Shown here: one piece after another, positions 1 through 64,000 of the stretch | Numbering within the stretch: the first letter of the stretch is position 1 | Layout: each line of letters begins with the position of its first letter | DNA from: Streptomyces mirabilis | GTDB lineage: Bacteria > Actinomycetota > Actinomycetes > Streptomycetales > Streptomycetaceae | Direction of reading: 5' to 3' | NCBI RefSeq assembly: GCF_018310535.1 | Contig: NZ_CP074103.1 | Location: 453,983 to 517,982 of the forward strand | Length of the DNA stretch: 64,000 bases | Translations under genes and position numbers: made by a program | The notes under the pieces: generated by a model | The model's input: only the letters and a program-made list of their open reading frames with translations | Told to the model about the DNA's origin: nothing | Database searches by the model: none

Positions 1-138
1 TCACGCGGGCGATGGGCCGGAGCCCCGGAATGATCATCCCGCGCGGGAGAGCGCGGACCAGCCGGTGGAGCGGATCCTCAGCCGACGCCGTCCGCTGCGC
101 ACCGCGCACCGGACGGGGACATCAGCCGCCGCCGGTGG

Positions 139-729
139 TCAGGAGAGGGGGACGACCCCGAGGTGGACGGTCCGCCCGCACGGGAGACATCCCTGCCCGT
201 CCAGTCCGCTGTCGGTGCGCCGGGTCCGGATCCGCTCCAGCCCTGCGCCGGCGGCAGCGGCGACCCCCTCCATGTCGTCACTGCTCGCGGCTGTCGCCAG
301 CAGCCGGACCGTGAAACCCCGGCCGTCGTCCTCCACCCACAACTGCGCCCCCGGCAACCGCTCCTGGTCCAGTGCGGCCGTCCACGGGACCAGTGTCCGC
401 AGCAGTTCGGCCGCTGCCTCCGCCGACGTCAGCCGTCCCCCTGGGACGGCGCCGCGCACCGGTGCATCCACGGCGGCCACCAGGACCAGCTCCTCCTCCA
501 GGTCCACCGTCAGCACACCGTCACGGTGGGCCGAGAGGCCGGCCGCCTCGCCGCACGCTGCTGCCAGCCGCGCCATGCTTGCCGAGGCGGCCGGCCCGCT
601 CGCGCACACTTCCGCCTGCACGTCCGCCTCGCTCATGCACAGCCGGACCGGCTCCAGCGGCCCGCAGGCATCCAGCAGGCGGGCAACCGCTTCCACACAG
701 CGGGCCATGGAGAGTGACATGGCCGCCAT
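139..729 (-). CDS. hypothetical protein, 196 aa
   Basis: I do not recognise this protein. It is acidic and Ala/Leu-rich, with no signal peptide or membrane segment and four cysteines in its first 60 residues (AACGEAAG among them). The ATG at 729 is preceded by a GGGGCGAGA-like ribosome site; two more in-frame ATGs follow within eight codons, so the exact start is not secure. It is the last of four leftward genes (2694 to 139) that could share the promoter near 2840. Codon third positions are strongly G/C, which supports this frame over the overlapping open frames. Function is unknown. Confidence 0.65.
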   Translation of the reverse strand: MAAMSLSMARCVEAVARLLDACGPLEPVRLCMSEADVQAEVCASGPAASASMARLAAACGEAAGLSAHRDGVLTVDLEEELVLVAAVDAPVRGAVPGGRLTSAEAAAELLRTLVPWTAALDQERLPGAQLWVEDDGRGFTVRLLATAASSDDMEGVAAAAGAGLERIRTRRTDSGLDGQGCLPCGRTVHLGVVPLS

Positions 730-811
730 TCTCGCCCCGGTGAGGCCGAGGAGTCCTGTGTCCGACCAAAGGGTGGCTCCATCTTTGTGGCGGTCACCAG
801 GATTCGGACAA

Positions 812-1453
812 CTACGAGGCGCTCTCAGTAGGGGCAGTGCCGTACACGTGCCAGTCCCACAGGTCCCGGGCGCTGTTCAGGCTGGGGCACCAGGTGACCT
901 TGCGGCCGTCGCGGCAGATCTCGCCGGCCCCCGGCGCACACCGGCACACCACGCGGAACTGCCCGGCGCGCGAGGACACGACCGCCTGCACGATCCGGCC
1001 CCGGTGCGTGCCGTGGGCGACCACCAGCCGGACGGCCGCGGTCAGCTGCTCCGGCGTGACCACCTCCAGCCGGTCGACCGCGTCCATCGTGCGCCAGACC
1101 CTGCCGTCGGGCAGCGTGTACGACTTCACCGCCACCCACTGGCCCAGCCGGAACACGGCGCCGACCACTGCGGCACGCTCCTGCTCGGGGTAGGACTGCA
1201 TCACCAGGTCGCCCCGCCGCACGTGGGGAGCGTCAACCAGGCGCTGCAGCGCGCTCACCGCGGCCTGCGCGCTCACCCGGTTTTCGAGCCGCGCGGACTC
1301 CACGGTCCACACACCAGGACCGGGCCCGGGCTCCATCAGCTCCCATTCGCCCGGCCAGCCTTCCACGGCCACGATCTCACCGGACTGCAACACCTCGTCT
1401 CCGGACGCGGTGTCCGGGGCCTGGGCGGCCCCGGTCTTCGCCGACAACGCCAT
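812..1453 (-). CDS. hypothetical protein, 213 aa
   Basis: An unrecognised soluble protein. The middle holds alternating hydrophobic stretches (VAVKSYTLPDGRVWRTMDAVD) suggesting a beta-rich fold, and the C-terminal part has three cysteines (VVCRCAPGAGEIC). An upstream in-frame ATG at 1474 has no ribosome site, whereas the ATG at 1453 follows a purine-rich GGAAGCAGAGAAGAG stretch, so I use 1453. It lies between two other leftward unknowns with gaps of 83 and 130 bases and may be co-transcribed with them. No function can be offered. Confidence 0.65.
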   Translation of the reverse strand: MALSAKTGAAQAPDTASGDEVLQSGEIVAVEGWPGEWELMEPGPGPGVWTVESARLENRVSAQAAVSALQRLVDAPHVRRGDLVMQSYPEQERAAVVGAVFRLGQWVAVKSYTLPDGRVWRTMDAVDRLEVVTPEQLTAAVRLVVAHGTHRGRIVQAVVSSRAGQFRVVCRCAPGAGEICRDGRKVTWCPSLNSARDLWDWHVYGTAPTESAS

Positions 1454-1583
1454 CTCTTCTCTGCTTCCTTCCATCAGCGATCACACGAATCGGCCACCAG
1501 GCCGTGGGTTAGCGGGGTGCGGGACCGGCGGCCACCCTCGGGCGGCCGCCGCGCGGCTGGACAGGCGGGTGCCGAGGGCCGGG

Positions 1584-1973
1584 TCAGTCCTGGCCCTTCG
1601 CTGCCTCGGCGGTGAGCTCCTTGTGTACGCGCAGCGCCGCGGTCGCGTACTCCACGGGCGACGGACTGCCGCCCTGCACGCCCGTGATCGCCGCCAGGAA
1701 ACGGGCGTAGACGAGCTGGTCGGCGTCGTCGACGACGTCCTCGATCAGGGTGAAGGCGCTCGTCGCGAAGCGCCTCAGTGCCAGCGGACGCGCCTTGCGG
1801 CCGGCCGCGCCCGGCCTGTTGTCGCGCTCGACCACGCAGTCGGCGTGTGTCGCGCCCACGGCGACCACGCGCAGCATCCGCTCGCGATCGACCATGTCGG
1901 GGGCCATGTCCTGCCACAGCTGCCCGGCCCGGACGGGGCCGACGGCGGACAAGACGGGCGTGGTGATGCTCAT
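1584..1973 (-). CDS. hypothetical protein, 129 aa
   Basis: A small unrecognised protein beginning MSITTPVLSAVGPVRAG. The open frame extends to 2021, but the ATG at 1973 has an AGGAG ribosome site five bases upstream and the upstream codons look non-coding. Features visible are a single cysteine in THADCVVERD and a helical C-terminus. It sits 73 bases downstream of the 215-residue gene that starts at 2694, in the same direction. No domain was recognised. Confidence 0.65.
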   Translation of the reverse strand: MSITTPVLSAVGPVRAGQLWQDMAPDMVDRERMLRVVAVGATHADCVVERDNRPGAAGRKARPLALRRFATSAFTLIEDVVDDADQLVYARFLAAITGVQGGSPSPVEYATAALRVHKELTAEAAKGQD

Positions 1974-2046
1974 GGTGAACTCCTGGCTGGTGGCGAAGGG
2001 GTGATGCCGGGCAGCGGGCATGCGCCCGGCGACGACGAGAAGAGGT

Positions 2047-2694
2047 TCAGGCCGAGGTGCCCGGGGCGGGCGTCTTCAGAATGCGGAGGTTCTCCGCGTG
2101 GATCTCGGCGCACAACCGGCTGATGAGCACCCACAGCGGCATGGACAGACCGTCGAGCTGGTCATGAAGCAGCCGGGCGGCTTCGTGCATGCCGTGCTGT
2201 GCGCGGGCGATGTCGATCGTGTCCACGCCGCGCGCCGCCCGCTCCAGCGACCGGCCGGCGCCGAGGACGTGGTCGTGGGCATCGCGGCTGACCGTCTCCA
2301 GCCGCAGCGGGTGCCCCGGGGTGAACAGGGACGGCGGGGCCGGGGCCGGGTCGAAGGCGGCCGGGCGGCCCGCGGTGTAGCGGCTCGCCCACAGCTCCAC
2401 CATGTAAACCACGACGGCCTGCCAAGCGGCCTCGTCGTGCTCGCCGGTGCGCTCCTGGAAGGTCGTGACGGCCCGGCGGGCGAGGATCTCAGCGCGCTCC
2501 AGCGCGGCGTTGCGACCGAGGCGGAAGTCCTCCAGAGCCTTGGCGGCCTCGATCACGTTCACGTGGGCCGAGCGGGCGTGATCGTTGAGACCTCGTCGCA
2601 TCAGGATGTCGCCGGCCTCCACGGTGATCCGCGACCCGGGCGCGGCAGGCTCCCCGGGCTCAGGGGGCAGAACGTGCCGAGAGGGAAAGGCCAT
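2047..2694 (-). CDS. hypothetical protein, 215 aa, first gene of a leftward cluster
   Basis: An unrecognised, largely helical protein; residues 45-120 and 150-205 look like long helices with regularly spaced Ala, Leu and Arg. The ATG at 2694 is preceded by GAGGAG about ten bases upstream. It is transcribed away from tap across an unusually AT-rich intergenic region, and a promoter-like element at 2832-2859 points toward it. Three more leftward unknowns follow it. Function unknown. Confidence 0.65.
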   Translation of the reverse strand: MAFPSRHVLPPEPGEPAAPGSRITVEAGDILMRRGLNDHARSAHVNVIEAAKALEDFRLGRNAALERAEILARRAVTTFQERTGEHDEAAWQAVVVYMVELWASRYTAGRPAAFDPAPAPPSLFTPGHPLRLETVSRDAHDHVLGAGRSLERAARGVDTIDIARAQHGMHEAARLLHDQLDGLSMPLWVLISRLCAEIHAENLRILKTPAPGTSA

Positions 2695-2831
2695 GGCTGT
2701 CGTACTCCTCAGGTGTCATGCCCGACAGGAACGGGGCTCCCAGCTCGGACGGGGGTGGGCTCGGTGTGTGCCGCCCCTGTGTGGGGGCGCGCCCGCCATC
2801 CAGCGGCGGCCCCTCTCAACGAGCAATCAAC

Positions 2832-2859
2832 TTACATCTTGAAACCAGAACAAGCAACA
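2832..2859 (-). promoter_or_regulatory. recurrent 28-bp promoter element, copy 1
   Basis: Read on the minus strand this carries TTGCTT, a 17-base spacer and TAAGTT (the last bases run just past the element to about 2828), a plausible sigma-70-type promoter for the gene starting at 2694. Related sequences occur at 24064-24091 (21 of 28 identical) and 60903-60930. Identity includes spacer bases (the TTTC before the -10 region), which a promoter alone would not require, so a shared regulator site is inferred. Confidence 0.5.
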
Positions 2860-2890
2860 ACCATAATGCACATTGAAATGCAAACAGAAC

Positions 2891-2919
2891 TTGAAATCGG
2901 CGGTCGGTGCGGGTACGTT
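2891..2919 (+). promoter_or_regulatory. probable tap promoter
   Basis: TTGAAA at 2891-2896 and TACGTT at 2914-2919 are separated by exactly 17 bases, a good match to a vegetative (HrdB-type) Streptomyces promoter. It lies in an AT-rich patch within otherwise GC-rich DNA and about 40 bases before the chosen tap start, so the tap-tpg transcript would have a short leader. Confidence 0.55.
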
Positions 2920-2959
2920 GGATTCGCGTTAGATTCTGTTTTTGAGGGTGGAGGTGGAA

Positions 2960-5512
2960 GTGGACCCGGCAACCGACCCGGTAACGGCGGTGCTCGCACG
3001 GATCCCGGTCGACGGCCCGGTGCCGCCGCTGCCGGACCCGGCCGCACGCGTCAGGCTCCGCGAGGAGTTCGGCTGGACCGTGACGCAGATGGGCAAGGCG
3101 ACCAGCGTGCGCCGCGAGACGGTGTGGACCTGGGAATCGGATCCACCCCGCACGCCGCGTGGGGAGAAGGGGCAGCTCTACGCCCGGCTCCTCGCCTACT
3201 TCGCCGACGAGCTCGCTCGCGCCGCAGCAACGAGCGGCGCCACCGCTCCGGTGCCCGTGCCGGTGCCCGTGCCCGATGCCGCGCCTCCGCCGCAGCCGGC
3301 GGCCGCCGCGGAAGAGGAGCAGCCCCCCCTGTTCGACTACGACATCGAGGACCCGCCCGAACTCGCCTGGCCGGACACCGACCAGAGCCCCGCCCTCGAC
3401 AACACGGCGGCGCAGGCCGAGTACCCCGAGTACGACGCGCCCGGCTCCGGGACTTACCTGCCCGAGGACGTCACCCGCCCCTGTGTCCGCTGCGGCAAGC
3501 CGACGTCATGCCTCGTCGCAGGCCAGCCCCGCCACATCTACCTCCAGGCCATGGCCGCCATGGGCGTGCCCCGCTGCGGCACGCAGCCCACTGCCCCGGC
3601 CGAGCCCGTCCTGCCGACCGCAGCCGAGACGGCCGCCCCCGTGCCCGCTGCCCTCACACCGGCTCCCGCCCCCTCGGCGGACGCCGCACCCCCGGCCGCC
3701 GCACCGGCAGTCGCGCTTCCGGCTGTTGCTCCCGCGTCTCCCGTTCGTCCGCCGGCCGTGCCGCGCCGCCCGGGCGCCGCCACCAGTTCGGCCTCCCGCC
3801 GCAAGACGGCGAAGAAGCCGGCCGTGAAGGCGGTGGCCCCCGAGCACGCCGACGGTCCGCTGGCCGTCCTCGACATCACCGACGGCGCCCTGACCGCCCA
3901 CCTTGTCGACGGCCGCACCATGCCGTGCCCGGCCAAGACGCTCCAGGCTCTGGCCGCGTGGGCGCTGGACAAGAAGAAGATCCGCCTGGGGGCAGCCAAG
4001 CTCCACGACAACGGGTTCCACCAGGACCCGCTGATCATCCTCACCGAAGGGGCCGTGGCCCACTTCGGCCTGCCCACCAACCTCGCGGACCAGGAGGACC
4101 TGCGCCTGCCGGCCGACGACAAGATCGTCAAGAACATCACGAAGGCAGGCTGGGAACTCACCAAGTCCGGCTTCGGCCCCTGGGCCAGGATCTTCAAGCG
4201 CCTCGACGGAAAGCGCCACTGCGTCCAGCTCGCCCTCGTGCCCTGGGGCGCGCTGGAGACCCGCGCCTGGGGCAAGGCCGGCGACCTGCCCGCCGGTGAA
4301 CTCGCCAGGATGCTCGGCACCTACGCCCGCCTGGTCATCACCCCCCGCGGCACCCTCGCGGTCACCGGCGAACAGCTCATGACCTCGCTGCGCCCGCCCA
4401 CCAAGGCAGAGTGGAGCGAGAAGGAGAACAAGTACGTCTCGGCGAAGGTGCCCCACACCCTTCACACCGTCGTCGACCCCGCCCCGTGCGAGGCCCCCGA
4501 CGAACACCCCGTCGTCGTCGCTGACTACCCCGAGGAAGGCTCCCGGCCCGCCAGCGAGGCCCTCGACGAGGAAGCCTGCATCTGGGTCCGCCCCGCCGAA
4601 CTCATCACCGACGACGAACGGGCCCGCACCCACGTCGCCGCCCTCGACGTGCAGGTGGCCTTCCTCGCCGCCTGCCGGCGTCTGCACGTCGGCACCGGCC
4701 CGGCCATCCACTACCCCCGCAACCCGTCCTTCGACCCCGAGCTGCCCGGCTCCTGGTTCCTCGACCTCTCCCACATCGAGACCGACCCGCGCCTGCCCAG
4801 CCCCTTCACCTCCAGCGGCGAGCGCCCCGAGGGACCCGGCTGGTACGCCACGCCCACCGTCGCCTACGCCGTCGAACTCGGCGCCGACGTCCGCCCGATG
4901 GAGGCATGGGTCCGTGAGACCCACAGCCCCTACCTCCAGCCCTGGTACGACACCCTCCGCGACGCCTACCTGACCGTGATGGCCGACCTCGGCGTCACCA
5001 CGGACCTCGACGACGAAGCCTTTCTCGCGGCGATGGCCCACTACAAGGACGGCGACCCGCTCCTGGTGACGCTGGCGAACGCCATCAAGGCCACCGCCAA
5101 GTCCGGGATCGGCAAGCTGCGCCAGCGCCCCAACCTCGGCCTCGACCACGTCTTCGGCGACCCGTGGCCGGCCCTGAGGCGTCTGACGTGGCGGCCCGAC
5201 ATCCGCGCCATGATCCTGTCGAAGGCGCGGACCAACATGCACCGCAAGATGCAGAGCCTCACCATCGCGGGGCGGTACCCGCTCGCCGTCAACAACGACT
5301 GCGTCGTCTACGCGATCGACGGCCTGTCGCCGCTGCCGGTCCTGCTCGGCCCCGACGGCGAGCCGATCCGCGGCGGCTTCCGCCTCGGCGTCAACCCGGG
5401 CTCCGTCAAGCACCAGGGGAGCCAGACCATCGGCTGGGCGCTGGACCTGCTCGCCGACGGAGTGAACATTGCCAACGAAATCAAGGACGCCTCGCTCGTC
5501 CGCGTGGCCTGA
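2960..5512 (+). CDS. tap: telomere-associated protein Tap
   Basis: Tap binds the single-stranded 3' overhang of linear Streptomyces replicons and recruits the terminal protein Tpg for end patching. Visible parts are an N-terminal helix-turn-helix (around residues 35-75, EEFGWTVTQMGKATSVRRET), an Ala/Pro-rich linker (about 90-285) with a CVRCGK motif, and a long conserved C-terminal region. At 850 residues it is longer than the roughly 740 usual for the family, mostly because of the linker. Several starts are possible (TTG 2942, GTG 2948, 2954, 2960); GTG 2960 has GGAGG five bases upstream. The tpg gene follows 22 bases later, the standard arrangement. The family call rests on overall resemblance plus the tpg neighbour. 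Confidence 0.9.
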   Translation: MDPATDPVTAVLARIPVDGPVPPLPDPAARVRLREEFGWTVTQMGKATSVRRETVWTWESDPPRTPRGEKGQLYARLLAYFADELARAAATSGATAPVPVPVPVPDAAPPPQPAAAAEEEQPPLFDYDIEDPPELAWPDTDQSPALDNTAAQAEYPEYDAPGSGTYLPEDVTRPCVRCGKPTSCLVAGQPRHIYLQAMAAMGVPRCGTQPTAPAEPVLPTAAETAAPVPAALTPAPAPSADAAPPAAAPAVALPAVAPASPVRPPAVPRRPGAATSSASRRKTAKKPAVKAVAPEHADGPLAVLDITDGALTAHLVDGRTMPCPAKTLQALAAWALDKKKIRLGAAKLHDNGFHQDPLIILTEGAVAHFGLPTNLADQEDLRLPADDKIVKNITKAGWELTKSGFGPWARIFKRLDGKRHCVQLALVPWGALETRAWGKAGDLPAGELARMLGTYARLVITPRGTLAVTGEQLMTSLRPPTKAEWSEKENKYVSAKVPHTLHTVVDPAPCEAPDEHPVVVADYPEEGSRPASEALDEEACIWVRPAELITDDERARTHVAALDVQVAFLAACRRLHVGTGPAIHYPRNPSFDPELPGSWFLDLSHIETDPRLPSPFTSSGERPEGPGWYATPTVAYAVELGADVRPMEAWVRETHSPYLQPWYDTLRDAYLTVMADLGVTTDLDDEAFLAAMAHYKDGDPLLVTLANAIKATAKSGIGKLRQRPNLGLDHVFGDPWPALRRLTWRPDIRAMILSKARTNMHRKMQSLTIAGRYPLAVNNDCVVYAIDGLSPLPVLLGPDGEPIRGGFRLGVNPGSVKHQGSQTIGWALDLLADGVNIANEIKDASLVRVA

Positions 5513-5534
5513 ACCGTAGGGAAGCTGACTGACC

Positions 5535-6110
5535 GTGGGACTGATCGAAGACCGCCTGGAAGAGGCCGCCGAGACCGCCTACTCCCAGCCGATCCCCAAG
5601 ACGCTCGGCGCGCGGATCCGCTTTCTGCTCAAGCAGGAGAAGGGCGTCAGCCGCGCCGAGGCCGCCCGCGCGGTCGCCGAGAAGATCGGCAAATCCCAGC
5701 GCACCGTCGAGCGCTACCGCGACGACGAGATCAAGGCCGCGAAGCCCGAGACCGCCGCCCTCATCGAGGCCACGGTCAAGCAGCTCTGGCAGCCGATCGT
5801 CAAGGCGAAGAAGCTCCAGGCCGCCGTCACCACCGGCGGCATCAAAGTGGACGTAAGAGGGAAATTCGGGTTCAAGTCCCCCAAGGGCACCACCAACGAC
5901 CCCCGCTACCGCCGCCTCACCCGCCGCCTGGACGCCGCCACCGCCGCAGCCCTCTTCGAAGCCAAAGAGGCCGGCGCCTCGGAGGAAGACCTCGCCCAGA
6001 TCGTCGCCGACGGGCTGCGGGACGACTACTTCACCGACGGCGGCTCGCGGGCCACCTCTCTTCAGTCGGTCGCACTGACCGGCATCGACCACATCAAGTT
6101 CAGCATCTGA
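5535..6110 (+). CDS. tpg: telomere terminal protein Tpg
   Basis: Tpg is the protein covalently attached to the 5' ends of linear Streptomyces DNA and primes end-patching synthesis. At 191 residues it matches the family length of about 185. The N-terminus (MGLIEDRLEEAAETAYSQPI) is characteristic, followed by a helix-turn-helix (AVAEKIGKSQRTVERYRDDE, about residues 50-70), a region containing GKFGFKSPKGTTND (about 112-125) and the C-terminal LTGIDHIKF. It starts with GTG 22 bases after tap and is almost certainly co-transcribed with it. Together the pair identifies the molecule as linear. Confidence 0.95.
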   Translation: MGLIEDRLEEAAETAYSQPIPKTLGARIRFLLKQEKGVSRAEAARAVAEKIGKSQRTVERYRDDEIKAAKPETAALIEATVKQLWQPIVKAKKLQAAVTTGGIKVDVRGKFGFKSPKGTTNDPRYRRLTRRLDAATAAALFEAKEAGASEEDLAQIVADGLRDDYFTDGGSRATSLQSVALTGIDHIKFSI

Positions 6111-6148
6111 CCCGCCGCCCGCACCCGGCTGAAAGGACCGGCCACCCC

Positions 6149-8548
6149 GTGACCGCGACCACCACCGCCCCACCGCCCAGGATCAGGCTGCGCCCGCACC
6201 AGTCCAAGGCCGTCCACGCCGCGCACACCGCGCTGCGCCTGACCGCCCGGATCTCCGTCGTGATGGCCTGCGGCACCGGCAAGACGTACGTCGCCGCGCG
6301 CACCGCCGCCCGTGTCGCCCCCCAGGGCACCCGGCTGGTGCTGCTGCCCACTCTGGAGCTCCTCGCCCAGACCATCGACGACTGGCGCACCGCCGGCATG
6401 ACCGGGCCCGTGCTCGCCCTGTGCTCCAAGCGCCCCAACACCGCGGGCGAGCCCGTCGCGTTCACTACCGACCCGGCCGCCCTGGCCGCCACCGTCCACC
6501 AGAACCCCGGCCTGACGGTCTTCGCCACCTACCACTCCCTGCACCGCGTCCAGTACGCCCACACCCACTTCGCTCTCCCCGCCTGGTCGCTGGTGGCAGT
6601 CGACGAAGCCCACCGCACCAGTGGTGACCTGGGAAAACGCTGGGCCGCCGTCCACGACGACGAACTGATCCCCGCGCACAAGCGGCTCTATCTCACCGCC
6701 ACCCCGAGGATCTGGTCGGCCGGCGAGCCCGGTGACGACGAGGACGACTCGCTCGTCGCGTCCATGGACAACCCGGCTCTCTACGGCGACACCTGCTTTC
6801 GCCTCCCGCTCGCCGAGGCCATCGACGAAGACCTCCTGGCCGACTACCGGGTCGTCGTCATGGAGGTGAACGAGGCGACCATCCGCACCCGGCTCGGGAT
6901 CTCCGACATGGCCACCGAAGCCGAACTGCGCCAGGCCGCCCTCCAGATCGCCGTCCTGCGCGCCATGGCCGAGCTCGATCTGCGCCGCGTCGTGAGCTTC
7001 CACCACCGTGTGGCCGACGCCCACGCCTTCGCCGACACCCTCCGCGAGACGGCCGCCCTCCTCTACGCGCTGGACGAGACCGGAACCGGCTGCCCCGACC
7101 CGGGAGAACTGTGGGCGGCCGGGCTCGACGGCAACCAGGACCCCGCCTACCGACGCGAGCTCCTGGACCGCTTCGACGGCCGCCCGGGCGCATTCCTCGC
7201 GCCGGCCCTCCGCACGGTGATCGCGAACGCTCGCCTTCTCGGCGAGGGCGTCAACATCCCCAGCATCGACACCGTGGTCTTCGCCGATCCCAAGGAATCG
7301 ATCGTCGACACGGTCCAGGCCGTCGGCCGCGCCCTTCGACAAAAGCCTGGCCAGGGCAAGAAGGCCACCTTGATCGTCCCCGTCTACGTCGCCCCCGGCG
7401 AGGACGCCGACGACCTCATGGGCTCCAACCTGTACCGCCCGCTCTGGCGGGTCCTCCAGGCGCTGCGTGCACACGACGACCGCATCGCCGACCGTCTCGC
7501 CGTCCCCCAACAGCCCTCCTACCCGCAGCCGGAGGACGAGCAGGACGACGCGAGCGTGCCCGTCGACGTCGTCTTCGACCGGCCCTTCCCCGCCGACACC
7601 ATCGCCCAGGCCTTTCGGCTGCGCGTCCTGCACCCCCGCGAAGCGTCCTTCCGGCGCGGTCTGGAAGCCGCCACCGTCTACCAGCAGGCCCACGGGCACC
7701 TCGATGTCCCCCGGCTCTACGACGATGCGGGCGGCTTCGCGCTGGGCCGCTGGATCAACCGGGCACGCAAGGCGTACGCGGCCGGCACCCTCAAGCCCTC
7801 CCAGATCAAGTCCCTGGAACACCTCGGCATGATCTGGAACCTCCAGACCCAGGCCGCCGAACGCGGACTCCTCCACGCCCGCAGCTGGGCCGCCCGCCGC
7901 GGCCATCTCGCCGTTCCCAGCGACGAGATGATCGGCGACTACGCCTTCGGCCGCTGGCTCACCAACCGCCGAGCCGCCGCCCGCACCCGCGCGGACAACG
8001 GACTCGAACCCGACCCCACCGACACCGCACTCGCCGAGATCGACCCGTACTGGAACCCGCCGTGGCCGATCACCTGGCAGCGCCTCTACTACACCGCCCG
8101 CACCTACGCCGAAGCCAGCATCACGCTCGACGACCTCCCCGCCGACTTCATCACCGACGACGACGAGCCCCTCGGTGAATGGGTCGCGGCGCAGAGCACC
8201 GAATACAGCACACTCCATCCCGAGCAGCTCCGGCTCGTGAGCGAGCTGGGCATCACCCTGATCGAACCCGACGATGAGCCGGCGCAGCCCACCGGCCGAG
8301 CCGCCCGCCAGCAGCGGCAGCTGAACCAGGGCCTGGCGGCCGTCGCCGCCTTCCGGGACCGCGAAGGTCACGTCCTCATCCATCAGCGCGACACCGTCAC
8401 CGTCGACGGCGAGGAGTTCAAGGTCGGCCAGTGGCTCAAGAACCTCCGCCGACGTTGGGACAGCCTGCCGCCCGAACACGTTCAGGCCGTCACCGCCGCG
8501 GGCCTCACCCGCCACCCACAGACACCTGAGGCCGCGGTCAGCGGCTGA
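6149..8548 (+). CDS. DEAH-box helicase with C-terminal helicase-associated repeats
   Basis: A superfamily 2 helicase of 799 residues. The N-terminal half shows a Q-like PHQ motif, Walker A ACGTGKT (about residue 36), Walker B VAVDEAH (about 150), a TATPR motif III and a C-terminal helicase domain ending with VQAVGRALRQKPGQG. The C-terminal 300 residues contain about four helicase-associated (HA) repeats recognisable by phrases such as FALGRWINRARKAY and FKVGQWLKNLRRRW. Such HA helicases are common near ends of Streptomyces replicons; their substrate is not known. It starts with GTG, preceded by GAAAGG, 38 bases after tpg, so it may belong to the same transcript and take part in end maintenance (inference). 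Confidence 0.85.
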   Translation: MTATTTAPPPRIRLRPHQSKAVHAAHTALRLTARISVVMACGTGKTYVAARTAARVAPQGTRLVLLPTLELLAQTIDDWRTAGMTGPVLALCSKRPNTAGEPVAFTTDPAALAATVHQNPGLTVFATYHSLHRVQYAHTHFALPAWSLVAVDEAHRTSGDLGKRWAAVHDDELIPAHKRLYLTATPRIWSAGEPGDDEDDSLVASMDNPALYGDTCFRLPLAEAIDEDLLADYRVVVMEVNEATIRTRLGISDMATEAELRQAALQIAVLRAMAELDLRRVVSFHHRVADAHAFADTLRETAALLYALDETGTGCPDPGELWAAGLDGNQDPAYRRELLDRFDGRPGAFLAPALRTVIANARLLGEGVNIPSIDTVVFADPKESIVDTVQAVGRALRQKPGQGKKATLIVPVYVAPGEDADDLMGSNLYRPLWRVLQALRAHDDRIADRLAVPQQPSYPQPEDEQDDASVPVDVVFDRPFPADTIAQAFRLRVLHPREASFRRGLEAATVYQQAHGHLDVPRLYDDAGGFALGRWINRARKAYAAGTLKPSQIKSLEHLGMIWNLQTQAAERGLLHARSWAARRGHLAVPSDEMIGDYAFGRWLTNRRAAARTRADNGLEPDPTDTALAEIDPYWNPPWPITWQRLYYTARTYAEASITLDDLPADFITDDDEPLGEWVAAQSTEYSTLHPEQLRLVSELGITLIEPDDEPAQPTGRAARQQRQLNQGLAAVAAFRDREGHVLIHQRDTVTVDGEEFKVGQWLKNLRRRWDSLPPEHVQAVTAAGLTRHPQTPEAAVSG

Positions 8549-8560
8549 ACGCCGCCGCCC

Positions 8561-8587
8561 CCGCCGAAGGGCGGGCTTCGCCGGCGG
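8561..8587 (+). terminator. possible terminator hairpin
   Basis: CCGCCGAAG at 8561-8569 can pair with CTTCGCCGGCGG at 8576-8587 apart from a three-base bulge, 13 bases after the helicase stop. No T-run follows. It could end the tap-tpg-helicase transcript. Confidence 0.3.
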
Positions 8588-8816
8588 AAGAGGGCCCCCG
8601 CAGCACGACAGGGACGTACTCGCACCCTGCGACCTGTGCGGGGCCGCCTACCCGATCACCCGAACGAGTGAATGTGCGGTGATCGGTGGGCAGGCTCTCC
8701 CATCCCCTCCACGCTGATCACGGGTGCGCGAAGGCCGCACTACAGCGGAGTTTGGGGATGCTTTCGGCGTAGCGTCGCCGGGTGGTGGCGCATCGAAGAA
8801 GGGAAGGGCCAGGTTC

Positions 8817-9467
8817 ATGGCCGAGTTCTGGATCGGGCATCGCAAGTACCGGACCAAGGGGGATGCGCAGGAGGCGGTACAGAAGGTGCTGTACCGGTAC
8901 TCGGTGGGCAGCATCGTGGATCAGCAGGAGGACCACCTTCTCCTGCTGGACCTTCTGAACATGCACCGGGAGGCTGAGGACAAGATCGGCCCTGGTGTCG
9001 AAGCCTTCGCGATCGCCCCTCCGCCGCGCGGTCCGTACCCCTGCTTCGAGGTGGTCCGGGTGGACGGCAGCCGCATCGACTTCTCGTACAAGGACTGTCT
9101 GAAGCCGAAGACCTACCGTCAGCAGGTCCTGAACGTGATGCGCGACGAGGTGAAGTCGGCCATCAATACGTATTTCGAGTCCCGCAAGCAGGCCGGCTCC
9201 CTCGTCTCGGACCTGTCCGGAGCAACGCTGGAGAGTTCCGACACGGCCGTGAGCTACTTCGGCGGGCCCTCTTTCAACGACATCGCCGGGGAGTTCGCCG
9301 ACCGTGTCGGCGGGTGGGAGGCGATCGAACTGACGCCCTCCACCGAGCCTGGACTCGGGCGGTTCAAGGACCGCGACCTGGCCGAGCAGTGGTTCAGCTA
9401 CCACCAGGACCGTGCGGTTCTCGGGCTGTTGTCGACGAAGGAGAACCAGCGCCGCCCTCGCAGGTAA
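8817..9467 (+). CDS. DUF3223 (DCL-like) family protein
   Basis: A 216-residue protein with the DUF3223 signature: an N-terminal FWIGHRKYRTKGDA, the central phrase FEVVRVDGSRIDFSYKDCL (about residues 77-95) and a following helical segment. The family is named for a plant plastid protein implicated in rRNA maturation; the bacterial role is unknown. The open frame begins at 8724, but the ATG at 8817 has a GAAGGGAAGGG ribosome site and begins at the conserved N-terminus. The C-terminal 90 residues are less conserved and end in a basic tail. It stands alone between the helicase and the HU gene. Confidence 0.75.
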   Translation: MAEFWIGHRKYRTKGDAQEAVQKVLYRYSVGSIVDQQEDHLLLLDLLNMHREAEDKIGPGVEAFAIAPPPRGPYPCFEVVRVDGSRIDFSYKDCLKPKTYRQQVLNVMRDEVKSAINTYFESRKQAGSLVSDLSGATLESSDTAVSYFGGPSFNDIAGEFADRVGGWEAIELTPSTEPGLGRFKDRDLAEQWFSYHQDRAVLGLLSTKENQRRPRR

Positions 9468-9545
9468 CTCGGGTGCCCGAACGCAGCCGCACGTCCGCTC
9501 CGACGTGCGGCTGCGGCCGGGAGTCGGTCGGGTGAGGGAGGGGCG

Positions 9546-9700
9546 GTCTACGGGGACCTGGACGAGCGCGCCGGCGGCGGGTTGGTCGAGCGCGAGCTGT
9601 GTCCGTGGTGTGGGGGCCTGCCGGGTCCGGCGTGCTGGGCGAACTCCAACGGCTGCTCCTGCGGCGCGACCGCCTACCGGCCGCCAGCTTCGCCGCAGCG
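9546..9700 (+). pseudogene. possible zinc-ribbon gene remnant in the 9468-9810 gap
   Basis: The 343-base interval between the DUF3223 and HU genes has one frame with clearly coding-like third positions. It reads ELCPWCGG and then ACWANSNGCSCGATAYR, a four-cysteine ribbon. The only in-frame start is a TTG at 9582 without a good ribosome site, and after about 9700 the codon pattern decays although the frame stays open into the HU gene. I read this as the remains of a small zinc-ribbon gene, but a short real gene is possible. Confidence 0.3.
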
Positions 9701-9810
9701 TTCCGCTGCTGGTGCCGGGCACAGCGTTGTCAGACCTCGGTGCAAGGATGGCGAACGAAGCGTCGCGTCCGCGCAGCGGTCGCGACAACCCGAACGTCAC
9801 GGAGTACCGC

Positions 9811-10092
9811 ATGAACCGCAGTGAGCTGATCGCAGCCCTCGCCGAGCGCGCCGAGGTGACCCGCAAGGACGCCGACGCTGTTCTGGCCGCCCTCGCAGAG
9901 ACCGTCGGCGACGTCGTCGCCAAGGGCGATGAGAAGGTCACCATCCCCGGCTTCCTGACTTTCGAGCGCACCCACCGCGCTGCCCGTACGGCCCGCAATC
10001 CCCAGACGGGCGAGCCGCTCGAGATCGCAGCCGGATACAGCGTGAAGGTCTCGGCAGGCTCCAAGCTCAAGGAAGCCGCGAAGGGCAAGTAG
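9811..10092 (+). CDS. hupA: HU-type nucleoid protein
   Basis: A 93-residue HU protein that wraps and bends DNA as a dimer. It begins MNRSELIAALAERAEVTRKD and contains the arm region GFLTFERTHRAARTARNPQTG (prolines and basic residues that insert in the minor groove) and the family end SAGSKLKEAAKGK. The sequence is close to the chromosomal Streptomyces HupA and lacks the long lysine-rich tail of HupS. GGAG lies eight bases before the ATG. The surrounding genes are accessory, so this may be an additional copy; whether the host also has the usual chromosomal gene cannot be seen here. Confidence 0.92.
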   Translation: MNRSELIAALAERAEVTRKDADAVLAALAETVGDVVAKGDEKVTIPGFLTFERTHRAARTARNPQTGEPLEIAAGYSVKVSAGSKLKEAAKGK

Positions 10093-10210
10093 CCCCCCGC
10101 GCCGTGGGCACTCCAGGACCGCGCACTGACTCACGGACGCACTGCGTCACGCGATCACTGCGCGGAGCCCGGATAGTTGTGGCGCCGACGGGGTAGAACG
10201 GACGCCGGGT

Positions 10211-10230
10211 GCCCTCCGTCTACGGAGGGC
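10211..10230 (+). promoter_or_regulatory. hairpin in the presumed csp leader
   Basis: A 20-base inverted repeat whose arms GCCCTCCG and CGGAGGGC pair perfectly, about 50 bases before the cold-shock gene. Cold-shock mRNAs often have structured leaders that control translation; that role here is inference. It could equally be a weak terminator for the HU transcript, but it is 118 bases from the HU stop and has no T-run. Confidence 0.35.
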
Positions 10231-10281
10231 TCCGACTCCAGACCAGCCGGGGTTCCTCGGCAAGATCGAAGGACACGCAGT

Positions 10282-10485
10282 ATGGCCAGCGGCACCGTGA
10301 AGTGGTTCAACTCGGAGAAGGGCTTCGGTTTCATCGCCCAGGAGGGCGGCGGCCCGGACGTCTTCGCCCATTACTCCAACATCGCCGGCAGCGGCTACCG
10401 CGAGCTGGCGGAGGGCGACGCGGTCACGTTCGACGTGACCCAGGGGCAGAAGGGCCCCCAGGCCGAGAACATCGTCCGGAGCTGA
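10282..10485 (+). CDS. CspA-family cold-shock protein
   Basis: A 67-residue single-domain cold-shock protein that binds single-stranded RNA and DNA. Both RNA-binding motifs are present: RNP1-like KGFGFI at residues 16-21 and RNP2-like VFAHY at about 30-34, with the N-terminal [13 protein letters not shown]. The ATG at 10282 follows GAAGGACACGCAGT, where GAAGGA is the ribosome site. It lies between an HU gene and an initiator tRNA gene. Length and sequence are typical of Streptomyces Csp proteins. Confidence 0.92.
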
Positions 10486-10541
10486 CGGCCGTACGGCACC
10501 GCCCCGCCCGCGAAGATCACTGTGTAGAGTGGCCTTACCGA

Positions 10542-10615
10542 CGCGGGGTGGAGCAGCTCGGTAGCTCGCTGGGCTCATAACCCAGAGGTCGCAGGTTCAA
10601 ATCCTGTCCCCGCTA
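10542..10615 (+). tRNA. initiator tRNA-Met (CAT)
   Basis: A complete 74-base cloverleaf with anticodon loop CTCATAA (anticodon CAT). Two features mark it as the initiator: the first base pair of the acceptor stem is mismatched (C1 opposite T72), and the anticodon stem ends in three G-C pairs (GGG/CCC). The T-loop is TTCAAAT. The CCA end is not encoded, as usual in Streptomyces. A strong hairpin follows six bases later. Confidence 0.95.
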
Positions 10616-10620
10616 CTGAC

Positions 10621-10651
10621 CGAAGGGCCCGGCATGCAGCCGGGCCCTTCG
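10621..10651 (+). terminator. strong hairpin terminator after the initiator tRNA
   Basis: A perfect 13-bp stem (CGAAGGGCCCGGC against its complement) with a five-base loop ATGCA, six bases after the tRNA. No T-run follows, as is common for Streptomyces terminators. Confidence 0.8.
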
Positions 10652-10821
10652 TCGTATGCGAACACCACGTGGAGCACTAGCGGCTGTCCCTGGCCCTGAC
10701 CGGAACAGGCCGGTATGGGCATTGCCCGCTGCCTCTCGGGCCGTGTCCTTCCGCGCGGCGCGATGATCTACGGTCTCCTACGGCACCGAAATGATCAGTT
10801 CAGCAACGGGGAAGTACGCAC

Positions 10822-11283
10822 ATGCGCAAGACAACAACGCTCACCACCACCCTGCTCGCAGCGGCCGTGCTGCTGACCGGGTGCGGCAGCGAGAAGAAGG
10901 ACACCGGCCCGGCCAAGGCGGGCGAGGCCTCGCCGAGCGTCTCGGCGAGCGGCGGCGCGAAGGGCTCGTCGTCGGGGAAGAAGGGCGTTGCCCATCAGGT
11001 GGTCTTCGAGGTGGGGGGCACGGGCACGGGCAAGGTCATGTGGATCGGGAACACCAACCACTTCGAGCAGGTGACGTTGCCCTGGACGAAGACGGAGTCC
11101 ATCCAACTGGAGGGGGCCGAGCTGAAGGTCGGCGTCACGGTGTCGGTGGTACCCGCCTCGGTCGAGGGCCCGGACAGAATGCTCAAGCCCGCCCCGTGCA
11201 CGATCAAGGTCGACGGCAAGCAGGTCGCTGACAACCAGGGCGGCAAGTCGGCCGAGCCCTGTAAGTACGAGCTCAAGGACTGA
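10822..11283 (+). CDS. secreted lipoprotein, 153 aa
   Basis: A probable lipoprotein: basic N-terminus MRKTTT, hydrophobic core and lipobox LLTGC with Cys19 as the lipidation site. A Ser/Gly/Ala/Lys linker (about residues 25-55) leads to a beta-rich domain of about 95 residues with two cysteines (PAPCTIKV and AEPCKYEL) that may form a disulphide. The fold resembles the small immunoglobulin-like MmpS-type accessory domains, but I cannot confirm that. The ATG follows ACGGGGAAG. It precedes a membrane Ser/Thr kinase gene by 141 bases. Confidence 0.8.
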   Translation: MRKTTTLTTTLLAAAVLLTGCGSEKKDTGPAKAGEASPSVSASGGAKGSSSGKKGVAHQVVFEVGGTGTGKVMWIGNTNHFEQVTLPWTKTESIQLEGAELKVGVTVSVVPASVEGPDRMLKPAPCTIKVDGKQVADNQGGKSAEPCKYELKD

Positions 11284-11424
11284 CAGCCGGCACCCTCACA
11301 CACGCCTCGCCGCCCTCCGGCAAGTCGTGTGCGTATGCTCCGCCGCACCGCCGGGCGCGCCCCGCGACCGGCGGTGCGCTGGGCCGGCCGGCCCAGCGCA
11401 GGAGCATGCAGGGCTGGAGGAATG

Positions 11425-12963
11425 ATGCGAGGCACGACGGTCGCCGGCCGGTACAGGCTGAAGGAGGCCATCGGCAGCGGAGGCATGGGCACGGTCTGGC
11501 GAGCCGAGGACATCCACCACCTTCACGACGTCGCCCTCAAGATCATCCCGGTGGGGGAGGGGGACCCAGTAGGTGAGGCGGCCTTTCGCCGGGAGGCACA
11601 CGTGGCCGCGCGCCTGTCCCACCCGCACGTCGTCGCCGTCCACGACCACGGCGCCGCCGACCTCGACGGCCGCCGCATCTTCTTTCTGGCCATGGACCTT
11701 GTCGACGGCCGCCCGCTGAACACACTGACCGGCAGTCCACTCTCCCTGACTGATGCCCTGACCTGGGCGATCCAGATCAGCCAGGCCCTGGAGGCCGCCC
11801 ATCAGTCCGGCATCGTCCACCGCGACCTCAAGCCGTCCAACATCCTCATCGACCGGTCGGACACCGCGTACCTGTGCGACTTCGGCATCGCGCGCCTGGC
11901 CGAAGCCACCCATCACACCCTGACCGTGACCGGCGTCGCCATCGGAACCCCCGCCTACATGTCGCCCGAGCAGGCCCGCGGAGACACCACCCTGGGCGCG
12001 CCCAGTGACCTCTACTCGCTCGGCTGCCTCCTCCACGAACTTCTCGCCGGCAGCGTCCCCTTCACCGGCACGGGATGGCAGGTCCTCAACCAGCACCTGA
12101 ACGACGCGCCGGCCCCGCTGTCCGCCCTGCGCCCCGGCGTCCCCCGCGAGCTCGAGCAACTGGTCCTGGAGCTCCTCGACAAGAACCCCGACCGCCGGCC
12201 GACCGCGGCCGACACCCGCGCACGCCTCACCCAGCTGCACACCGCACTGGCCGCCTTCGCCGACGCACCCACCGCAGTCCCGAACCCGCAGCCGCCCACG
12301 CGGGTCGCCACCACCATCGACCGGGCCGCCGAAGGCCGCGAACCCGGCACCCGGCTCCCCGCCGTGGTCGCGGGCGCCGTCACCGCCGCCGCCATCGCCG
12401 GCGAACTCTCACTCACCACCACACTGCCGACCGCCTGGACGGCCGGCCTCGGCACTCTCGCTGGGCTGCTCCTCGCCGCCCTCTACCTTCTCGACCCGCC
12501 CCAGTCGCCGCACCCCGAGCAGCTGAGGATCACCACGGCCTGCCTGCTGACCACCCTGCTCCTGACCGGCGGCATGGCGCTCGCCGTCCTGGTCAACGCC
12601 CCCGGCCTGTGGGCGAACGCCCTGGCCATCGCAGTCCTCGGTGGCCCCGCCCTGCTCGCCTTCGCCAGCGGCGTGCGCCGCCTGGTCGAGCACAGCCTTC
12701 ACCGGAGTGCCTGGCACGCCGATCTCGCCACGACCGCCGGCATCCTCCACACCGCCGTCGTCCTGCTCACCGGCCACCACGCCGGCCTCCCGGGGCTCAC
12801 CCTCACCGCTGTCGGCGTCGGGCTGTGGCCGGCCACGGCGCTGCTCACGGCGCTGCTCACCCCGGGCCGCTCCGCCTCCGGCGTTGCTCGGCCGACTCCC
12901 ACCGGCCAGGTCACGCACCGACACCGCCCCGGACCGCTCCCCGCCCAGCCCCGGATGCCCTAG
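11425..12963 (+). CDS. membrane-bound Ser/Thr protein kinase
   Basis: A Hanks-type (PknB-like) kinase of about 512 residues. The kinase domain (about residues 8-270) shows the glycine loop GSGGMGTVW, VALKII lysine, catalytic loop VHRDLKPSN, CDFGIAR and the activation region GTPAYMSPEQARGD. Instead of extracellular PASTA repeats, the C-terminal half has about six hydrophobic helices (about 310-500), so the sensor part appears to be embedded in the membrane. Two ATGs overlap at 11422 and 11425; GGAGG spacing favours 11425. The neighbouring lipoprotein gene suggests a cell-envelope role (inference). Confidence 0.88.
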   Translation: MRGTTVAGRYRLKEAIGSGGMGTVWRAEDIHHLHDVALKIIPVGEGDPVGEAAFRREAHVAARLSHPHVVAVHDHGAADLDGRRIFFLAMDLVDGRPLNTLTGSPLSLTDALTWAIQISQALEAAHQSGIVHRDLKPSNILIDRSDTAYLCDFGIARLAEATHHTLTVTGVAIGTPAYMSPEQARGDTTLGAPSDLYSLGCLLHELLAGSVPFTGTGWQVLNQHLNDAPAPLSALRPGVPRELEQLVLELLDKNPDRRPTAADTRARLTQLHTALAAFADAPTAVPNPQPPTRVATTIDRAAEGREPGTRLPAVVAGAVTAAAIAGELSLTTTLPTAWTAGLGTLAGLLLAALYLLDPPQSPHPEQLRITTACLLTTLLLTGGMALAVLVNAPGLWANALAIAVLGGPALLAFASGVRRLVEHSLHRSAWHADLATTAGILHTAVVLLTGHHAGLPGLTLTAVGVGLWPATALLTALLTPGRSASGVARPTPTGQVTHRHRPGPLPAQPRMP

Positions 12964-13134
12964 CGCCCGACGAGGCGGCCAGACTGTGCCGCCATCGGCG
13001 TGCACCTCCCAGCGCCCCCCTACCGCCCGAATACGGCGCCACGACCGTCGATACGTACGGGTCCGCAGGTCACCGGGGCGAACGGCACTCGTGCCTCGGG
13101 CAACCGATGCCGCCACGCACGCGTCGGACACGAC

Positions 13135-13560
13135 ATGAACCGCGAATGGCTCTTCACGCTCATACCGCTGGTGATCGGCGTGAGCTTTCTCTGTGCCGGC
13201 GTGTACGGACTCCGCCGCGCCAGCGCGCTTCGCCGCACGGGCATCACCGCCGTAGGGCGAGTCGTCCGCCACGACACCAGGCGAGACGACGACGGAGCCA
13301 AGTACCACCACCCGGTCGTAGCCTGGACGACCCGGGACGGCAGCGAGTGCACGTACTCCTCCACGTTCGGCCGAGGCAAGGTCCTCAACGGCTACGGCGT
13401 CGGCAACTCGGTCTTCGTCCTCTACGACGAGAACGATCCCCGCCGCTTCGAGATCCGCGGCTGGGACTCGACTTCGTTGTACATGGTGTTCACCGTGGTA
13501 GGCACGGTGCTCACAACAGGCACATTGACGGTTCTCCTCGTCCTGCTGAGCACTCTTTGA
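13135..13560 (+). CDS. DUF3592-family membrane protein
   Basis: A 141-residue protein with one N-terminal membrane helix (LFTLIPLVIGVSFLCAGVYG), a soluble beta domain containing GRVVRHDTR, YHHPVVAW, NGYGVGNSVFVLYDENDP, and a C-terminal membrane helix. This arrangement, with a pattern of V-x-YDPxDP type near the end of the domain, is that of DUF3592 proteins, whose function is unknown. The start at ATG 13135 begins right at the first helix; upstream in-frame sequence is not coding-like. The next 275 bases (13561-13835) contain no gene I can support, only a TATGCT -10-like sequence near 13812. Confidence 0.75.
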   Translation: MNREWLFTLIPLVIGVSFLCAGVYGLRRASALRRTGITAVGRVVRHDTRRDDDGAKYHHPVVAWTTRDGSECTYSSTFGRGKVLNGYGVGNSVFVLYDENDPRRFEIRGWDSTSLYMVFTVVGTVLTTGTLTVLLVLLSTL

Positions 13561-13835
13561 CCGCCGTGAGATGTTGCGCACCCAGTGGTTCAGGCGGGCG
13601 GGCCCACTGTCGTGCCGGACCTTTCCCCTGTCTGATGACCGCGCCGAACGCACCGCCCACCGGCGGCCCTCAACAGGTCCCCGGCACCCCGGACCGTCAC
13701 CGTGCTGCTCGGCCGCGAACTGAATGAAGCCGCCGGGCCACCCAGCGGAAGACGGACACCGCAACCCACCAGCGGCAAGGCGACGATCAGAGTCGATGTC
13801 AGTGGCCACCCCTATGCTGCGCCGAACAGCGAGGC

Positions 13836-15401
13836 ATGACCCCGCTCACCCTGGAGAGCGGGGAGTTGGACTTGGCAGGCAGCGGCCGACCGCGGAAGGA
13901 TCCGCGACAGGCGGAAGAGATCATGCGCGCGGCCGGCCTGGAGCCGCTGGAGCCCTACCGCGGCAGCTCCGCCCCGTGGCGGTGCCGCCATACGGCGTGC
14001 GGGCGGGAGGTCACCCCCCGCCTGAGCAACATCACCAAGGGACAGCGCGGCTGCGTCTACTGCTCCGGACACGCCCGGATCGAACCCGAGGCCGCAGCCG
14101 CGGTGATGCGGGCGGCCGGGCTGGAGCCGCTCGAGCCGTACCCCGGCGGCAGCGACCGGAAGTGGCGGTGCCGTCACCGCGCATGCGGACGCGAGGTCAC
14201 ACCCACCTATGTCCGGATCAACTCCGGTGCCGGGCCCTGCCGGTGGTGCGCACCGAACGCGCCGGTCGACCCCGACGTTGCGGCGGCCGACATGCGGGCC
14301 GCGGGCCTGGACCCCCTCGGCCCGTACCCGGGAGTGGACACGCCCTGGCCGGTCCGATGTCGGGCGTGCGGAGCGCCAGGGGCCCCCACGCTGGGCTCCA
14401 TCCGTCAGGGGCAGGGCGGCTGCTACCCCTGCGGCCGGCGCAAGGCCAACGAGTCGATGCGCCACGACGCCGAGACCGCGGCCGCGGTGATGCGGGCGGC
14501 GGGCCTGGAGCCGCTGGAGCCGTACCCCGGCACGGAGTTCGCGTGGAAGAGCCGCTGCATCACGTGCGGGTCCATCGTCTCCCCGCGCCTGGGTTCCCTG
14601 ACCGGCCGGAGCCGGCGTCCTGGCTGCAAGCGGTGCGCCGACCGGGCCAACGGTGCAGCACAGCGCCACGACGAGGACCTGGCCGTCGCCGAGATGCGCG
14701 AGCACGGATTCGAACCCCAGGAGCCGTACCGCGGGGTCAAGTACCCCTGGCGGTGCCTGTGCCACGGCTGCGGCACCATCACCTCACCGACCTTCGGATC
14801 CATCCTCGCCGGCCAGAGCGGATGCCGGCGCTGCGCCGACCTCCGCTCCGCCGCCGCACGACGGGAAGACCCCGAGCGCGCCGCCGCCTCCATGCGCGAG
14901 GCCGGTCTCGAGCCCCTGGAGCCCTACACCACGTCCATGACGCCCTGGCGCTGCCGCTGCACCACCTGCGGCCGCACCTCGACTCCCACCCTGTCCAAGA
15001 TCCGCAGCGGCCGCGGATGCAAGTACTGCGCCCGCTTCGGCTTCGACCGTGCCGCGCCCGCCCGCGTCTACGTCGTCACCCACGTACAGCACGGCGCCGT
15101 CAAGATCGGCGTCGCCGGCGCTCGTCAGCGAAACGACCGCATCGGCCAGCACCGCCGCCTCGGTTGGACCCTGTACTACGAGCACCACGTGCCCACCGGC
15201 GACGACGCCCTGTCCGTCGAACAGACGATCCTGCGGCGCCTGCGCGCCGCCGGGCACGGCGTCTTCCTCACCGCCGCCCAGTTGCCCAACGGCTGGACCG
15301 AGACGTTCGACGCCGCCCGCGTCACCGCCGCCGAGCTTCGGGACGCGATCCGAGAACACCAGACCGCACCAACCCCTCCTCAGCCGTTGACCCTGTTCTA
15401 G
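13836..15401 (+). CDS. six zinc-finger repeats fused to a GIY-YIG-like nuclease domain
   Basis: A 521-residue protein built from six copies of a 55-70-residue unit (starting near residues 24, 84, 147, 212, 281 and 346). Each unit has the phrase AGLEPLEPY followed by a treble-clef-like Cys arrangement (WRCRHTACG ... GCVYC in copy 1). The C-terminal domain (about 408-500) begins ARVYVVTHV, contains VKIGVA, an arginine-rich helix (ARQRNDR) and a glutamate (Glu462), matching a T5orf172-type GIY-YIG nuclease pattern. The repeats resemble the DNA-binding fingers found beside homing-type nucleases. A repeat array plus nuclease suggests sequence-specific DNA cleavage, but the target is unknown. The start ATG at 13836 follows a short leader. 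Confidence 0.75.
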   Translation: MTPLTLESGELDLAGSGRPRKDPRQAEEIMRAAGLEPLEPYRGSSAPWRCRHTACGREVTPRLSNITKGQRGCVYCSGHARIEPEAAAAVMRAAGLEPLEPYPGGSDRKWRCRHRACGREVTPTYVRINSGAGPCRWCAPNAPVDPDVAAADMRAAGLDPLGPYPGVDTPWPVRCRACGAPGAPTLGSIRQGQGGCYPCGRRKANESMRHDAETAAAVMRAAGLEPLEPYPGTEFAWKSRCITCGSIVSPRLGSLTGRSRRPGCKRCADRANGAAQRHDEDLAVAEMREHGFEPQEPYRGVKYPWRCLCHGCGTITSPTFGSILAGQSGCRRCADLRSAAARREDPERAAASMREAGLEPLEPYTTSMTPWRCRCTTCGRTSTPTLSKIRSGRGCKYCARFGFDRAAPARVYVVTHVQHGAVKIGVAGARQRNDRIGQHRRLGWTLYYEHHVPTGDDALSVEQTILRRLRAAGHGVFLTAAQLPNGWTETFDAARVTAAELRDAIREHQTAPTPPQPLTLF

Positions 15402-15777
15402 CCGCACACCTGGGCCGGGGGAGCGAGCCGACCTCGGCGGCGGCGATGGGGGAGTGGTGAGGGAATGGGCTACGCCGCGCCCTGGACGGCAAAAACTGCC
15501 ACGGCGGCCTGCTCGGCGCCTCCAGCGCCTTGGTGAACGTCAAGGCGACGACGGCCGCCTCGTCGGTCAGCCGGCCGGGTGCCCCCACGCCGGCCGCGGC
15601 CACGGCGCGGGCAGCACGCCGGCCGGTCGCAGCATGACGTCTCTCGTCGGCGAAGCTCCCGTCAGGCGGGCCACGGGGGCAAGCCGTTTCCCGTCGTGCT
15701 GGTCGTTCAGGCACCGGGCGCCCGTGTGGCGGGAGAAGGTCTGGCCGGGCACCCGTAGCGCCCGTCATGATCACGGC
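15402..15777. other. intergenic stretch, no confident gene
   Basis: These 376 bases contain no gene I can support. On the minus strand one frame between about 15470 and 15620 has coding-like third positions (it reads GRLTDEAAVVALTFTKALEA) but lacks a start and ribosome site and runs on into clearly antisense sequence, so it may be a gene remnant. Confidence 0.4.
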
Positions 15778-17064
15778 ATGGGTGCAAGCGCGTGGGACAC
15801 CGAGACCAAGCGGCCGATCTATGTCGATCTGGGCGTGGAGGGGCTACCGATCGGCCTGGCGGGCGGCCGGTACCTGTGCAGAGCCTGCGCGGATCCACTG
15901 ATCCTCAGGGGCGCCCGGCCCGAAGCGAAGGTCACGCCGCACTTCTCCCACCAGGAAGGAGGTCCGTGCCGACTGGCAGAACGGGAAGCGCAGATCGACG
16001 CGGACGACCAGGTCGTCATCCAGCTGAGCCACCAGATTCGCGCCCTGCCCGGCATCACCGGCTGCACCCTCGCCTCCCCCGGAGACGACCCTCACGACCC
16101 GATCGGACTCCCGCCGGTCGTCATCGCACAGTGCGGCGACACCGCCGTTGTCATCGAACGCCCCGGCACGCTGCCCAGCCCTCAGGCAGTCCGCCGACGC
16201 ATCCTCGCGGTACGCGAGCACCACGCCGGAGCCGCACACGTCTGGTTCCTGCGCCGCGACCCTGGCCAATTCGGCCAACTCCCCAGCCACAAGGTCCGCC
16301 TGAGCGGACGGGACGTCGAGCACCAGCGTGTCGCCCCCACCGAGCAGCAGCTGGCCATCCTCGACGCCGGCGGCCATGTGTACTGGCTCGACGGGAAGCT
16401 CGTGCTGGTGCCCTACGGCTACCACGCCTTCCGGCACCCCGCCCGCCCCGAACAGGACTGGACGGCCTGGCCGAAATGGCCGCGCCACAAGGACCCCCGG
16501 GACGACTGGCGGATCAGCAAGCCCCGTCCGGCCCCCACCGCGGACTGCTGGGGCCTGGTCCCGATCGCCCTGTCCTCGCTGACCCGCACCCGGGCGGTCT
16601 TCCACCCCGCCGACGCGCACAAGGTCATGGACGAGCTGTATGCCGCCCAGGAGGGCCGGCACCGCTGGCGCGACCGGCGAGCCCGCGAGGTGTACGCCGA
16701 GCGGCACGCTCCGCCCACTCCTCAGCCCGCCGCGCCGATCCCGACGGCCGAAGCCCCCGCCACCGAGGCTGAGACAGATCAGCACACCGCCCCACAACTT
16801 CCGCAGCCGGCCGACCAGCACGATGCCGAGGCACCCCCGCGCGGGAACGTGACCCCGTCCGTCGCCTCGTCCGCGAACCTCGCGCCGGCCTTCCCACCTC
16901 CACCTGTGGCCCCGCCCACGATTCCCCCGCCCCCACAGCTGCCCCCCGCGCCCCCCGCGCCCCCCGCGCCCCCCGCGCCCCCCGCGCCCCCCGCGCCCCG
17001 CGCGCCCCGGCAACGCCGATGGGTAGACACCCTCCGCATGCTGCGCCGACGGCGTGAGCGTTGA
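15778..17064 (+). CDS. CoiA-like competence-family protein with Pro-rich tail
   Basis: A 428-residue protein whose N-terminal part matches the CoiA family: YLCRACADPLILRG (zinc-ribbon-like cysteines, about residues 34-47) and TPHFSHQEGGPCRLAERE (about 58-75). CoiA proteins in transformable bacteria are involved in recombination of incoming DNA and carry a nuclease-like fold. The middle (about 100-300) includes WFLRRDPGQFG and YWLDGKLVLVPYG. From about residue 315 the protein becomes low complexity and ends with a run of Pro-Pro-Ala repeats and a basic tail. The ATG at 15778 begins the conserved region; the frame upstream is not coding-like. CoiA-like genes are widespread in Streptomyces, where their role is unknown. 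Confidence 0.7.
   Translation: MGASAWDTETKRPIYVDLGVEGLPIGLAGGRYLCRACADPLILRGARPEAKVTPHFSHQEGGPCRLAEREAQIDADDQVVIQLSHQIRALPGITGCTLASPGDDPHDPIGLPPVVIAQCGDTAVVIERPGTLPSPQAVRRRILAVREHHAGAAHVWFLRRDPGQFGQLPSHKVRLSGRDVEHQRVAPTEQQLAILDAGGHVYWLDGKLVLVPYGYHAFRHPARPEQDWTAWPKWPRHKDPRDDWRISKPRPAPTADCWGLVPIALSSLTRTRAVFHPADAHKVMDELYAAQEGRHRWRDRRAREVYAERHAPPTPQPAAPIPTAEAPATEAETDQHTAPQLPQPADQHDAEAPPRGNVTPSVASSANLAPAFPPPPVAPPTIPPPPQLPPAPPAPPAPPAPPAPPAPRAPRQRRWVDTLRMLRRRRER
16942..16995 (+). repeat. six tandem 9-bp repeats in the CoiA-like gene
   Basis: Six perfect copies of CCCCCCGCG lie in frame and encode repeated Pro-Pro-Ala. Changes in copy number would lengthen or shorten the linker by three residues per unit without a frameshift. 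Confidence 0.85.
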
Positions 17065-17135
17065 CGAACTCCGGAAAAGCAGTGGGCCCGGTCCGAAGTC
17101 GTACCGATACTGGCGACGGAGGAAGTGAGGCGCCC

Positions 17136-18815
17136 ATGCCGCAAGTAGAACCGTGTGTGCTCGACGTGCTCACGGAAGCGGCGGCGAACGCCGCTTCCTG
17201 CGAGGACATCGCCGCCGTCCTCGCGGCCGCGGACACCGGCACGAACGCGGCCGCCGAGCAGCAGCGCGATGCGCTACTCGCCGCGCTGCGTCTCCGACCC
17301 GCCGGGACTGGCAGGGCGCAGACGTTCACCGGGATCGTCCTCGGCCGGCCGTCTGCGAGCCTGTCCGACGTCGCCGCCGACCAGATGGAGACCTGGAGCG
17401 CGTACGCCGAGGCCGTGACCAACTCCTTTGTCCGGGGACGCCTCCATCACCTTCTGCTCGTCGCAGGACACGGTCGCAAGGTCGACCGCATCCGGGGCGC
17501 GGCCGCCGGGTACCTGGACGCGGTGCCGCTTTTGCTCGCCGCCCGCAAGCGCTTCCCCGGCCTGGTGGGTGCGACCGAGTGTCTGCGCTGGGCCGGAGAC
17601 CTCGCCCGGACCTATAACCAGACCGACCTGTGCAAGCGCGTCACCGACGACACGGTCGCCCTGGCCGAGCGAGTCCTTGCCGCTCCCGAGGACGAGACGG
17701 CGATCATGGCCGATCTCCTGGAGGGGCTGCGTGTCCAGCGCTACGACATCACCGACTTCGCAGAACGCGCCGCCCGTCGGTACGCCGGCGATGTGCACGC
17801 CCGCGTCGGATTCCTCAAGCTGATACGGGCAGAAGCGTCCGAGTTCCGCCGAGTCGGCATCGACACCGAGATCGTCAGCGCCCTCCTCGACGCCGCCGAT
17901 GCCGACACGGGGTTCCGTCGCCACAACCTGCTGACCCAGGCCGCGACCATCGCGCGGGATCGAGGTCTGCCCGAGCTGAGGGTGCGTGCCGAGATGGCCC
18001 TGCAACAGACCGATCCGGACTCCCTGGGATGGACTCGAATCCGTCGCCCGCTCATCCCCCCGCCGGGACTTTTCGCCGGGGCCCGGGCGCACGTCGACGC
18101 CGCCCCAAGCCTGCGAGACGCACTGTGGCGAACCGCGCAAGACGCCCATCCGGCGATGCGCGAGCACCCCGACGACGTGGGCCTCCTGGACGGTCTGCTC
18201 CGGATCCCGCGCACGCGCATCAACACCGCCGGACCCGTCCAGGTCGCTCCGCCCGTCGCCGCCGCCGACGACCACCTCGTCGGACTGCAGGTCCTCGCGA
18301 TGGACTTCCTCGGGCACCTCGCCGCCCATCAGCTCGACCACATCCACGAGCGCTTCGATCCGGACGAGGCCGAGCTGATCGGCGCCCTCGCCCATGACGC
18401 CGTCTTGCCAAAGGCGCGCGCCCGAACGCTGGCCTACGCCTTCCGGTACTTCTGGCTGGGGGAGTTCGACGCAGCGGTATGCATCGCCCTGCCTCAGGTG
18501 GAGCAGATCCTCAGACAGCTCCTGCGCTGGCAAGTCTCGATCTTGTCCGTGGCCAAGGGCGAGTCCCCCGGGACCGTCGACCAGCTGGGAGGACTCCTCC
18601 GCAGCATGCCGGCCGCCGGGTATCCCGCGGACTGGAGCCGCGCCCTGGAGCTGCTCCTGGTCGACCCCGACCGCGGGATGAACCTGCGCAACGACGTTTG
18701 CCACGGCCTGATCGACACCCCGCCCAAGCACCGCGTCGCGCTCATCCTCCAGGCGGCGCTGTACCTGCTCAGCTACGCCCACGGGCATCGAACCCTCGCC
18801 CCGCCCGCTCCCTGA
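17136..18815 (+). CDS. DUF4209-like helical protein with RN-x3-H motif, 559 aa
   Basis: A long, mostly helical protein. Near the C-terminus (about residues 510-525) it has MNLRNDVCHGLID, an Arg-x4-His motif as in HEPN nuclease domains and in DUF4209 proteins, preceded by a hydrophobic segment (AVCIALPQVEQILRQLLRW). DUF4209 proteins are of unknown function. The rest is a helical-repeat-like region. An in-frame TTG at 17061 would abut the preceding stop, but ATG 17136 has GGAGGAAGTGAGG upstream and is preferred. It follows the CoiA-like gene by 71 bases and may be co-transcribed. Nuclease activity is a guess from the motif only. Confidence 0.65.
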   Translation: MPQVEPCVLDVLTEAAANAASCEDIAAVLAAADTGTNAAAEQQRDALLAALRLRPAGTGRAQTFTGIVLGRPSASLSDVAADQMETWSAYAEAVTNSFVRGRLHHLLLVAGHGRKVDRIRGAAAGYLDAVPLLLAARKRFPGLVGATECLRWAGDLARTYNQTDLCKRVTDDTVALAERVLAAPEDETAIMADLLEGLRVQRYDITDFAERAARRYAGDVHARVGFLKLIRAEASEFRRVGIDTEIVSALLDAADADTGFRRHNLLTQAATIARDRGLPELRVRAEMALQQTDPDSLGWTRIRRPLIPPPGLFAGARAHVDAAPSLRDALWRTAQDAHPAMREHPDDVGLLDGLLRIPRTRINTAGPVQVAPPVAAADDHLVGLQVLAMDFLGHLAAHQLDHIHERFDPDEAELIGALAHDAVLPKARARTLAYAFRYFWLGEFDAAVCIALPQVEQILRQLLRWQVSILSVAKGESPGTVDQLGGLLRSMPAAGYPADWSRALELLLVDPDRGMNLRNDVCHGLIDTPPKHRVALILQAALYLLSYAHGHRTLAPPAP

Positions 18816-18872
18816 GCGTCCGGCAAGTCTGAACCCGACGGGGGACGTCACCGCCTTCCGCGGTGAGGCGGA

Positions 18873-18878
18873 TAGCGT
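18873..18878 (+). promoter_or_regulatory. -10 box for a leaderless transcript
   Basis: TAGCGT ends six bases before the ATG at 18885, which places the transcription start at or next to the start codon. No ribosome site is present, consistent with leaderless translation. Confidence 0.5.
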
Positions 18879-18884
18879 GCGGGC

Positions 18885-19469
18885 ATGACGATGAGGGGGA
18901 AGCGGCGGGTCCTGTACCGGCAGGGCACTGGGTTCTGGCGGATGACGGCGAAGTGGGTTGTGGTCTTCGGGGCCCTGTACCTGATGGACGGGGGCCTGGT
19001 CCGATCGTGGGGCGACGCTCTGGTCTGGCCGATGATCGGGATCCTGCTGTGGGTGCCGTTCGGGATCGGCGTCGTCTGGTATCCGAAGAAGGACCAGCGG
19101 ATCACGCTGACGACGCGCGAACTGCGTGTGCGGCGCAAGCGGCTGGCGATGGAGCAGGTGAACCTGCTGCACGTGGCGCGACTGTGGCTCGAAGGGCGGT
19201 CGACTGCCGACGACCAGCCGGTGCTGGAGTGGATACGGTTCGACTGGGTGGTGTGGGTTCCGCTCCAAGACGGCCGGGCGTTCGGCGTGGAGTTTCGCGA
19301 CCCCGCCGCCTTCGCCAAGGTTTTCGGCGCCTTCGCGGTCGAGGCGTGCGGCGGGCCGGAGGTCGTCCGTGCTCGAGCTGCAGCAGCCACCTACCCGGAG
19401 CCGCGCGCGATGCGGCCCCGCTCCGCCGACGACGGCTCCTGGCTGGACGTCCTCGACATCTTCAGCTGA
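18885..19469 (+). CDS. membrane protein, 194 aa
   Basis: Two hydrophobic helices (about residues 22-40 and 47-66: WVVVFGALYLM, VWPMIGILLWVPFGIGVVWY) follow a basic N-terminus. The remainder is a soluble domain with alternating beta-type strands (ITLTTRELRVRRKRLAMEQV), reminiscent of small PH-like domains of membrane-anchored actinobacterial proteins, though I cannot assign it. Translation probably begins at ATG 18885 from a leaderless transcript. A hairpin 55 bases after the stop is a plausible terminator. Confidence 0.7.
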   Translation: MTMRGKRRVLYRQGTGFWRMTAKWVVVFGALYLMDGGLVRSWGDALVWPMIGILLWVPFGIGVVWYPKKDQRITLTTRELRVRRKRLAMEQVNLLHVARLWLEGRSTADDQPVLEWIRFDWVVWVPLQDGRAFGVEFRDPAAFAKVFGAFAVEACGGPEVVRARAAAATYPEPRAMRPRSADDGSWLDVLDIFS

Positions 19470-19523
19470 GAGCCGGAGCTGCGCGGCATGGGCAGCGGTC
19501 CGTGAGAGGCGCGGAGAACTACA

Positions 19524-19549
19524 CAGGGTCGGCGTTCTGGCCGACCCTG
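19524..19549 (+). terminator. hairpin in the 19470-19786 gap
   Basis: A 10-bp stem (CAGGGTCGGC with its complement) and a six-base loop, 55 bases after the membrane-protein stop. I see no gene in the rest of this 317-base interval; it presumably holds the promoter of the following gene. Confidence 0.55.
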
Positions 19550-19786
19550 CCCGGGCTCTTCCGCGGTCAGGAGCGAGAGGCGACAACCCCCTGGACGGCG
19601 TACGCAATCGTCGGTGAGACGAAAGCAAGCCGGCAGCCTGCGATGGGACTCGCTCAACGCCCAGTGCGACGCACCCTTCGCCCAGCGTCCGAACGAGCTT
19701 GGAAACTCGTTTGCTCCGACTGTCACACCGCGCGTCGTCCGCACACCTGTAGCAGGTGACAGCGGACCTCACAGCGGGAGTTGCAC

Positions 19787-21862
19787 GTGCCTGACACCCT
19801 CACCCCGTACACGCCCCGACAGCAGTGGGGCCTTCGCACGACCGACGCGGTCCTTGACCCGGTCGCCCTGCGCCAGATGGCCACGGGTGAGTCCGAGGAG
19901 ACCGCCCGAGCCGAGCTCACGGACGCCCAGCACCTCATCTCGGCGCCCACCCCCGGACAGGCCCGAGGCGAGGCACGGGTCTTCCAGGCACTCATCACCG
20001 CCTACGGCCGCCACCGCCCCATACTCACCGGCGGCCCGTTCGGCATCCGCAGTCTCACCCCCCGCACCGACGAACTGGTGGTGAGGATCGCGCCCTCCCA
20101 GGTAGATCGGTGGATCGACGCCCTCGCCTACCGGCAGGGCGGGACCGGCGTCGCAGGACTGCGCTGGGCCGGCCGGCGAGACGGGATCATCCTGACCTTG
20201 CCCGGAACGAAGATGCTCCTCGCCGAAATCAGCGAGAGCGACTGGCGTGCTGCCCTCGGACGCCGGACCGCCGACCAGAGCAGCCTCATGCCGCACTGGA
20301 TCCCCCAGCTCCCCGGCGAGGCCGAGCACACCGCCACCGAGGACGCCGAACTCGCCGGCGCCTGCGACCACCTCTGCGCCACCTTGCGCCGGATCCGGCT
20401 TGTCGACGCCCTCACCCGCGGGAGCGGTCACGTCCACCTGTTCACCACCCGCCACCACGGCGACCTCCACCTGATCGAGGCGTGCGAGGCCACCCCCACC
20501 GTCCTGCCGTTGTGGACCTCTCGGTCCCTGCCCCTGGCGCTGTGGCCCGCCGGCCCGATCCCCGCCCCGGGCCCGATGGACCCGCGCACTGCTGTGCTCG
20601 ACCTCCTCACCGAGATCGAACCCGCCCACGCCCCCTCCAGCGCCGCCGACCACCGCGCCGCCCGCGCCCTGTGCCACCTCACCGGCCTGAGCACCGCCCC
20701 CGTCCTTGTCCAGGCCGCCGAGCACGTTCTCGACGTCGCCACCCACGTCCTCGCCGACCCCGCCCACGCCAGCGTCTACGCCTCCGGTGGCTGGGCAGGC
20801 AGCTGCCGCACGTATCCCCAAGGCACCGTCCACGGCACCGACCCCTGCCTCCCGCCCGGCGCCGAGAAAGTCACCGACCTCCCCGAGGACGCACTCCAGC
20901 GCCTCGGCAGGCACTTCTCCAGCCGATCCTCCGACACCTCGCGCGCCGACCTCGTCAACGCCGGCCAGGAAGAACTCGTCCACCTGCTCGACTGGGCGCT
21001 CGCCGCCGCGACCCGCCCCACCAGTCGTCTGGACTGGAACCCCAATGAGGCCGACGGCACGCTTCAGCACAGGCAGCAGCTGCCCGACCGCGACGGCACC
21101 CTGACCCTGACCGCCAGCACCACCGGCGTCTACCGCGTCAGCCTGGAAGCACTCGGCCTGAGCGACCTCGCCGACGAGGACGACACCATGGAATGGGAAC
21201 GCGAGGCCGCCCCCTCGCAGAGCGCCGCCGTCCTGCTGGCCGAACACACCGCGATCGAGGCGGCGGTCTGCCTGCCCTTCCAGCGCGAGCACCGCAAGCA
21301 GCGCCTCCTGCTGCCCAGTACGGTGTCGGCCGCGGTCGAGCCCACGATCCGGTCCGTCATCGCCGGAGCCGATCACGTCCTGGGGTTCTTCACCCTCGCC
21401 AGCGTCCTCGGCCGCCTCCACGACCGCGTCGGCCTCACCCAGGGAGCAACCGACGGCCACTGGCGCACCGATCCTCACTCCGACACCCCGCGCGACTACC
21501 CGGCCACCCTCACCGCTCTCATCAGCGACTGGTTCGAGCTCCCCTCACCCCACCACGGCGAAGCCGCCAACACCGCCGCGGTCGACAGCCCCACCTACCT
21601 CCGCCACCTCGCCGCCCACCGCGCAGCGCTCGACCCGTTCGTCACCCGCTACCTCGCCGCAGCCGACAGCCTCACCGGCGCGCGCACTGTCGAAGAGCGC
21701 CACGTAGCCGGCTTCGCAGCCCTGCGCACCACCGACCTTTCCGCCCTGGCCTGCACGGAGGTCCGCCCCGTCCGCGAAGGACTCCTCCGCCTGATCAAGA
21801 CGATGCCCCAGGACCCCGCCCACCTGACCGCCTGGTACGAACGCCACCTCGACCAGGTCTGA
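19787..21862 (+). CDS. hypothetical protein, 691 aa
   Basis: A large soluble protein I do not recognise. It is rich in Ala, Leu, His and Thr, has no membrane segments or obvious nucleotide-binding motif, and looks helical toward the C-terminus (residues 480-690). The GTG at 19787 has GGGAG six bases upstream; a TTG two codons earlier is less likely. It is followed 35 bases later by a 159-residue gene with its own good ribosome site, probably in the same transcript. Codon use is fully typical of its surroundings. Confidence 0.7.
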   Translation: MPDTLTPYTPRQQWGLRTTDAVLDPVALRQMATGESEETARAELTDAQHLISAPTPGQARGEARVFQALITAYGRHRPILTGGPFGIRSLTPRTDELVVRIAPSQVDRWIDALAYRQGGTGVAGLRWAGRRDGIILTLPGTKMLLAEISESDWRAALGRRTADQSSLMPHWIPQLPGEAEHTATEDAELAGACDHLCATLRRIRLVDALTRGSGHVHLFTTRHHGDLHLIEACEATPTVLPLWTSRSLPLALWPAGPIPAPGPMDPRTAVLDLLTEIEPAHAPSSAADHRAARALCHLTGLSTAPVLVQAAEHVLDVATHVLADPAHASVYASGGWAGSCRTYPQGTVHGTDPCLPPGAEKVTDLPEDALQRLGRHFSSRSSDTSRADLVNAGQEELVHLLDWALAAATRPTSRLDWNPNEADGTLQHRQQLPDRDGTLTLTASTTGVYRVSLEALGLSDLADEDDTMEWEREAAPSQSAAVLLAEHTAIEAAVCLPFQREHRKQRLLLPSTVSAAVEPTIRSVIAGADHVLGFFTLASVLGRLHDRVGLTQGATDGHWRTDPHSDTPRDYPATLTALISDWFELPSPHHGEAANTAAVDSPTYLRHLAAHRAALDPFVTRYLAAADSLTGARTVEERHVAGFAALRTTDLSALACTEVRPVREGLLRLIKTMPQDPAHLTAWYERHLDQV

Positions 21863-21897
21863 TCCCCGTCGACCCTTGCAAGAAGGAGAGCCCCACG

Positions 21898-22377
21898 ATG
21901 AGTGAGCAACTGCCCGACCTGGCCATGTTCATAGGCCCCCTGGGGCGCGGGAAGACGCCGCTGCCGGCTGACGCCGATGCTGGCCAGCTCGCGGCCGTGC
22001 TGAGGCGCGCCCTGCACACCGTCGAATGCCGCGAACTCGGGCCAGCCGCCGCCGAGCAGACGTTCGGACCGTTCGCAGACACCACGGAAGGCCGGATGAC
22101 CGTGTTCATGGACGAGGACCAGCTTCGGGCCGACCATCGCGGCCACGAAGAGCTCCACCAACTGGCGCGAGCGGTCCGTGATCGAGGGCCGGCCGTGGAC
22201 GTCGTCTTGGCGCCACTCAAGCCGTCCGTGCTGCTCCTGGACGAGATGACCCACGTCGTCGGCAAGAGCGCCGGGTCGGCCTCGGGCACCGGCAGGGCCG
22301 GGACAGGCCGGTTGTACGAGCTGCGGCCGGTCTTGCCGTACTCGGGCGCTGTCCGCGTGGCGGCGGGCGAGCGGTGA
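21898..22377 (+). CDS. hypothetical protein, 159 aa
   Basis: An unrecognised small protein beginning MSEQLPDLAMFIGPLGRGKT. The GPLGRGKT string resembles a P-loop but lacks the normal spacing and surrounding strand, so I do not call it one. The middle segment (VDVVLAPLKPSVLLLDEMTHVVG) is hydrophobic. AAGGAG lies ten bases before the ATG. The gene is 35 bases downstream of the 691-residue gene and is likely to be functionally linked to it. Confidence 0.65.
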   Translation: MSEQLPDLAMFIGPLGRGKTPLPADADAGQLAAVLRRALHTVECRELGPAAAEQTFGPFADTTEGRMTVFMDEDQLRADHRGHEELHQLARAVRDRGPAVDVVLAPLKPSVLLLDEMTHVVGKSAGSASGTGRAGTGRLYELRPVLPYSGAVRVAAGER

Positions 22378-22615
22378 GAGCAGCGGGCCCCGGCGCGGCG
22401 GATCCGGAAGGCCGAGACAGCGAACGTGTGCCCGCGGCGCCGCTGAAGGGCGGAGTGCCGCCTTGCAGCCGATCAGCAGCGAAGAGAGCCTGACCTGCAG
22501 GCACGGCCCAGGGAAATCCTCTCGGACCGTAGATTCGAATCTGGGTACGCTTTCGCAGCCGGCCCATGTGCCGGCCTTGGAGCGGGTAGGGCCCGCGACG
22601 CATCAGGGGGAGCAG

Positions 22616-22816
22616 ATGACCACCACGAAGACATCAGGCACGGCAGCACCCGCGCCCGCTCACACTTCGGGCATGCCCGTCGCCTTGTTCAGCGACGAGG
22701 CATCCGCCGTGATGACGCCCGTGCCCGGCTCGGGCCAGCGCCTGCCGCGGCCGTTGGACACCCTGAAATGGCAGGCGCCCCCTGCACTGGAAGGCATCGA
22801 CGACGACTCGCAGTGA
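22616..22816 (+). CDS. small hypothetical protein, 66 aa
   Basis: A short acidic, Pro/Ala/Thr-rich protein starting MTTTKTSGTAAPAPAHTSGM and ending EGIDDDSQ. The ribosome site (AGGGGGAG) five bases before the ATG is excellent, which is the main evidence that it is real. It has no cysteine and no recognisable leader or core of a modified peptide, and no modification enzyme is nearby. It lies convergent to the next leftward gene. Confidence 0.5.
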   Translation: MTTTKTSGTAAPAPAHTSGMPVALFSDEASAVMTPVPGSGQRLPRPLDTLKWQAPPALEGIDDDSQ

Positions 22817-22876
22817 CCACAACGCGAGGGTGGCCCGGTGCCGTGGATCTCCACGACACCGAGCCACGAAGGCCGG

Positions 22877-23266
22877 TCACTCGGCCCGGGTGCTCCAGCC
22901 GAAGAAGAGCCAGCTCGGCTCGGGTCCGGCGGCATCGAGCAGCAGCGCTCCGGCGCCGCCCAGCCGGACGCACGGGGCGTCATCCTCGATCAGGCGGTCG
23001 GCCAGCCACTCGGCATCGTCTTCGTTCAGGGGTTCTCCGTCGGAGGGCGACGATGGGTCGTGGGAGGCGTTGAAGTAGCCCGCCGCGACGGCGTGCAGCG
23101 CGGCGCGTTCGCGTACGACGGTGACGCGGTCCACCTTCGTCAGGTCCGCGCGGGGCGAGAACAGGTCGACCGGGAGTTCTCGGTCTGCGGCGGCGTAGAG
23201 GGCGAAGGCGTTCTCGGGCGTGGCGCCGCTCGCGATGAAGCGGAACAGCATGGGGAACGGGTGCAT
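22877..23266 (-). CDS. hypothetical protein, 129 aa
   Basis: An acidic protein of unknown function starting MHPFPMLFRFIASGATPENA and ending SWLFFGWSTRAE. The central part (NEDDAEWLADRLIEDDAPCV) is helical and acidic. It is transcribed in the same direction as the 210-residue gene upstream (63-base gap), so the two may form a transcription unit driven by the element at 24064-24091. Confidence 0.65.
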   Translation of the reverse strand: MHPFPMLFRFIASGATPENAFALYAAADRELPVDLFSPRADLTKVDRVTVVRERAALHAVAAGYFNASHDPSSPSDGEPLNEDDAEWLADRLIEDDAPCVRLGGAGALLLDAAGPEPSWLFFGWSTRAE

Positions 23267-23328
23267 GGCACTCCTTGGGTGGGGCCCGGCCGCCGGGAGG
23301 GTTGTCCCGCGGCCGGGACGGGTGATGA

Positions 23329-23961
23329 TCAGGCGGGCCGACCGGGAATGACCTGTTCGCCGTTGCGCATGGCGTGCATGATGCGGGCCAGTGCGACGGA
23401 GACGGTTCCTTCCGGCCCCGCCGCGTCGTCCCGCCCACCGGCGACCCGTACGTCCGCCTCTCCACCCCGCTGACGCTTCACGTGGAAGGTGCGCTGGTTG
23501 AGATCGACGGCGTGCACGAGCCGGACTTCCCGCCGGTTGGGCAGCAGATGGTTCACCCGCATGCCCGTCTGCCGGAGCCGCTCCACCGCCGGGGGCAGCG
23601 GGACGGTCGTGTCGCGCATCCAGCCCTCAAACATGAACCCGACCGCGCAGACGGGCGCCTGAGCCGCGTCGGCGGGCAGGAGAAGGTCCGGGACGGGCGG
23701 CAGCGAGCTGCTCAACCCACTCAAGGCATCAGCGGGGTTGACGCCGCCGGGGTTCCAGATGGCCTCGGGATACAGAGCCGTCTCCACCCGATCGCCGGGC
23801 AGCAGCCGCAGCGTGAAGAGGCGGGAGGGACGGTTCCACCCCTCCTGTTCACCGCACTGGGCCTCGATCGCCACGATGGCGGCGGCGATGGTGTTGGCGT
23901 GTGGATCGTCCGCCGAAACGAGGGGAGCGGAGAACGTGAAGTCGCGGGGCTTCCTGGACAT
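23329..23961 (-). CDS. hypothetical protein, 210 aa
   Basis: An unrecognised protein beginning MSRKPRDFTFSAPLVSADDP. It appears to be mixed alpha/beta with segments such as FTLRLLPGDRVETALYP and VCAVGFMFEGWMRDTT, and it ends with a helix ALARIMHAMRNGEQV. The open frame extends 65 codons further upstream, but that stretch crosses AT-rich promoter DNA; the ATG at 23961 has AAAGG about ten bases upstream and fits the codon pattern. It is divergent from the SNF2 helicase gene. Confidence 0.65.
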   Translation of the reverse strand: MSRKPRDFTFSAPLVSADDPHANTIAAAIVAIEAQCGEQEGWNRPSRLFTLRLLPGDRVETALYPEAIWNPGGVNPADALSGLSSSLPPVPDLLLPADAAQAPVCAVGFMFEGWMRDTTVPLPPAVERLRQTGMRVNHLLPNRREVRLVHAVDLNQRTFHVKRQRGGEADVRVAGGRDDAAGPEGTVSVALARIMHAMRNGEQVIPGRPA

Positions 23962-24063
23962 GGCAAACGCGCCTTTCCGTGCAGCCGTAGCCGAGTACGG
24001 CCGCGCTGATGCGGTGGAGGAGGAAGGGAAAGAAGCCGGAGAGCCCGGCTCGATACGACCAAA

Positions 24064-24091
24064 GTACATCCTGAAATATGAATACGCAACA
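24064..24091 (-). promoter_or_regulatory. recurrent 28-bp promoter element, copy 2
   Basis: On the minus strand this contains TTGCGT, 17 bases, then TACTTT (ending near 24061), a plausible promoter for the gene starting at 23961. It shares 21 of 28 bases with the element at 2832-2859 and 18 of 28 with that at 60903-60930, including conserved spacer positions. It sits in the divergent region before the SNF2 gene and might also affect that gene. Confidence 0.5.
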
Positions 24092-24225
24092 CACGTTTGG
24101 CCTTGACCGCCTCCTCGGACGGTGACGGACGAGGCTGCCTGGCGTGTGTATGGCACCGAGCTGACGCACCCGCAGGTGACAATGGGGGCGGTCTCGACGG
24201 CGTCCGGTTACTGGGGGAGTGCTCT

Positions 24226-27200
24226 TTGTCCATCGACCGCCTGCAGCCCATCAGCCCCGCAGCGCTGGCCGCTCGTACGTCCGGACCCGGCATCCCCGCC
24301 TCACGCACCGCACCCCGTGCCGACGGCACCTCCTCGATGAGTACCGACGCCTTCCGCGCAGCACTGAAGCGCGGCATCGCGCGCGATGCCGCGCCAACCG
24401 TTGCCGCGGCGGCGGCCGCCGAAGCGGCGCGCCGGCTCACTCAGGGCCGCCTGGAGGTATCCGACCTGCGGGTGCTGCTCCTGGAGCCCCCCGGCTCGGA
24501 GGTCTGGGCGGCGGTTCGCCGTGCAGCGCTCACCACGGTCACCGCCAGCCCGGAACTGGCGCCGAGCATCATCTCCATGCACGCTCAGCTGCTCCGGCTG
24601 GCGGCGGCGACCGTCCGCGAGGGCCAGGACGCCGGGAGCCAGGACGGCTTTCACGCGCAGGCCACGCTCACGGTCGACGACCAGCAGATCAGCGGCAGCA
24701 TTCAGTGCTCCCGCACCCGCAAGGGCGCCCGGCAGCAGGCCATGACCACGCTCATCGCGGCGATCGCCGGCCTTCCCGACCCGCTCGCCGACCGTGCCGT
24801 AGAGGCATGGGGCGCATCTGCCAGCCCCGCCGTCCCGCCGCCAGCCCCGGCACCTCGCGCCGGCTCGGCACCCGCTGCGGGCCGCAGCCCCATCTCGGTC
24901 CTTCACGAGTTCGCCCAGGCCGGGCACACCACGACACCCGACTTCCGGGTCACGGGGGCCGCTTCCGCCTTCACCGCCACAGTCACCGCCGTCCACCGCG
25001 GGCAGAAACTCGCCGCGACGGGAGAGGGAACGAGCAAACAGAGCGCCCGCGCGGCCGCGGCCAGCAGCCTCCTGGAAATGCTTCAGCAAGCACTGGCCGC
25101 CGACGTCCCCCCAGCTCCCGCGCCCGAGCCTCCCACCCCGTCCAACGCCCCGGCGCTGCTTCCACCGCTCGGCCTCGCCCGTACACAGGAGCCACCCCCC
25201 GCCGTTCCCGCCAGCGCAGCCGAGTTGTTCCGCGCGCACCACGTCCTCGAGCAGGCCCTGGCCGACGGCGTGGCGCTCACCCTGCTGCCCGCCCGCCACC
25301 CCGCCCACAGCACCTGGATGATCTTCCGGCCCGACGGCGTACCGCTCCCCGACCTCGAACTACTGCCGGCGCCCCTTCAGCCGGTCACCCGCGACCTCGT
25401 CCTGGCCGGGACCGGTGGCATCATGCCGCGCCGCGCCACCGTGACCGGCATGGCCGTCCCGCTCCGACTCGCCCTCCCCCTGATCCTCGATCCCCGCCAG
25501 GGAGAGCACGCCTCGGTCACCGGATGGCGCCACCCTCTGCGCCTGGCCCTCACGTGCGTGGCGCAGCAGCGCGTCCACCCCGCCCTGACCGACCAAGGCC
25601 AGGGCTGCTGGCGCATCGGCCCGATCACCGAAGCCCTGCACACCGCCGTCACCGACGTCGCCGCGCTGATGGCCCCCGAAGGACACTGCCTCCTCGCCGG
25701 TACCAACCCCATCCGCGTCCCGTCCCCCGAACACGCGGTGTGGCCCCTGCTCGACGCCGTCGCCGACACCATGCTCCGCACCCCCGGCACCCCCACCCTC
25801 CTGGGATCCGGCCCCCACACCGGGCCCGCCGGCCAGGACGCCGAGGCGACACCCGAGTTGTGGAGGTGGGCGGACGCGATCGAGGACACCGTCGATCCCC
25901 ACCCCACCCCGCGCCTGGTGCTGCGCATCAAGGAACCCGACACCGCGGGCACCGTCCCGTCCGCACCTGCCGTCCTGCACCTCGCCGCCCCCGACCAGCA
26001 GGACACCGTTGCAGCGATCACTGTCTGGGACGGGGCTCAGCACACCCGGGCCGAGCTCACCCCCGCCGCCCTGCCCGCTGTACGCCGCGCGCTGCGCCGG
26101 GCCGCCCGCCACTACCCGCCCCTGGCGCACCTCGCCGCCCAGGAACGCCCCCACCGCATCTCCCTGACCGCCCCAGACCTGGCCCGCCTCCACGACCACG
26201 CCACCGCCCCGCTCGCCGAGTCCGGCATCACCGTGCAGTGGCCCCCCACCCTCCTCGGCGCCCTCACCGCCACCGCCGTCATCGGCACCCACGACCCCGG
26301 CGACGAGGACGAGTCCCCGACGGGTGGCGGATACCTCGCACTGGAACGCCTGGTGGACTGCCGCTGGCACATCAACCTCGACGGTGACCCGCTGACCGAG
26401 CAGGAGATGACCGCGCTGGCCGACGCCGCGTGGCCGCTGATCCAACTGCGAGGCCGCTGGCTCCTGGTCGACGCCGACACCGCTCGCCGCGCCCGCGCCC
26501 GAGACCTCGCGCCCCTGCCATCCCTCGACGCGCTGACCGCGGCCCTGTCCGGCACCCTCACCCTCAATGGCGAAGCCCTCGAAGCCCGGCCCGCCGGCGC
26601 CCTGGCCACCCTGGTCGGCACGCTGCGCGGCGCCCCCGACGAGACCCGGGCCGTGCCCCCGCCGGCCGCCCTGAAAGCGACGCTGCGCCACTACCAGCAG
26701 CGCGCCCTGACCTGGCTCGCGAACATGGTCGACCTGGGCTTCGGCACGCTGCTCGCGGACGACATGGGCCTCGGCAAGACCCTGACGACCATCGCCCTGC
26801 ACCTGAACCGCATCGAGACCACCCGCGCCGCCGGCCCGACGCTAGTGGTCTGCCCGGCCTCCCTGATCGCGAACTGGGAGCGCGAGATCACCCGCTTCGC
26901 GCCCTCCACCACGGTCGTGCGCTACCACGGCGCCGGCCGGACCCTCGACCGTGACGCCCTCGACCCCAACACAGTCGTCATCACCACCTACGGCACCGTC
27001 CGCCGTGACACCACCTCCCTCGCCGCCGCCGAGTGGGGACTGGTCATCGCGGACGAGGCCCAGCACATCAAGAACCCCACCTCGGCCACTGCCAAGGCAC
27101 TGCGCACCGTGCCCGCCCGCGGCCGGATCGCGGTCACCGGCACCCCGGTGGAGAACAACATCACCGAGCTGTGGGCCATCCTCGACTGGACCAACCCCTC

Positions 27201-28104
27201 CCTCTTCGGCACCCGCAAAGCCTTCCGCACCCGCTACGGCGCCGTGGAGAAGGACTCCGCCTCACCGGCCGCCGCGCAACTCGCCCGGCTCGTCGGCCCG
27301 TTCATGCTGCGACGGCGCAAGACGGACCCCGGCATCGCCCCCGAACTGCCCGGCAAAGTGCACCACCACCGCATCGTCGCCCTCACCGAAGAACAGATCG
27401 GCCTGTACGAGGCATCCGTCCGCGACACCATGGACAAGATCGCCACCAGCACCGGAATCCAGCGCCGCGGCCTCGTCCTCAAACTGCTCCAGGCCCTGCG
27501 CCAGATCTGCAACACCCCCAGCCTCTACCTCAAGGAGCCGCTGGAGGACGCCGACCCGGCGGGCCTCGCCTGCCGCTCGGGCAAGCTGGCGGCCCTGGAC
27601 GACCTCATGCCCACCCTGGCCGAGCGCGGCGAAGCGTCTCTGATCTTCACGGGATACGTGCAGATGGGCCGCATCCTTGAGCACCACCTCCGGGCCCGCG
27701 GCCGCTCGGTGCGTTTCCTCCACGGCGGAACGCCCCCGGCCCGCCGCCAGGACCTCGTCGACGCCTTCCAGAACGACCCGGACCCGGCCCCGGTCTTCGT
27801 GCTGTCGGTCAAGGCGGCCGGCACCGGACTCACCCTCACCCGGGCCGAGCACGTCGTCCACTACGACCGGCCCTGGAACCCCGCCGTCGAGGACCAGGCG
27901 ACCGACCGCGCCCACCGCATCGGCCAGCACCGCACCGTCCAGGTCCACCACCTGATCACCGAGGGCACCGTGGAAGACCACATCAACGAACTCCTCGCCC
28001 GCAAACGCGCCCTGACCGAGGCGGTCCTCACCTCCGGCGAGAGCGCCCTCGCCGACCTCGACGACACCGAACTCAACGCGCTCGTGGCCCTGGCCGCCCG
28101 ATGA
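24226..28104 (+). CDS. SNF2-family helicase with N-terminal dsRBD-like domains
   Basis: A 1292-residue protein. The C-terminal third (from about residue 820) is a SNF2/Swi2 ATPase: LADDMGLGKTLTT Walker A, VIADEAQHIKN Walker B, and a helicase C domain ending DRAHRIGQ. The N-terminal part is unusual: residues 221-290 match the double-stranded RNA-binding fold (start PISVLHEF, FTATVTAV, then GEGTSKQSARAAAASSLL), and residues about 140-183 look like a weaker copy. The middle 500 residues are not recognised. TTG at 24226 is chosen because GGGGGAG lies six bases upstream; ATG 24337 lacks a ribosome site. It overlaps the following SWIM gene by four bases, a usual pairing for bacterial SNF2 proteins. 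Confidence 0.85.
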   Translation: MSIDRLQPISPAALAARTSGPGIPASRTAPRADGTSSMSTDAFRAALKRGIARDAAPTVAAAAAAEAARRLTQGRLEVSDLRVLLLEPPGSEVWAAVRRAALTTVTASPELAPSIISMHAQLLRLAAATVREGQDAGSQDGFHAQATLTVDDQQISGSIQCSRTRKGARQQAMTTLIAAIAGLPDPLADRAVEAWGASASPAVPPPAPAPRAGSAPAAGRSPISVLHEFAQAGHTTTPDFRVTGAASAFTATVTAVHRGQKLAATGEGTSKQSARAAAASSLLEMLQQALAADVPPAPAPEPPTPSNAPALLPPLGLARTQEPPPAVPASAAELFRAHHVLEQALADGVALTLLPARHPAHSTWMIFRPDGVPLPDLELLPAPLQPVTRDLVLAGTGGIMPRRATVTGMAVPLRLALPLILDPRQGEHASVTGWRHPLRLALTCVAQQRVHPALTDQGQGCWRIGPITEALHTAVTDVAALMAPEGHCLLAGTNPIRVPSPEHAVWPLLDAVADTMLRTPGTPTLLGSGPHTGPAGQDAEATPELWRWADAIEDTVDPHPTPRLVLRIKEPDTAGTVPSAPAVLHLAAPDQQDTVAAITVWDGAQHTRAELTPAALPAVRRALRRAARHYPPLAHLAAQERPHRISLTAPDLARLHDHATAPLAESGITVQWPPTLLGALTATAVIGTHDPGDEDESPTGGGYLALERLVDCRWHINLDGDPLTEQEMTALADAAWPLIQLRGRWLLVDADTARRARARDLAPLPSLDALTAALSGTLTLNGEALEARPAGALATLVGTLRGAPDETRAVPPPAALKATLRHYQQRALTWLANMVDLGFGTLLADDMGLGKTLTTIALHLNRIETTRAAGPTLVVCPASLIANWEREITRFAPSTTVVRYHGAGRTLDRDALDPNTVVITTYGTVRRDTTSLAAAEWGLVIADEAQHIKNPTSATAKALRTVPARGRIAVTGTPVENNITELWAILDWTNPSLFGTRKAFRTRYGAVEKDSASPAAAQLARLVGPFMLRRRKTDPGIAPELPGKVHHHRIVALTEEQIGLYEASVRDTMDKIATSTGIQRRGLVLKLLQALRQICNTPSLYLKEPLEDADPAGLACRSGKLAALDDLMPTLAERGEASLIFTGYVQMGRILEHHLRARGRSVRFLHGGTPPARRQDLVDAFQNDPDPAPVFVLSVKAAGTGLTLTRAEHVVHYDRPWNPAVEDQATDRAHRIGQHRTVQVHHLITEGTVEDHINELLARKRALTEAVLTSGESALADLDDTELNALVALAAR

Positions 28105-29315
28105 CCGGCTCCGGCAACACCCGCAACATGGCCCCCCTCGTGGCCGCCTGGAAGCAGGCATTCCACCTGGCGACCAACGGCTCCGGCTCCTACGGCAAGG
28201 GCCTCAACCTCCACCGCAACGGCGGCGTCGCGCAGATCCACGCGCAACCCGGGCGCCTGGCCGCCGCCGTCACCGCGAAGAAGGCCACCCACCAAGCCGT
28301 CCTGTTCCTGCCCGAACTGACCGACACTCAGTGGGACACCCTCGCCGGCCGCCTCGCCGGCAACGCCCAAGCCGTCGCCGACCTCCTGGCCAACCGGGTC
28401 CCTGCGGCCATCGCCGACCCCGGCCATGCCGGCGGCATCGCCATCGTCCCGGCAGCCGAAGAGATCACCTTCGCCTGCTCCTGCCCCACCGGCCACGCCG
28501 GCCGCGTGTGCGACCACAGCGGCGCCCTCGGCCACGCCGTCACCGACCGCCTCGCCGTCACGGCCTCCATCCTGCTCGGCGCCCGCGGCATGTCCGCCCG
28601 CAGCCTCGCCGTCCTCGTCCGTGACCTCATCGCCGAAACCGACCCCGGCACCCTCCCGGCAGACGACGACGGAACCGTCCGCGCCGACCAGCTCTACTCC
28701 CTGGCAGCCCACCGGCCACCGCACTCCCCGCCCGACCTCGACCTCGATCCCATCGTCCCGGTCACCACCGACCTCGACGACCCGCCCCTCCCCGGGCCCC
28801 GCGCCCAAGACCTGGCCTGGATGACCCAGGACGCCGCCGATCGCGCCCGAGCGCTCCTGACAGCCATCCCGGACCCACCCCACGACGACCTCGCCGACAC
28901 AGTTCGAATCCTCGCCAGCCCTCACGGCATCGACCGGCTACCCGCCGCCGCCGACGCCACTGGCCTCAGCGAAACCACGCTGCGCGCGATGATGATCGGC
29001 TACCGCCACGGCGGCCCGGCCGGCGCCCATGCCACCCTCGCCGCAGCCACGGTCCCGCCGAGCACCCTGGAACAGGCTGCAGAGGCCCTCCGCGCCTCCC
29101 GCGCCTTCGCCTTCGGCATCATCGACATCGCCGACGGAGCGATCACCGACTCGACCGCAGGCGTCCAGATCCGGCCCGGTCTCGACGGTCGGTGGCACCC
29201 CTTCACGCTCAGGCGAGCCGATGAGTGGCGTCCCGCCCCCGGAGCCTGCGACGATCCCGCCGAAGCATTCCGCGCGGCGCGGCGCGCCCGCGCCGCACGA
29301 CCGCTCAGCCGGTAG
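28101..29315 (+). CDS. SWIM zinc-finger protein
   Basis: A 404-residue protein with a SWIM finger at about residues 124-143: FACSCPTG followed by RVCDHSGALGHAV, giving the C-x-C ... C-x-H ligand set. SWIM proteins are thought to bind DNA or protein and are often encoded next to SNF2 helicases in bacteria. The start codon overlaps the SNF2 stop (ATGA), indicating translational coupling and a likely physical partnership. The remaining sequence is helical, and its C-terminal region (about 360-404) contains FTLRRADEWRP and ends in a basic Ala/Arg tail. Confidence 0.85.
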   Translation: MTGSGNTRNMAPLVAAWKQAFHLATNGSGSYGKGLNLHRNGGVAQIHAQPGRLAAAVTAKKATHQAVLFLPELTDTQWDTLAGRLAGNAQAVADLLANRVPAAIADPGHAGGIAIVPAAEEITFACSCPTGHAGRVCDHSGALGHAVTDRLAVTASILLGARGMSARSLAVLVRDLIAETDPGTLPADDDGTVRADQLYSLAAHRPPHSPPDLDLDPIVPVTTDLDDPPLPGPRAQDLAWMTQDAADRARALLTAIPDPPHDDLADTVRILASPHGIDRLPAAADATGLSETTLRAMMIGYRHGGPAGAHATLAAATVPPSTLEQAAEALRASRAFAFGIIDIADGAITDSTAGVQIRPGLDGRWHPFTLRRADEWRPAPGACDDPAEAFRAARRARAARPLSR

Positions 29316-29366
29316 ACCGACCCACAGCCGACCAGGTCACCCACTCCGGAAGGAAAGATCCGCCGC

Positions 29367-29669
29367 ATGCTTTTGGACCTGCAGACCGGCGTACGCGCCT
29401 ACCAGTTCGTCGTGGACCGGCTCGACGACCGGCGCCGCGAGCAGTACCCCGAGGGGCGCCAGGCGTATGAGGACGACTGGACAGCCGCCCACGATCTGGA
29501 GAAGTCCTACGCCGAGGCCGTACACGCCCAGGACCGTGACACGGCCGAGCACCTGCTCCAGAAGCTCATGAGCTTGGCCGCTCCGTGGCGAAACCATCCG
29601 CACCACCCGGACAACGACACCGAGGGCGGGCGCCAGACCGACGGCACCGTGCCGGGCGGCCGGCCATGA
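29367..29669 (+). CDS. small hypothetical protein, 100 aa
   Basis: A charged, probably helical protein beginning MLLDLQTGVRAYQFVVDRLD. GGAAGGA lies about ten bases before the ATG. The C-terminus is His/Asp/Gly-rich. Its stop overlaps the start of the next small membrane protein (ATGA), so the two are coupled, and both follow the SNF2-SWIM pair by 50 bases, possibly in one transcript. No function recognised. Confidence 0.6.
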   Translation: MLLDLQTGVRAYQFVVDRLDDRRREQYPEGRQAYEDDWTAAHDLEKSYAEAVHAQDRDTAEHLLQKLMSLAAPWRNHPHHPDNDTEGGRQTDGTVPGGRP

Positions 29670-29875
29670 GGCGGCAGTGGGTCCTTCCATGCGGCATGAT
29701 CGCCGCGATGGTGGTGCTCACGCCCACCGTGCTCGACACCCGCAGCACGCCATGGACCATGGGATGGGTCGCCATCCTCCTCGGCGCCCTCGCCGTGCAG
29801 ATGCTGCTCATGCTGGTGGACCATCTCGCCCCCGATACAGACAGCCCCAAGCACGACGACGTCCCGGAAGCCTGA
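29666..29875 (+). CDS. small membrane protein, 69 aa
   Basis: Two hydrophobic helices (VLPCGMIAAMVVLTPTVL and MGWVAILLGALAVQMLLMLV) joined by a short loop and followed by an acidic tail. It starts at an ATG that overlaps the stop of the preceding gene. The topology suggests both ends on the same side of the membrane. Function unknown. Confidence 0.6.
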   Translation: MRRQWVLPCGMIAAMVVLTPTVLDTRSTPWTMGWVAILLGALAVQMLLMLVDHLAPDTDSPKHDDVPEA

Positions 29876-29960
29876 ACCGTCCTGCTCAGCCGCGACAGGG
29901 GTGAAGGCGAGCGGGACGCTCGCAGCCACCGCTGTCGGAGCCGGGGCCTACAGTCCGCAT

Positions 29961-30551
29961 GTGCGTGACATGACAGCTGTGAGTGCAGAGGCCGCCTGGC
30001 TGCTCCTGGTCGGTCTGGCGTTGGTCGGTGCGATGGTGACCCTCGCCGACGGACGCCTACGTTGGTATCCGACAGGTCTGCTGCAGTGGTGCATGGTCAT
30101 CGCCTTGGCACAGGGGCCGTACGGAATGCTTCTGGCCAGCGGTTTGATCCCGCAGGCCCAGACCCCGGCCATCCGCATCGTGATGCTGCCGACGTGGATC
30201 GCTGGCGTCGGGTTCGCGGTCTGGAAGGGCAGACGAGCCGTGCTCGGCAGATGGGCGGATCAAGAACTCGTCCGCATCCTGGGCAAACTCAACGTGCTGA
30301 CCCGGATCACCGCGCTGCACCGCCGCGCCGAGGGCGCGGATGTCAGGCAGCTTCCGTTGCAGGAGGCCCGGACCGCGCTGGGCCGACGCCGCGGCCGTGT
30401 GGCCTTGCTGTCCTTCGAAAAGGTGCTTGAACTGATGGAGGCGGAGCACCGATCCGCCGAGGAGTGGTCCGAGCTCCGCTCCCCGATCCGCGCGCTGGTC
30501 ACGAACTTCGTCGGCAGACCACAGACCGACCAGGCGCCCCCTGGCGCGTGA
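29961..30551 (+). CDS. membrane protein with long cytoplasmic tail, 196 aa
   Basis: Three hydrophobic segments (residues about 11-30, 38-60 and 70-86) are followed by a basic, helical soluble tail of about 105 residues. A -10-like TACAGT at 29949-29954 ends six bases before the GTG at 29961, so I infer a leaderless start there; an ATG three codons later (29970) is possible. No ribosome site is visible for either. The protein is not recognised. Confidence 0.6.
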   Translation: MRDMTAVSAEAAWLLLVGLALVGAMVTLADGRLRWYPTGLLQWCMVIALAQGPYGMLLASGLIPQAQTPAIRIVMLPTWIAGVGFAVWKGRRAVLGRWADQELVRILGKLNVLTRITALHRRAEGADVRQLPLQEARTALGRRRGRVALLSFEKVLELMEAEHRSAEEWSELRSPIRALVTNFVGRPQTDQAPPGA

Positions 30552-30644
30552 CCGATCTTGCGCGATGCGTCGATCGCAAGAACTCCGGTCCATGACCAAA
30601 CGCGTGTTGATGGCCGGGCGACGCTCGCCCACGGCCATGCCCGA

Positions 30645-31010
30645 TCAGCTTGTCCAGGTCTTGATCTGAGCGGCGACCTCTCGCACCGGGAGCCCGTCCC
30701 GGGCGGCGCGGGCCAAGGGAATCACGGTGTCCAGCCCAGGGCTGACCGGGAGGCCGCATGCCGACAGGTAGGCCGCCGTCACCGTGGCCGCGAACAAGAG
30801 GTTGCGTACCTCAAGGCTGGGGTTCCTCGCCAGTTCACACAGCAGCGCGGCGGCTTTGTGGTGGGGCTCGGGATAGACCTCGTGGTCCAGGACCTCCGCG
30901 CGATGACGTGCTTCAGCTGCTACTGGCACGCCGTAGTCGACGACCTGGGGGTCACCCGGGATCTGCTGCGCCACAGCCAAGATCCAGGCGAGATCGATGC
31001 GGAGATTCAC
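30645..31010 (-). CDS. Fic/Doc-like toxin of a toxin-antitoxin pair
   Basis: A 121-residue protein resembling the Streptomyces proteins annotated as Fic-family toxin components (NLRIDLAWILAVAQQ at the start, VYPEPHHKAAALLCELA, then FAATVTAAYLSACG). Doc toxins modify elongation factor Tu or other targets through a conserved HxFxDGNKR loop; here that loop is degenerate (NPSLEVRN), so catalytic activity is uncertain. It starts with GTG overlapping the antitoxin stop by four bases, the typical coupled arrangement. Confidence 0.7.
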   Translation of the reverse strand: MNLRIDLAWILAVAQQIPGDPQVVDYGVPVAAEARHRAEVLDHEVYPEPHHKAAALLCELARNPSLEVRNLLFAATVTAAYLSACGLPVSPGLDTVIPLARAARDGLPVREVAAQIKTWTS

Positions 31011-31270
31011 GCGGCGTCCCTCGGCGCGCTCTCCATCAGCCCCTCCGGGAGGCCGGGGTAGCGGTCCTCGCCGACCTCCGCCTCGAACGTGTCCGCATAC
31101 TGGGCCAGGAACGTCGCGGCGCCGGCCATGAAGGCGGCACGGGACTGGTTCACATCGGCCTCGATCAAGTCGGCAACGTAGCCCTGCAGGCTCAGTCCGC
31201 GGCGCTTGGCCCGGTCCTCGGCGGCCGCCTTGACGGCGTCGTCCAGCCGGATATTCGTCTGCTTTCCCAT
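31007..31270 (-). CDS. ribbon-helix-helix antitoxin
   Basis: An 87-residue protein. The N-terminus MGKQTNIRLDDAVKAAAEDR is the beta strand and first helix of a ribbon-helix-helix DNA-binding domain, continued by GLSLQGYVADLIEADV. The acidic C-terminal half would contact the toxin. Such antitoxins repress their own promoter as dimers bound by the toxin. It begins at ATG 31270 downstream of a short AT-richer region with TAGCTA that may be the promoter and operator. Confidence 0.75.
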   Translation of the reverse strand: MGKQTNIRLDDAVKAAAEDRAKRRGLSLQGYVADLIEADVNQSRAAFMAGAATFLAQYADTFEAEVGEDRYPGLPEGLMESAPRDAA

Positions 31271-31350
31271 ACACACCACTGTAGCTAGGTGCTGGTACCA
31301 GCGGCTAGCAGAACGGGCGAACGGAAACTGCTGCCAACCGCCGCGCCGCC

Positions 31351-31647
31351 CTACCGGCCGCGCCCCCAAGGCCACCACCGGGTACGCGCCTGCATACGGC
31401 CAGCGTCGATGGGCGCAGACTCGCGCGGCGCCGCGGTGTGGTCAGGCGGCAGGCCGAGCTTGTGCGGGTGAACGCAGGCCGGCCTCCCGTCGAGGGTGTA
31501 CCGATGTCCGTCAGCCGGGTCGAAGGGGGCCTCGCGACACGGCCGATCGAAGACGACGAAGACCGTACGCGGGAACCGAAGGGCGGGGCAGATCCCACAG
31601 AGGCGATGGTCCGAGGCGGGATCAACATGGGGAAGGCTGCCATCCAT
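31351..31647 (-). CDS. small Cys-containing hypothetical protein, 98 aa
   Basis: A basic protein with several possible metal ligands (CGICPA, RPCRE, PACVHPH). I do not recognise it. The ATG at 31647 is preceded on the minus strand by TACCGT (31661-31656) eight bases upstream, the pattern of Streptomyces leaderless promoters, which supports this start over the ATG at 31674. Confidence 0.5.
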   Translation of the reverse strand: MDGSLPHVDPASDHRLCGICPALRFPRTVFVVFDRPCREAPFDPADGHRYTLDGRPACVHPHKLGLPPDHTAAPRESAPIDAGRMQARTRWWPWGRGR

Positions 31648-31762
31648 GCCCGCACACGGTAGCGGGGCGGCCAAGGTGCGGCCGCCACACTGGGCGCCGT
31701 CGTCAGCCGACGTAGGGAGCCGGGGATCGAAGTTCCGGTACAGCCGGTGCGGCGTCCGGTTC

Positions 31763-32212
31763 TCAGGACGGGACTGGGTCCTCCATGGGTTCGGGGATCG
31801 CGGCCCACACTGGCGAGGTGAAGCCGGTCATGTCGGGCGCGAACTTCGCCAGGGTGGGAAGGAACCGGTCCGGCTTGCCATCGACGCCGTGGATGACCCG
31901 TACGGGCCTGCGTGTGATGTTGGCGAGGTCCTGCGCCTGGTCCATCACGGCCGTGACCGCCTGGGGGAACCGGCTGCCGGCCGGGACAACGACCGGGCCT
32001 GTGCACTCGGGTCCGGCGCGTCCCACCATCACGCGGGCCTGCCAGCCGATGGGCTCGCGTCGGTAGTCGACCATGACCCGCAGAAGCCACGCCTGGGCCT
32101 CTCCTTCGGTGAGGCCGTCGATCCCGTCCACGCCGTGCAACTGCGCCAGCCGCTCCTCGCTCGGGCCGGGTACAGCCGCGACCTGCGCCATCCACTCCTT
32201 GAAGTCCGTCAT
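31763..32212 (-). CDS. hypothetical protein, 149 aa
   Basis: An unrecognised protein starting MTDFKEWMAQVAAVPGPSEE, mixed alpha/beta, with a proline-rich acidic C-terminus. The phrase AWLLRVMVDYRREPIGWQ marks a long helix. Its start is 145 bases from the divergent TOPRIM-domain gene. No function can be given. Confidence 0.6.
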   Translation of the reverse strand: MTDFKEWMAQVAAVPGPSEERLAQLHGVDGIDGLTEGEAQAWLLRVMVDYRREPIGWQARVMVGRAGPECTGPVVVPAGSRFPQAVTAVMDQAQDLANITRRPVRVIHGVDGKPDRFLPTLAKFAPDMTGFTSPVWAAIPEPMEDPVPS

Positions 32213-32314
32213 GGCCTGTCAACGAGGCAGTCGACACCAGGTCGCCCCGGATGTCGCCCATTCGGGAAGGGGCAGGAAGGGGCCTGGCATCTTGCGTTCT
32301 GTGCGGCGATCGTT

Positions 32315-32340
32315 GAAAGGGACGCCATGGCGTCCCTTTC
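32315..32340. promoter_or_regulatory. perfect 26-bp palindrome before the TOPRIM gene
   Basis: The 13-base half GAAAGGGACGCCA is followed immediately by its exact complement, ending 17 bases before the ATG at 32358 and just before the GGGAGG ribosome site. It could be an operator for a dimeric repressor, or an RNA hairpin in the leader that controls translation. The position close to the ribosome site favours a control role over termination. Confidence 0.6.
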
Positions 32341-32357
32341 GCCGTCGGGAGGTGACC

Positions 32358-33260
32358 ATGCCCAATCGGCGCTCACGCGGATACCAGCCGTGCTGGAAGC
32401 CCCAGGCGTCCTCGCTGGAACTGCTCGCGGCCGTGGACCGGGTCCTGAACCGATACACGGACCACCTGCCCCTCACGATCAGGCAGGTCTGGTACTCGCT
32501 GATCTCCGACGGGGTACTGGCCAAGGAGTCCCGTACCTACAAGCGGCTGATCGAGGTGATCGGGATGGGCCGCCGGTCGGGCCGAATCCCCTGGGAAGCG
32601 CTCCGCGACGACACCGAATTGAAAGCGGAACCCGTCTTCTACGCCGGCCCCGACGACTTCCATGCCGCGCTGCGGCAGGCTGCGGACGGCTACCGGCTGG
32701 ACCGGCAGACAGGCCAGCCGATCCGGCTGGAGGTGTGGTCGGAGACAGCGGGGATGGTCAACCAGCTCCGCGCTGTGGCCGACCCGTACGGAGTGCCTGT
32801 GTACTCGGGCAGCGGGTTCAGCGGCCTGCCGGCGAAACGGACCGCGGCGCTGCGCATGGCCGCCGATCCCCGGCCCGTGAGGGTGTTCGTCGTATCGGAC
32901 TGGGATCCGAGCGGGGTGCACCTGTTCTCCGCGCTCGCGGAGGACGTCGCGGCGTTCGCCACCGTGGACGCCCCCGGTTCGGAAGTCGTCTTCGAGCGCC
33001 TGGCAGTCACCGAGCAGCAGATCGAGGAACACCGGCTGCCGACCGCCCCCACGAAAACCACCGACAACCGCTCCTTCACCGGCAGCTCCACCACCCAGGC
33101 TGAGGCCCTGCCGCCCGACGTCCTCGCCTCCGTCGTACGCGATGCGATCACCTCCCGCCGTGATCCGCTGATCCTCGCGGAACTCCTGAACCGAGAGGAA
33201 CGCGAACGCCGCGCCCTGCTCGCCGACCTGAACATCCACGCCGACCCCGGGCCCGACTAG
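32358..33260 (+). CDS. TOPRIM-domain protein, topoisomerase VI A-like
   Basis: A 300-residue protein. The N-terminal half (LLAAVDRVLNRYTDHLPLTIR, then KESRTYKRLIEVIGMGRRSG) resembles the winged-helix region of Spo11/topoisomerase VI subunit A, and the middle holds a TOPRIM-like core with VEVWSETAG (acidic residue) and VFVVSDWDPSG (Asp-x-Asp, about residues 177-187). Such proteins cleave or bind DNA; no B subunit is encoded nearby. GGGAGG lies eight bases before the ATG, after a perfect palindrome. The OLD-nuclease gene starts 134 bases downstream in the same direction, so this may be part of the same defence module (inference). Confidence 0.65.
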   Translation: MPNRRSRGYQPCWKPQASSLELLAAVDRVLNRYTDHLPLTIRQVWYSLISDGVLAKESRTYKRLIEVIGMGRRSGRIPWEALRDDTELKAEPVFYAGPDDFHAALRQAADGYRLDRQTGQPIRLEVWSETAGMVNQLRAVADPYGVPVYSGSGFSGLPAKRTAALRMAADPRPVRVFVVSDWDPSGVHLFSALAEDVAAFATVDAPGSEVVFERLAVTEQQIEEHRLPTAPTKTTDNRSFTGSSTTQAEALPPDVLASVVRDAITSRRDPLILAELLNREERERRALLADLNIHADPGPD

Positions 33261-33394
33261 CGACTCGACCGGCACAGCCGCAGAGATCGCACCGGCGGGG
33301 CCGGCAGACCACCGGACGCTGAGAAAGGGCCCACCGGCGTGGACGGTCCTGGAATGATGAATCACCACATCGCACCAGATCGCCAAGGGGATCA

Positions 33395-35386
33395 ATGGGC
33401 CTGCACATTTCGCGGATCGAGATACGCAACTTCCGCAACTTCCGGCACCTGGTCATCGACGACTTCCCCGCCCACGCCGTAGTCGTCGGCGAGAACGGCG
33501 TCGGCAAGTCGAACCTGCTGGAAGCGATCCGCCTGGTCCTCGACCCGTCCATCTCCGACGCACGGCGCATGCTGCGCGAGGAAGACATCTGGGAAGGACA
33601 CCCCGCGGGCCTGGCCGGCGGAGCCGAAGTGACCATCGTGGTCGAACTCCGAGGCTTCGACGACGACGCCGACGCCAAGAGCATTCTGTCCAGCGCCGCG
33701 GTGGACTTCGACCCCTACGTAGCCCGGCTGACCTACCGCTTCGCCCCGCGGACGGAGGTGGCAACGGCCGATGGCTCCCGCGTGCAGCCGACCGGCCGGC
33801 CGCTGACCGCGAAGGACTACGACGTCGTCGTCTTCGCCGGCGACCGCGAGACCAACGACGTGCGCGCCATCCGCCGCGAAGTTGCCCTGCGCGTCCTGCC
33901 GGCCCTGCGAGACGCCGAGGCAGACCTGCACAACTGGCGCCGCAGCCCTATGAGGGACCTCCTCGAACGGCTCCCCCTTGACCCGGTCAACCTGGAAGCC
34001 ACCGCCTCGGCCATGGCCACGGCAGTCGACCAGCTCACCAAGGACGACAACGTCGCCAAGCTGGAAGGACACCTGACGGACCGGCTCGGCGCGATGTTCG
34101 GGCCGCGCCTGGCGGTCCAACCCACCCTGGGGTTCGCCTCCTCCAAGCCGGACGAACTGATCCGCGCCGTACGCCTCTTCTTCGACACGGCACGCCGCAG
34201 AAGCATCTCCGACACCAGCCTGGGCAGCGCCAACGTCATCTACCTCGGCCTGCTGCTCGAAGCCCTCAGCCAGCAGCGAGACGACGAGGAATTCATCGCC
34301 ACCCTCGTCGCCGTGGAGGAGCCCGAAGCCCACCTCCACGTCACCCTCCAGCGGCACCTCTTCGGGTACCTGCTGCGCAGCGGACCGTCGCTCGTCCTCA
34401 CCACCCACAGTCCGCACATCGCCGCCGTCGCCCCGGTCCGCTCCTTCATCGTGCTGCGCGCAACGGAGAACGGCACTACCGGTGCCACAACGTCCGCCCT
34501 CCCCGTCACCAGCGAGCAGGCCGCGGACCTGGAGCGCTACCTCGACGTCAGCCGCGCCGAGGTCCTCTTCGCCTCCGCCGTCGTCCTGGTCGAAGGACTG
34601 GCCGAGCTGTACATCCTCCCCGCCCTGGCCGAAGCCGCCGGCTTCGACCTCGACGCCTACGGCACCGTGGTGGCCAGCGTCCACGGCACCGACTTCAAGC
34701 CCTACCGGGCACTCCTCGGCCCGAAGGGCCTCGACACCCCCCACGTGGTCATCACCGACGGAGACGCCGCCCGCGACAAGCGCGGCCGACGGGAAGCCGG
34801 CCTCAAGCGAGGCGCGAACCTCCACCCCGACGAAGCCCGCGGCAAGGCGCTCCGCGACCAGATTGCCCGCCTGCCGGAAACCGGCGCGGCCGACTACCAA
34901 ACGACCCGCGATCCCCTCGCCTCAGAACTCCAGGACCACGGCGTCTACGTCGGCGCCCAGACCCTGGAGACCGACCTGTGCTCCATGTTCGGCGAGGAGA
35001 TCATCCAAGCCTTCAAGGAGCTGAACGGCAACGCCACCGCGATCGACGACGTGAGCCGCGGGGTCGCCAACGAGCTGAACACGACGATCGACCCCGAGCT
35101 GCGGAAGAAGATGCTCAAGCGCATCGGCGACCTCGGCAAGGGCCGCTTCGCCCAGCGCCTCGCCGCGCACATCGCCCAGGTCGACCTGGACGCCCGGATC
35201 CGGTCCGAAGCCAACATCACGGACGACCTTGTCCCCCTGGACGAGCACGCCCTGCGCCGCCTGGGCACGGCGTCCTACCTCTTCCTGGCCATGGAACGCA
35301 TCAGCCGCGCGGCCCGCGGAACCTCACTACTCACCGGCCACACGGCGCCACAGGCCAACGGGCAGGGCAGCGATGCAGGTCAGTGA
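33395..35386 (+). CDS. OLD-family ATPase-nuclease, Gabija GajA-like
   Basis: A 663-residue overcoming-lysogenization-defect (OLD) protein. The ABC-type ATPase part has Walker A GENGVGKS (residues 32-39), Walker B VAVEEPEAH (about 305-313) and TTHSPH (about 336-341). The C-terminal TOPRIM nuclease shows the glutamate in VLVEGLAELYILPAL (about 400) and the Asp-x-Asp in VVITDGD (about 455-457). In Gabija systems GajA is a sequence-specific DNA endonuclease sensing nucleotide depletion, acting with the helicase GajB. The next gene overlaps by 14 bases and encodes exactly such a UvrD-type helicase. Somewhat longer than the roughly 580-residue type member. Confidence 0.85.
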   Translation: MGLHISRIEIRNFRNFRHLVIDDFPAHAVVVGENGVGKSNLLEAIRLVLDPSISDARRMLREEDIWEGHPAGLAGGAEVTIVVELRGFDDDADAKSILSSAAVDFDPYVARLTYRFAPRTEVATADGSRVQPTGRPLTAKDYDVVVFAGDRETNDVRAIRREVALRVLPALRDAEADLHNWRRSPMRDLLERLPLDPVNLEATASAMATAVDQLTKDDNVAKLEGHLTDRLGAMFGPRLAVQPTLGFASSKPDELIRAVRLFFDTARRRSISDTSLGSANVIYLGLLLEALSQQRDDEEFIATLVAVEEPEAHLHVTLQRHLFGYLLRSGPSLVLTTHSPHIAAVAPVRSFIVLRATENGTTGATTSALPVTSEQAADLERYLDVSRAEVLFASAVVLVEGLAELYILPALAEAAGFDLDAYGTVVASVHGTDFKPYRALLGPKGLDTPHVVITDGDAARDKRGRREAGLKRGANLHPDEARGKALRDQIARLPETGAADYQTTRDPLASELQDHGVYVGAQTLETDLCSMFGEEIIQAFKELNGNATAIDDVSRGVANELNTTIDPELRKKMLKRIGDLGKGRFAQRLAAHIAQVDLDARIRSEANITDDLVPLDEHALRRLGTASYLFLAMERISRAARGTSLLTGHTAPQANGQGSDAGQ

Positions 35387-37241
35387 CACCCTGCTCGCAG
35401 AGCTCGACAGTCTGCACCCCAGGCAGCGGACCGCCGTTCTCCACGACGGCAACGTCGTACTGCGGGCCGGGCCCGGAAGCGGGAAGACACGCACCCTCGT
35501 CGCCCGGATCGCCTACGTGCTCCAGACGCAGATCTCGGCCTTCCGCGGCGTGGCCTGCATCACCTACACCAACGCGGCGGCCGAGGAGATCCGCCGCCGC
35601 GTCCTGCGCAGCGGCGTGCGCGCCGAAGGGCGGATCACCTGCTCCACCGTGCACGCCTTTTGCCTGAACGAGATCCTCCGCGCCTTCGCACACCTGACCG
35701 GGCAGTCGGCACCTCAAGCAGGACAGGTCCTCAACAAGGCGGCCACCGAAGCGCTTCTGCAGCGGTGCTTCGACCAGGCCGGCATCGGCGAGGTCCTCGC
35801 CCAGCACCGCATGCCCCAGAGCACCCGGATTCGCCGGGCCCTGGCCTGCAACGAGGACCTGGACAGCTTCGACCCGCGGGAAGTCCAGGCGGCACGCCTC
35901 TACGAGGAACAGCTCATCCTCCGAGGCGAGATCGACTTCGAGGCCATGGTCACCCGGGCCGTGCACATCGTCAGGGAGCACGCACATGTCCGCGACCTCC
36001 TGCGCTCCCGCTTTCCCCACCTCGTCGTCGACGAGTACCAGGACCTCGGCGGAGTCCTCCACGAACTCGTGCTCGCGCTGCGCGACCTGGCCGGCATCAC
36101 CGTCTTCGCCGTCGGGGACACCGACCAGTCTGTCTACGGATTCACCGGAGCCGACGCCAAGTACCTGACCGAGCTGGCAGGCCGAGCGGACTTCCGCGAT
36201 CTCGAACTCGAGGTCAACTACCGCAGCGGCCAGGACATCATCACCGCCGCCGAAGCCGCCCTCGGCCTTTCCCGAGGCCGCCTCGCCCGCGAAGGGGCAC
36301 CCCCAGGCGACGTCAACCTCGAACAGGTCGAGGGAGGGCTCGCGGACCACGCCCGAGTGACCTGCGACCTGGTCGAACAGGCGCAGAACAAGGGCATCAG
36401 CCCCGAGCGGATCGCCATCCTCTACCCCGCTCGCGGTCGCCTGCTCGACGAAGTCCGCAGCGAGCTCACCCGACGCGAGCTGGACTTCCGGCACGAAGGT
36501 GACGACAAGCTCCCCGCCGGCAGCCTTTCCCGCTTCGTCCAGCGGTGCGCCAGCCGCGCCGTCACCAACTACCAGATCCACACCGCATCCGGCGCCGATC
36601 GCGCCGACATGCTGCGCCGTACGCAGGCGCCGTCACTTGCCTCCCTGGCCCGCGCCTTCACCACGCTGCGTACCGAGGCCCAGCTCGCCCCGTCCCCCTC
36701 GCGGCTCTTCGTGCCCAGGGCTCTGCAACTGTGCCTCGACCCCGAGGAGCTCTACCCAGCCGAAGCCCCTGCCCTCGCCTGGCTGGAGCAGCTGCGCGCC
36801 GGCTTGGCTCTTGACGAGATAGCCGCGGGACACCCCGACCAGGACAACACGAGCAGCCTCGACCGCATGGCCGACCTGTGCAGGTCCAAGGACTTTCTGC
36901 TGCAGGACCTCGCGCGCGGCGAGGAAGTCATCGGGAAGGTACTGCTCGCCACCTACCACGCAGCCAAGGGCCGAGAGTTCGACACCGTGATCCTGCCGGG
37001 CCTCCTCCAGGGCATCATTCCGCGTGATGTCCCGAGCGGGAAGCAGTGGCGGAAACCCACGGAGACGGAGCTCGCGGAGCAGAGGCGCACCTTCTACGTC
37101 GCCCTCACCCGTGCCGAGTCGACCGTGACCATGATCGTCGGCCCCGGGTACGAGACCAGGAACGGATACTGGATGTCGTTGGGGCCCTCAGCCTTCGTGA
37201 TCGAGATGGCGCGGCGGCTCTTCCCCGACGAACAGACCTGA
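35373..37241 (+). CDS. UvrD/Rep-type helicase, Gabija GajB-like
   Basis: A 622-residue superfamily 1 helicase: Walker A AGPGSGKT (residues 32-39), ITYTNAAA motif Ia, Walker B LVVDEYQD (about 217-224), GDTDQSVYGF motif III, AAKGREFDTVILPG and FYVALTRA near the C-terminus. It lies in a 14-base overlap with the OLD nuclease gene, which implies coupled translation. The pair matches the two-gene Gabija anti-phage layout; GajB is thought to sense DNA ends and support the nuclease. The first in-frame start that follows the helicase N-terminus is ATG 35373. Confidence 0.85.
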   Translation: MQVSDTLLAELDSLHPRQRTAVLHDGNVVLRAGPGSGKTRTLVARIAYVLQTQISAFRGVACITYTNAAAEEIRRRVLRSGVRAEGRITCSTVHAFCLNEILRAFAHLTGQSAPQAGQVLNKAATEALLQRCFDQAGIGEVLAQHRMPQSTRIRRALACNEDLDSFDPREVQAARLYEEQLILRGEIDFEAMVTRAVHIVREHAHVRDLLRSRFPHLVVDEYQDLGGVLHELVLALRDLAGITVFAVGDTDQSVYGFTGADAKYLTELAGRADFRDLELEVNYRSGQDIITAAEAALGLSRGRLAREGAPPGDVNLEQVEGGLADHARVTCDLVEQAQNKGISPERIAILYPARGRLLDEVRSELTRRELDFRHEGDDKLPAGSLSRFVQRCASRAVTNYQIHTASGADRADMLRRTQAPSLASLARAFTTLRTEAQLAPSPSRLFVPRALQLCLDPEELYPAEAPALAWLEQLRAGLALDEIAAGHPDQDNTSSLDRMADLCRSKDFLLQDLARGEEVIGKVLLATYHAAKGREFDTVILPGLLQGIIPRDVPSGKQWRKPTETELAEQRRTFYVALTRAESTVTMIVGPGYETRNGYWMSLGPSAFVIEMARRLFPDEQT

Positions 37242-37298
37242 CCAGGCGGCCGTCCCCGGCCCCGTCCGACGCTCCGGCATCCGACTACGGTGATCACC

Positions 37299-38177
37299 AT
37301 GACACTGGGGGAGATGCTGCAACGCCACGCCGGGCAGGCCATGGTGGCGACGGCGATCATCAGCGAGGCCGTCATGACACAGCTGCGCGGACCGGCGGCC
37401 GGCATCGCCGTCGGCGTGGCGGCGGCGGCCGGCGGACTGTGGGCGGTGCAGGGCCGCGCCCGGCAGAAGTCGGCGATCGCCATGGGGCCGTCAGCCCAGG
37501 CGTTGACCTGGCAGGCCCACGCAAGCCGCAAGCCCGACCCGTCCGACAGCGACACGTACCGCCACATCGCCACCCGGATGCGGCAGACCACCGAGCACGT
37601 ACGCCGCACCACTGCCGAGCGCGGACTGAAGAAGGTCACCCTGGCCACTTCCAGCGAGACCGGCAGCTGGGCCGACGCCCGCTCCACCGGCCACGGCCGC
37701 CGAGGCCACGTGTGGCTCGGCATGCGGTGGCTCCACCCCCGACACACCAACCACCTCCCCGCGGTCCTGGAGCACGAACTCGCCCACCTCCAGCGCCGCG
37801 ACACCGGCAAGCGCATCGCCGCCGAGTCCGCCGCCGTCGCGGTGGCTGGCCTGGCCGCGGGCCTGCTGCCCCTGCCCGCCTTCGCCCTGACCGCAGCCGC
37901 CGCCTGGGCGCTGAACACCCTGTTCTTCTGGTGGGGCGAACTCGCCTGCGACCTCGCAGCCGCCCGCGTCTGCGGCCGGACCGCCGTAGCCGACATGTGG
38001 CGCGAGGACCTCGAACGTGACCGCGCCCGCACCGTACTGCCCCGGATCTGGGTGACGGTGCGGGGCCTGCGCACGCACCCGCCACTGCGCCTGCGGATCC
38101 TGTGCGCCGAACACGTCCCGTTGCCCGACGCACGCGGGCAGGCCGTGCACCCACTGCACACGCCGGCCGCCAGTTGA
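37299..38177 (+). CDS. M48-family membrane zinc metallopeptidase
   Basis: A 292-residue HtpX/M48-like peptidase. The zinc motif LEHELAHLQ lies at residues 157-165, the likely third ligand is the glutamate in WWGELACDLAAARV (about 205-218), and the family phrase HPPLRLRI is present. Hydrophobic segments at about 20-50 and 175-208 anchor it in the membrane. M48 enzymes remove damaged membrane proteins or signal in the envelope. A -10-like TACGGT at 37286-37291 ends seven bases before ATG 37299, so the transcript is probably leaderless and separate from the upstream Gabija-like pair, 57 bases away. Confidence 0.8.
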   Translation: MTLGEMLQRHAGQAMVATAIISEAVMTQLRGPAAGIAVGVAAAAGGLWAVQGRARQKSAIAMGPSAQALTWQAHASRKPDPSDSDTYRHIATRMRQTTEHVRRTTAERGLKKVTLATSSETGSWADARSTGHGRRGHVWLGMRWLHPRHTNHLPAVLEHELAHLQRRDTGKRIAAESAAVAVAGLAAGLLPLPAFALTAAAAWALNTLFFWWGELACDLAAARVCGRTAVADMWREDLERDRARTVLPRIWVTVRGLRTHPPLRLRILCAEHVPLPDARGQAVHPLHTPAAS

Positions 38178-38294
38178 TCCGACCTCCTCGCCCACTGCTT
38201 CCCGTCCACGAACCCGCGCTGCGCGCCGACGCGTGATGGGATTCCCCGATATGTGCGATAAGCGGCCGGTTGGCGCGGTACTTTGTCGAGCAGT

Positions 38295-38335
38295 CCCCCT
38301 GGACGCCGCGTCCCCCCGTGCGCTGCGTCCGGGGG
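38295..38335. terminator. possible bidirectional terminator between convergent genes
   Basis: CCCCCTGGACGC and GCGTCCGGGGG can pair around an 18-base loop with one bulged T. It lies in the 255-base interval between the convergent M48 gene and the 472-residue gene. I see no gene in this interval. Confidence 0.4.
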
Positions 38336-38432
38336 TGTACTCCGCCGGTTCAGGCGTGATCAGCCGCCCTCCGGCCGCGGCAACCCGCTCTCGCGACCGT
38401 CTGGCGCGACCGGCTCTCTCTTTCACATGAGA

Positions 38433-39851
38433 TCACCGGCTCGCAGCGCCGGGGTTCGGGATCCGGTAGACCGGGGTGGCGGGTGCGAGGGGGAGGTCGG
38501 CGCGGACCCGCGCGCGGAGGAAGAACCGGCGCTCACGAGTGAACGTGACGCCCTCGACCGCACCGTCCTTGTAGACCGGCCCGACGAGCCGCCCGTCACT
38601 GTCGCGGATCCCGATCCGCACTCCGGGCTTCCAGTGCGCCCGCCGCCACGTGCCGACGACGAGCGGCCCCCGCGAGCCGGTTGGCGCCGTGCGCTGCTCG
38701 GGCGGTCCCTCGGGCGGAGGGGTGAAGTCCAGGACACGGACCCCATGGAAGCCGCCAGCCCGCCCGGCCTCGCTCGTGGCGATCCTGCCCAAGGAGCTGC
38801 GCGACGTGGGGCGCGGACCGGGGTCCGGCAGAGCGGGCGGCTGCGTCCATCGGGCGAACGCCAACTGCGCGGCATACCCGTACAGCACGCGGCCGCCGCC
38901 GTGGTCGCCGTACGCGGTCGGCTGCAGCACCTGGCATCGCTTCCCCGTCGCGTCGAGGGAGGAGATGAGCAGGAACCCGGACGTCGTGTCCAGCCGGCCA
39001 TCGGGCTGGGAGGCGAGCAGGCCGCCGAGGATGACTGGCTCCAGTCCCACGCACACGCCGTCCTCGATCAGCGCGGCGAGCTCGTCGTCGTCGGCTTGGG
39101 CCGCGCGCAGGGGGACGGCGTCGTGCGTGATGAGGGACCAGGGGGCCGGCAGTCGCAGAGCGTCCCGGGTCGGTTCGTCCAGCGGGGCGGTGGTGACCAC
39201 GTCCAGGGCGAGCGGGGCGGGGACCATGTGCACGGCGGCCAGGTAGGCGGCGGTGCCGGTCAGGGCGCGCAGCCACCGCACGGCTCGCTCCTGTTGCACG
39301 GTGTAGGTGCTGGTGCGGAAATCCTGCTCGTCCAGCAGACCGGACCGCAGCGCGCCGACGTCCGCGGGCACCAGGCCGGACAGGTCCGAGGGCAGGCGGC
39401 GATGGATTTGGGCGAAGCGCCGCTCGAGCTCCCACTGCTCCCGCTGGGTCGCCAGTGCGGCCGCGGCGACGTCGATGATGACGTCGTCCGGCCCGCACAG
39501 CGCGAGGACTGCCTTGGACTCGTGAGGAGCCAGCTCCCAGTCGATGGCGTGCTCGTTCGCGAGTCGTTGTGCCTCTCCGCACTCGGCGACCACTCGCTTC
39601 CATAGCACCGCCAGCTGCTCGTCCCAGGATCCCGATCTGCCGGGCCCAGCGCCGGGACCGAGAAGGAACTCCTTCCAGGCGCCCGAGGTCAGGGCGGTGA
39701 AGGTGAGGCCGCTGTCACGCGTAGCCGGGGCGGCCGGTTGCGCGAAGGCCGTGTCGAGGAGGTTCCGAACGCTCATGCCCTGGTCAACGATGGTGCTCGG
39801 TTCGAAGGCACTCATGTCCGCGCCTTGCGGTGGCCGCCTGGGGTTGGTCAC
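38433..39851 (-). CDS. hypothetical protein, 472 aa
   Basis: A large soluble protein I do not recognise. Residues about 90-200 are helical (AVLALCGPDDVIIDVAAAAL, QREQWELERRFAQIHRRL), and the C-terminus is Pro/Arg-rich with a final beta-type segment (FFLRARVRADLPLAPATPVY). The GTG at 39851 overlaps the stop of the upstream small gene by four bases; an ATG at 39815 is an alternative start. The overlap indicates a two-gene unit with the gene at 39848-40168. Confidence 0.6.
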   Translation of the reverse strand: MTNPRRPPQGADMSAFEPSTIVDQGMSVRNLLDTAFAQPAAPATRDSGLTFTALTSGAWKEFLLGPGAGPGRSGSWDEQLAVLWKRVVAECGEAQRLANEHAIDWELAPHESKAVLALCGPDDVIIDVAAAALATQREQWELERRFAQIHRRLPSDLSGLVPADVGALRSGLLDEQDFRTSTYTVQQERAVRWLRALTGTAAYLAAVHMVPAPLALDVVTTAPLDEPTRDALRLPAPWSLITHDAVPLRAAQADDDELAALIEDGVCVGLEPVILGGLLASQPDGRLDTTSGFLLISSLDATGKRCQVLQPTAYGDHGGGRVLYGYAAQLAFARWTQPPALPDPGPRPTSRSSLGRIATSEAGRAGGFHGVRVLDFTPPPEGPPEQRTAPTGSRGPLVVGTWRRAHWKPGVRIGIRDSDGRLVGPVYKDGAVEGVTFTRERRFFLRARVRADLPLAPATPVYRIPNPGAASR

Positions 39852-40168
39852 TCCTCGGCTTGCTGCTGGGCCTCTTCGAGGGCACGCAGCGCGGCCTGAC
39901 GAGTCTGCTCGATACGGGCAGGATCCCGCGGCGTTTGGTCCTCTTCGGCTCCCGCGCCGCCGTCAGCCGCCGCCATCATGGCGTCGAGGGCCTTGCGCCG
40001 CGCGGCCGCACTCAGTGGCGGCCGCCGGCCGCGCAGCGCCCCGATCGTCATCAGCGTCAGCACGTCGTCGCTCGTGGTGGGCCGCATGCGGCCTTCGAGA
40101 AGTTCGTCCAGCCGCCAGCTGTCCGCGATCTCTTCCCACGTCACGTCCGGCGTTGCTTCCTCGCTCAT
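39848..40168 (-). CDS. small hypothetical protein, 106 aa
   Basis: An acidic and Ala/Arg-rich helical protein starting MSEEATPDVTWEEIADSWRL and ending EEAQQQAEE. GGTGGGG precedes the ATG. Its layout (short helical protein translationally coupled to a larger unknown) suggests a partner of the following gene. It is 64 bases downstream of lexA, in the same direction. No domain recognised. Confidence 0.6.
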   Translation of the reverse strand: MSEEATPDVTWEEIADSWRLDELLEGRMRPTTSDDVLTLMTIGALRGRRPPLSAAARRKALDAMMAAADGGAGAEEDQTPRDPARIEQTRQAALRALEEAQQQAEE

Positions 40169-40232
40169 GCGTTTCCCCACCCCAAAACGAACGTCACCGC
40201 TTCCGGTCTGCCGAAATCCCCGACCGGCGTGC

Positions 40233-40934
40233 TCACACGCTGCGCATGACCGCCACGACCTTGCCGAGGATGGACGCCGCGTCGCCGCAGATGGGCTCGA
40301 AGGCGTCGTTCTCCGGCATGAGCCACACCCTCGGGCCCTCCCGCTTGAGTCGCTTGACCGTCGCCTCGCCGTCGATCATGGCGGCGACGATCTCGCCGTT
40401 CTCGGCGTCCGGCTGCACCCTGACGGCGACTGTGTCGCCGTCCATGATGTGCGCCTTGATCATCGACTCGCCGCTGACCGTGAGCGCGAACACCTGCCCG
40501 CTGCCGACGAGTTGCCTCGGCAGCGCGAGCACATCCTCGACCTGCTCGTCGGCGGTGATGGGAACGCCGGCGGCGATGCGGCCGACGAGGGGGGTGTGGA
40601 CTACCGAGGAGTCGGACACCGCGCCTTCGGGGCCCGTCTCCACGGCGGGGCCGCCCTCGGGGCTGGCTGTCGTGGTGGGGACGTAGGCGCGAGGACGCTT
40701 CGGGTCCTGTCGCAGGACGCCCTTCTTCACCAGAGCGCCGATCTGATGCGCGACGGACGAGGTGCTGGAGAGCCCGGCGGCCTGGCCCAGCTCCCGCATC
40801 GACGGCGGGTATCCGCGGTCCCTGATGCTGGACCGGATGGCGTCGACGATCCTGTGCTGCCGGTCGGTCAGTCCGTCCTCCCGGGTCACGATGCCCGGAG
40901 GGCGCCCGACGTACCGAGACGTTGTGGCCTCCAT
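40233..40934 (-). CDS. lexA: LexA repressor
   Basis: A 233-residue SOS-response repressor. The N-terminal winged helix contains LTDRQHRIVDAIRSSIRDRG and PPSMRELGQAAGLSSTSSV; the C-terminal S24-type autocleavage domain has the Ala-Gly cleavage site (GRIAAGVP), the nucleophile in VSGESM and the general-base lysine in GEATVKRLKR. The ATG at 40934 follows GGGGGA. RecA filaments would trigger its self-cleavage. It is divergent from a tandem GntR-type regulator. I could not find a clean actinobacterial SOS box upstream. In an accessory region this is likely an additional LexA, but that depends on the rest of the genome. Confidence 0.9.
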   Translation of the reverse strand: MEATTSRYVGRPPGIVTREDGLTDRQHRIVDAIRSSIRDRGYPPSMRELGQAAGLSSTSSVAHQIGALVKKGVLRQDPKRPRAYVPTTTASPEGGPAVETGPEGAVSDSSVVHTPLVGRIAAGVPITADEQVEDVLALPRQLVGSGQVFALTVSGESMIKAHIMDGDTVAVRVQPDAENGEIVAAMIDGEATVKRLKREGPRVWLMPENDAFEPICGDAASILGKVVAVMRSV

Positions 40935-40953
40935 GATGTCCCCCTTCGTGCTC

Positions 40954-40972
40954 TTACAGGTACGAACCGTAA
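40954..40972. promoter_or_regulatory. imperfect inverted repeat between lexA and the GntR-type gene
   Basis: TTACAGGT and ACCGTAA, separated by ACGA, form a near-palindrome 20 bases upstream of the lexA start. It is a candidate operator for either regulator; it does not match the usual GAAC-N4-GTTC SOS consensus. Confidence 0.35.
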
Positions 40973-41084
40973 CCCGAGATTCCGGGAAAGGGCACAGGTA
41001 TTCGACCTGTCTTCCCTGGCCAGGCGGCCGCGGGGGCCAGCCCAGAGCCCGGAGCGGAGAGTGGTGCTGCGTACGGTTACGCCC

Positions 41085-41861
41085 ATGACATTGCCGCTGG
41101 AAGACGATTCGAGGCCGCCCTATCTCCAGGCGGCCGAGGTGCTGCGCGCCGGGATCCAGACCGGGGAGTACGCCCGCGGGAGCCGACTGCCGTCGGCGCG
41201 GGTACTTCAGGCGCGGTTCGGAGTCTCCAGCTCGACGGTGCAAAACGCGCTGCGGGTCTTGAAGCAGGAAGGCATCGTCTACTCCGTGCTCGGGCGGGGC
41301 AGCTACGTCAGCACCACACACCCCGGCCTCCCGCCGGCGCCCCGGACGGAGTCCTCCCCCGTCGCCAACGACGTGATCGACGAGGAACACGACCCCAGAC
41401 CCCCCTACGTCCGTACGGCAGACCTGCTCAGGGAGGAGATTCGGTCCGGCAGCTTCGAACCGGGCGGGCGGCTTCCCTCCGCGCGCGAACTCCAAGACCG
41501 CTTCGGGATCGCCAACTCGACCGCACAGAACGCGGTGCGCGTGCTCAAACGCGAGGGCCTGGTCTACGCGGTCAAGGGCAAGGGCGTGTTCATCCGCCGC
41601 TCCGCACAGCAGGACGCGCCCCACCCGGGTGAGACGGACCATTCAGCACAGCCTGGCTTTCACGCGCGACCGCGAACCGATGAAGAACTCGCCGCAGACC
41701 TGGCCGCCGCCGAGCAACGTCTCGCGCGCGCCGCCGACGCCTACACCGCGGCTGGTGCCCAGCTCGACGCCCTCACCCGCGAGGCCCTGCGCCGCGGCAT
41801 GCCCATGCCGACCGCAGCGCGACCGGGTTCGCAACCCCTCTCACCCCGCGTCGGGGTCTGA
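41085..41861 (+). CDS. regulator with two GntR-type winged helices
   Basis: A 258-residue protein with two consecutive GntR-type DNA-binding domains: residues 8-75 (SRLPSARVLQARFGVSSSTV, GRGSYVST) and about 104-168 (GRLPSARELQDRFGIANSTA, GKGVFIRR). The rest is a helical C-terminus (about 185-245) that lacks an effector domain of the usual FCD or UTRA type. Duplicated winged helices in one chain imply binding to an extended or double site. TACGGT at 41072-41077 ends seven bases before the ATG, indicating a leaderless transcript. It is divergent from lexA. Confidence 0.8.
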   Translation: MTLPLEDDSRPPYLQAAEVLRAGIQTGEYARGSRLPSARVLQARFGVSSSTVQNALRVLKQEGIVYSVLGRGSYVSTTHPGLPPAPRTESSPVANDVIDEEHDPRPPYVRTADLLREEIRSGSFEPGGRLPSARELQDRFGIANSTAQNAVRVLKREGLVYAVKGKGVFIRRSAQQDAPHPGETDHSAQPGFHARPRTDEELAADLAAAEQRLARAADAYTAAGAQLDALTREALRRGMPMPTAARPGSQPLSPRVGV

Positions 41862-41916
41862 CCCGAGAGCAGCCGATTCGCGGTTCCTGCCCCGATGGGG
41901 CCCCTGACGGAGAACG

Positions 41917-42270
41917 ATGGGGATCGTGATGCACGGGGAAGGAACCACGCCGCCGCTCGACCGCACCGACTGCCTCATGGCCTTGGAGGCTGCCCTCCGG
42001 TGGTGGGGAGCCGATGTGCCGGAGGACCCAGGAGCGGGTGAGCTGGCACAGCTGCTGGACGAGATCGTAGAACGCCTGAGCGGGGGGCGGAGTACCGAGC
42101 AGGCGCGATCGGCCGCCGAGCTCCTGGCCCAGGCGGCTGAGGCACTGAGGGCGGCGGCCCGGCTCGGCGGCCTCCTTCCGGCGATCTCGTTGTGGCACCT
42201 CAGGACCGCGCTCCGACAAGAAGCCGTCGCCCGCGGCCAACTCGCCGAGCTGGCCGCGTCCCCCCTGTAA
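41917..42270 (+). CDS. small helical hypothetical protein, 117 aa
   Basis: A mainly helical, Ala/Leu-rich protein (residues 25-115). The first ATG at 41917 follows GGAGAACG; an ATG four codons later is also possible. It lies 55 bases downstream of the tandem GntR gene in the same direction and ends exactly where a 7-bp tandem repeat begins. Function unknown. Confidence 0.55.
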   Translation: MGIVMHGEGTTPPLDRTDCLMALEAALRWWGADVPEDPGAGELAQLLDEIVERLSGGRSTEQARSAAELLAQAAEALRAAARLGGLLPAISLWHLRTALRQEAVARGQLAELAASPL

Positions 42271-42312
42271 CCCGCACCCCGCACCCCGCACCCCGCACCC
42301 CGCACCCCGCAC
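42271..42312 (+). repeat. six tandem 7-bp repeats
   Basis: Six perfect copies of CCCGCAC immediately after a stop codon at 42268-42270. The unit is not a multiple of three and the array lies between genes. It may act as a slippage-prone spacer or a protein-binding array. Confidence 0.85.
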
Positions 42313-42366
42313 CGGCGAACGGCGTGGCGCCCCCATCGAGCCGGGCCCGACGACTACAGTCGCGCC

Positions 42367-42530
42367 GTGCGGCATCGGTCTGCTGCTCCTCACGCGAACC
42401 TCGGCCCGCTGGTTCAAGGCGTAGGCGAAGAAGCACGGCTTCGATCAGCTGCACCCCACCGACCGCAACACCGCACACCAGTGCCTGTTCCTCACGCTCC
42501 GCGGGCCGACGGAGCTGAGCGAAAGGTGCC
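42367..42530 (+). pseudogene. possible gene remnant with in-frame stop
   Basis: A leaderless-type -10 (TACAGT, 42355-42360) ends six bases before GTG 42367. Yet the coding-like frame here is a different one: it reads GIGLLLLTRTSARWFKA, meets TAG at 42423, and continues KKHGFDQLHPTDRNTAHQC with strongly G/C third positions. This pattern fits a short gene broken by a frameshift and a nonsense change. The GTG frame itself runs into the next gene but has poor codon use. Confidence 0.3.
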
Positions 42531-42537
42531 TGAAGCC

Positions 42538-43545
42538 ATGTCGGCCACCCAGACCAGCAGTCGAGCCCGGACCTACGCCCTTTACACCGGCGCCCCCCGC
42601 CAAGCCGCCTGTGACGCCGTTACCGCCCTGCAGCCCGGCGCGCCCCTCATCCCGGCACCGGCCCAGCAGGCACAACTGCTCCTCGAATCCGAGGTGTTCT
42701 ACTGGGTCCTCAACTCCCAGAGGCACTTCTTCGAGTACCCCTTCGGCATCCGCTACGTGCAGCCCACCCCGCACAGCATCAAGCTCCACCTGGAAAGCGA
42801 CGAAAGCCTCGACAGCCTGATGGGCGGGCTGCTGCCCTCCCGTGCACCGATGCGCACCGGACGAGACGAAATCTACGGACTCAACGGCGTCCGGATCTGC
42901 GCACGCACCGATCGCGGCATCGAGCTCCGCCGACTCGGGCAGCCGACCAGCATCCAGCTCACCGGCCCCTCACGCCGCGCCTTCCAGAAGGCCGAGGCAG
43001 CCCTCGCCCGGCAGATCCAGAGCAACGGCGGAGAAGCCTGCTGGCTGGCCGGCGACACCTGGACCCCCTACGAGAAGCAGTGGGACGACGAACGACAGCC
43101 GATCGCCTACGAGTCCACATGGCGCGACGCGGCTTGGCTGCCCAGCGGACTGCTGCGCCGCCTCGGACTCCTTCACACGGTCGCCGTCCCCCAGGTCGTC
43201 ACCGGGCACGAGGCGAGGCTGGGGGAGTGGTGGATCCTGCACCTCGAACACGACTCCGACACCGGCCTGCGCCGCGCCGAGCTGGTCCAGGCCCTGACCG
43301 ACCCGCACCACGGTCTGCCGCTGGAGCTGTGCGGCCACCGCGACCTGACGCCCGGAGAAAGCCTCGGGCTGGTCCTCTTGAAGTCCCCGGATCGCACCGC
43401 CGCCCTCCAACTGCGTTACGGCCGGATCGACTACCCGATCAAGGAGAATCGCGCGCAGATGTTCGCGGCGATCCGGCAGCGCACCAGCGCTCTGACGGGC
43501 GAAGCCTCATTGCCGCCCATGCCCGGTTGCTCGGGCACCGGTTGA
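42538..43545 (+). CDS. hypothetical protein, 335 aa
   Basis: An unrecognised soluble protein. Features are an N-terminal segment ending LESEVFYWVLNSQRHFFEYPFG, a central region with GGEACWLAGDTWTPYEKQW, and a C-terminal half with SLGLVLLKSPDRTAALQLRYG. The ATG at 42538 follows GAAAGG twelve bases upstream, with a GTG four codons earlier as alternative. Upstream in-frame sequence back to 42367 has non-coding-like third positions. The role is unknown. Confidence 0.65.
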   Translation: MSATQTSSRARTYALYTGAPRQAACDAVTALQPGAPLIPAPAQQAQLLLESEVFYWVLNSQRHFFEYPFGIRYVQPTPHSIKLHLESDESLDSLMGGLLPSRAPMRTGRDEIYGLNGVRICARTDRGIELRRLGQPTSIQLTGPSRRAFQKAEAALARQIQSNGGEACWLAGDTWTPYEKQWDDERQPIAYESTWRDAAWLPSGLLRRLGLLHTVAVPQVVTGHEARLGEWWILHLEHDSDTGLRRAELVQALTDPHHGLPLELCGHRDLTPGESLGLVLLKSPDRTAALQLRYGRIDYPIKENRAQMFAAIRQRTSALTGEASLPPMPGCSGTG

Positions 43546-43702
43546 GCCGAGCCCCGCGCCGGCGATTCGTCAAGGCCGCCGTCACTCAAAGGGATTGCCG
43601 CAACCGGGCGAGGTCCCACGACCCGCGTGCTTGCCGTACGGTTTCCGGACTGCGCCTGCCGGGGGGAACGGCAGGCCGGACCGGGGAGGGGACGGCGTCC
43701 AG

Positions 43703-44029
43703 ATGGTCGGGGATGAACAGGAGACCTGGGGCGAACACGCGATCTGCCGAACCGCAGATCCGGACGAACTCTTCGTCGACGGCGCGGCCCAGAACCGGGC
43801 CAAGGCTCTGTGCACCGGCTGCCCGGTGCGCACCGAGTGCCTCGCCCATGCCCTCGACAAACGCATCGAGCACGGCGTCTGGGGAGGCATGACCGAGCGT
43901 GAACGGCGCTCCCTCCTGCGACGCCGGCCGCTGGTCACCTCCTGGCGCCGCCTGCTCGAAGCGGCCCGATCAGAACATGAGCGCATCGTCCGGTCCGACG
44001 ACCAGCAGCCCTGGAACGCCACGGGGTGA
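43703..44029 (+). CDS. WhiB-family iron-sulphur regulator
   Basis: A 108-residue Wbl protein. The four cluster cysteines are in HAICRTADPDELF, LCTGCPVRTECLAH, and the family turn GVWGGMTERERR (about residues 60-71) precedes a basic C-terminus. Wbl proteins carry a 4Fe-4S cluster and modulate transcription through the main sigma factor in development and stress. The ATG at 43703 is about 16 bases after GGGGAGGGG, a long spacing, so a GTG at 43697 is also possible. The genes on either side are unrelated. Confidence 0.88.
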   Translation: MVGDEQETWGEHAICRTADPDELFVDGAAQNRAKALCTGCPVRTECLAHALDKRIEHGVWGGMTERERRSLLRRRPLVTSWRRLLEAARSEHERIVRSDDQQPWNATG

Positions 44030-44135
44030 TCACCCCCGCTCGCACAAGGCCTTCGGAGCCCGCGTCACCGGAATGCGGTCGCCGGACGGAAAGCGCGAGA
44101 ACGGCGCTGTCGGTGGCGCCTGACAGGATTCACCG

Positions 44136-45062
44136 ATGGAGATCAGCAACGCGCCACGCCACCCCGTGAACCAGCAGCGCCTCGACCAGGCCCTCGGCGA
44201 CAAGACGGACCGTGTCCAGGAGCGTTTCGAGGACGTCTATCAGCGTGGCTTTCCGATGCGCGTGATGCTCGAGGAACTCGGCCACGAGCTGCTCGACCAC
44301 GTCGCAGCGCGCACCATCCAGGACCCCGACCTCGACGACGAGCGCACTCGCCTCGCCCTGGTCACCGCTGCTGAATGCCGCCTGGGCGTGCTGGACCGGG
44401 GCTGCTTTCCCCACGGCGACTGGGCGATCCCCTTGCCTTTGACCGGGACGCGTCTGACCAGCGAGGAGCTGGACTATGACGAGATGCACGACGCGACCGA
44501 CACGGTCACCGCCCGCACATGGGTCGACGCCTTCGATATCTGCGTCTCCAGCGGTCTGGTGCGGGACTGGGAACGGGTGATCGGTCTGCTCCTGCGCAAC
44601 GACTTCGCGCCCGCACTGCGCAACAGCCTGCCCCACGCCGGCCGGGACTCCGTCTCCGATTCGGCCGACCTCGCGCAAATGGACGCCCTGTGCGGCTACC
44701 TGACCCCGGCCCGCGGTCACCTGCCCCGAGACTGGCCACAGGTGACGCTGACCAAGCCATCGACGGACGAGCGACTGGACGCGGCCCTCGCCTTGGACGC
44801 GGCCCACGCCGTGAGTCCCGACCAGCGCCTGCTGCGCGTCCTGCTCCGCGACGATCAGAGCGCCTTCGAGCGGGCCTTGGACGAACGACTGGCGCAGCAC
44901 CGTGTCGGCGTCGGTGAGAATCCCGCGCCCGGGAGTCTGCTTCCCTTTGGCGCGATCGCCTTGGCCGCACTCGCCGTGCAGGCGCATGGCTGGGACCTGC
45001 GGACCAGGTCCGCCTACCTTCCGACCTCGCTGCTGAAGCCGCCTACCCCTGTCGGCTCCTGA
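44136..45062 (+). CDS. Imm49-like immunity protein
   Basis: A 308-residue, largely helical protein with the layout of the Imm49 family common in Streptomyces: RTWVDAFDICVSSGLVRDW (about residues 128-146), FERALDERLAQHR (about 246-258) and the C-terminal LPFGAIALAALAVQAHGWDL ... YLPTSLLK. Imm49 proteins are predicted to neutralise polymorphic toxins. No toxin or secretion gene lies beside it, so it is an orphan here. The ATG has no strong ribosome site. Confidence 0.6.
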   Translation: MEISNAPRHPVNQQRLDQALGDKTDRVQERFEDVYQRGFPMRVMLEELGHELLDHVAARTIQDPDLDDERTRLALVTAAECRLGVLDRGCFPHGDWAIPLPLTGTRLTSEELDYDEMHDATDTVTARTWVDAFDICVSSGLVRDWERVIGLLLRNDFAPALRNSLPHAGRDSVSDSADLAQMDALCGYLTPARGHLPRDWPQVTLTKPSTDERLDAALALDAAHAVSPDQRLLRVLLRDDQSAFERALDERLAQHRVGVGENPAPGSLLPFGAIALAALAVQAHGWDLRTRSAYLPTSLLKPPTPVGS

Positions 45063-45095
45063 CCCGGCAGAACGGTCGTCGCCGGACCTCGGGGG

Positions 45096-45260
45096 TTACA
45101 GCAGGTCCACGTCCGCGTCGACGTACCCGTACTGGCGGGCCATGTGTACCAGCGCCTCCCGCAGCCGGCTCAGGCGTCGCCGCCACGCGTGACCATGGAC
45201 GGCGCCGGTCTTCGGTCGCCTGCGGTGGTGGTTCGCGCGCCGAGGACCGGTGAGCTGCAC
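45096..45260 (-). CDS. possible small protein opposite the next gene
   Basis: A minus-strand frame from GTG 45260 reads to a stop at 45096 (54 residues, ending RQYGYVDADVDLL) with strongly G/C third positions. It overlaps the plus-strand gene at 45195. There is no clear ribosome site. It may be the last part of a longer gene or a spurious frame. Confidence 0.25.
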   Translation of the reverse strand: MQLTGPRRANHHRRRPKTGAVHGHAWRRRLSRLREALVHMARQYGYVDADVDLL

Positions 45261-45530
45261 GGCCTCGCGCCGGGCGAGGAGCCGCCCACTGGTCTGGCCG
45301 CCGGCATGCGGCTCTTGTGCAGCGGCCACGGAATCGAGGTCCCGGTCGTGCGGCCATACGCCGGGGAGTTCGACGAGCGCAGAGCGTGCCGAACGTGCCT
45401 GGCTGTCGCCCGGGGCGAACCGCCCGCCCGGTACTTCGCTGTCCACTGTGCCGCGTGCGGCGCCGCCCGGGCTTTCACCCACGGACCTGACGGCGCTCCC
45501 GTGGTGGTCTGGGCACGCCGGAGGCGATGA
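45195..45530 (+). CDS. Cys-rich hypothetical protein, 111 aa
   Basis: A small protein with two Cys pairs that look like a zinc site (RACRTCLAVARG and AVHCAACGAARAF), preceded by LLCSGHGIEVPVVRPYAGEF. Not recognised as a named family. The ATG at 45195 is a reasonable start but lacks a strong ribosome site, and an opposing open frame overlaps its first 65 bases. It is convergent with the three-gene ATPase locus, ending five bases from that locus's last stop. Confidence 0.5.
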   Translation: MDGAGLRSPAVVVRAPRTGELHGLAPGEEPPTGLAAGMRLLCSGHGIEVPVVRPYAGEFDERRACRTCLAVARGEPPARYFAVHCAACGAARAFTHGPDGAPVVVWARRRR

Positions 45531-45534
45531 CCGG

Positions 45535-47565
45535 CTACACGTCGCTGGGGTCTCGTTTGTTGCCCTGAACTCGGACCATGATCAGGGTGCGCGGACGAGG
45601 GTCGCCGGCGGGGCCCGGCAGGGTGCGGACCTGGATACACGCCGGGATGGCCGCGAGACCATGCGGCTTCGGGGTGAGATCCAGGACCACGAGGAAGTTC
45701 ACGGGTGGGCCGGCGACCTGGTACGAAATCGCCTGGGGCCCGTAGGTCTTGGCGTACGCGTCCCAGGAAGAGTCGGTCCAGTCCCGCTTGAGCTCCAGGG
45801 TGATGAGTTCGGTGTGCGGCTGCCAGGCGATGTCGACGCGGCCGCCCCCGATGTTGGTTTCCTCCATGCGCACCCGCAGGCCCTGGCCGCGCAGGAAGTC
45901 GCGGAGGTCGCGGCCGAGTTCGGCTTCGCGGGGTTTGTCCTCGTCCTTCTTGAGTTGGCGGAGGTAGGCCCGCGCTTGTCCCCCGTACTTCTGTGTCTCG
46001 GACAGCCGCAGGTCGACGAACCGGAGCAGGTGCAGGACCATGCGGTCCACGTCAGCGGCGAACTGCCCGACGTATCCGTCCGGGCATTGCTCCTGCAGTT
46101 GGCGGTGGGTGTCGCGGAACGCCGTAGCGATGATGGGCACTTCGTCGACCGGCAGGGCGGCTTGCCGGGAGGCGAGCATCGCTGCGATCCGCTCACTCAG
46201 TTCCGGTACGTCTGCCAGAAGGTTCTGTAGGCGCTCGGTATCTGCTGAGGAGAGCCCGAGCCCGGCGAGTTGTGCCGCCGGGCGGTCAGGTTTTGGGGAC
46301 GAGGCACCACCCCCGGTGTCCAGCGCCTGCCGGAGCCGGGCGGCCTGTTCCCGAACGAGCGTGGTGGTCGGGTCCTGGTCGCGGCCAGGGTCCTCGACGA
46401 GTTCTTCCAGCCACTCGTCCAGAAGGGCCAGTCCGCCTTCGTGCGCGAGGAGGGTGGCCTCGACTCGGGGAGCGAGGAGGGAATGAAGGCCGTGCGTGGC
46501 CGCTGGTACAACAGGCCCCGGCTGGAGATTGGCCGGGGTCGAGGAGGGGGCGAACAGGTCGAGCGTCCGGTGAGCGGTGTAGACGTCCACGAGATCGCTG
46601 ATCACGGCGGCGGCGTGGAGCCAGGCTCCGGGGCGGTCCGCGTGCTGTGCGCGGGTGAGGGTATCGAGGAGGTGTTGCCAGGCGGTGAGGGTGTCCAGCC
46701 GCGGAGTGCGCCACCCAGGTGGCAGGCCCAGGAGGTTGAGGCGTAGTTCCAGGACGGCTTCGTCGAGCTGGCTTCTGGCGTCGTCGGGGAGAGGAGCGCC
46801 GGCGGAGAAGGCGAGGATCGCGTCGATGGCGGCGCCGAAGGCGGCCGCGTCGGGTCGTTCTTCGTCCTGGTGGGCGTCGCTGAGGTGTCGACGGGCTTCA
46901 AGAAGGAGTGGGCGGGCGCGGTCAGCGTCGTTGGTGTGCAGGGCTTGGCGCAGGGCGAGCATGCCGAGTTCGAAGGCGGCGTCCTCGGAGACATCGTCGC
47001 GTTCGACCAGCTGACTCAGGAGGAGGCCGGGGGCGGGCGAGTCGAAATGCTCGGCGACGGCTCCTGCGACTCTGACGGTGCGCAGGGCGTAGTCGTCGTC
47101 GATCCGTGCAAGTTCCTGGTTCAGGCGGCGCAGACGGTCCAGGAGGCCATATTCGGCGGCGGCGCCGGCCAAGACGACGCGGGCAGTGCCTTCCAGGGCG
47201 ATGCCGCCCAGGAGGTCGGTGTGGCTGCGGCTGGCATCGAGCCAGATGTCGGCCAAGTCATCGCCGAGTTCGTGGACAGCCTCGGGACATCCGAGGAGGG
47301 AGGTGATGACACCCTCCAGGCGGAGCGGGTCCTGAGGGACCTCGGCGGCAGTGAGGAGGAACGCACGGGCCTGGTCGTCCTGGATAGCTGTGTGGTCGGC
47401 GCACATCAGGGCGACGAGGGTGGGCAGTTCGTCGTGGTTGAGCAAGGTGGCGGTGTCCTGCAGGAGGTGGCCGAGCCCCCCGAGGTCGACGAGGGACGGC
47501 GTGGGTCCGCCGGCGCGCTGGGCGTCCACCAGCGGTTGCAGCGGATCGGGAGCGCCAGGGGACAC
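45535..47565 (-). CDS. putative PD-(D/E)XK nuclease subunit of the three-gene ATPase locus
   Basis: A 676-residue protein, helical over residues 1-540, with a C-terminal region that fits the PD-(D/E)XK fold: GGRVDIAWQ (catalytic Asp, about 578) followed by LITLELKRDW (Glu-x-Lys, about 588-592) and a later YGPQAISYQV helix. It would be the effector of the locus. The GTG at 47565 follows GAGGAG ten bases upstream. A TATGCT -10-like sequence at 47608-47603 suggests that it also has its own promoter in the 85-base gap after the ATPase gene. Nuclease activity is inferred from the motif only. Confidence 0.65.
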   Translation of the reverse strand: MSPGAPDPLQPLVDAQRAGGPTPSLVDLGGLGHLLQDTATLLNHDELPTLVALMCADHTAIQDDQARAFLLTAAEVPQDPLRLEGVITSLLGCPEAVHELGDDLADIWLDASRSHTDLLGGIALEGTARVVLAGAAAEYGLLDRLRRLNQELARIDDDYALRTVRVAGAVAEHFDSPAPGLLLSQLVERDDVSEDAAFELGMLALRQALHTNDADRARPLLLEARRHLSDAHQDEERPDAAAFGAAIDAILAFSAGAPLPDDARSQLDEAVLELRLNLLGLPPGWRTPRLDTLTAWQHLLDTLTRAQHADRPGAWLHAAAVISDLVDVYTAHRTLDLFAPSSTPANLQPGPVVPAATHGLHSLLAPRVEATLLAHEGGLALLDEWLEELVEDPGRDQDPTTTLVREQAARLRQALDTGGGASSPKPDRPAAQLAGLGLSSADTERLQNLLADVPELSERIAAMLASRQAALPVDEVPIIATAFRDTHRQLQEQCPDGYVGQFAADVDRMVLHLLRFVDLRLSETQKYGGQARAYLRQLKKDEDKPREAELGRDLRDFLRGQGLRVRMEETNIGGGRVDIAWQPHTELITLELKRDWTDSSWDAYAKTYGPQAISYQVAGPPVNFLVVLDLTPKPHGLAAIPACIQVRTLPGPAGDPRPRTLIMVRVQGNKRDPSDV

Positions 47566-47650
47566 CGGTCACCATCTCCTCACTGCGCTCGGCCGTCTGT
47601 GGAGCATAGGGGCCGGGCCTGTACCCGGAACACCCGCCGAAACGGGGTGG

Positions 47651-49720
47651 TCACCACAGGCGTTCCCCGGCCGGCGCGAGGCGTAGCTGGTCTTCCGGAA
47701 TGACCGAGGCCACCTCCTGGCCGCGGGCGGTTGCGACGACAACCTGGAGCCGTGGTGCCGTCTCGGTGAGCTGGACGAGCCCTTCCAGCATCAGCTCCAG
47801 GTCTCCGCGGTCGACTTCTTCGGCGCCGGGCGAGTCGATGATGAGCAGTCCCGGGTGCCTGCCGACGCCAGTACGGATGCCGTGCCGCAGGAGCGCGGTG
47901 GTGGTGACGATCTTCAACCGGAGCTGCTCGCCCTCGGTGAGCGATCCGTACGACTGATGCTGGCCGCCCTTCCACACCTTCAGGGTGGCGCTCGTGCCCA
48001 GTTCGACGTCTTCGAGCATCTCCAGCCCGAGCTGGCGGCCCATCGTGACGATGTCGGTCTGGACGGCTCGGATGACCTCCTTCAGGGCCTGGGTGCGGCG
48101 GGTGTGCGCAGCCTTCTCGGCAGCCTTGAGGATGTCTTGGTCCCGTTGGAGCGGCGCGAGTCCTGCCGGGTCGCCGAGGTCGTCGAAGCGTCCTCGACGT
48201 TCATCGAGGGCGCCCTTCAGCCGGGCGACCTCGAGCTCGGCTGCTCGGCGATCGCCCGTGGCCGGGCGGGCCAGCGCCTCCTGAAGGGCGTTCCGGGTCT
48301 GGCCGAGTGCGGCAGTGACTGCGGTCGCCCTGGCCTGCTTGTCGGCCAGCACGGTGGCCGCCGTCTCAACGGCCTGTTGGACCTGGGCGAGTGTCTGGCG
48401 CAGTTCCTGGTCGTCGTCGACGTCGTCGTCGTCGTCGTCGTCGTCGTCGACGTCGTCGAGGCCGTCTTCGTCGGCTGAGGTGCCGTCGTACTGCGTTGGG
48501 GACGGGTGCAGTTCGGAGGTACACAGGGAGCAGTGGCCTTCGTCTTCCCGGGCCCATTGGGTCTGGGTGACCTGGGCGTCGCAGCGGGGACACACCGTCG
48601 GTTTCAGGGTGTGGAAGAAGGCCTTGGCGAGGGCGGCTTCGTGCGCGGCGTGGACCAGAGCGGCCAGGTTCTGGCGCTGATGTTCGAGTTCGTCGTGCTG
48701 CGAGCGGGCTTCGGCGAGCTCGCGCTGCGCGGCGCCGGCCGCTTCGGTCGCCGCCGCGAGATCCTGGTACGCGCCGTTCAGGTCGGCGGCGCTCTGACCG
48801 AGGTCGGGAAGGGCGTCCAGCCGTTCCTGGGCTCGTTGGAGGCTGCGATCGAGTTCGTCGATTTTGCTCTTGCGCTCGTCTGCCTCGGCCTGCGCGCGGG
48901 CCCTGGCGGCGGACAGCTGCGCCGTGACGATCTTATGCGCGACCGAGGCGGACACCATCGTGGCGGCCCAGGGTGCTCCCAGAAAGAGCTCAAGGAGCCG
49001 GGTCGGCAGGGCGTTGCGGGCTTCGTTACCCAGGAGGTGGCCCAGGCCGGAGCGGTTGATGTGGAGGGCACTGGCGTACGCCGGCCAGGACAGTTCGCCG
49101 GTCAGGGGCGGTCCATCCACTCCTTCGGGGCGCTTCTGCTGGGTGCGCAGCGGCTCCAGACCGAGCCGGTCCAGCATGAAGGCGTCCATCAGCTCTTCGA
49201 AGGTGGCGGCGTTGTCGAAGGTCAGGAGCACCGCTCCGGTGTCCTTGGAGGCCACGGTCCCCGACGGCTTGCTGTTGCTGACGGTCATCTCGACGACGAG
49301 GGTCTCGTCGTCGAGGACGAACTCGGTGCGTACCCGGTGCAGCCAGCTCTGGACGTCGCGCTGGAGGGCACTGCGGCCGCGCAGGCACCACAGGATGATC
49401 TCCAGCACGCTGGACTTGCCGGCCTCGTTCTTGCCCGACGAAGCCAGGCACCACACTCCGGGCCCCATCTTCCAGTGGAAGTGAAAGGGCTCGCCCTCCT
49501 GGTCGTCGCCGCCATCGTGGTCACCGGCCGGAGCGGGGCGCACGCCCTCGAACTCCACCTCGGTGACGCTCAGCGAGTGCGGCCTGGGCAGGGCGGTCTG
49601 CGGACGCACGCCGTGCTCGGCGAGGACCGCCTTGACGTCGTCCAGCTCTCGGCCGGTCGCCTTCGCGATCTCCTCCAGCCACACCTCGACCGGGCCCGGG
49701 CCGCTGCTCGCTGTGGTCAT
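47651..49720 (-). CDS. Rad50/SMC-like ATPase with zinc hook
   Basis: A 689-residue ABC-type ATPase. Walker A SSGKNEAGKSS lies at about residues 94-104, the signature region GSLTEGEQLRLKI at about 590, and Walker B LLIIDSPGAEEV at about 625. Between them are two coiled-coil stretches (about 255-370 and 420-560) around a CPRC ... CSLC zinc hook (about 375-400) and an extremely acidic linker. The ATG at 49720 overlaps the stop of the upstream gene (ATGA). It is transcribed between a small predicted winged-helix gene and the PD-(D/E)XK-type gene, the arrangement of ABC three-component systems. Related to the DUF3732 group only by general architecture. Confidence 0.8.
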   Translation of the reverse strand: MTTASSGPGPVEVWLEEIAKATGRELDDVKAVLAEHGVRPQTALPRPHSLSVTEVEFEGVRPAPAGDHDGGDDQEGEPFHFHWKMGPGVWCLASSGKNEAGKSSVLEIILWCLRGRSALQRDVQSWLHRVRTEFVLDDETLVVEMTVSNSKPSGTVASKDTGAVLLTFDNAATFEELMDAFMLDRLGLEPLRTQQKRPEGVDGPPLTGELSWPAYASALHINRSGLGHLLGNEARNALPTRLLELFLGAPWAATMVSASVAHKIVTAQLSAARARAQAEADERKSKIDELDRSLQRAQERLDALPDLGQSAADLNGAYQDLAAATEAAGAAQRELAEARSQHDELEHQRQNLAALVHAAHEAALAKAFFHTLKPTVCPRCDAQVTQTQWAREDEGHCSLCTSELHPSPTQYDGTSADEDGLDDVDDDDDDDDDVDDDQELRQTLAQVQQAVETAATVLADKQARATAVTAALGQTRNALQEALARPATGDRRAAELEVARLKGALDERRGRFDDLGDPAGLAPLQRDQDILKAAEKAAHTRRTQALKEVIRAVQTDIVTMGRQLGLEMLEDVELGTSATLKVWKGGQHQSYGSLTEGEQLRLKIVTTTALLRHGIRTGVGRHPGLLIIDSPGAEEVDRGDLELMLEGLVQLTETAPRLQVVVATARGQEVASVIPEDQLRLAPAGERLW
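48411..48460. repeat. GTC/GAC trinucleotide repeat encoding an Asp run
   Basis: A near-pure trinucleotide repeat in the ATPase gene encodes a long aspartate tract just after the zinc hook. Repeat-length change would alter the acidic linker without a frameshift. Confidence 0.85.
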
Positions 49721-50385
49721 GCCAGTCCCTCCTGGGCCAGCGCCTCGTCCAGGCGCTCGCGGACCCGCTCGGAGATACCGCCGATCATCCGGCGCACGGG
49801 TGTGGTGGCGTACTCGGGCTGCCCGTATTGCTGTTCCTTCAGCTGGGCTCCGGTCATCCCCTCGACCGCGGCCGCCACGTAGCCGGTCTGCTGGTCGTAC
49901 CAGGCGAGGACCTCTTCGCTCTCGCGGAGCCGTTGGGCTTGGTCCGCGCCGGCCTGGAGGAGGAAGTAGTCCCTGCGGCGGACTCGTTCGTCGGACACTC
50001 GGCCTGCGCGCCGTACCGCGATGAGTCCCAGGTGGCGCAGCACGCTCAGGGCGTTGTCGAGAGCTTCGTAGGCTCCGTGGTCGTTGCGGAGCATCCGGTA
50101 GGTGTGCAGTTCCGGCTCGCGTTCTTCGAAGACGGCGCGGGCGTCGAGGAGCCGCTCCGCCGGCAGGCTGCCGTCCTGCCACCTGGTGATGATCAGGTTT
50201 GCGAGGTAGTCCGGGTTCCGTACGAGGAAGTCCAGCTTCTGCAGCTTGCGCTGGGACTGGATCGCCCGAACGGCTGTGTCGGGTACCTGCGGCCAGTCGG
50301 CGCAAGGTTCACCCAGCCGATCCAGGATGAACAGGACTCGTACCGCCGTCTGGCCTGTGGTCGGTGAAGGACTGACCGCGACCAC
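49717..50385 (-). CDS. putative middle component of an ABC three-component-like system
   Basis: A 222-residue protein beginning near VRVLFILDRLGEPC, then LQKLDFLVRNPDYLANLI (about residues 48-65) and a predicted winged-helix segment EALDNALSVLRHLGLIAV followed by RRDYFLLQ. This pattern is what I would expect for the small middle component that links ABC ATPase and effector in ABC three-component conflict systems. It is the first gene of the leftward locus and overlaps the ATPase start by four bases. The GTG at 50385 directly abuts an AAGGGG sequence, so the start could be a few codons off. The family call is tentative. Confidence 0.55.
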   Translation of the reverse strand: MVAVSPSPTTGQTAVRVLFILDRLGEPCADWPQVPDTAVRAIQSQRKLQKLDFLVRNPDYLANLIITRWQDGSLPAERLLDARAVFEEREPELHTYRMLRNDHGAYEALDNALSVLRHLGLIAVRRAGRVSDERVRRRDYFLLQAGADQAQRLRESEEVLAWYDQQTGYVAAAVEGMTGAQLKEQQYGQPEYATTPVRRMIGGISERVRERLDEALAQEGLA

Positions 50386-50639
50386 CCCCTTGGACCTGCC
50401 CGAACGTCCAGGACCCTCACTGATTGCTGATCATCGGTCACTCACCATACAAGCGAACATCACCGAATTACCCCCGTGTGGCGCGATCGGCCCGGAAATC
50501 TCGATCGGCCGGAGGAGTGAACCCCGCGGTGTCGCCTGTGGTGTCGTATGCGCTTCATGGCGTAGGGCACTGGTTGACGGGACACCGACGTGCCGGTGCC
50601 AAGCTCGTACGTAGACAGACCGAGGGACGGAGCCCGATC

Positions 50640-51362
50640 GTGGTGAACGCCAGCAGTGCGCCTTTGTCCTACGTGCCGTGGTCCCCCGAGGAACCCGGCT
50701 GGACGACCGACCAGGCAGGCATCCGCGGCGCCGAATGGCTCATGGAACAACCGGGCCAGAAGCTGGTCTTGGTCCCCCAGCTGCAGAACTACCAGCAACA
50801 CCCGATGGCCCAGCACGTACGGAACGCCGTCGTCGCCAAGCGCGGCGCCCTGTCGGGGTGGGACCGCGGCCCGGTACTGGCACCATGGCCAACCCGGGAG
50901 ATCGTGGGCGATCTCGCCAGTGACCTCCGGGGCCGGGCGACAGCCATCTGCGTCATTCCATGGGGCACCGATCCCCTCCTGACCGCGTGGCTGCGCGCAC
51001 GCCGTGCGGTGAGCGTGGTCGACGGCTCCGTACACCCCGAGGCGGACGAACCGCTGCTGGAGCCGGTGGTCGAGGCGGCGATGACCGAGCTGGGGCAGCA
51101 CGTGAACCACGCCAACGCCCTCGCCAGCCACATCGACAAGGCGTTCGCCTTGCACACGCTGCTGAAACTGCACGAGGCGGGCTACCGGTGGGACGTCGAC
51201 AAGCTGTGCGGCTGGGCGCTGGGTCATGGCTTCACCGGCGCAGAGGAAGACCGTCTACGGCAGTACGCCACCAAGGTGCTTGAGGGATCCACGTTCCGAC
51301 CGCTTCCGACCGACCCCTTCTCCCCCGGTGCCGTTCAGCGATGGCAGGACCAGGCGTCTTAG
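50640..51362 (+). CDS. hypothetical protein, 240 aa
   Basis: An unrecognised alpha/beta protein divergent from the three-gene ATPase locus. Segments such as GQKLVLVPQLQNYQQHP, RATAICVIPWGTDPLLTAWL and RRAVSVVDGSVHPEAD alternate like a Rossmann-type fold, and the C-terminal 90 residues are helical. GTG codons at 50640 and 50643 are both possible starts after GAGGGACGGAG. The 254-base region upstream presumably holds promoters for both directions and no further gene. Its position suggests it could be an accessory gene of the ATPase locus, but nothing in the sequence proves this. Confidence 0.65.
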   Translation: MVNASSAPLSYVPWSPEEPGWTTDQAGIRGAEWLMEQPGQKLVLVPQLQNYQQHPMAQHVRNAVVAKRGALSGWDRGPVLAPWPTREIVGDLASDLRGRATAICVIPWGTDPLLTAWLRARRAVSVVDGSVHPEADEPLLEPVVEAAMTELGQHVNHANALASHIDKAFALHTLLKLHEAGYRWDVDKLCGWALGHGFTGAEEDRLRQYATKVLEGSTFRPLPTDPFSPGAVQRWQDQAS

Positions 51363-51401
51363 CTGCACGCGGTGAGGTCTGGCGCGGTACCGTGTCGCGC
51401 C

Positions 51402-51836
51402 ATGACGCTGAGGACCAGCAGGGACCTTATGGCCTGGCAGCCGCCCACCGGCTGGCGCGAGCTGAGCAGCGAACAGCGCCACGCCTACCTCGAGCGCCAC
51501 GGCATACGGATCCCGCTGAGGCCGGCCGACTGGGAGCAGATGGATCACGACCGGCGCATGGGCTACCTCTCCTGGCACTCCCGGATCCTGAGCGACACCC
51601 CCGATGCGCGGGCGGCCAAGGAGCGCGAGTTCCGCAAGGACCTGCGAGCCTGGAACGTGCTGATGGGCTGGTGGATCCTGTGCCTCCTCGTCGGGCTGGG
51701 CATCGTCTGGGGAGCCGGCGCGGCCGGTGAAGGCATCGGGCTGCGCATCGGCATCACGCTCTTCGCGGGCGTGGGGTACACCATGGCGATCTTCATACCG
51801 ATGCTGATCAGCAGGCCCTCCCCGCCCCGCACCTGA
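51402..51836 (+). CDS. small membrane protein, 144 aa
   Basis: The first 80 residues are soluble, charged and helical (ELSSEQRHAYLERHG); two membrane helices follow (WWILCLLVGLGIVWGAG and IGITLFAGVGYTMAIFIPML). TACCGT at 51388-51393 ends eight bases before ATG 51402, typical of a leaderless start. It lies 71 bases before a tRNA-Trp gene. Function unknown. Confidence 0.65.
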   Translation: MTLRTSRDLMAWQPPTGWRELSSEQRHAYLERHGIRIPLRPADWEQMDHDRRMGYLSWHSRILSDTPDARAAKEREFRKDLRAWNVLMGWWILCLLVGLGIVWGAGAAGEGIGLRIGITLFAGVGYTMAIFIPMLISRPSPPRT

Positions 51837-51907
51837 TCCTTCGTCGGTGCTCGGCCCGAAATTCGGTGGCTGAGGGAACTACGGCCGTGCCAGGCTCCAG
51901 CCACCGA

Positions 51908-51982
51908 AGGGGCGTAGCTCAGCTCGGCCAGAGCAGCGGATTCCAAACCCGTGCGCCGCAGGTTCGAATCCTGCCGCCCCTG
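51908..51982 (+). tRNA. tRNA-Trp (CCA)
   Basis: A 75-base cloverleaf with a perfect 7-bp acceptor stem (AGGGGCG), D-stem GCTC/GAGC, anticodon loop TTCCAAA (CCA) and T-arm GCAGG/CCTGC with loop TTCGAAT. The anticodon stem is weakened: one A-C mismatch next to the loop and a G-T pair at its base. No CCA is encoded. The overall fold is clear; the imperfect stem leaves open whether it is a fully functional tRNA. Confidence 0.85.
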
Positions 51983-52028
51983 CGCGAACGGCAGCGCGTC
52001 CAGGTCCTCATGGGACCTGGCCGCTCGC

Positions 52029-52360
52029 TCATGAGCCGACGAACTGGGGCGTCACGCCAGTGCGCTGCAGGAACTGCCGAGCACCGCGCAGTGTGGTGCG
52101 CAGATTGCGCTGGGCCGCCCGCTGTCGAGGCGTACGTCGAGGGCGCCGGGAAGGGTGCTGCCGGCCCGCAGGCCCGTGGGCAACCGGGCGTCGTCGAGGC
52201 CGTCCCGCTTGGCGATAAGGATGCCGAGGTCGTGACGGCTCAGCGCGTCGGGCCCGCCGAGATGGTGCATGCCGGCCGCGTCGCACGAGGCCAACTCCAG
52301 CAGGGCGGCGGCCAGATCGGCGACGTGCACCGGGCAGCGGACGTCGTCGGTGAATCGATG
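52029..52360 (-). pseudogene. broken C-terminal piece of an RmlD-like reductase
   Basis: On the minus strand this reads RFTDDVRCPVHVADLAAALL, then HLGGPDALSRHDLGILIAKR and LRAGSTLPGALDVRLDSGR, which is the C-terminal substrate-binding half of a dTDP-4-dehydrorhamnose-reductase-like (sugar NAD-dependent) protein. The catalytic N-terminal half is missing, and the last segment (LRTTLRGARQFL) is in a different frame, showing a frameshift near 52110. It starts about 45 bases from the tRNA-Trp 3' end. Confidence 0.65.
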
Positions 52361-52426
52361 AGCAGACCGACCTGACCATCCACGGCGTGATCCTCGCCGC
52401 CCACGCCGACGCTGCGGCCCTGCGCA

Positions 52427-52558
52427 ATGCCGAACCTGGAGCAACTGGCCGCCAGCGATCCTCGGTCCGTGCCTCAGCGGGTCCTGACCGCCATCTTCGC
52501 CACTGCCCTCGCCGCCGATGAGATCGACGCCTGGTACGAGGCCTACTTCGAGGACTGA
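52427..52558 (+). CDS. small ORF or gene fragment, 43 aa
   Basis: A short frame MPNLEQLAASDPRSVPQRVL ending EIDAWYEAYFED with strongly G/C third positions. No good ribosome site precedes the ATG. It lies beside the broken reductase gene, so it may be the C-terminus of another truncated gene rather than a complete small protein. Confidence 0.35.
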   Translation: MPNLEQLAASDPRSVPQRVLTAIFATALAADEIDAWYEAYFED

Positions 52559-52608
52559 CTGAGTCGGCGGCGGTTACGGTCATCGGTCGTGTCCCTCGCC
52601 TCTTACAC

Positions 52609-53628
52609 CTACACGCCGTCACCGCCCGCCTCGTCGGCAACTTGGAGAGTTCCGTGGGCGCCGAACACGGTGTGGAACACCACCTGCCCGCTGTTGGACG
52701 CAGCGTCACTGAACCAGCGGCTGGAGCGCAGTGCCTGGGCGACGCATTCGGCCAGTGCGTCACCGACGGGCGCGACGGACGTATCGGGCGCCACCAGCTC
52801 GGGCAGGTCATCCAGGTCCATGCCGTACTGCTCAAGGTGTTGGATGAGCAGGTGGGCCAGGGCGCGAGAGGGGTCGCTGGTTTGGCGCTGCCCGTCGTCG
52901 GGGTCCATCAGCCCGGGGAAGACCACGGCGCGGGTGAAGAAGTCGCACAGGGCCCCGAACGCCTCCGGGTCCGGGTGGTGGCTGCGGTCGTCGCGTGCCG
53001 TGAGGGCCCACTGCAGGATGACGTCCACGTGCGCGCGCCGGGCCCGCTCCGCCGCGTCTGGCGTGCCGGCGTCACCGGACCCGAGGGCGGCGGCCCCGGC
53101 GGTGCCGTCGGCCTCCACGGGAAGCGGCGCCGTGACGGGCAGAACGTCACCCAGCTCGGCCTGCCACCGTTCGAATGTCGCGGCTTCCTCCTCGGCGCGC
53201 TGGTAGGCCGCGTCGTACTTGGCGTCGCCGAGGACTGCGGCAGACTCCGCCCACCTCGCGAGGATCGCAGCGTGCTCCCACCGGTCCTCGGACGCAGGAA
53301 GCTGGTCGCGGCGCCCGTCCATGAGGGCCGGCAGCAGCGCGGTGATCGCCGCCGGCGCCGCCAGTACTGGGATCGGTAACGCGACGAGCTTGTCACCGTC
53401 TCGCTCCTGGTACGCCCAGCCCGCGGACGAGTTCCACACCAGCTCCAGCCCGTCCGGCCACTCCTCGGCGGTCAGCTCCGCAGCCCCGCCGGTCCACGCC
53501 CACCGGGCCTCCGCCGTACCCCGCACCTCTCCCCGGCGGACCGCGAATTCTGCATCCGCGTAGCCGGCGCGCGCGAGAGCGCCCTCGATGATGCGCGGGT
53601 ACCTCTTCCAGCCCCTGAACTGGTCCAC
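52609..53628 (-). CDS. hypothetical protein, 339 aa
   Basis: An unrecognised soluble protein starting VDQFRGWKRYPRIIEGALAR. It is acidic and helical; a Trp-rich N-terminal part (ARWAWTGGAAELTAEEWPDG) is followed by a long helical region with two possible helix-rich domains. The frame continues far upstream, but GTG 53628 has AGAGG seven bases before it. It is divergent from the acetyltransferase gene, with 246 bases between them that contain no gene I can support. Confidence 0.65.
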   Translation of the reverse strand: MDQFRGWKRYPRIIEGALARAGYADAEFAVRRGEVRGTAEARWAWTGGAAELTAEEWPDGLELVWNSSAGWAYQERDGDKLVALPIPVLAAPAAITALLPALMDGRRDQLPASEDRWEHAAILARWAESAAVLGDAKYDAAYQRAEEEAATFERWQAELGDVLPVTAPLPVEADGTAGAAALGSGDAGTPDAAERARRAHVDVILQWALTARDDRSHHPDPEAFGALCDFFTRAVVFPGLMDPDDGQRQTSDPSRALAHLLIQHLEQYGMDLDDLPELVAPDTSVAPVGDALAECVAQALRSSRWFSDAASNSGQVVFHTVFGAHGTLQVADEAGGDGV

Positions 53629-53874
53629 GGTGCGACCTCTCCTGCTGCTCCGAAACGGCACTGCCTCTGTCCCGGGCAGACTGCCAGCCGCCACCGACAA
53701 CGCCGCCGCCGGTAACCGAACGGGAACCGAAAGCACGAGCATTCGTACGGCTCCTTGTGCTGGGCCGACTCCACCGCAGGGGCCAGCCCCGGAGCCGCTC
53801 ACTCCCGTCACCCGCCCGTGCGTCTCCGTACGAAGCCGGCCCGCTCCGAGCCGCCGGCTGCCAAGGTGACATTC

Positions 53875-54678
53875 ATGGAATCCGTCGACACCGCCCTGGA
53901 CCGCCTCTGGCCCGCCGAGCTGCGCACCGACCATCTCTTCCTGCGGCCGGTCACCCACGAAGACGGACTCCTCGTGCACAAGCTGCTGACCGACGACCGG
54001 GTCCGCGCGCACCTCGGCGGTCCGGTCACGCAGGAGCGCGTCGCCGCCCGGCAGGCCGCCTACCCGACGACGGCCGGCGCGTGGACCGTCGTCCGCGTCG
54101 CCGACCAGCAACCGATCGGCCTGGTGACCATCGGCGCCGACCACAGGCGCGAGGGCCGCGCCGAAATCTCCTACCAGCTGCTCCCCTCCGCCTGGGGCGA
54201 AGGGCTGGGCAGGGAGGCCGTCGCCGCGGCCGTCAGCTGGTGGACGGACGCCGTCCCGGGCGGTGGCCCGCTGGTTGCGGTCACCCAGAAGGCCAACCTG
54301 GCCTCGTGCCGCATGCTGGAGTCGATCGGCATGATCGTCGTGGACGAGATCGACGAGCACGGTGCGCGCCAGTGCCTCTACACCCCCGCGGGCGACCAGG
54401 ACGACAGCGATCTGCGCTGGGTCCGTCTGCTCGCCGAGCACCGGGACGCCGTCGAACGCCGACGAGGTGCCCAGGCACGCGCGACCGCGGCCGGCCAGGA
54501 CCTCCCCGACGACCTCGCGGTGCTCACCCCCGAGGAGTTGGCCCGGCTGTGCCCCGCCCGTCACGGCGCCTACGGCCGAGTCTGCGCCCGCAGGGCCGAT
54601 CACACGCCAGACCTTCACCTGGGCAGGGCGCAGGACGGCGCGTGGATCGCCTGGCTGACAACGGCTGGAGCTTCCTGA
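53875..54678 (+). CDS. GNAT acetyltransferase with C-terminal extension
   Basis: The first 180 residues are a RimJ/RimL-type GNAT domain that uses acetyl-CoA: LRTDHLFLRPVTHEDGL, GLVTIGADHRREGRAEISYQ and the acetyl-CoA loop SAWGEGLGREAV (about residues 105-116), then NLASCRMLESIGM. An unassigned 85-residue C-terminal extension (about 183-267) contains two cysteines and a His pair (CPARHGAYGRVC and DHTPDLHLG). Likely acceptor is a protein N-terminus or small amine, not determinable. The start ATG 53875 follows AAGGTGACATTC. Confidence 0.8.
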   Translation: MESVDTALDRLWPAELRTDHLFLRPVTHEDGLLVHKLLTDDRVRAHLGGPVTQERVAARQAAYPTTAGAWTVVRVADQQPIGLVTIGADHRREGRAEISYQLLPSAWGEGLGREAVAAAVSWWTDAVPGGGPLVAVTQKANLASCRMLESIGMIVVDEIDEHGARQCLYTPAGDQDDSDLRWVRLLAEHRDAVERRRGAQARATAAGQDLPDDLAVLTPEELARLCPARHGAYGRVCARRADHTPDLHLGRAQDGAWIAWLTTAGAS

Positions 54679-54715
54679 CCGCTCGCCCCGGCGCGGCCAA
54701 GGAGCGCGTCGGCGC

Positions 54716-56068
54716 TCAGAACTCGCTGGCGCGCATGGGGACGAGTTCGGCGACCTCGAACTGGGTGGTCTCCGGGTGCAGTTCGAGGAAGCGGGCGATG
54801 ACCTGGGGGTGAGCCTGGCCGACGAACAGGTCCAGCGCCACAGGGTCGAGGGGACCGTCGTCCAGCTGCAGGTACGTCATGGCCAGATGGGCGCCGTGAT
54901 GCAGAGCGTCTTTCTCGGTGGGGTAGGTCCAGGTGCTCAGCCCGCGTCGCGGCTCGCTGCGGTGCAGCAGAACCCACGGTCCGCCGGCCGCCCCCTCAGG
55001 CGCGTTGGCCAGGGCCCGGCAGGTGCGGCACCACGACGCGTTCGCGGCGAGCCGCTCCGCTGAACCGGCCCCCCACACCGGTTCTGGCACGACGATGCGC
55101 GCGGCTGTCGGCCGTACGGGCAGGGTCTGCGGCTCCCGGGTGAGCAGTTCGGGGACCTGGTAGGCGGTGCGGGCGCGGCCTTTCCGGCCTGCCGGGAGCT
55201 GCCACAGAGCCCGCGGCCACGGCTCATCGAAGGTTACCGAGGGGCTGCTGCTGAACGGTCGGCCGAGGCCGGCCAAGTCCCTGTGGGACGGTTTCGGCTC
55301 CTCCCCGGGAGGCAGCGGCAGCAGCCAGCCGGCCGCGTCCTTCACCCAGCCCTGCCGGCAGCCGCCACACCAGTGCACGGCGGCAGCCTGCTCGGCGGGG
55401 CTGTCGTACCAGTCCGGCTCCTCCCGGCCCAGCCCTAGCCGCGTCATGGCGGTCGGCTTCTCGCACGGGCAGGACGCGAACCGGTACAGCTGCACATCGG
55501 GCTGCTCGTCGCGCGAAGCGTGCAGCCACGCCCGGTGGACACCCAGCGCCTCTGCCAGCGCCTCCCGCTCACGTTCTCCGGGCCGGGACCGGCCCGCCGC
55601 CCAGTGCCCGATCTGGTGCGCGCCGACGCCGACGTCGCCGCCCAGGCCGACGGCTGTCTTCGCGGCCGCCTCTTGCAGCAGCCGCAGGCGTCGCGCGAAG
55701 GGAGCCAGCTCCAGCAGCGCCCACACCGGATGGTCACCACGGGGTTCGACGTACTCCAGATCGTCTTCCCACACCTCATGGAGCTCGTTGTAGGACGTGG
55801 CGTGCTCGGCCAACGTCTCGATCACCCACCCGCGCACCGCAGCGTCGTGTGCCCACTGCTCACCGGTAGCCTCACGCGCCGCCGCGTCCGCGTTCTCCTC
55901 CAGCACCAGCTCCTCGTGCATCGGGAACACCAACTCCTCGACGGCCAGCAGTGCCCGGGAGGCGACGACACGACGAGCAGGCTCCGGCACCGCGCCGTTC
56001 AGCACACCCGACAGCACGTCGACGGCCCGCACCACCAGCCGGTCCTGCTGCTTCCCCCACCTGCTCAC
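54716..56068 (-). CDS. hypothetical protein with XRE-like helix-turn-helix, 450 aa
   Basis: A 450-residue protein with a possible helix-turn-helix (VGAHQIGHWAAGRSRPG, then REALAEALGVHRAWLHASRD, about residues 155-200) and two cysteine clusters (FASCPCEKP, HWCGGCRQGW and later CRTCRAL) that may bind metal. It would be a DNA-binding or regulatory protein. An upstream ATG at 56116 is open, but GTG 56068 is preceded by GGGAGGGGGG and starts the compact reading frame. Its end is 38 bases from the convergent GNAT stop. Confidence 0.6.
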   Translation of the reverse strand: MSRWGKQQDRLVVRAVDVLSGVLNGAVPEPARRVVASRALLAVEELVFPMHEELVLEENADAAAREATGEQWAHDAAVRGWVIETLAEHATSYNELHEVWEDDLEYVEPRGDHPVWALLELAPFARRLRLLQEAAAKTAVGLGGDVGVGAHQIGHWAAGRSRPGEREREALAEALGVHRAWLHASRDEQPDVQLYRFASCPCEKPTAMTRLGLGREEPDWYDSPAEQAAAVHWCGGCRQGWVKDAAGWLLPLPPGEEPKPSHRDLAGLGRPFSSSPSVTFDEPWPRALWQLPAGRKGRARTAYQVPELLTREPQTLPVRPTAARIVVPEPVWGAGSAERLAANASWCRTCRALANAPEGAAGGPWVLLHRSEPRRGLSTWTYPTEKDALHHGAHLAMTYLQLDDGPLDPVALDLFVGQAHPQVIARFLELHPETTQFEVAELVPMRASEF

Positions 56069-56372
56069 CCTGGCCCCCCTCCCGCGGCCGCCGCGGCCCC
56101 GCACGTGCCACATCATCCCGACTACGACACGGACTCGGGCGACAACGACCGAAGTTCACCCACACCAGAGCAGACCCGCCTCACCTCTCGGCCGGCCACC
56201 AGCGCCCAGCGTCAGGCCCAGCACAGCCGCTGGCTACGCGGCCACATACGCGGTGCCCGCCGACCGCCTCGGCGCCGTCGCCGAACAGGCCGAACTCGCC
56301 CCCGCGCCCGCCCGACCCTGCGCCGTAGCAGCCGGACAACCAGCACGCATGCCGCACCCCAACACACTCGAC

Positions 56373-56378
56373 TACGCT
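56373..56378 (+). promoter_or_regulatory. -10 box of the HNH gene in the 56069-56412 gap
   Basis: TACGCT lies 34 bases before the GTG at 56413. The rest of this 344-base divergent interval contains no gene I can support; it should hold promoters for both flanking genes. Confidence 0.35.
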
Positions 56379-56412
56379 GCGCGTTGTCGTCAGGGCGAAG
56401 GAAGGGCGGGCT

Positions 56413-57252
56413 GTGGCCAAGCGGACGAGCGGCCCCGAGAAGAACCGCAAGGAGCCGATGTCCGGCGTCGCGCGCCGGCTGTGGGCGTTCTCCGGCAACG
56501 AGTGCGCCTGGGGCGACCCGCACTGCCCAACGCGGCTGGTCACGGATGAGGGCGCCTGGGTCGGCAAGATCGCCCACATCATCGGCGCTGAGCCCGGCAG
56601 CGCCCGGCACGAGGCATGGGACGGCCGGGACGTCGAACAGCTGAGGGACTTCGACAACCTGATGCTGCTGTGCGGGGTGCACCACGACCTGATCGACAGC
56701 AGCGTCACCCGGGACAACTACACCGTCGAGTACCTGCGCGCGGTCAAACAGAAGCATGAGGGCACGTACCGGTACACGGTCGACGACATCGAGGCCGAGT
56801 TCCGGGACACGGTCAACGGCTTCCTGGTGCGGCCCGCCACCACCATGCGCCGCTTCTTCGCCTGGGAGGACGCCGACCAGGATCCGTCGGACGAACAGGA
56901 CGTCCTCGAACTGGTCAACCGCTTCGCGGGGCGTGTCGGCGGCCTCACGCGGATGGCCCGACAGGTCCTCGCCCTCGTGGTCCACGAGGAGACCACGGAC
57001 TTCGAACTGGTGTTGCGGCGCTTCTCGGCGGACCGTACGACGCTGCTCAGCGTCGTACGCGAGCTCCAGAAGGCGGAGATGGTCTACCTCCACGACGAGG
57101 AATACGACGAGGACCGCGGACAACTGTCCCTGCTCGGTGGCGCTCTGGAGGGTGTCTCCGAGATGTGGGACGAGCTTCGGGGCTTCTGCCTCGACGAGAA
57201 GGTCGACCTGAAGGAGATCCTGGTGGATCTCGACTTCTCCCGCCTGGACTGA
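56413..57252 (+). CDS. HNH-type endonuclease, 279 aa
   Basis: The N-terminal 100 residues form an HNH nuclease: FSGNECAWGDPHC (zinc-type cysteines), GKIAHIIGAEPG (first His, about residue 55), NLMLLCGVHHDLID (Asn and final His, about 82-95). The C-terminal 170 residues are helical and may hold a winged helix (FSADRTTLLSVVRELQKAEM). HNH plus a regulatory-like tail occurs in several defence and homing nucleases. It starts with GTG after GGAAGGGCGGG, downstream of a TACGCT -10-like sequence. It stands alone. Confidence 0.8.
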   Translation: MAKRTSGPEKNRKEPMSGVARRLWAFSGNECAWGDPHCPTRLVTDEGAWVGKIAHIIGAEPGSARHEAWDGRDVEQLRDFDNLMLLCGVHHDLIDSSVTRDNYTVEYLRAVKQKHEGTYRYTVDDIEAEFRDTVNGFLVRPATTMRRFFAWEDADQDPSDEQDVLELVNRFAGRVGGLTRMARQVLALVVHEETTDFELVLRRFSADRTTLLSVVRELQKAEMVYLHDEEYDEDRGQLSLLGGALEGVSEMWDELRGFCLDEKVDLKEILVDLDFSRLD

Positions 57253-57472
57253 GCCGTCGGCGACTGTACGAACCGCCCCGGGAGTGACGGCCCCGGCCGT
57301 ACTGCGTCCCGTCACGGGGACCGGGGCCTGTCCCGCACACTCCATTCCGGCACGGGCCACAGCGAGACTAATGGGTGAGCCGAGAGCTCCAATACGGCTC
57401 TCTGCGGGCTCGACTCACCGGCCGGGACGAAGTACCGCGCAACGGCGCGGCACCGGGACTCCCCTGGCGTGT

Positions 57473-57925
57473 TCATGCAGCCGGCCGCCGTACAGGACAG
57501 CTACCACGAGCGGCGCCACCGACTGCACCGTTCTCCCCATCCTGGACTCGGGCCGTGTCCGCCTCAGCGGGCCCAGCAGCGACACCGTAGAAGCCACCGA
57601 AAGCCTCGACCCCGCTCTTCCCCTCCAGCTGAGCAAGCAGCGCTGCCGCTGCCACGCCGCGAGCAAGCTCACTCGCCGTCCGGACCACACGGTTCTGCGC
57701 GCGTCCCGACCGAGGACGACCGTCGCTGAACTGCAGCACGTCACCGTTCTCGCCCAAGCTGCCGCCAGCGCGCTCGGCTTCACCACGTAGCCAGTTCTTG
57801 GCCTGCTCGCGAGAATGGCCCCATTGCCTGAGCTTGTACGCGATATCACTGCCGCACAGCGGAACAGCGAAATCCAGAAAGAGCCGCAGCTCCTCAATAG
57901 CATCCAGCGGTTCGGGCTGACGCAT
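57473..57925 (-). CDS. hypothetical protein, 150 aa
   Basis: An unrecognised protein starting MRQPEPLDAIEELRLFLDFA. The first 60 residues are helical and the C-terminus is Gly/Ala/Arg-rich. AGGGGG lies seven bases before the ATG, in an AT-rich stretch (57926-57965). That stretch has loose similarity to the recurrent promoter element seen elsewhere, but too loose to call. The following gene upstream is the DUF4262 gene, in the same direction. Confidence 0.55.
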   Translation of the reverse strand: MRQPEPLDAIEELRLFLDFAVPLCGSDIAYKLRQWGHSREQAKNWLRGEAERAGGSLGENGDVLQFSDGRPRSGRAQNRVVRTASELARGVAAAALLAQLEGKSGVEAFGGFYGVAAGPAEADTARVQDGENGAVGGAARGSCPVRRPAA

Positions 57926-57981
57926 GAAAATACCCCCTAAAACTAAACGACAACGCAAGAATTTGAGAACCCCGAAACCGG

Positions 57982-59091
57982 CTAGAGAAGCGGTTGCGTT
58001 CCGGGCGAAAGCGAGCAAGAAGCATCAGTCGGGAAGACGCCGTCACGATCGGGCCACACGGCCTGCCAGTACGGCACAGCGGTATCCCGGCCATACACCG
58101 CCCGTAGCATCGCGAAGGGCTCCAAGGACTCCACGGGGCGCATGAGCAGCCGGAATCCGTTCGCGAGAAGCCCGTCCAGGACCTCACCGGCGACCGGACC
58201 AGACGATCCGGCGAACCGCTCGACGACGGAATGGAGCACGCCCTGCATCGCCCTGACGTCCAGGCCGGCCATCACGAACTCATGCCCCAAAGACTCGTGC
58301 AGACCGACGGTGTAGCAATAGGCGGCAGAACCCTCATCAGCAAGAACCGCCTGGACGGCGAACCCGTGCTCCGCGATAATCTCACGCAGTCGAGCAACGT
58401 ACTCCGTCATGAAATCGGGCAGACACACACGGCAATCCGCGTCCCCGCAGGAATCGTAAGGTCGGCCCTCCGGCAAAACACTGGCCGCGACATCGGGTGT
58501 GAAATCCAGATCGCGAACAACCAACTGGGACCGGTCGTCCTCCTGATGGAACGACTCCAGAGCCGGAAGATCGATCAAACCCCACCGGCCCTGCGACAGG
58601 TCACCGCCCAGGCACGACCACCCGTAAGCCTCACCGCTCGCGTCATCGACCTCCACGACGTACCACTCGCCCCAGGCGGAGAAGTACCGGAGGCCGACCA
58701 CCCTGTGCCCATGCGGCTCCAAGACCGTTGCCCACAGACCCGGGATCTCGGCCAGCACCGCCGGAGCCGGATAGAAGTCGTGGCCGCGCTCCCCGCGCCA
58801 CACCTCAGGCGGCCGCGTCCCGACCGGAGCACCCCCCTGCACGGAACGCTCGGGCGCGGGCTGGGCACGGAAGACGACCTGCTCCACATCCGGGTGGTAG
58901 ATCGAGGCCTCGTCGCCGTCCCAGCGCACCGTGTACGTCTCCAGGTCGCCGGGCAAGGCGCGCAGTTCGGGGACGGTCTCCATCGCCCGGAGGAAGAGGG
59001 CGATGAACACCTCCTCAGGGATCCCGGAATCGGCAGAAACGGTGGTTCGCTCCCAGGGGTGCCCGAGGAAGCGCATGCGGATGTCCGCCAT
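57982..59091 (-). CDS. DUF4262-domain protein, 369 aa
   Basis: The C-terminal half (about residues 235-365) is a DUF4262 domain: SAAYCYTVGLHESLGHEFVM, GFRLLMRPVES and VPYWQAVWPDRDGVFP. Function of the domain is unknown. The N-terminal half (1-220) is a separate alpha/beta region with DADCRVCL between the two. The start MADIRMRFLGHPW at 59091 has GGAG upstream; the 157-base interval to the next upstream gene is presumably its promoter and leader. Its size suggests a fusion of two modules. Confidence 0.7.
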   Translation of the reverse strand: MADIRMRFLGHPWERTTVSADSGIPEEVFIALFLRAMETVPELRALPGDLETYTVRWDGDEASIYHPDVEQVVFRAQPAPERSVQGGAPVGTRPPEVWRGERGHDFYPAPAVLAEIPGLWATVLEPHGHRVVGLRYFSAWGEWYVVEVDDASGEAYGWSCLGGDLSQGRWGLIDLPALESFHQEDDRSQLVVRDLDFTPDVAASVLPEGRPYDSCGDADCRVCLPDFMTEYVARLREIIAEHGFAVQAVLADEGSAAYCYTVGLHESLGHEFVMAGLDVRAMQGVLHSVVERFAGSSGPVAGEVLDGLLANGFRLLMRPVESLEPFAMLRAVYGRDTAVPYWQAVWPDRDGVFPTDASCSLSPGTQPLL

Positions 59092-59248
59092 GATCAGTTC
59101 TCCAGTGGTTCGTGGGTGGTGGAGGCCGGGGAGTGGCTTGCCGTTGTGCGCGTCGTTGATCCGGGCGATCGCGGAGCGGCGGCGCAGCGCCGCCGCATGC
59201 GTCACCGGCCAACCGGCCCCGACGGGGGGAAGGGGGGAAGAGCCCGGA

Positions 59249-59722
59249 TCAGGAGTCGGACGACTGCTGCGCCCGGTACTCGCCCACCACGGCGAGCACC
59301 GCGATGCCGAGAAGGCCGGCCCCCTCGCCCGCCATCCAGTCGCCGAGCGTCGCTCCCGGGCTGTTGCTCAGCCGTTGGATGAGGTCGTGCACGCCGACAT
59401 GCGGAACGCCCTCGACGTCGCAGCCAGCCTCGAAATGTCCGAACTGCGGGACGTGCGCGTGGTAGTGCCCGTCTGTGCTCCAGTGAGGGTCCTGCCACAG
59501 CTCGAACACGGCGCTCGGGGCGTCCTCCTCCAGTCGCGCGGCGACCTCTTCGCAGAGGCCCAGCGCGGCGTCCCGGGAGCGGTAGACCTGCCCTAGCGTG
59601 AGGACCTCGGCAGGACCACGCTCGTACTCGCCGCGGAGGCCGTGCTCCCGCATGAGGTCGAGAAGCGGAACGAGTTCGCCAGCGGGTGCCGAATGGATGC
59701 GGAGCTGCAGATCAGCAGACAC
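59249..59722 (-). CDS. hypothetical protein, 157 aa
   Basis: An acidic protein starting MSADLQLRIHSAPAGELVPL. It has a His-rich patch (DGHYHAHVPQFGHFEAG, about residues 86-102) that could bind metal and a hydrophobic C-terminal segment (AGEGAGLLGIAVLAVVGEY). Not recognised. A G-rich tract lies about 45 bases upstream of its start. Confidence 0.6.
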   Translation of the reverse strand: MSADLQLRIHSAPAGELVPLLDLMREHGLRGEYERGPAEVLTLGQVYRSRDAALGLCEEVAARLEEDAPSAVFELWQDPHWSTDGHYHAHVPQFGHFEAGCDVEGVPHVGVHDLIQRLSNSPGATLGDWMAGEGAGLLGIAVLAVVGEYRAQQSSDS

Positions 59723-59766
59723 GTTTCGTCCTAGGTTCGAGCGCCACGACGGGCGCGCACATAGAA

Positions 59767-59788
59767 GGGGGAGGGGGGAGGGGCAGGG
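59767..59788 (+). promoter_or_regulatory. potential G-quadruplex tract
   Basis: Four G-runs of 5, 6, 4 and 3 bases separated by one, one and two bases (A, A, CA) on the plus strand, 45 bases upstream of the leftward gene starting at 59722. Such a tract could fold as a G-quadruplex and affect that gene's transcription. Function is inference. Confidence 0.45.
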
Positions 59789-59907
59789 CCGCGTGTTTCG
59801 GGAGCGGCAGAGGTGAAGCAGAGGGCCTTCGGCTGTTCGGCCATCGCCCTCGCACCTGCAGAGACCGGCGGCGCGAGGCGACGGCGAAGACCGGTTGACG
59901 GTGGCCG

Positions 59908-60108
59908 TCAGAGCCGCGATGTCTCACGCCGCCAGTCGCGCGTCTCAGCGCGGCGAACCAGACGCCGGAACCAGGGCCCTTTTTCGCCCTCGTCGCTGTA
60001 CCGACCCGGCAGGATCTTGCTTCCCACGGAGCCGGTCCGAGCGTTCTTGACCTTGCGACGCCTCGCGGGACGCTTCTTTGCCCCGGTTCCCGGGACGGGG
60101 GTACTCAT
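59908..60108 (-). CDS. small basic hypothetical protein, 66 aa
   Basis: A very basic protein starting MSTPVPGTGAKKRPARRRKV and ending RDWRRETSRL, with a possible nucleic-acid-binding N-terminus. GGAG lies eleven bases before the ATG. Composition alone could be chance in GC-rich DNA, so confidence is moderate. Not recognised. Confidence 0.4.
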   Translation of the reverse strand: MSTPVPGTGAKKRPARRRKVKNARTGSVGSKILPGRYSDEGEKGPWFRRLVRRAETRDWRRETSRL

Positions 60109-60255
60109 GTCGAGATCAACTCCGCATTCGCCCCGATGTCTCACGCGTGGTCGTTCCCGGCGCAGTCGGGGCAGTCGTCGGGACAGCGATTCAGGGATTC
60201 GGGCACAGCCCGAGAGGGTTGGAAGGTCAGCGACTGAGGCTGTTCAGCTCACGCT

Positions 60256-60684
60256 TCACTCCTCACTGACCACCACCCGCACGCCCGACATGCGGCACTC
60301 CTGGCCGCGCACGATGTGGCCGTCCAGCCGGCCGTTGATCAGGTCGACAACCGCTCCGCACCCCGCGGACGGACAGCGGACGGCCATCACCCGGCCCTCG
60401 TCGTCGAGGAGGGGCATCTCGTGGGCGACAGCCATCGCGGTCTGCTCGCCCTTCAGGCGTACGGAGAAGGTCACCGCTCGCCCGGCCCGTATGTCATCGA
60501 GACACGACTGGCACAGGGGCTGCTTGCGGGCTCTGGCTGTGGCCGCTGGTGAAGGGGTCGCACGGTGGCCGTCAGGAGAGGCGCCGGGCGGCAAGCCCGT
60601 CTCGGGGTCGATCAAGAGGCTCGGGGCGGTGTGGCGTTCCAGCTCGTGAAACATGGTCGGGCGGCCGCAACAGGGGCATTTCAT
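60256..60684 (-). CDS. zinc-binding hypothetical protein, 142 aa
   Basis: Three cysteine clusters (MKCPCCGRP, PLCQSCLDDI and RCPSAGCG) suggest one or two zinc sites; the rest is a small alpha/beta domain. Not assigned to a family. ATG 60684 is preferred over a TTG at 60696; neither has a strong ribosome site. A promoter-like element at 60903-60930 about 220 bases upstream points to it. Confidence 0.6.
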   Translation of the reverse strand: MKCPCCGRPTMFHELERHTAPSLLIDPETGLPPGASPDGHRATPSPAATARARKQPLCQSCLDDIRAGRAVTFSVRLKGEQTAMAVAHEMPLLDDEGRVMAVRCPSAGCGAVVDLINGRLDGHIVRGQECRMSGVRVVVSEE

Positions 60685-60902
60685 CAAATAGAACAACGCG
60701 AGCTCTCAGGATCGTCGGAGTGGGTGGGCGCGGACTGCCCCTGCGGGAAGGGCTGTCCTGCGGTGACTTGGGGCTGTCACGGGGAGATGCAGCCGGTGAC
60801 CCCGGTCGGGTCGACTTCCTCGACGAGGCCGCGGGCGGCGGCCTGTTGGTCGGGTGGCTTGTCGGCGGGTTCTGCGGTTCCCCCGCCCCCGCGAGAACCA
60901 CA

Positions 60903-60930
60903 ATACACATGGAAACGGTAAAACGCAACA
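60903..60930 (-). promoter_or_regulatory. recurrent 28-bp promoter element, copy 3, within the 60685-61279 gap
   Basis: On the minus strand this has TTGCGT, 17 bases, TATTGT (ending near 60900), a plausible promoter for the leftward gene starting at 60684, though the leader would be over 200 bases. It matches the element at 24064-24091 in 18 of 28 positions and lies in an AT-richer patch. I see no confident gene in the rest of this 595-base interval, which would also contain the promoter of the gene at 61280. Confidence 0.45.
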
Positions 60931-61279
60931 GTCGAGATTCTCGACCCCCATGCAAGGCACGGCCAGCCTCAACCTGAACGAGAGCGGGGGGCCGTCCGCC
61001 TCGGGACCCGGCCCCCCGGGCATGTGCCGGAGAGCATCAGGGACCGTCCGGTCGCCGCCGTCCCTATGCCGCGCCGCGCGAGTGCCCGTTACCCATGCGG
61101 CGCGCCGGGCCTCCGCGCCCACATCCGCCCGCCCAGACACCGGAGCGCCAGAGCAGAAAGGGGCGCGCGGAGCCGGCAGATGTGCGCCCTGCCCGAGACC
61201 CGGCCAGGCCCGTACCGTCGCAAGAACGGCCGAAGACCCCGGCATGACGCCCGGAACAGCGGTCGAGGAGGACGGTGGC

Positions 61280-62248
61280 ATGGTGATGGAGCGCAGGAGG
61301 GTACTGAGCGCCGGGCTTTGCGCGGCGGCACTATGGGCGGGCGACACGACACCGGCACTCGCCAGCGGACTCAGCCAGCGCCTGGCGGACAGGGAACTCC
61401 CGGCCGCGCGCAGGTTGTTCGCCACAGGCAGGTACGACCGGCTGCACCAGGTGCTCCCTGGGATGGTGACCCGCGCGAGCGAGAGCGAACGAACGGGCCC
61501 GGTCGGCGCCAGCCGGGCGGCAGGGGTATGGGTGCTCGCCTCTCAACTAGCAGTCAAGGAAGGCGACGTAGACACGGCGGCCGCCTTCGCAGCCCGAGCC
61601 GGAACGGCGGCCCGCCGCTCGGGCCACCCGGTCCTCCTCGCGGCCGCCGCGCGCGCGGCGGCGACACCGCTGCGCCGAACGGGCCGCCCGGATAGCGCCC
61701 TGCAGCTGCTCCAGGAAGCACACGATGAGCTGAACGCCGGCCCCCGACCGTCCGCGGTCGTCCTGGACGCATCCGGCATGGTGGCCCTGACCGCCGCGTA
61801 CACCGCCGCCCAGGCCCGCATGCCCTCCGCTGCCGAGCAGTTCGCGTCCCTGGCCGAACAGACCGCGGCCCGCCTCCTCCACGACCGGGGGCGAGTGCCA
61901 GCGGACGGGGAGCTGTCGCCGACGCAGTGCATGCTGTACCGGGTCGGGATCCACCAGAAGCTCGGCGACATCGACCGCGCCCTGGCGTACGCCGCGGGCC
62001 TGGAGCCAGCCGTGCTGCCCACGCCGGAGCGCCGAGCCCGCGCGGCGACCGACACCGCCCGCGCCCTGCTGGCCGCTGACGACGTGCCATCCGCATTCGT
62101 CCAGCTACAACTCGTGGAGCGTGCCGCACCGCTGGAGGCCCGCCGCCCCTCGGTGCGCGCGCTGACTGCCGAGGTCGCCGCGCGCCGGCCGGACCTACCG
62201 GGCCTCACCGCCTTCGCCCGCCGCACCGCCCTGCGCGTCGCCCTCTGA
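61280..62248 (+). CDS. TPR-like protein with possible Tat-type N-terminus, 322 aa
   Basis: The protein starts MVMERRRVLSAGLCAAALWA, a basic Arg cluster followed by a hydrophobic stretch that looks like a twin-arginine-type export signal. The rest (about residues 40-322) is a series of Ala/Arg-rich helices resembling the tetratricopeptide part of Streptomyces regulators of the NsdA type, without their helix-turn-helix. GAGGAGG lies six bases before ATG 61280. The stop overlaps the end of the convergent gene at 62195. Confidence 0.6.
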   Translation: MVMERRRVLSAGLCAAALWAGDTTPALASGLSQRLADRELPAARRLFATGRYDRLHQVLPGMVTRASESERTGPVGASRAAGVWVLASQLAVKEGDVDTAAAFAARAGTAARRSGHPVLLAAAARAAATPLRRTGRPDSALQLLQEAHDELNAGPRPSAVVLDASGMVALTAAYTAAQARMPSAAEQFASLAEQTAARLLHDRGRVPADGELSPTQCMLYRVGIHQKLGDIDRALAYAAGLEPAVLPTPERRARAATDTARALLAADDVPSAFVQLQLVERAAPLEARRPSVRALTAEVAARRPDLPGLTAFARRTALRVAL

Positions 62249-62527
62249 CCGCTCCGCCGACCGAATCCCCACCGCCCCTTCCTCGTACAGCTTGATCAGG
62301 GTCGAGCACACCGTGCACTCTGTTGCCGGGAACTCCTCCAGTTCCGAATGGACGCGGCAGTTGCCAGCCGCATCGACCGGCCACCCGTGGCGGTGTTCCA
62401 ACCAGTCGTTGTAGTCCATGCCAGTCAGCCCGAGGAACTCGTACTGCTCAGTCGGCTGCGCCTCCCACTGTTCGCGCAGCGAGTCCATGAACTCCTGACG
62501 ATTCACTGTGCTGCTGTCCTGGAACAC
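62195..62527 (-). CDS. small hypothetical protein, 110 aa
   Basis: A protein starting VFQDSSTVNRQEFMDSLREQ and containing FPATECTVCSTLIKLYEEGA, a C-x2-C pair. The GTG at 62527 has AGAGGAG six bases upstream; an ATG at 62542 lies inside that ribosome site and is less likely. It overlaps the convergent gene at 61280-62248 by 54 bases. Part of a run of small leftward genes to the window end. Confidence 0.6.
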   Translation of the reverse strand: MFQDSSTVNRQEFMDSLREQWEAQPTEQYEFLGLTGMDYNDWLEHRHGWPVDAAGNCRVHSELEEFPATECTVCSTLIKLYEEGAVGIRSAERSEGDAQGGAAGEGGEAR

Positions 62528-62608
62528 CTGTTCTCCTCTCATTCGCTTGCGGACACCACGTCCGCATGGACTCCGAGCCGGAAGCCGAGCCCGGCGTGCT
62601 GGGCGTCG

Positions 62609-62884
62609 TCAGCCCAGGTAGTAGGTGTGTGTCGGGCGAAAGGTCGGGTAGAGCAGCTCGAACCAGCCCGGCCCCCGAGGATCGTCGAAGGCGAGCAACG
62701 CCGGGTCTTCCAAGGTGCAGCAGCCACACTTCGGATCCATCCACGTGATCGCGAGGTGGGGAAAATCGACCGACATCTCGCGGATGGCCTCATCCCACGC
62801 TCTCTTGTCCTCGTCGCGCCAGTCGTGCTGAGCCCCGTCCATGTAGACCCGGTCCAGGCGCTCGGCCCATTCGTCGAATGTCAT
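62609..62884 (-). CDS. small hypothetical protein, 91 aa
   Basis: A small acidic, Trp-rich protein starting MTFDEWAERLDRVYMDGAQH, with a C-x-C-C pattern (DPKCGCCTLEDPA) that could bind metal and a C-terminal YPTFRPTHTYYLG. CAGGA precedes the ATG at 62884; the frame upstream of it is not coding-like. It is in the run of small leftward genes. Confidence 0.6.
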   Translation of the reverse strand: MTFDEWAERLDRVYMDGAQHDWRDEDKRAWDEAIREMSVDFPHLAITWMDPKCGCCTLEDPALLAFDDPRGPGWFELLYPTFRPTHTYYLG

Positions 62885-63036
62885 TCCTGCGGCCTCTCGG
62901 TCCTTGTGGTGCTGTGAGTGGCCCGGTCCAGCCCCGGCTAGAAGGGGTGCGGGAGCCGATGTCGGGCCCGGTAGGTCAGGCAGTTTTGCCTTGGTTAGAG
63001 GGCGGTGGTGCTCCTGGGGGGTGAAGGCCAGCCGGG

Positions 63037-63267
63037 TCAGTTCAGTACGCGGAACTTGCGCCAGTCGGCCCACTCGATCCAGGTCGGCCATTGCGGAACG
63101 AGTCCGTCAAGGAGGCGTGTGGCGCCGTTGCGCTGCTCAAAGTCGAGGAGTCGCACACGTCGGGTGGCGGTGTAGAGCACGGTCTGAGAGTCGGCCATGA
63201 CCGAATCGTCGACCTCGACCAACATTCCGATGTGCTCCGCCGACAGGGCGGCAAGGGTTGTGCCCAT
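63037..63267 (-). CDS. small hypothetical protein, 76 aa
   Basis: A short beta-rich protein starting MGTTLAALSAEHIGMLVEVD and ending WIEWADWRKFRVLN. GGAG lies about eleven bases before ATG 63267. The upstream part of the frame is low-complexity Pro/Arg sequence and is excluded. Function unknown; in phage-like and plasmid regions such small proteins are frequent but I have no specific link. Confidence 0.55.
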   Translation of the reverse strand: MGTTLAALSAEHIGMLVEVDDSVMADSQTVLYTATRRVRLLDFEQRNGATRLLDGLVPQWPTWIEWADWRKFRVLN

Positions 63268-63556
63268 CTCAGGTGCTGCTCCTTGGTGTTGGGTCCGGCC
63301 CGGGACCCCTGTGGAGGGCCGGGGCCGGGCCGGGGGTGGGCGCGGACGGTCGTGGGGGTGGGCGCCGTCCTGCCCTGGTCTAGGTGTTCTCGCGGGCTCT
63401 ACGGCGCGTAGGCCGGCGGCCTTGGGGCGTCGGCCGGATGAGGGCCGCGTACTGATCCGGTGGCCCCTGGGGGTTCCCGGGCGGCCCCGGGTGGGGGTGT
63501 TGCGGGCCGCCGGTGGTGGGTGGGGGTGGGGGCCTAGTAGCCGTTCAGCTTCTTGC

Positions 63557-63847
63557 TCAGGTGGGCCCGCCACCCGCTGCTGCCCCGGGTGCACGCTCCG
63601 GCATCCCGGTCTCCCTGAGCCGGACGATGCGGGTGTAGCTGACGGTGGAGCGGTAGTTCTCCATGCCGTCCTTGATCTTGAACTTTCGGCCGTCCGAAGT
63701 GTGGATCAGCTCCCGGCCGATCTTGGCCACGGTGACCATCGTGTAGCCCCAGTGGACCTGGCACGTCTCGTACTGGGCGACCTGGTCACCGACCTTGATG
63801 CCCTGGAGCCGCGGATCCGGGGCCCGCACTGCCTCGCTGAAGTCCAT
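63557..63847 (-). CDS. small hypothetical protein, 96 aa, C-terminus possibly frameshifted
   Basis: A protein starting MDFSEAVRAPDPRLQGIKVG with beta-type segments (YTMVTVAKIGRELIHTSDGR). The frame ends PGAAAGGGPT at 63557. In another frame the same DNA reads on to HLSKKLNGY and stops at 63534, and a second gene at the window edge ends with NGYKTA. The similarity suggests that the two are related and that this copy has a one-base shift near 63600. Confidence 0.55.
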   Translation of the reverse strand: MDFSEAVRAPDPRLQGIKVGDQVAQYETCQVHWGYTMVTVAKIGRELIHTSDGRKFKIKDGMENYRSTVSYTRIVRLRETGMPERAPGAAAGGGPT

Positions 63848-63978
63848 GTAGGTTTCTCGCTCTTGATCTCGCCCTGGGCCGCCGCGCCCTAGCTAAGGCG
63901 CTCGGTGTGGGAGGGGCTGGGCCCGGGCTCCGTGGGGGCCTGTGGGGGGTTGGGGTCGCCCGGCCGTGTCCTGGGGGG

Positions 63979-64000
63979 TTAGGCGGTCTTGTAGCCGTTG
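63979..64000 (-). CDS. C-terminus of a leftward gene cut by the window edge
   Basis: The last 22 bases on the minus strand read NGYKTA followed by TAA. Only this end is visible. It resembles the end of the alternative frame of the neighbouring gene (LNGY), hinting at tandem paralogues. Confidence 0.3.

Follow-up and report, generated by a model that had tools for sequence, protein, structure and literature searches.

Gene Organization of the Locus

Three consecutive open reading frames occupy the minus strand between positions 45535 and 50385 of the window, i.e., of the whole 64,000-nucleotide stretch of DNA that was analysed. In the order lmuC-lmuB-lmuA, they code for a small component that is predicted to be a winged-helix protein (lmuC, 49717..50385, 222 aa, GTG start), an ABC ATPase of the Rad50/SMC-like type that contains a short coiled coil (lmuB, 47651..49720, 689 aa, ATG start) and a putative effector with a helical N-terminus (about residues 1-540) and a C-terminal nuclease domain (lmuA, 45535..47565, 676 aa, GTG start). 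The start of lmuB and the end of lmuC share an ATGA overlap. A preliminary description of this DNA had given the same overlap and the same limits of the frames, and both were reproduced exactly to the base. The G+C content at third (0.82-0.86) and second (0.44-0.47) codon positions of the three frames is what one expects of authentic genes in a G+C-rich genome. Gabija genes are located ~8 kb from the operon.

The region directly upstream (50386..50546, minus strand) travels with the operon and may house its promoter. Alignment of 5 copies revealed a block GATGTTC(G/A)CTTGT at positions 50449-50461, and a search of the upstream region for a σ70 consensus site retrieved none. Upstream DNA similarity stops at position 50434 in one related locus (L011), at 50510 in another (L009) and at 50546 in two more (L010 and L123); the operon and some 0.05-0.16 kb of upstream sequence thus move together as a unit.

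Assignment to the Lamassu Family

Searches of Pfam and NCBIfam produced no match above cut-off for LmuA, LmuB or LmuC. Each of the three proteins was, in turn, matched by PADLOC profiles: LmuC by PDLC03872 (E 2.2e-67, nearly full length), LmuB by PDLC03864 (E 1.9e-193, residues 12-689) and by several other LmuB profiles, and LmuA by PDLC03853 (E 7.8e-149, residues 9-676). Three adjacent near-full-length matches, together with conserved synteny, place the proposed three-gene Rad50-like ATPase locus beyond chance. We estimate a probability of about 85% that the locus is a complete Lamassu-family (LmuABC) defence operon of the ABC-3C type, as judged from sequence. The reading as an ABC three-component or defence system is supported, since the partners match Lamassu and since ABC-3C and Lamassu are placed in one superfamily in the review PMC10586767. 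The effector and the small component had been thought to match no nameable subtype; their type can in fact be named, and the 222-residue protein corresponds to LmuC, the Lamassu small component, and not to an unrelated family.

The other LmuB profiles PDLC03863 and PDLC03859 are matched by 23/23 LmuB relatives. The relatives of LmuA (22/22) match one PADLOC LmuA profile only, and the effector therefore appears to have no detectable sequence similarity to other LmuA families.

Conserved Features of LmuB and LmuC

LmuB contains a Walker A motif GKNEAGKS (residues 96-103), whose K102 is invariant in all 23 aligned rows, an ABC signature region LTEGEQLRL (residues 594-602) and a Walker B-like sequence LLIIDSP (residues 625-631), whose D629 is likewise present in 23/23 rows. 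The residue that follows D629 is Ser in 22 rows and Ala in one, i.e., the catalytic glutamate is absent and its replacement is not Gln. A motif CPRC...CSLC (residues 377-400, 48521..48592, minus strand) is located within the coiled coil; its cysteines C377, C380, C397 and C400 are invariant in all 23 aligned proteins, and zinc binding by this motif is probable. Of the zinc-hook ATPase originally envisaged, the cysteine motif in a coiled coil thus stands, while the single CxxC hook does not, there being four cysteines in two CxxC pairs. The predicted structure of LmuC is winged-helix-like, in agreement with the initial prediction.

The LmuA Effector

The putative nuclease domain at the LmuA C-terminus, of the PD-(D/E)XK type (residues 536-676, 45538..45960, minus strand), is marked by E547, D578, E591, K593, Q611 and Y615. 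E547, G575, R576, D578, E591, K593 and Q611 are present in 24/24 complete LmuA rows and Y615 in 23/24, a count that excludes three truncated rows and includes a pair (L010/L065) probably derived from the same contig, since their contigs are equally long. In the structural model (pLDDT 61.5, pTM 0.52; about 50 in the nuclease part), residues 10-538 are predicted, with low confidence, to be helical, and the nuclease residues follow at positions 547-615 of 676. The predicted C-terminal elements, helix 545-560, strands 564-568, 578-582 and 588-593, helix 601-611 and strand 624-629, come in the order of a PD-(D/E)XK fold at a confidence of about 50.

Weak Pfam matches to PDDEXK_9 (best E 7e-4), Mrr_cat and AlwI were observed in 2/17 LmuA members each; the nuclease domain of the window's own LmuA matched none of the three, and a search of solved structures with this domain yielded none at E<0.01 (best 0.25). 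The C-terminus of the 676-residue protein, where a PD-(D/E)XK-type motif had been suspected, carries the complete residue set, with a fold modelled at low confidence.

Co-Conservation and Distribution of the Three Genes

We scanned 36 loci, leaving aside six further places (one duplicate, five weak) and one more weak place. The order C-B-A was found in all 25 loci that have lmuC and in 19/19 plasmid loci examined. The 11 loci without lmuC include eight with LmuA pieces only, one with no match (L079), one with A and B that is cut by a contig edge (L069) and one (L061) in which a full-size LmuA, with a stop inside it, is preceded by no lmuB or lmuC within 4.1 kb. Apart from broken or contig-edge loci, L061 is the one exception to co-conservation of the three genes. 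Across 21 loci, the pairwise identities of the A, B and C components show correlations of 0.94-0.98 with one another.

Any LmuA match was found in 34/392 genomes of the genus, including the window's own (20 of them at E<=1e-100), and none in the remaining 358. The LmuA proteins of Actinomadura pelletieri and Nocardia farcinica are 80-86% identical to the one studied here, most same-genus copies being 22-30% identical. When positions 42-56 kb of the window were used as the query, the match to Actinomadura DNA was limited to 45533-50510. The operon thus seems to be patchy within the genus and horizontally transferred. LmuB matches are present in 35 plasmid records, of which 34, 24 of them from Streptomyces, have both lmuB and lmuC matches. 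Sphingomonas and Arthrobacter carry the three-gene set on circular plasmids as well, and it further occurs at 8 chromosomal positions in 6 genomes, 5 of the 8 far from ends.

Probable Location near the Terminus of a Linear Plasmid

Alignment of the DNA with six linear plasmids, picked from records matching both flanks, places the operon in a variable cargo slot of the linear-plasmid backbone, whose narrowest limits are 44034..52702; the conserved left block ends at 43545-44033 and the right block begins at 52703-54691. In one related plasmid, the same slot holds a divergent Lamassu with the same layout. Since the right flank matches the ends of linear plasmids, the operon most likely sits on one arm of a linear plasmid of a Streptomyces-like bacterium, with the probable plasmid end ~15 kb away. 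Among 33 matched records, the right flank is <5 kb from the record end in 11 of the 15 listed and farther inside in 4, with H180 and H191 deep inside. A comparison of the terminal 20 kb at either contig end, made in search of a telomere at the right end of the contig (C2), revealed no terminal inverted repeat.

Plasmid copies of the operon are <25 kb from the replicon end in 16/22 cases, with a median distance of 14.9 kb (KS p = 1.2e-7). Two near-duplicate S. longwoodensis records were dropped from this count (24 to 22), and NBC_01717, which has three places, entered with its end copy; with its internal copy, p = 1.7e-6. The topology is linear in the 17 examined Streptomyces records with the operon, the end-distance count itself comprising 22. 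We rejected the proposal that end-proximity is special to the Lamassu operon, since Gabija ATPase genes lie near ends too in a control of 7 listed of 19 Streptomyces records, with topology checked for part of them. That Lamassu of Streptomyces tend to lie near ends has been published before. A gene annotated as a helicase-associated-domain protein adjoins the operon in 5/17 Streptomyces records, one record (NZ_CP108366.1) being without annotation.

Proposed Mechanism and Alternative Explanations

By analogy with other Lamassu, a LmuB dimer with LmuC would keep LmuA inactive. An invading phage or plasmid would be sensed through its aberrant DNA (ends, hairpins), to which LmuB would bind in an ATP-dependent manner; LmuA would then be freed, oligomerise and cut DNA, the host's included, so that infection is aborted. 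Release and oligomerisation of LmuA are reported for other Lamassu in PMC12409362; their oligomer form and sensing mode may carry over to the present system, though not with certainty. We infer that docking would proceed via the helical N-terminus of LmuA. Since Ser, or Ala in one row, follows the Walker B aspartate, slow hydrolysis and switch-like activation are to be expected.

One can also suppose, although we consider this somewhat unlikely, that with the same biochemistry the plasmid is the beneficiary, and that the operon is a weapon by which a linear plasmid excludes competing plasmids and phages rather than an immune gene of the host. Its place in a variable cargo slot, most likely on the arm of a linear plasmid, the 34 plasmid records (24 from Streptomyces) and the plasmid restriction credited to the Vibrio system in PMC10586767 and PMC12409362 would all fit. 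The 8 chromosomal positions in 6 genomes speak against it, however, and host and plasmid benefit can coexist. Very improbable is a complex for maintenance of linear replicon ends, in which the Rad50-like ATPase and the nuclease process telomeres and have no role in defence: the end-proximity of 16/22 plasmid copies (median 14.9 kb) and the adjoining helicase-associated-domain gene (5/17) agree with it, but the same genes are found on circular plasmids, 5/8 chromosomal positions are far from ends, 358/392 genomes of the genus have no LmuA match and, as the Gabija control indicates, the bias is not operon-specific. A housekeeping SbcCD/Rad50-like repair operon can practically be dismissed: the LmuB family profile does match archaeal Rad50 structures (E 1e-4, in a list that also contains a pair of designed proteins with E values of 5e-4 and 4e-3), but the distribution is patchy with horizontal transfer, all members match LmuB profiles and the window's LmuB falls below every Rad50 cut-off.

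Returning to the Lamassu defence operon, we consider it rather doubtful, though worth stating, that a distinct lineage (C-B-A, nuclease-last) inhabits the ends of linear replicons in subtelomeric cargo slots. Such a lineage would have to tell the palindromic telomeres of its plasmid, which are capped by protein, apart from the bare ends of DNA that enters the cell, and end-capping would be the self-recognition signal. Linear replicons offer a sharp test for the end-sensing Lamassu model, since their own ends must be spared. A natural Lamassu with inverted effector polarity is also a useful contrast for LmuA docking and release. Finally, the three genes are now assigned, while their relatives in the annotated Streptomyces plasmid records examined are nearly all labelled "hypothetical protein".

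Comparison with Known Systems

ABC-3C conflict systems, reportedly described by Krishnan et al. 2020, likewise have three components that include an ABC ATPase, but the small protein studied here matched no Pfam middle-component family. With Rad50/SbcC, LmuB shares the Walker A region, the coiled coil and the profile match to Rad50 head structures; it differs in being short (689 aa), in carrying four cysteines where Rad50 has a single CxxC hook and in its Walker B Asp-Ser, and no Mre11-like partner is present among the three genes. Wadjet JetABCD, whose role is anti-plasmid according to a review, also combines an SMC-like ATPase with a nuclease, but the partners in our operon match Lamassu and not Jet profiles, and JetC profiles are weak on LmuB.

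The closest likeness is to three-gene Lamassu (type II/LmuABC, including DdmABC of Vibrio cholerae), which likewise has an operon joining an SMC/Rad50-like LmuB to a small LmuC and a nuclease effector (putative here), a Walker B motif that lacks its catalytic glutamate, and carriage on both plasmid and chromosome. A zinc hook is present in the coiled coil of many, not all, Lamassu. According to the review PMC10586767, the Walker B glutamate is generally replaced by Gln, giving Asp-Gln in place of the Asp-Ser seen here, the effector domain of LmuA is likely N-terminal with the docking part at its C-terminus, and the small-component gene is the middle one; in PMC12409362, DdmA consists of a Cap4 domain and a C-terminal domain. 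In our operon the order is lmuC-lmuB-lmuA, with the small-component gene not in the middle, and the effector polarity is inverted, ~540 mostly helical residues coming first and the nuclease last; the arrangement described elsewhere is a tendency of Lamassu and no strict definition, and PADLOC counts the family as LmuA, even though this effector is without detectable sequence similarity to the other LmuA families there. Since PADLOC already contains the matching profiles, this kind of Lamassu is known; it is the gene order and the order of the effector parts that are unusual.

Gene Content and Identity of the lmuCBA Operon

Three genes on the minus strand (positions 45535-50385), whose limits in the preliminary description were reproduced exactly, form a Lamassu operon with the order lmuC-lmuB-lmuA (lmuCBA). 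Each product matched a PADLOC profile over nearly its full length: LmuC (50385-49717, 222 aa) PDLC03872 (E 2.2e-67), LmuB (49720-47651, 689 aa) PDLC03864 (E 1.9e-193) and LmuA (47565-45535, 676 aa) PDLC03853 (E 7.8e-149). The lmuC and lmuB genes overlap by ATGA, 85 bases separate lmuB from lmuA, and by codon-position G+C all three frames look like real genes. A Pfam and NCBIfam scan of the three proteins returned no match above cut-off. As PADLOC profiles exist for all three proteins, the operon belongs to a known kind of system.

When whole alignments were scanned, PDLC03864, PDLC03863 and PDLC03859 were each matched by 23 of 23 LmuB sequences (the window's included), and PDLC03853 by 22 of 22 LmuA sequences; no second PADLOC profile was matched by these 22 at E<=0.001. 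Because LmuB matches several LmuB profiles, the ATPase is plainly Lamassu-like, and because LmuA matches PDLC03853 alone in PADLOC, the effector represents its own family inside Lamassu. A literature search limited to open-licence papers found no description of this lineage, which has the C-B-A gene order and a putative PD-(D/E)XK-type nuclease domain at the LmuA C-terminus.

Distribution and Co-Inheritance

With the own genome counted, LmuA matches (E<=0.001) were present in 34 of the 392 genomes of the genus (20 at E<=1e-100) and in 5 of 396 genomes of a phylum sample, one of the five being weak. The LmuC profile was matched in 42/392 genus genomes, in 21 at E<=1e-50 and weakly in the others. 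We scanned 36 loci, 33 taken around LmuA matches and three from a related-locus search; the set excludes seven weak or duplicate places from the genus and phylum searches. lmuC was present in 25 of the 36, and the gene order was C-B-A in every one, with LmuA incomplete or split in L011 (Nocardia), L074 and L080 and LmuB likewise in L049. Eight of the 11 loci without lmuC contain LmuA pieces alone, L079 gave no match, L069 is cut by its contig and carries LmuA and LmuB, and L061 has a full-size LmuA and neither LmuB nor LmuC.

Identity matrices from 21 loci correlated at 0.98 (A-B), 0.95 (A-C) and 0.94 (B-C). Since relatedness alone raises such correlations, they show a shared history of the three proteins, not contact between them.

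Several loci deserve separate mention. In L072, L073, L075 and L076, frames of 149-171 aa correspond to the LmuA nuclease end alone, with no lmuB or lmuC found beside them; they are either what is left of degraded loci or nucleases that stand alone. Directly behind the complete lmuCBA of L058 lies a second SMC/Rad50-like frame (6808-8889, 694 aa) with CxxC motifs. One genome of the genus, G538, carries Lamassu of the C-B-A lineage with equal scores 35 and 37 kb from its two chromosome ends (L064 and L068), a pair that is probably within terminal inverted repeats, and a third copy at 2.5 Mb.

Horizontal Transfer

The LmuA proteins of Actinomadura pelletieri and Nocardia farcinica are 80-86% identical to the window's, whereas most same-genus copies show 22-30% identity. 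Closer relatives in other genera than in most of the genus argue for horizontal transfer. With positions 42000-56000 as the query, DNA similarity extended over 45533-50510 in the Actinomadura copy, 46220-50434 in the Nocardia contig, 45543-50546 in an S. zinciresistens contig that stops just behind lmuA, and 45415-50546, plus a separate piece at 45178-45425, in plasmid pFRL3. These limits define a moving unit of the three genes and about 50-160 upstream bases. A block GATGTTC(G/A)CTTGT at 50449-50461, upstream of lmuC, is common to five copies.

Location on a Putative Linear Plasmid

The 9.62-Mb genome consists of two contigs, one of 9,103,359 and one of 517,982 bases; the window forms the right-hand end of the latter. 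The named plasmids nearest to it belong to Streptomyces. The right flank of the operon (52703-63999) matches the linear record NZ_CP108869.1 (Streptomyces sp. NBC_00829, 29,698 bases) at 95-98%, the last window bases mapping 1.56 kb from the end of that record. Among the matches listed, this flank lies <=5 kb from the record end in 11 of 15 plasmid records and farther in, twice deep inside, in the remaining four. A terminal inverted repeat of the contig was looked for and not found. As the flank matches linear-plasmid ends, the contig is most likely a linear plasmid with its last 1-2 kb missing, and the operon most likely sits about 15 kb from the putative end.

Six hand-picked linear plasmids sharing both flanks were compared. 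The conserved block on the left stops at 43545-44033, in the WhiB region, and its counterpart on the right begins at 52703-54691, in the GNAT region, with 2.4-11.0 kb of differing DNA between them. Judged by annotated genes and sizes, lmuCBA is neither annotated in nor fits the slots of L141, L143, L144 and L146. S. longwoodensis (L145) has lmuCBA elsewhere on the same arm, and S. xanthophaeus (L142) has a divergent lmuCBA (LmuB 28% identical) in the very same slot. Beyond the published end bias (below), the comparison adds this specific slot, which two divergent Lamassu of the same layout occupy, one in the window and the other in a single plasmid of the six. The slot also contains an Imm49-family immunity protein gene (44136-45062, plus strand) and tRNA-Trp (51908-51983, plus strand); tRNA-Met (10542-10616, plus strand) lies elsewhere on the putative plasmid.

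After de-duplication, 22 Streptomyces plasmid records with LmuB remained, and in 16 of them the gene lies <=25 kb from an end (median distance over the 22, 14.9 kb; KS p 1.2e-7, rising to 1.7e-6 when an internal copy is used for one record). Gabija ATPase genes are likewise near ends (p 3e-4, 7 Streptomyces rows among the matches listed). Five of eight chromosomal operons are far from ends. In Streptomyces, a bias of Lamassu towards the ends of chromosomes and of linear plasmids has already been published (PMC10482375).

Other window genes were also noted, all on the plus strand. About 8 kb from Lamassu, a Gabija pair (33395-37241) comprises GajA (PADLOC E 2e-189) and, behind it, a UvrD-type helicase; six Streptomyces plasmid records have close copies (87-91%), 16-49 kb from their ends. 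At 24097-29315, an SNF2 helicase of 1335 aa that carries DUF3670 and a dsRNA-binding motif overlaps a 404-aa partner, possibly as another defence pair; its PADLOC ZorD/DpdE matches cover the helicase part only. On pFRL5 and on a plasmid of S. longwoodensis, too, lmuCBA has a gene annotated SNF2-related nearby. The HA-domain DEAD helicase at 6149-8548 is of the telomere-proximal, TtrA-like kind; genes annotated "Helicase associated domain protein" adjoin lmuCBA in five of the 17 linear Streptomyces plasmids inspected, although one of these five records has no annotation.

The LmuA Effector and the LmuB ATPase

Residues E547, G575, R576, D578, E591, K593 and Q611 are invariant in 24 complete LmuA sequences, and Y615 is replaced by H in one. 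The AlphaFold2 model is weak (5 sequences, pLDDT 61.5, pTM 0.52); it has helices at 10-538, then helix-strand-strand-strand-helix-strand at 545-629, which is the PD-(D/E)XK core order. In this model E547, D578, E591, K593 and Q611 fall on the expected elements; Y615 follows directly after the second helix. C-terminal domains scanned alone matched PDDEXK_9 in 2/17 (best E 7e-4), Mrr_cat in 2/17 (0.024) and AlwI in 2/17 (0.04), in a match list that also contains unrelated families; the window's own domain matched none of the three. The C-terminus is a likely but not proven nuclease. The likeness of the helical part to TPR/ARM repeats is one of general appearance alone, and the inverted LmuA layout suggests docking through this N-terminal part.

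Our observations concern the gene set, motifs, co-inheritance, mobility and location of the operon; its mechanism we infer from published Lamassu (PMC10586767, PMC12409362 and PMC12904381). By analogy, LmuB with ATP would sense aberrant DNA, e.g., ends or hairpins, LmuA would then be liberated and assemble, and its nuclease would degrade DNA, leading to abortive infection.

The LmuB family profile matches archaeal Rad50 heads (E 1e-4), and all 23 aligned sequences share K102, D629 and the cysteines at 377, 380, 397 and 400. Behind the cysteine motif lies an aspartate-rich run, EDGLDDVDDDDDDDDDVDDD (residues 418-437; 48410-48469, minus strand). The glutamate expected after the Walker B aspartate is absent; residue 630 is Ser in 22 of 23 sequences and Ala in one, and a Ser here points to slow hydrolysis and to switching in one direction only. 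Lamassu generally lack this glutamate and have Gln in its place, according to the review PMC10586767. The LmuB described here shares the loss with Lamassu in general and differs in the replacement, Ser or Ala instead of Gln.
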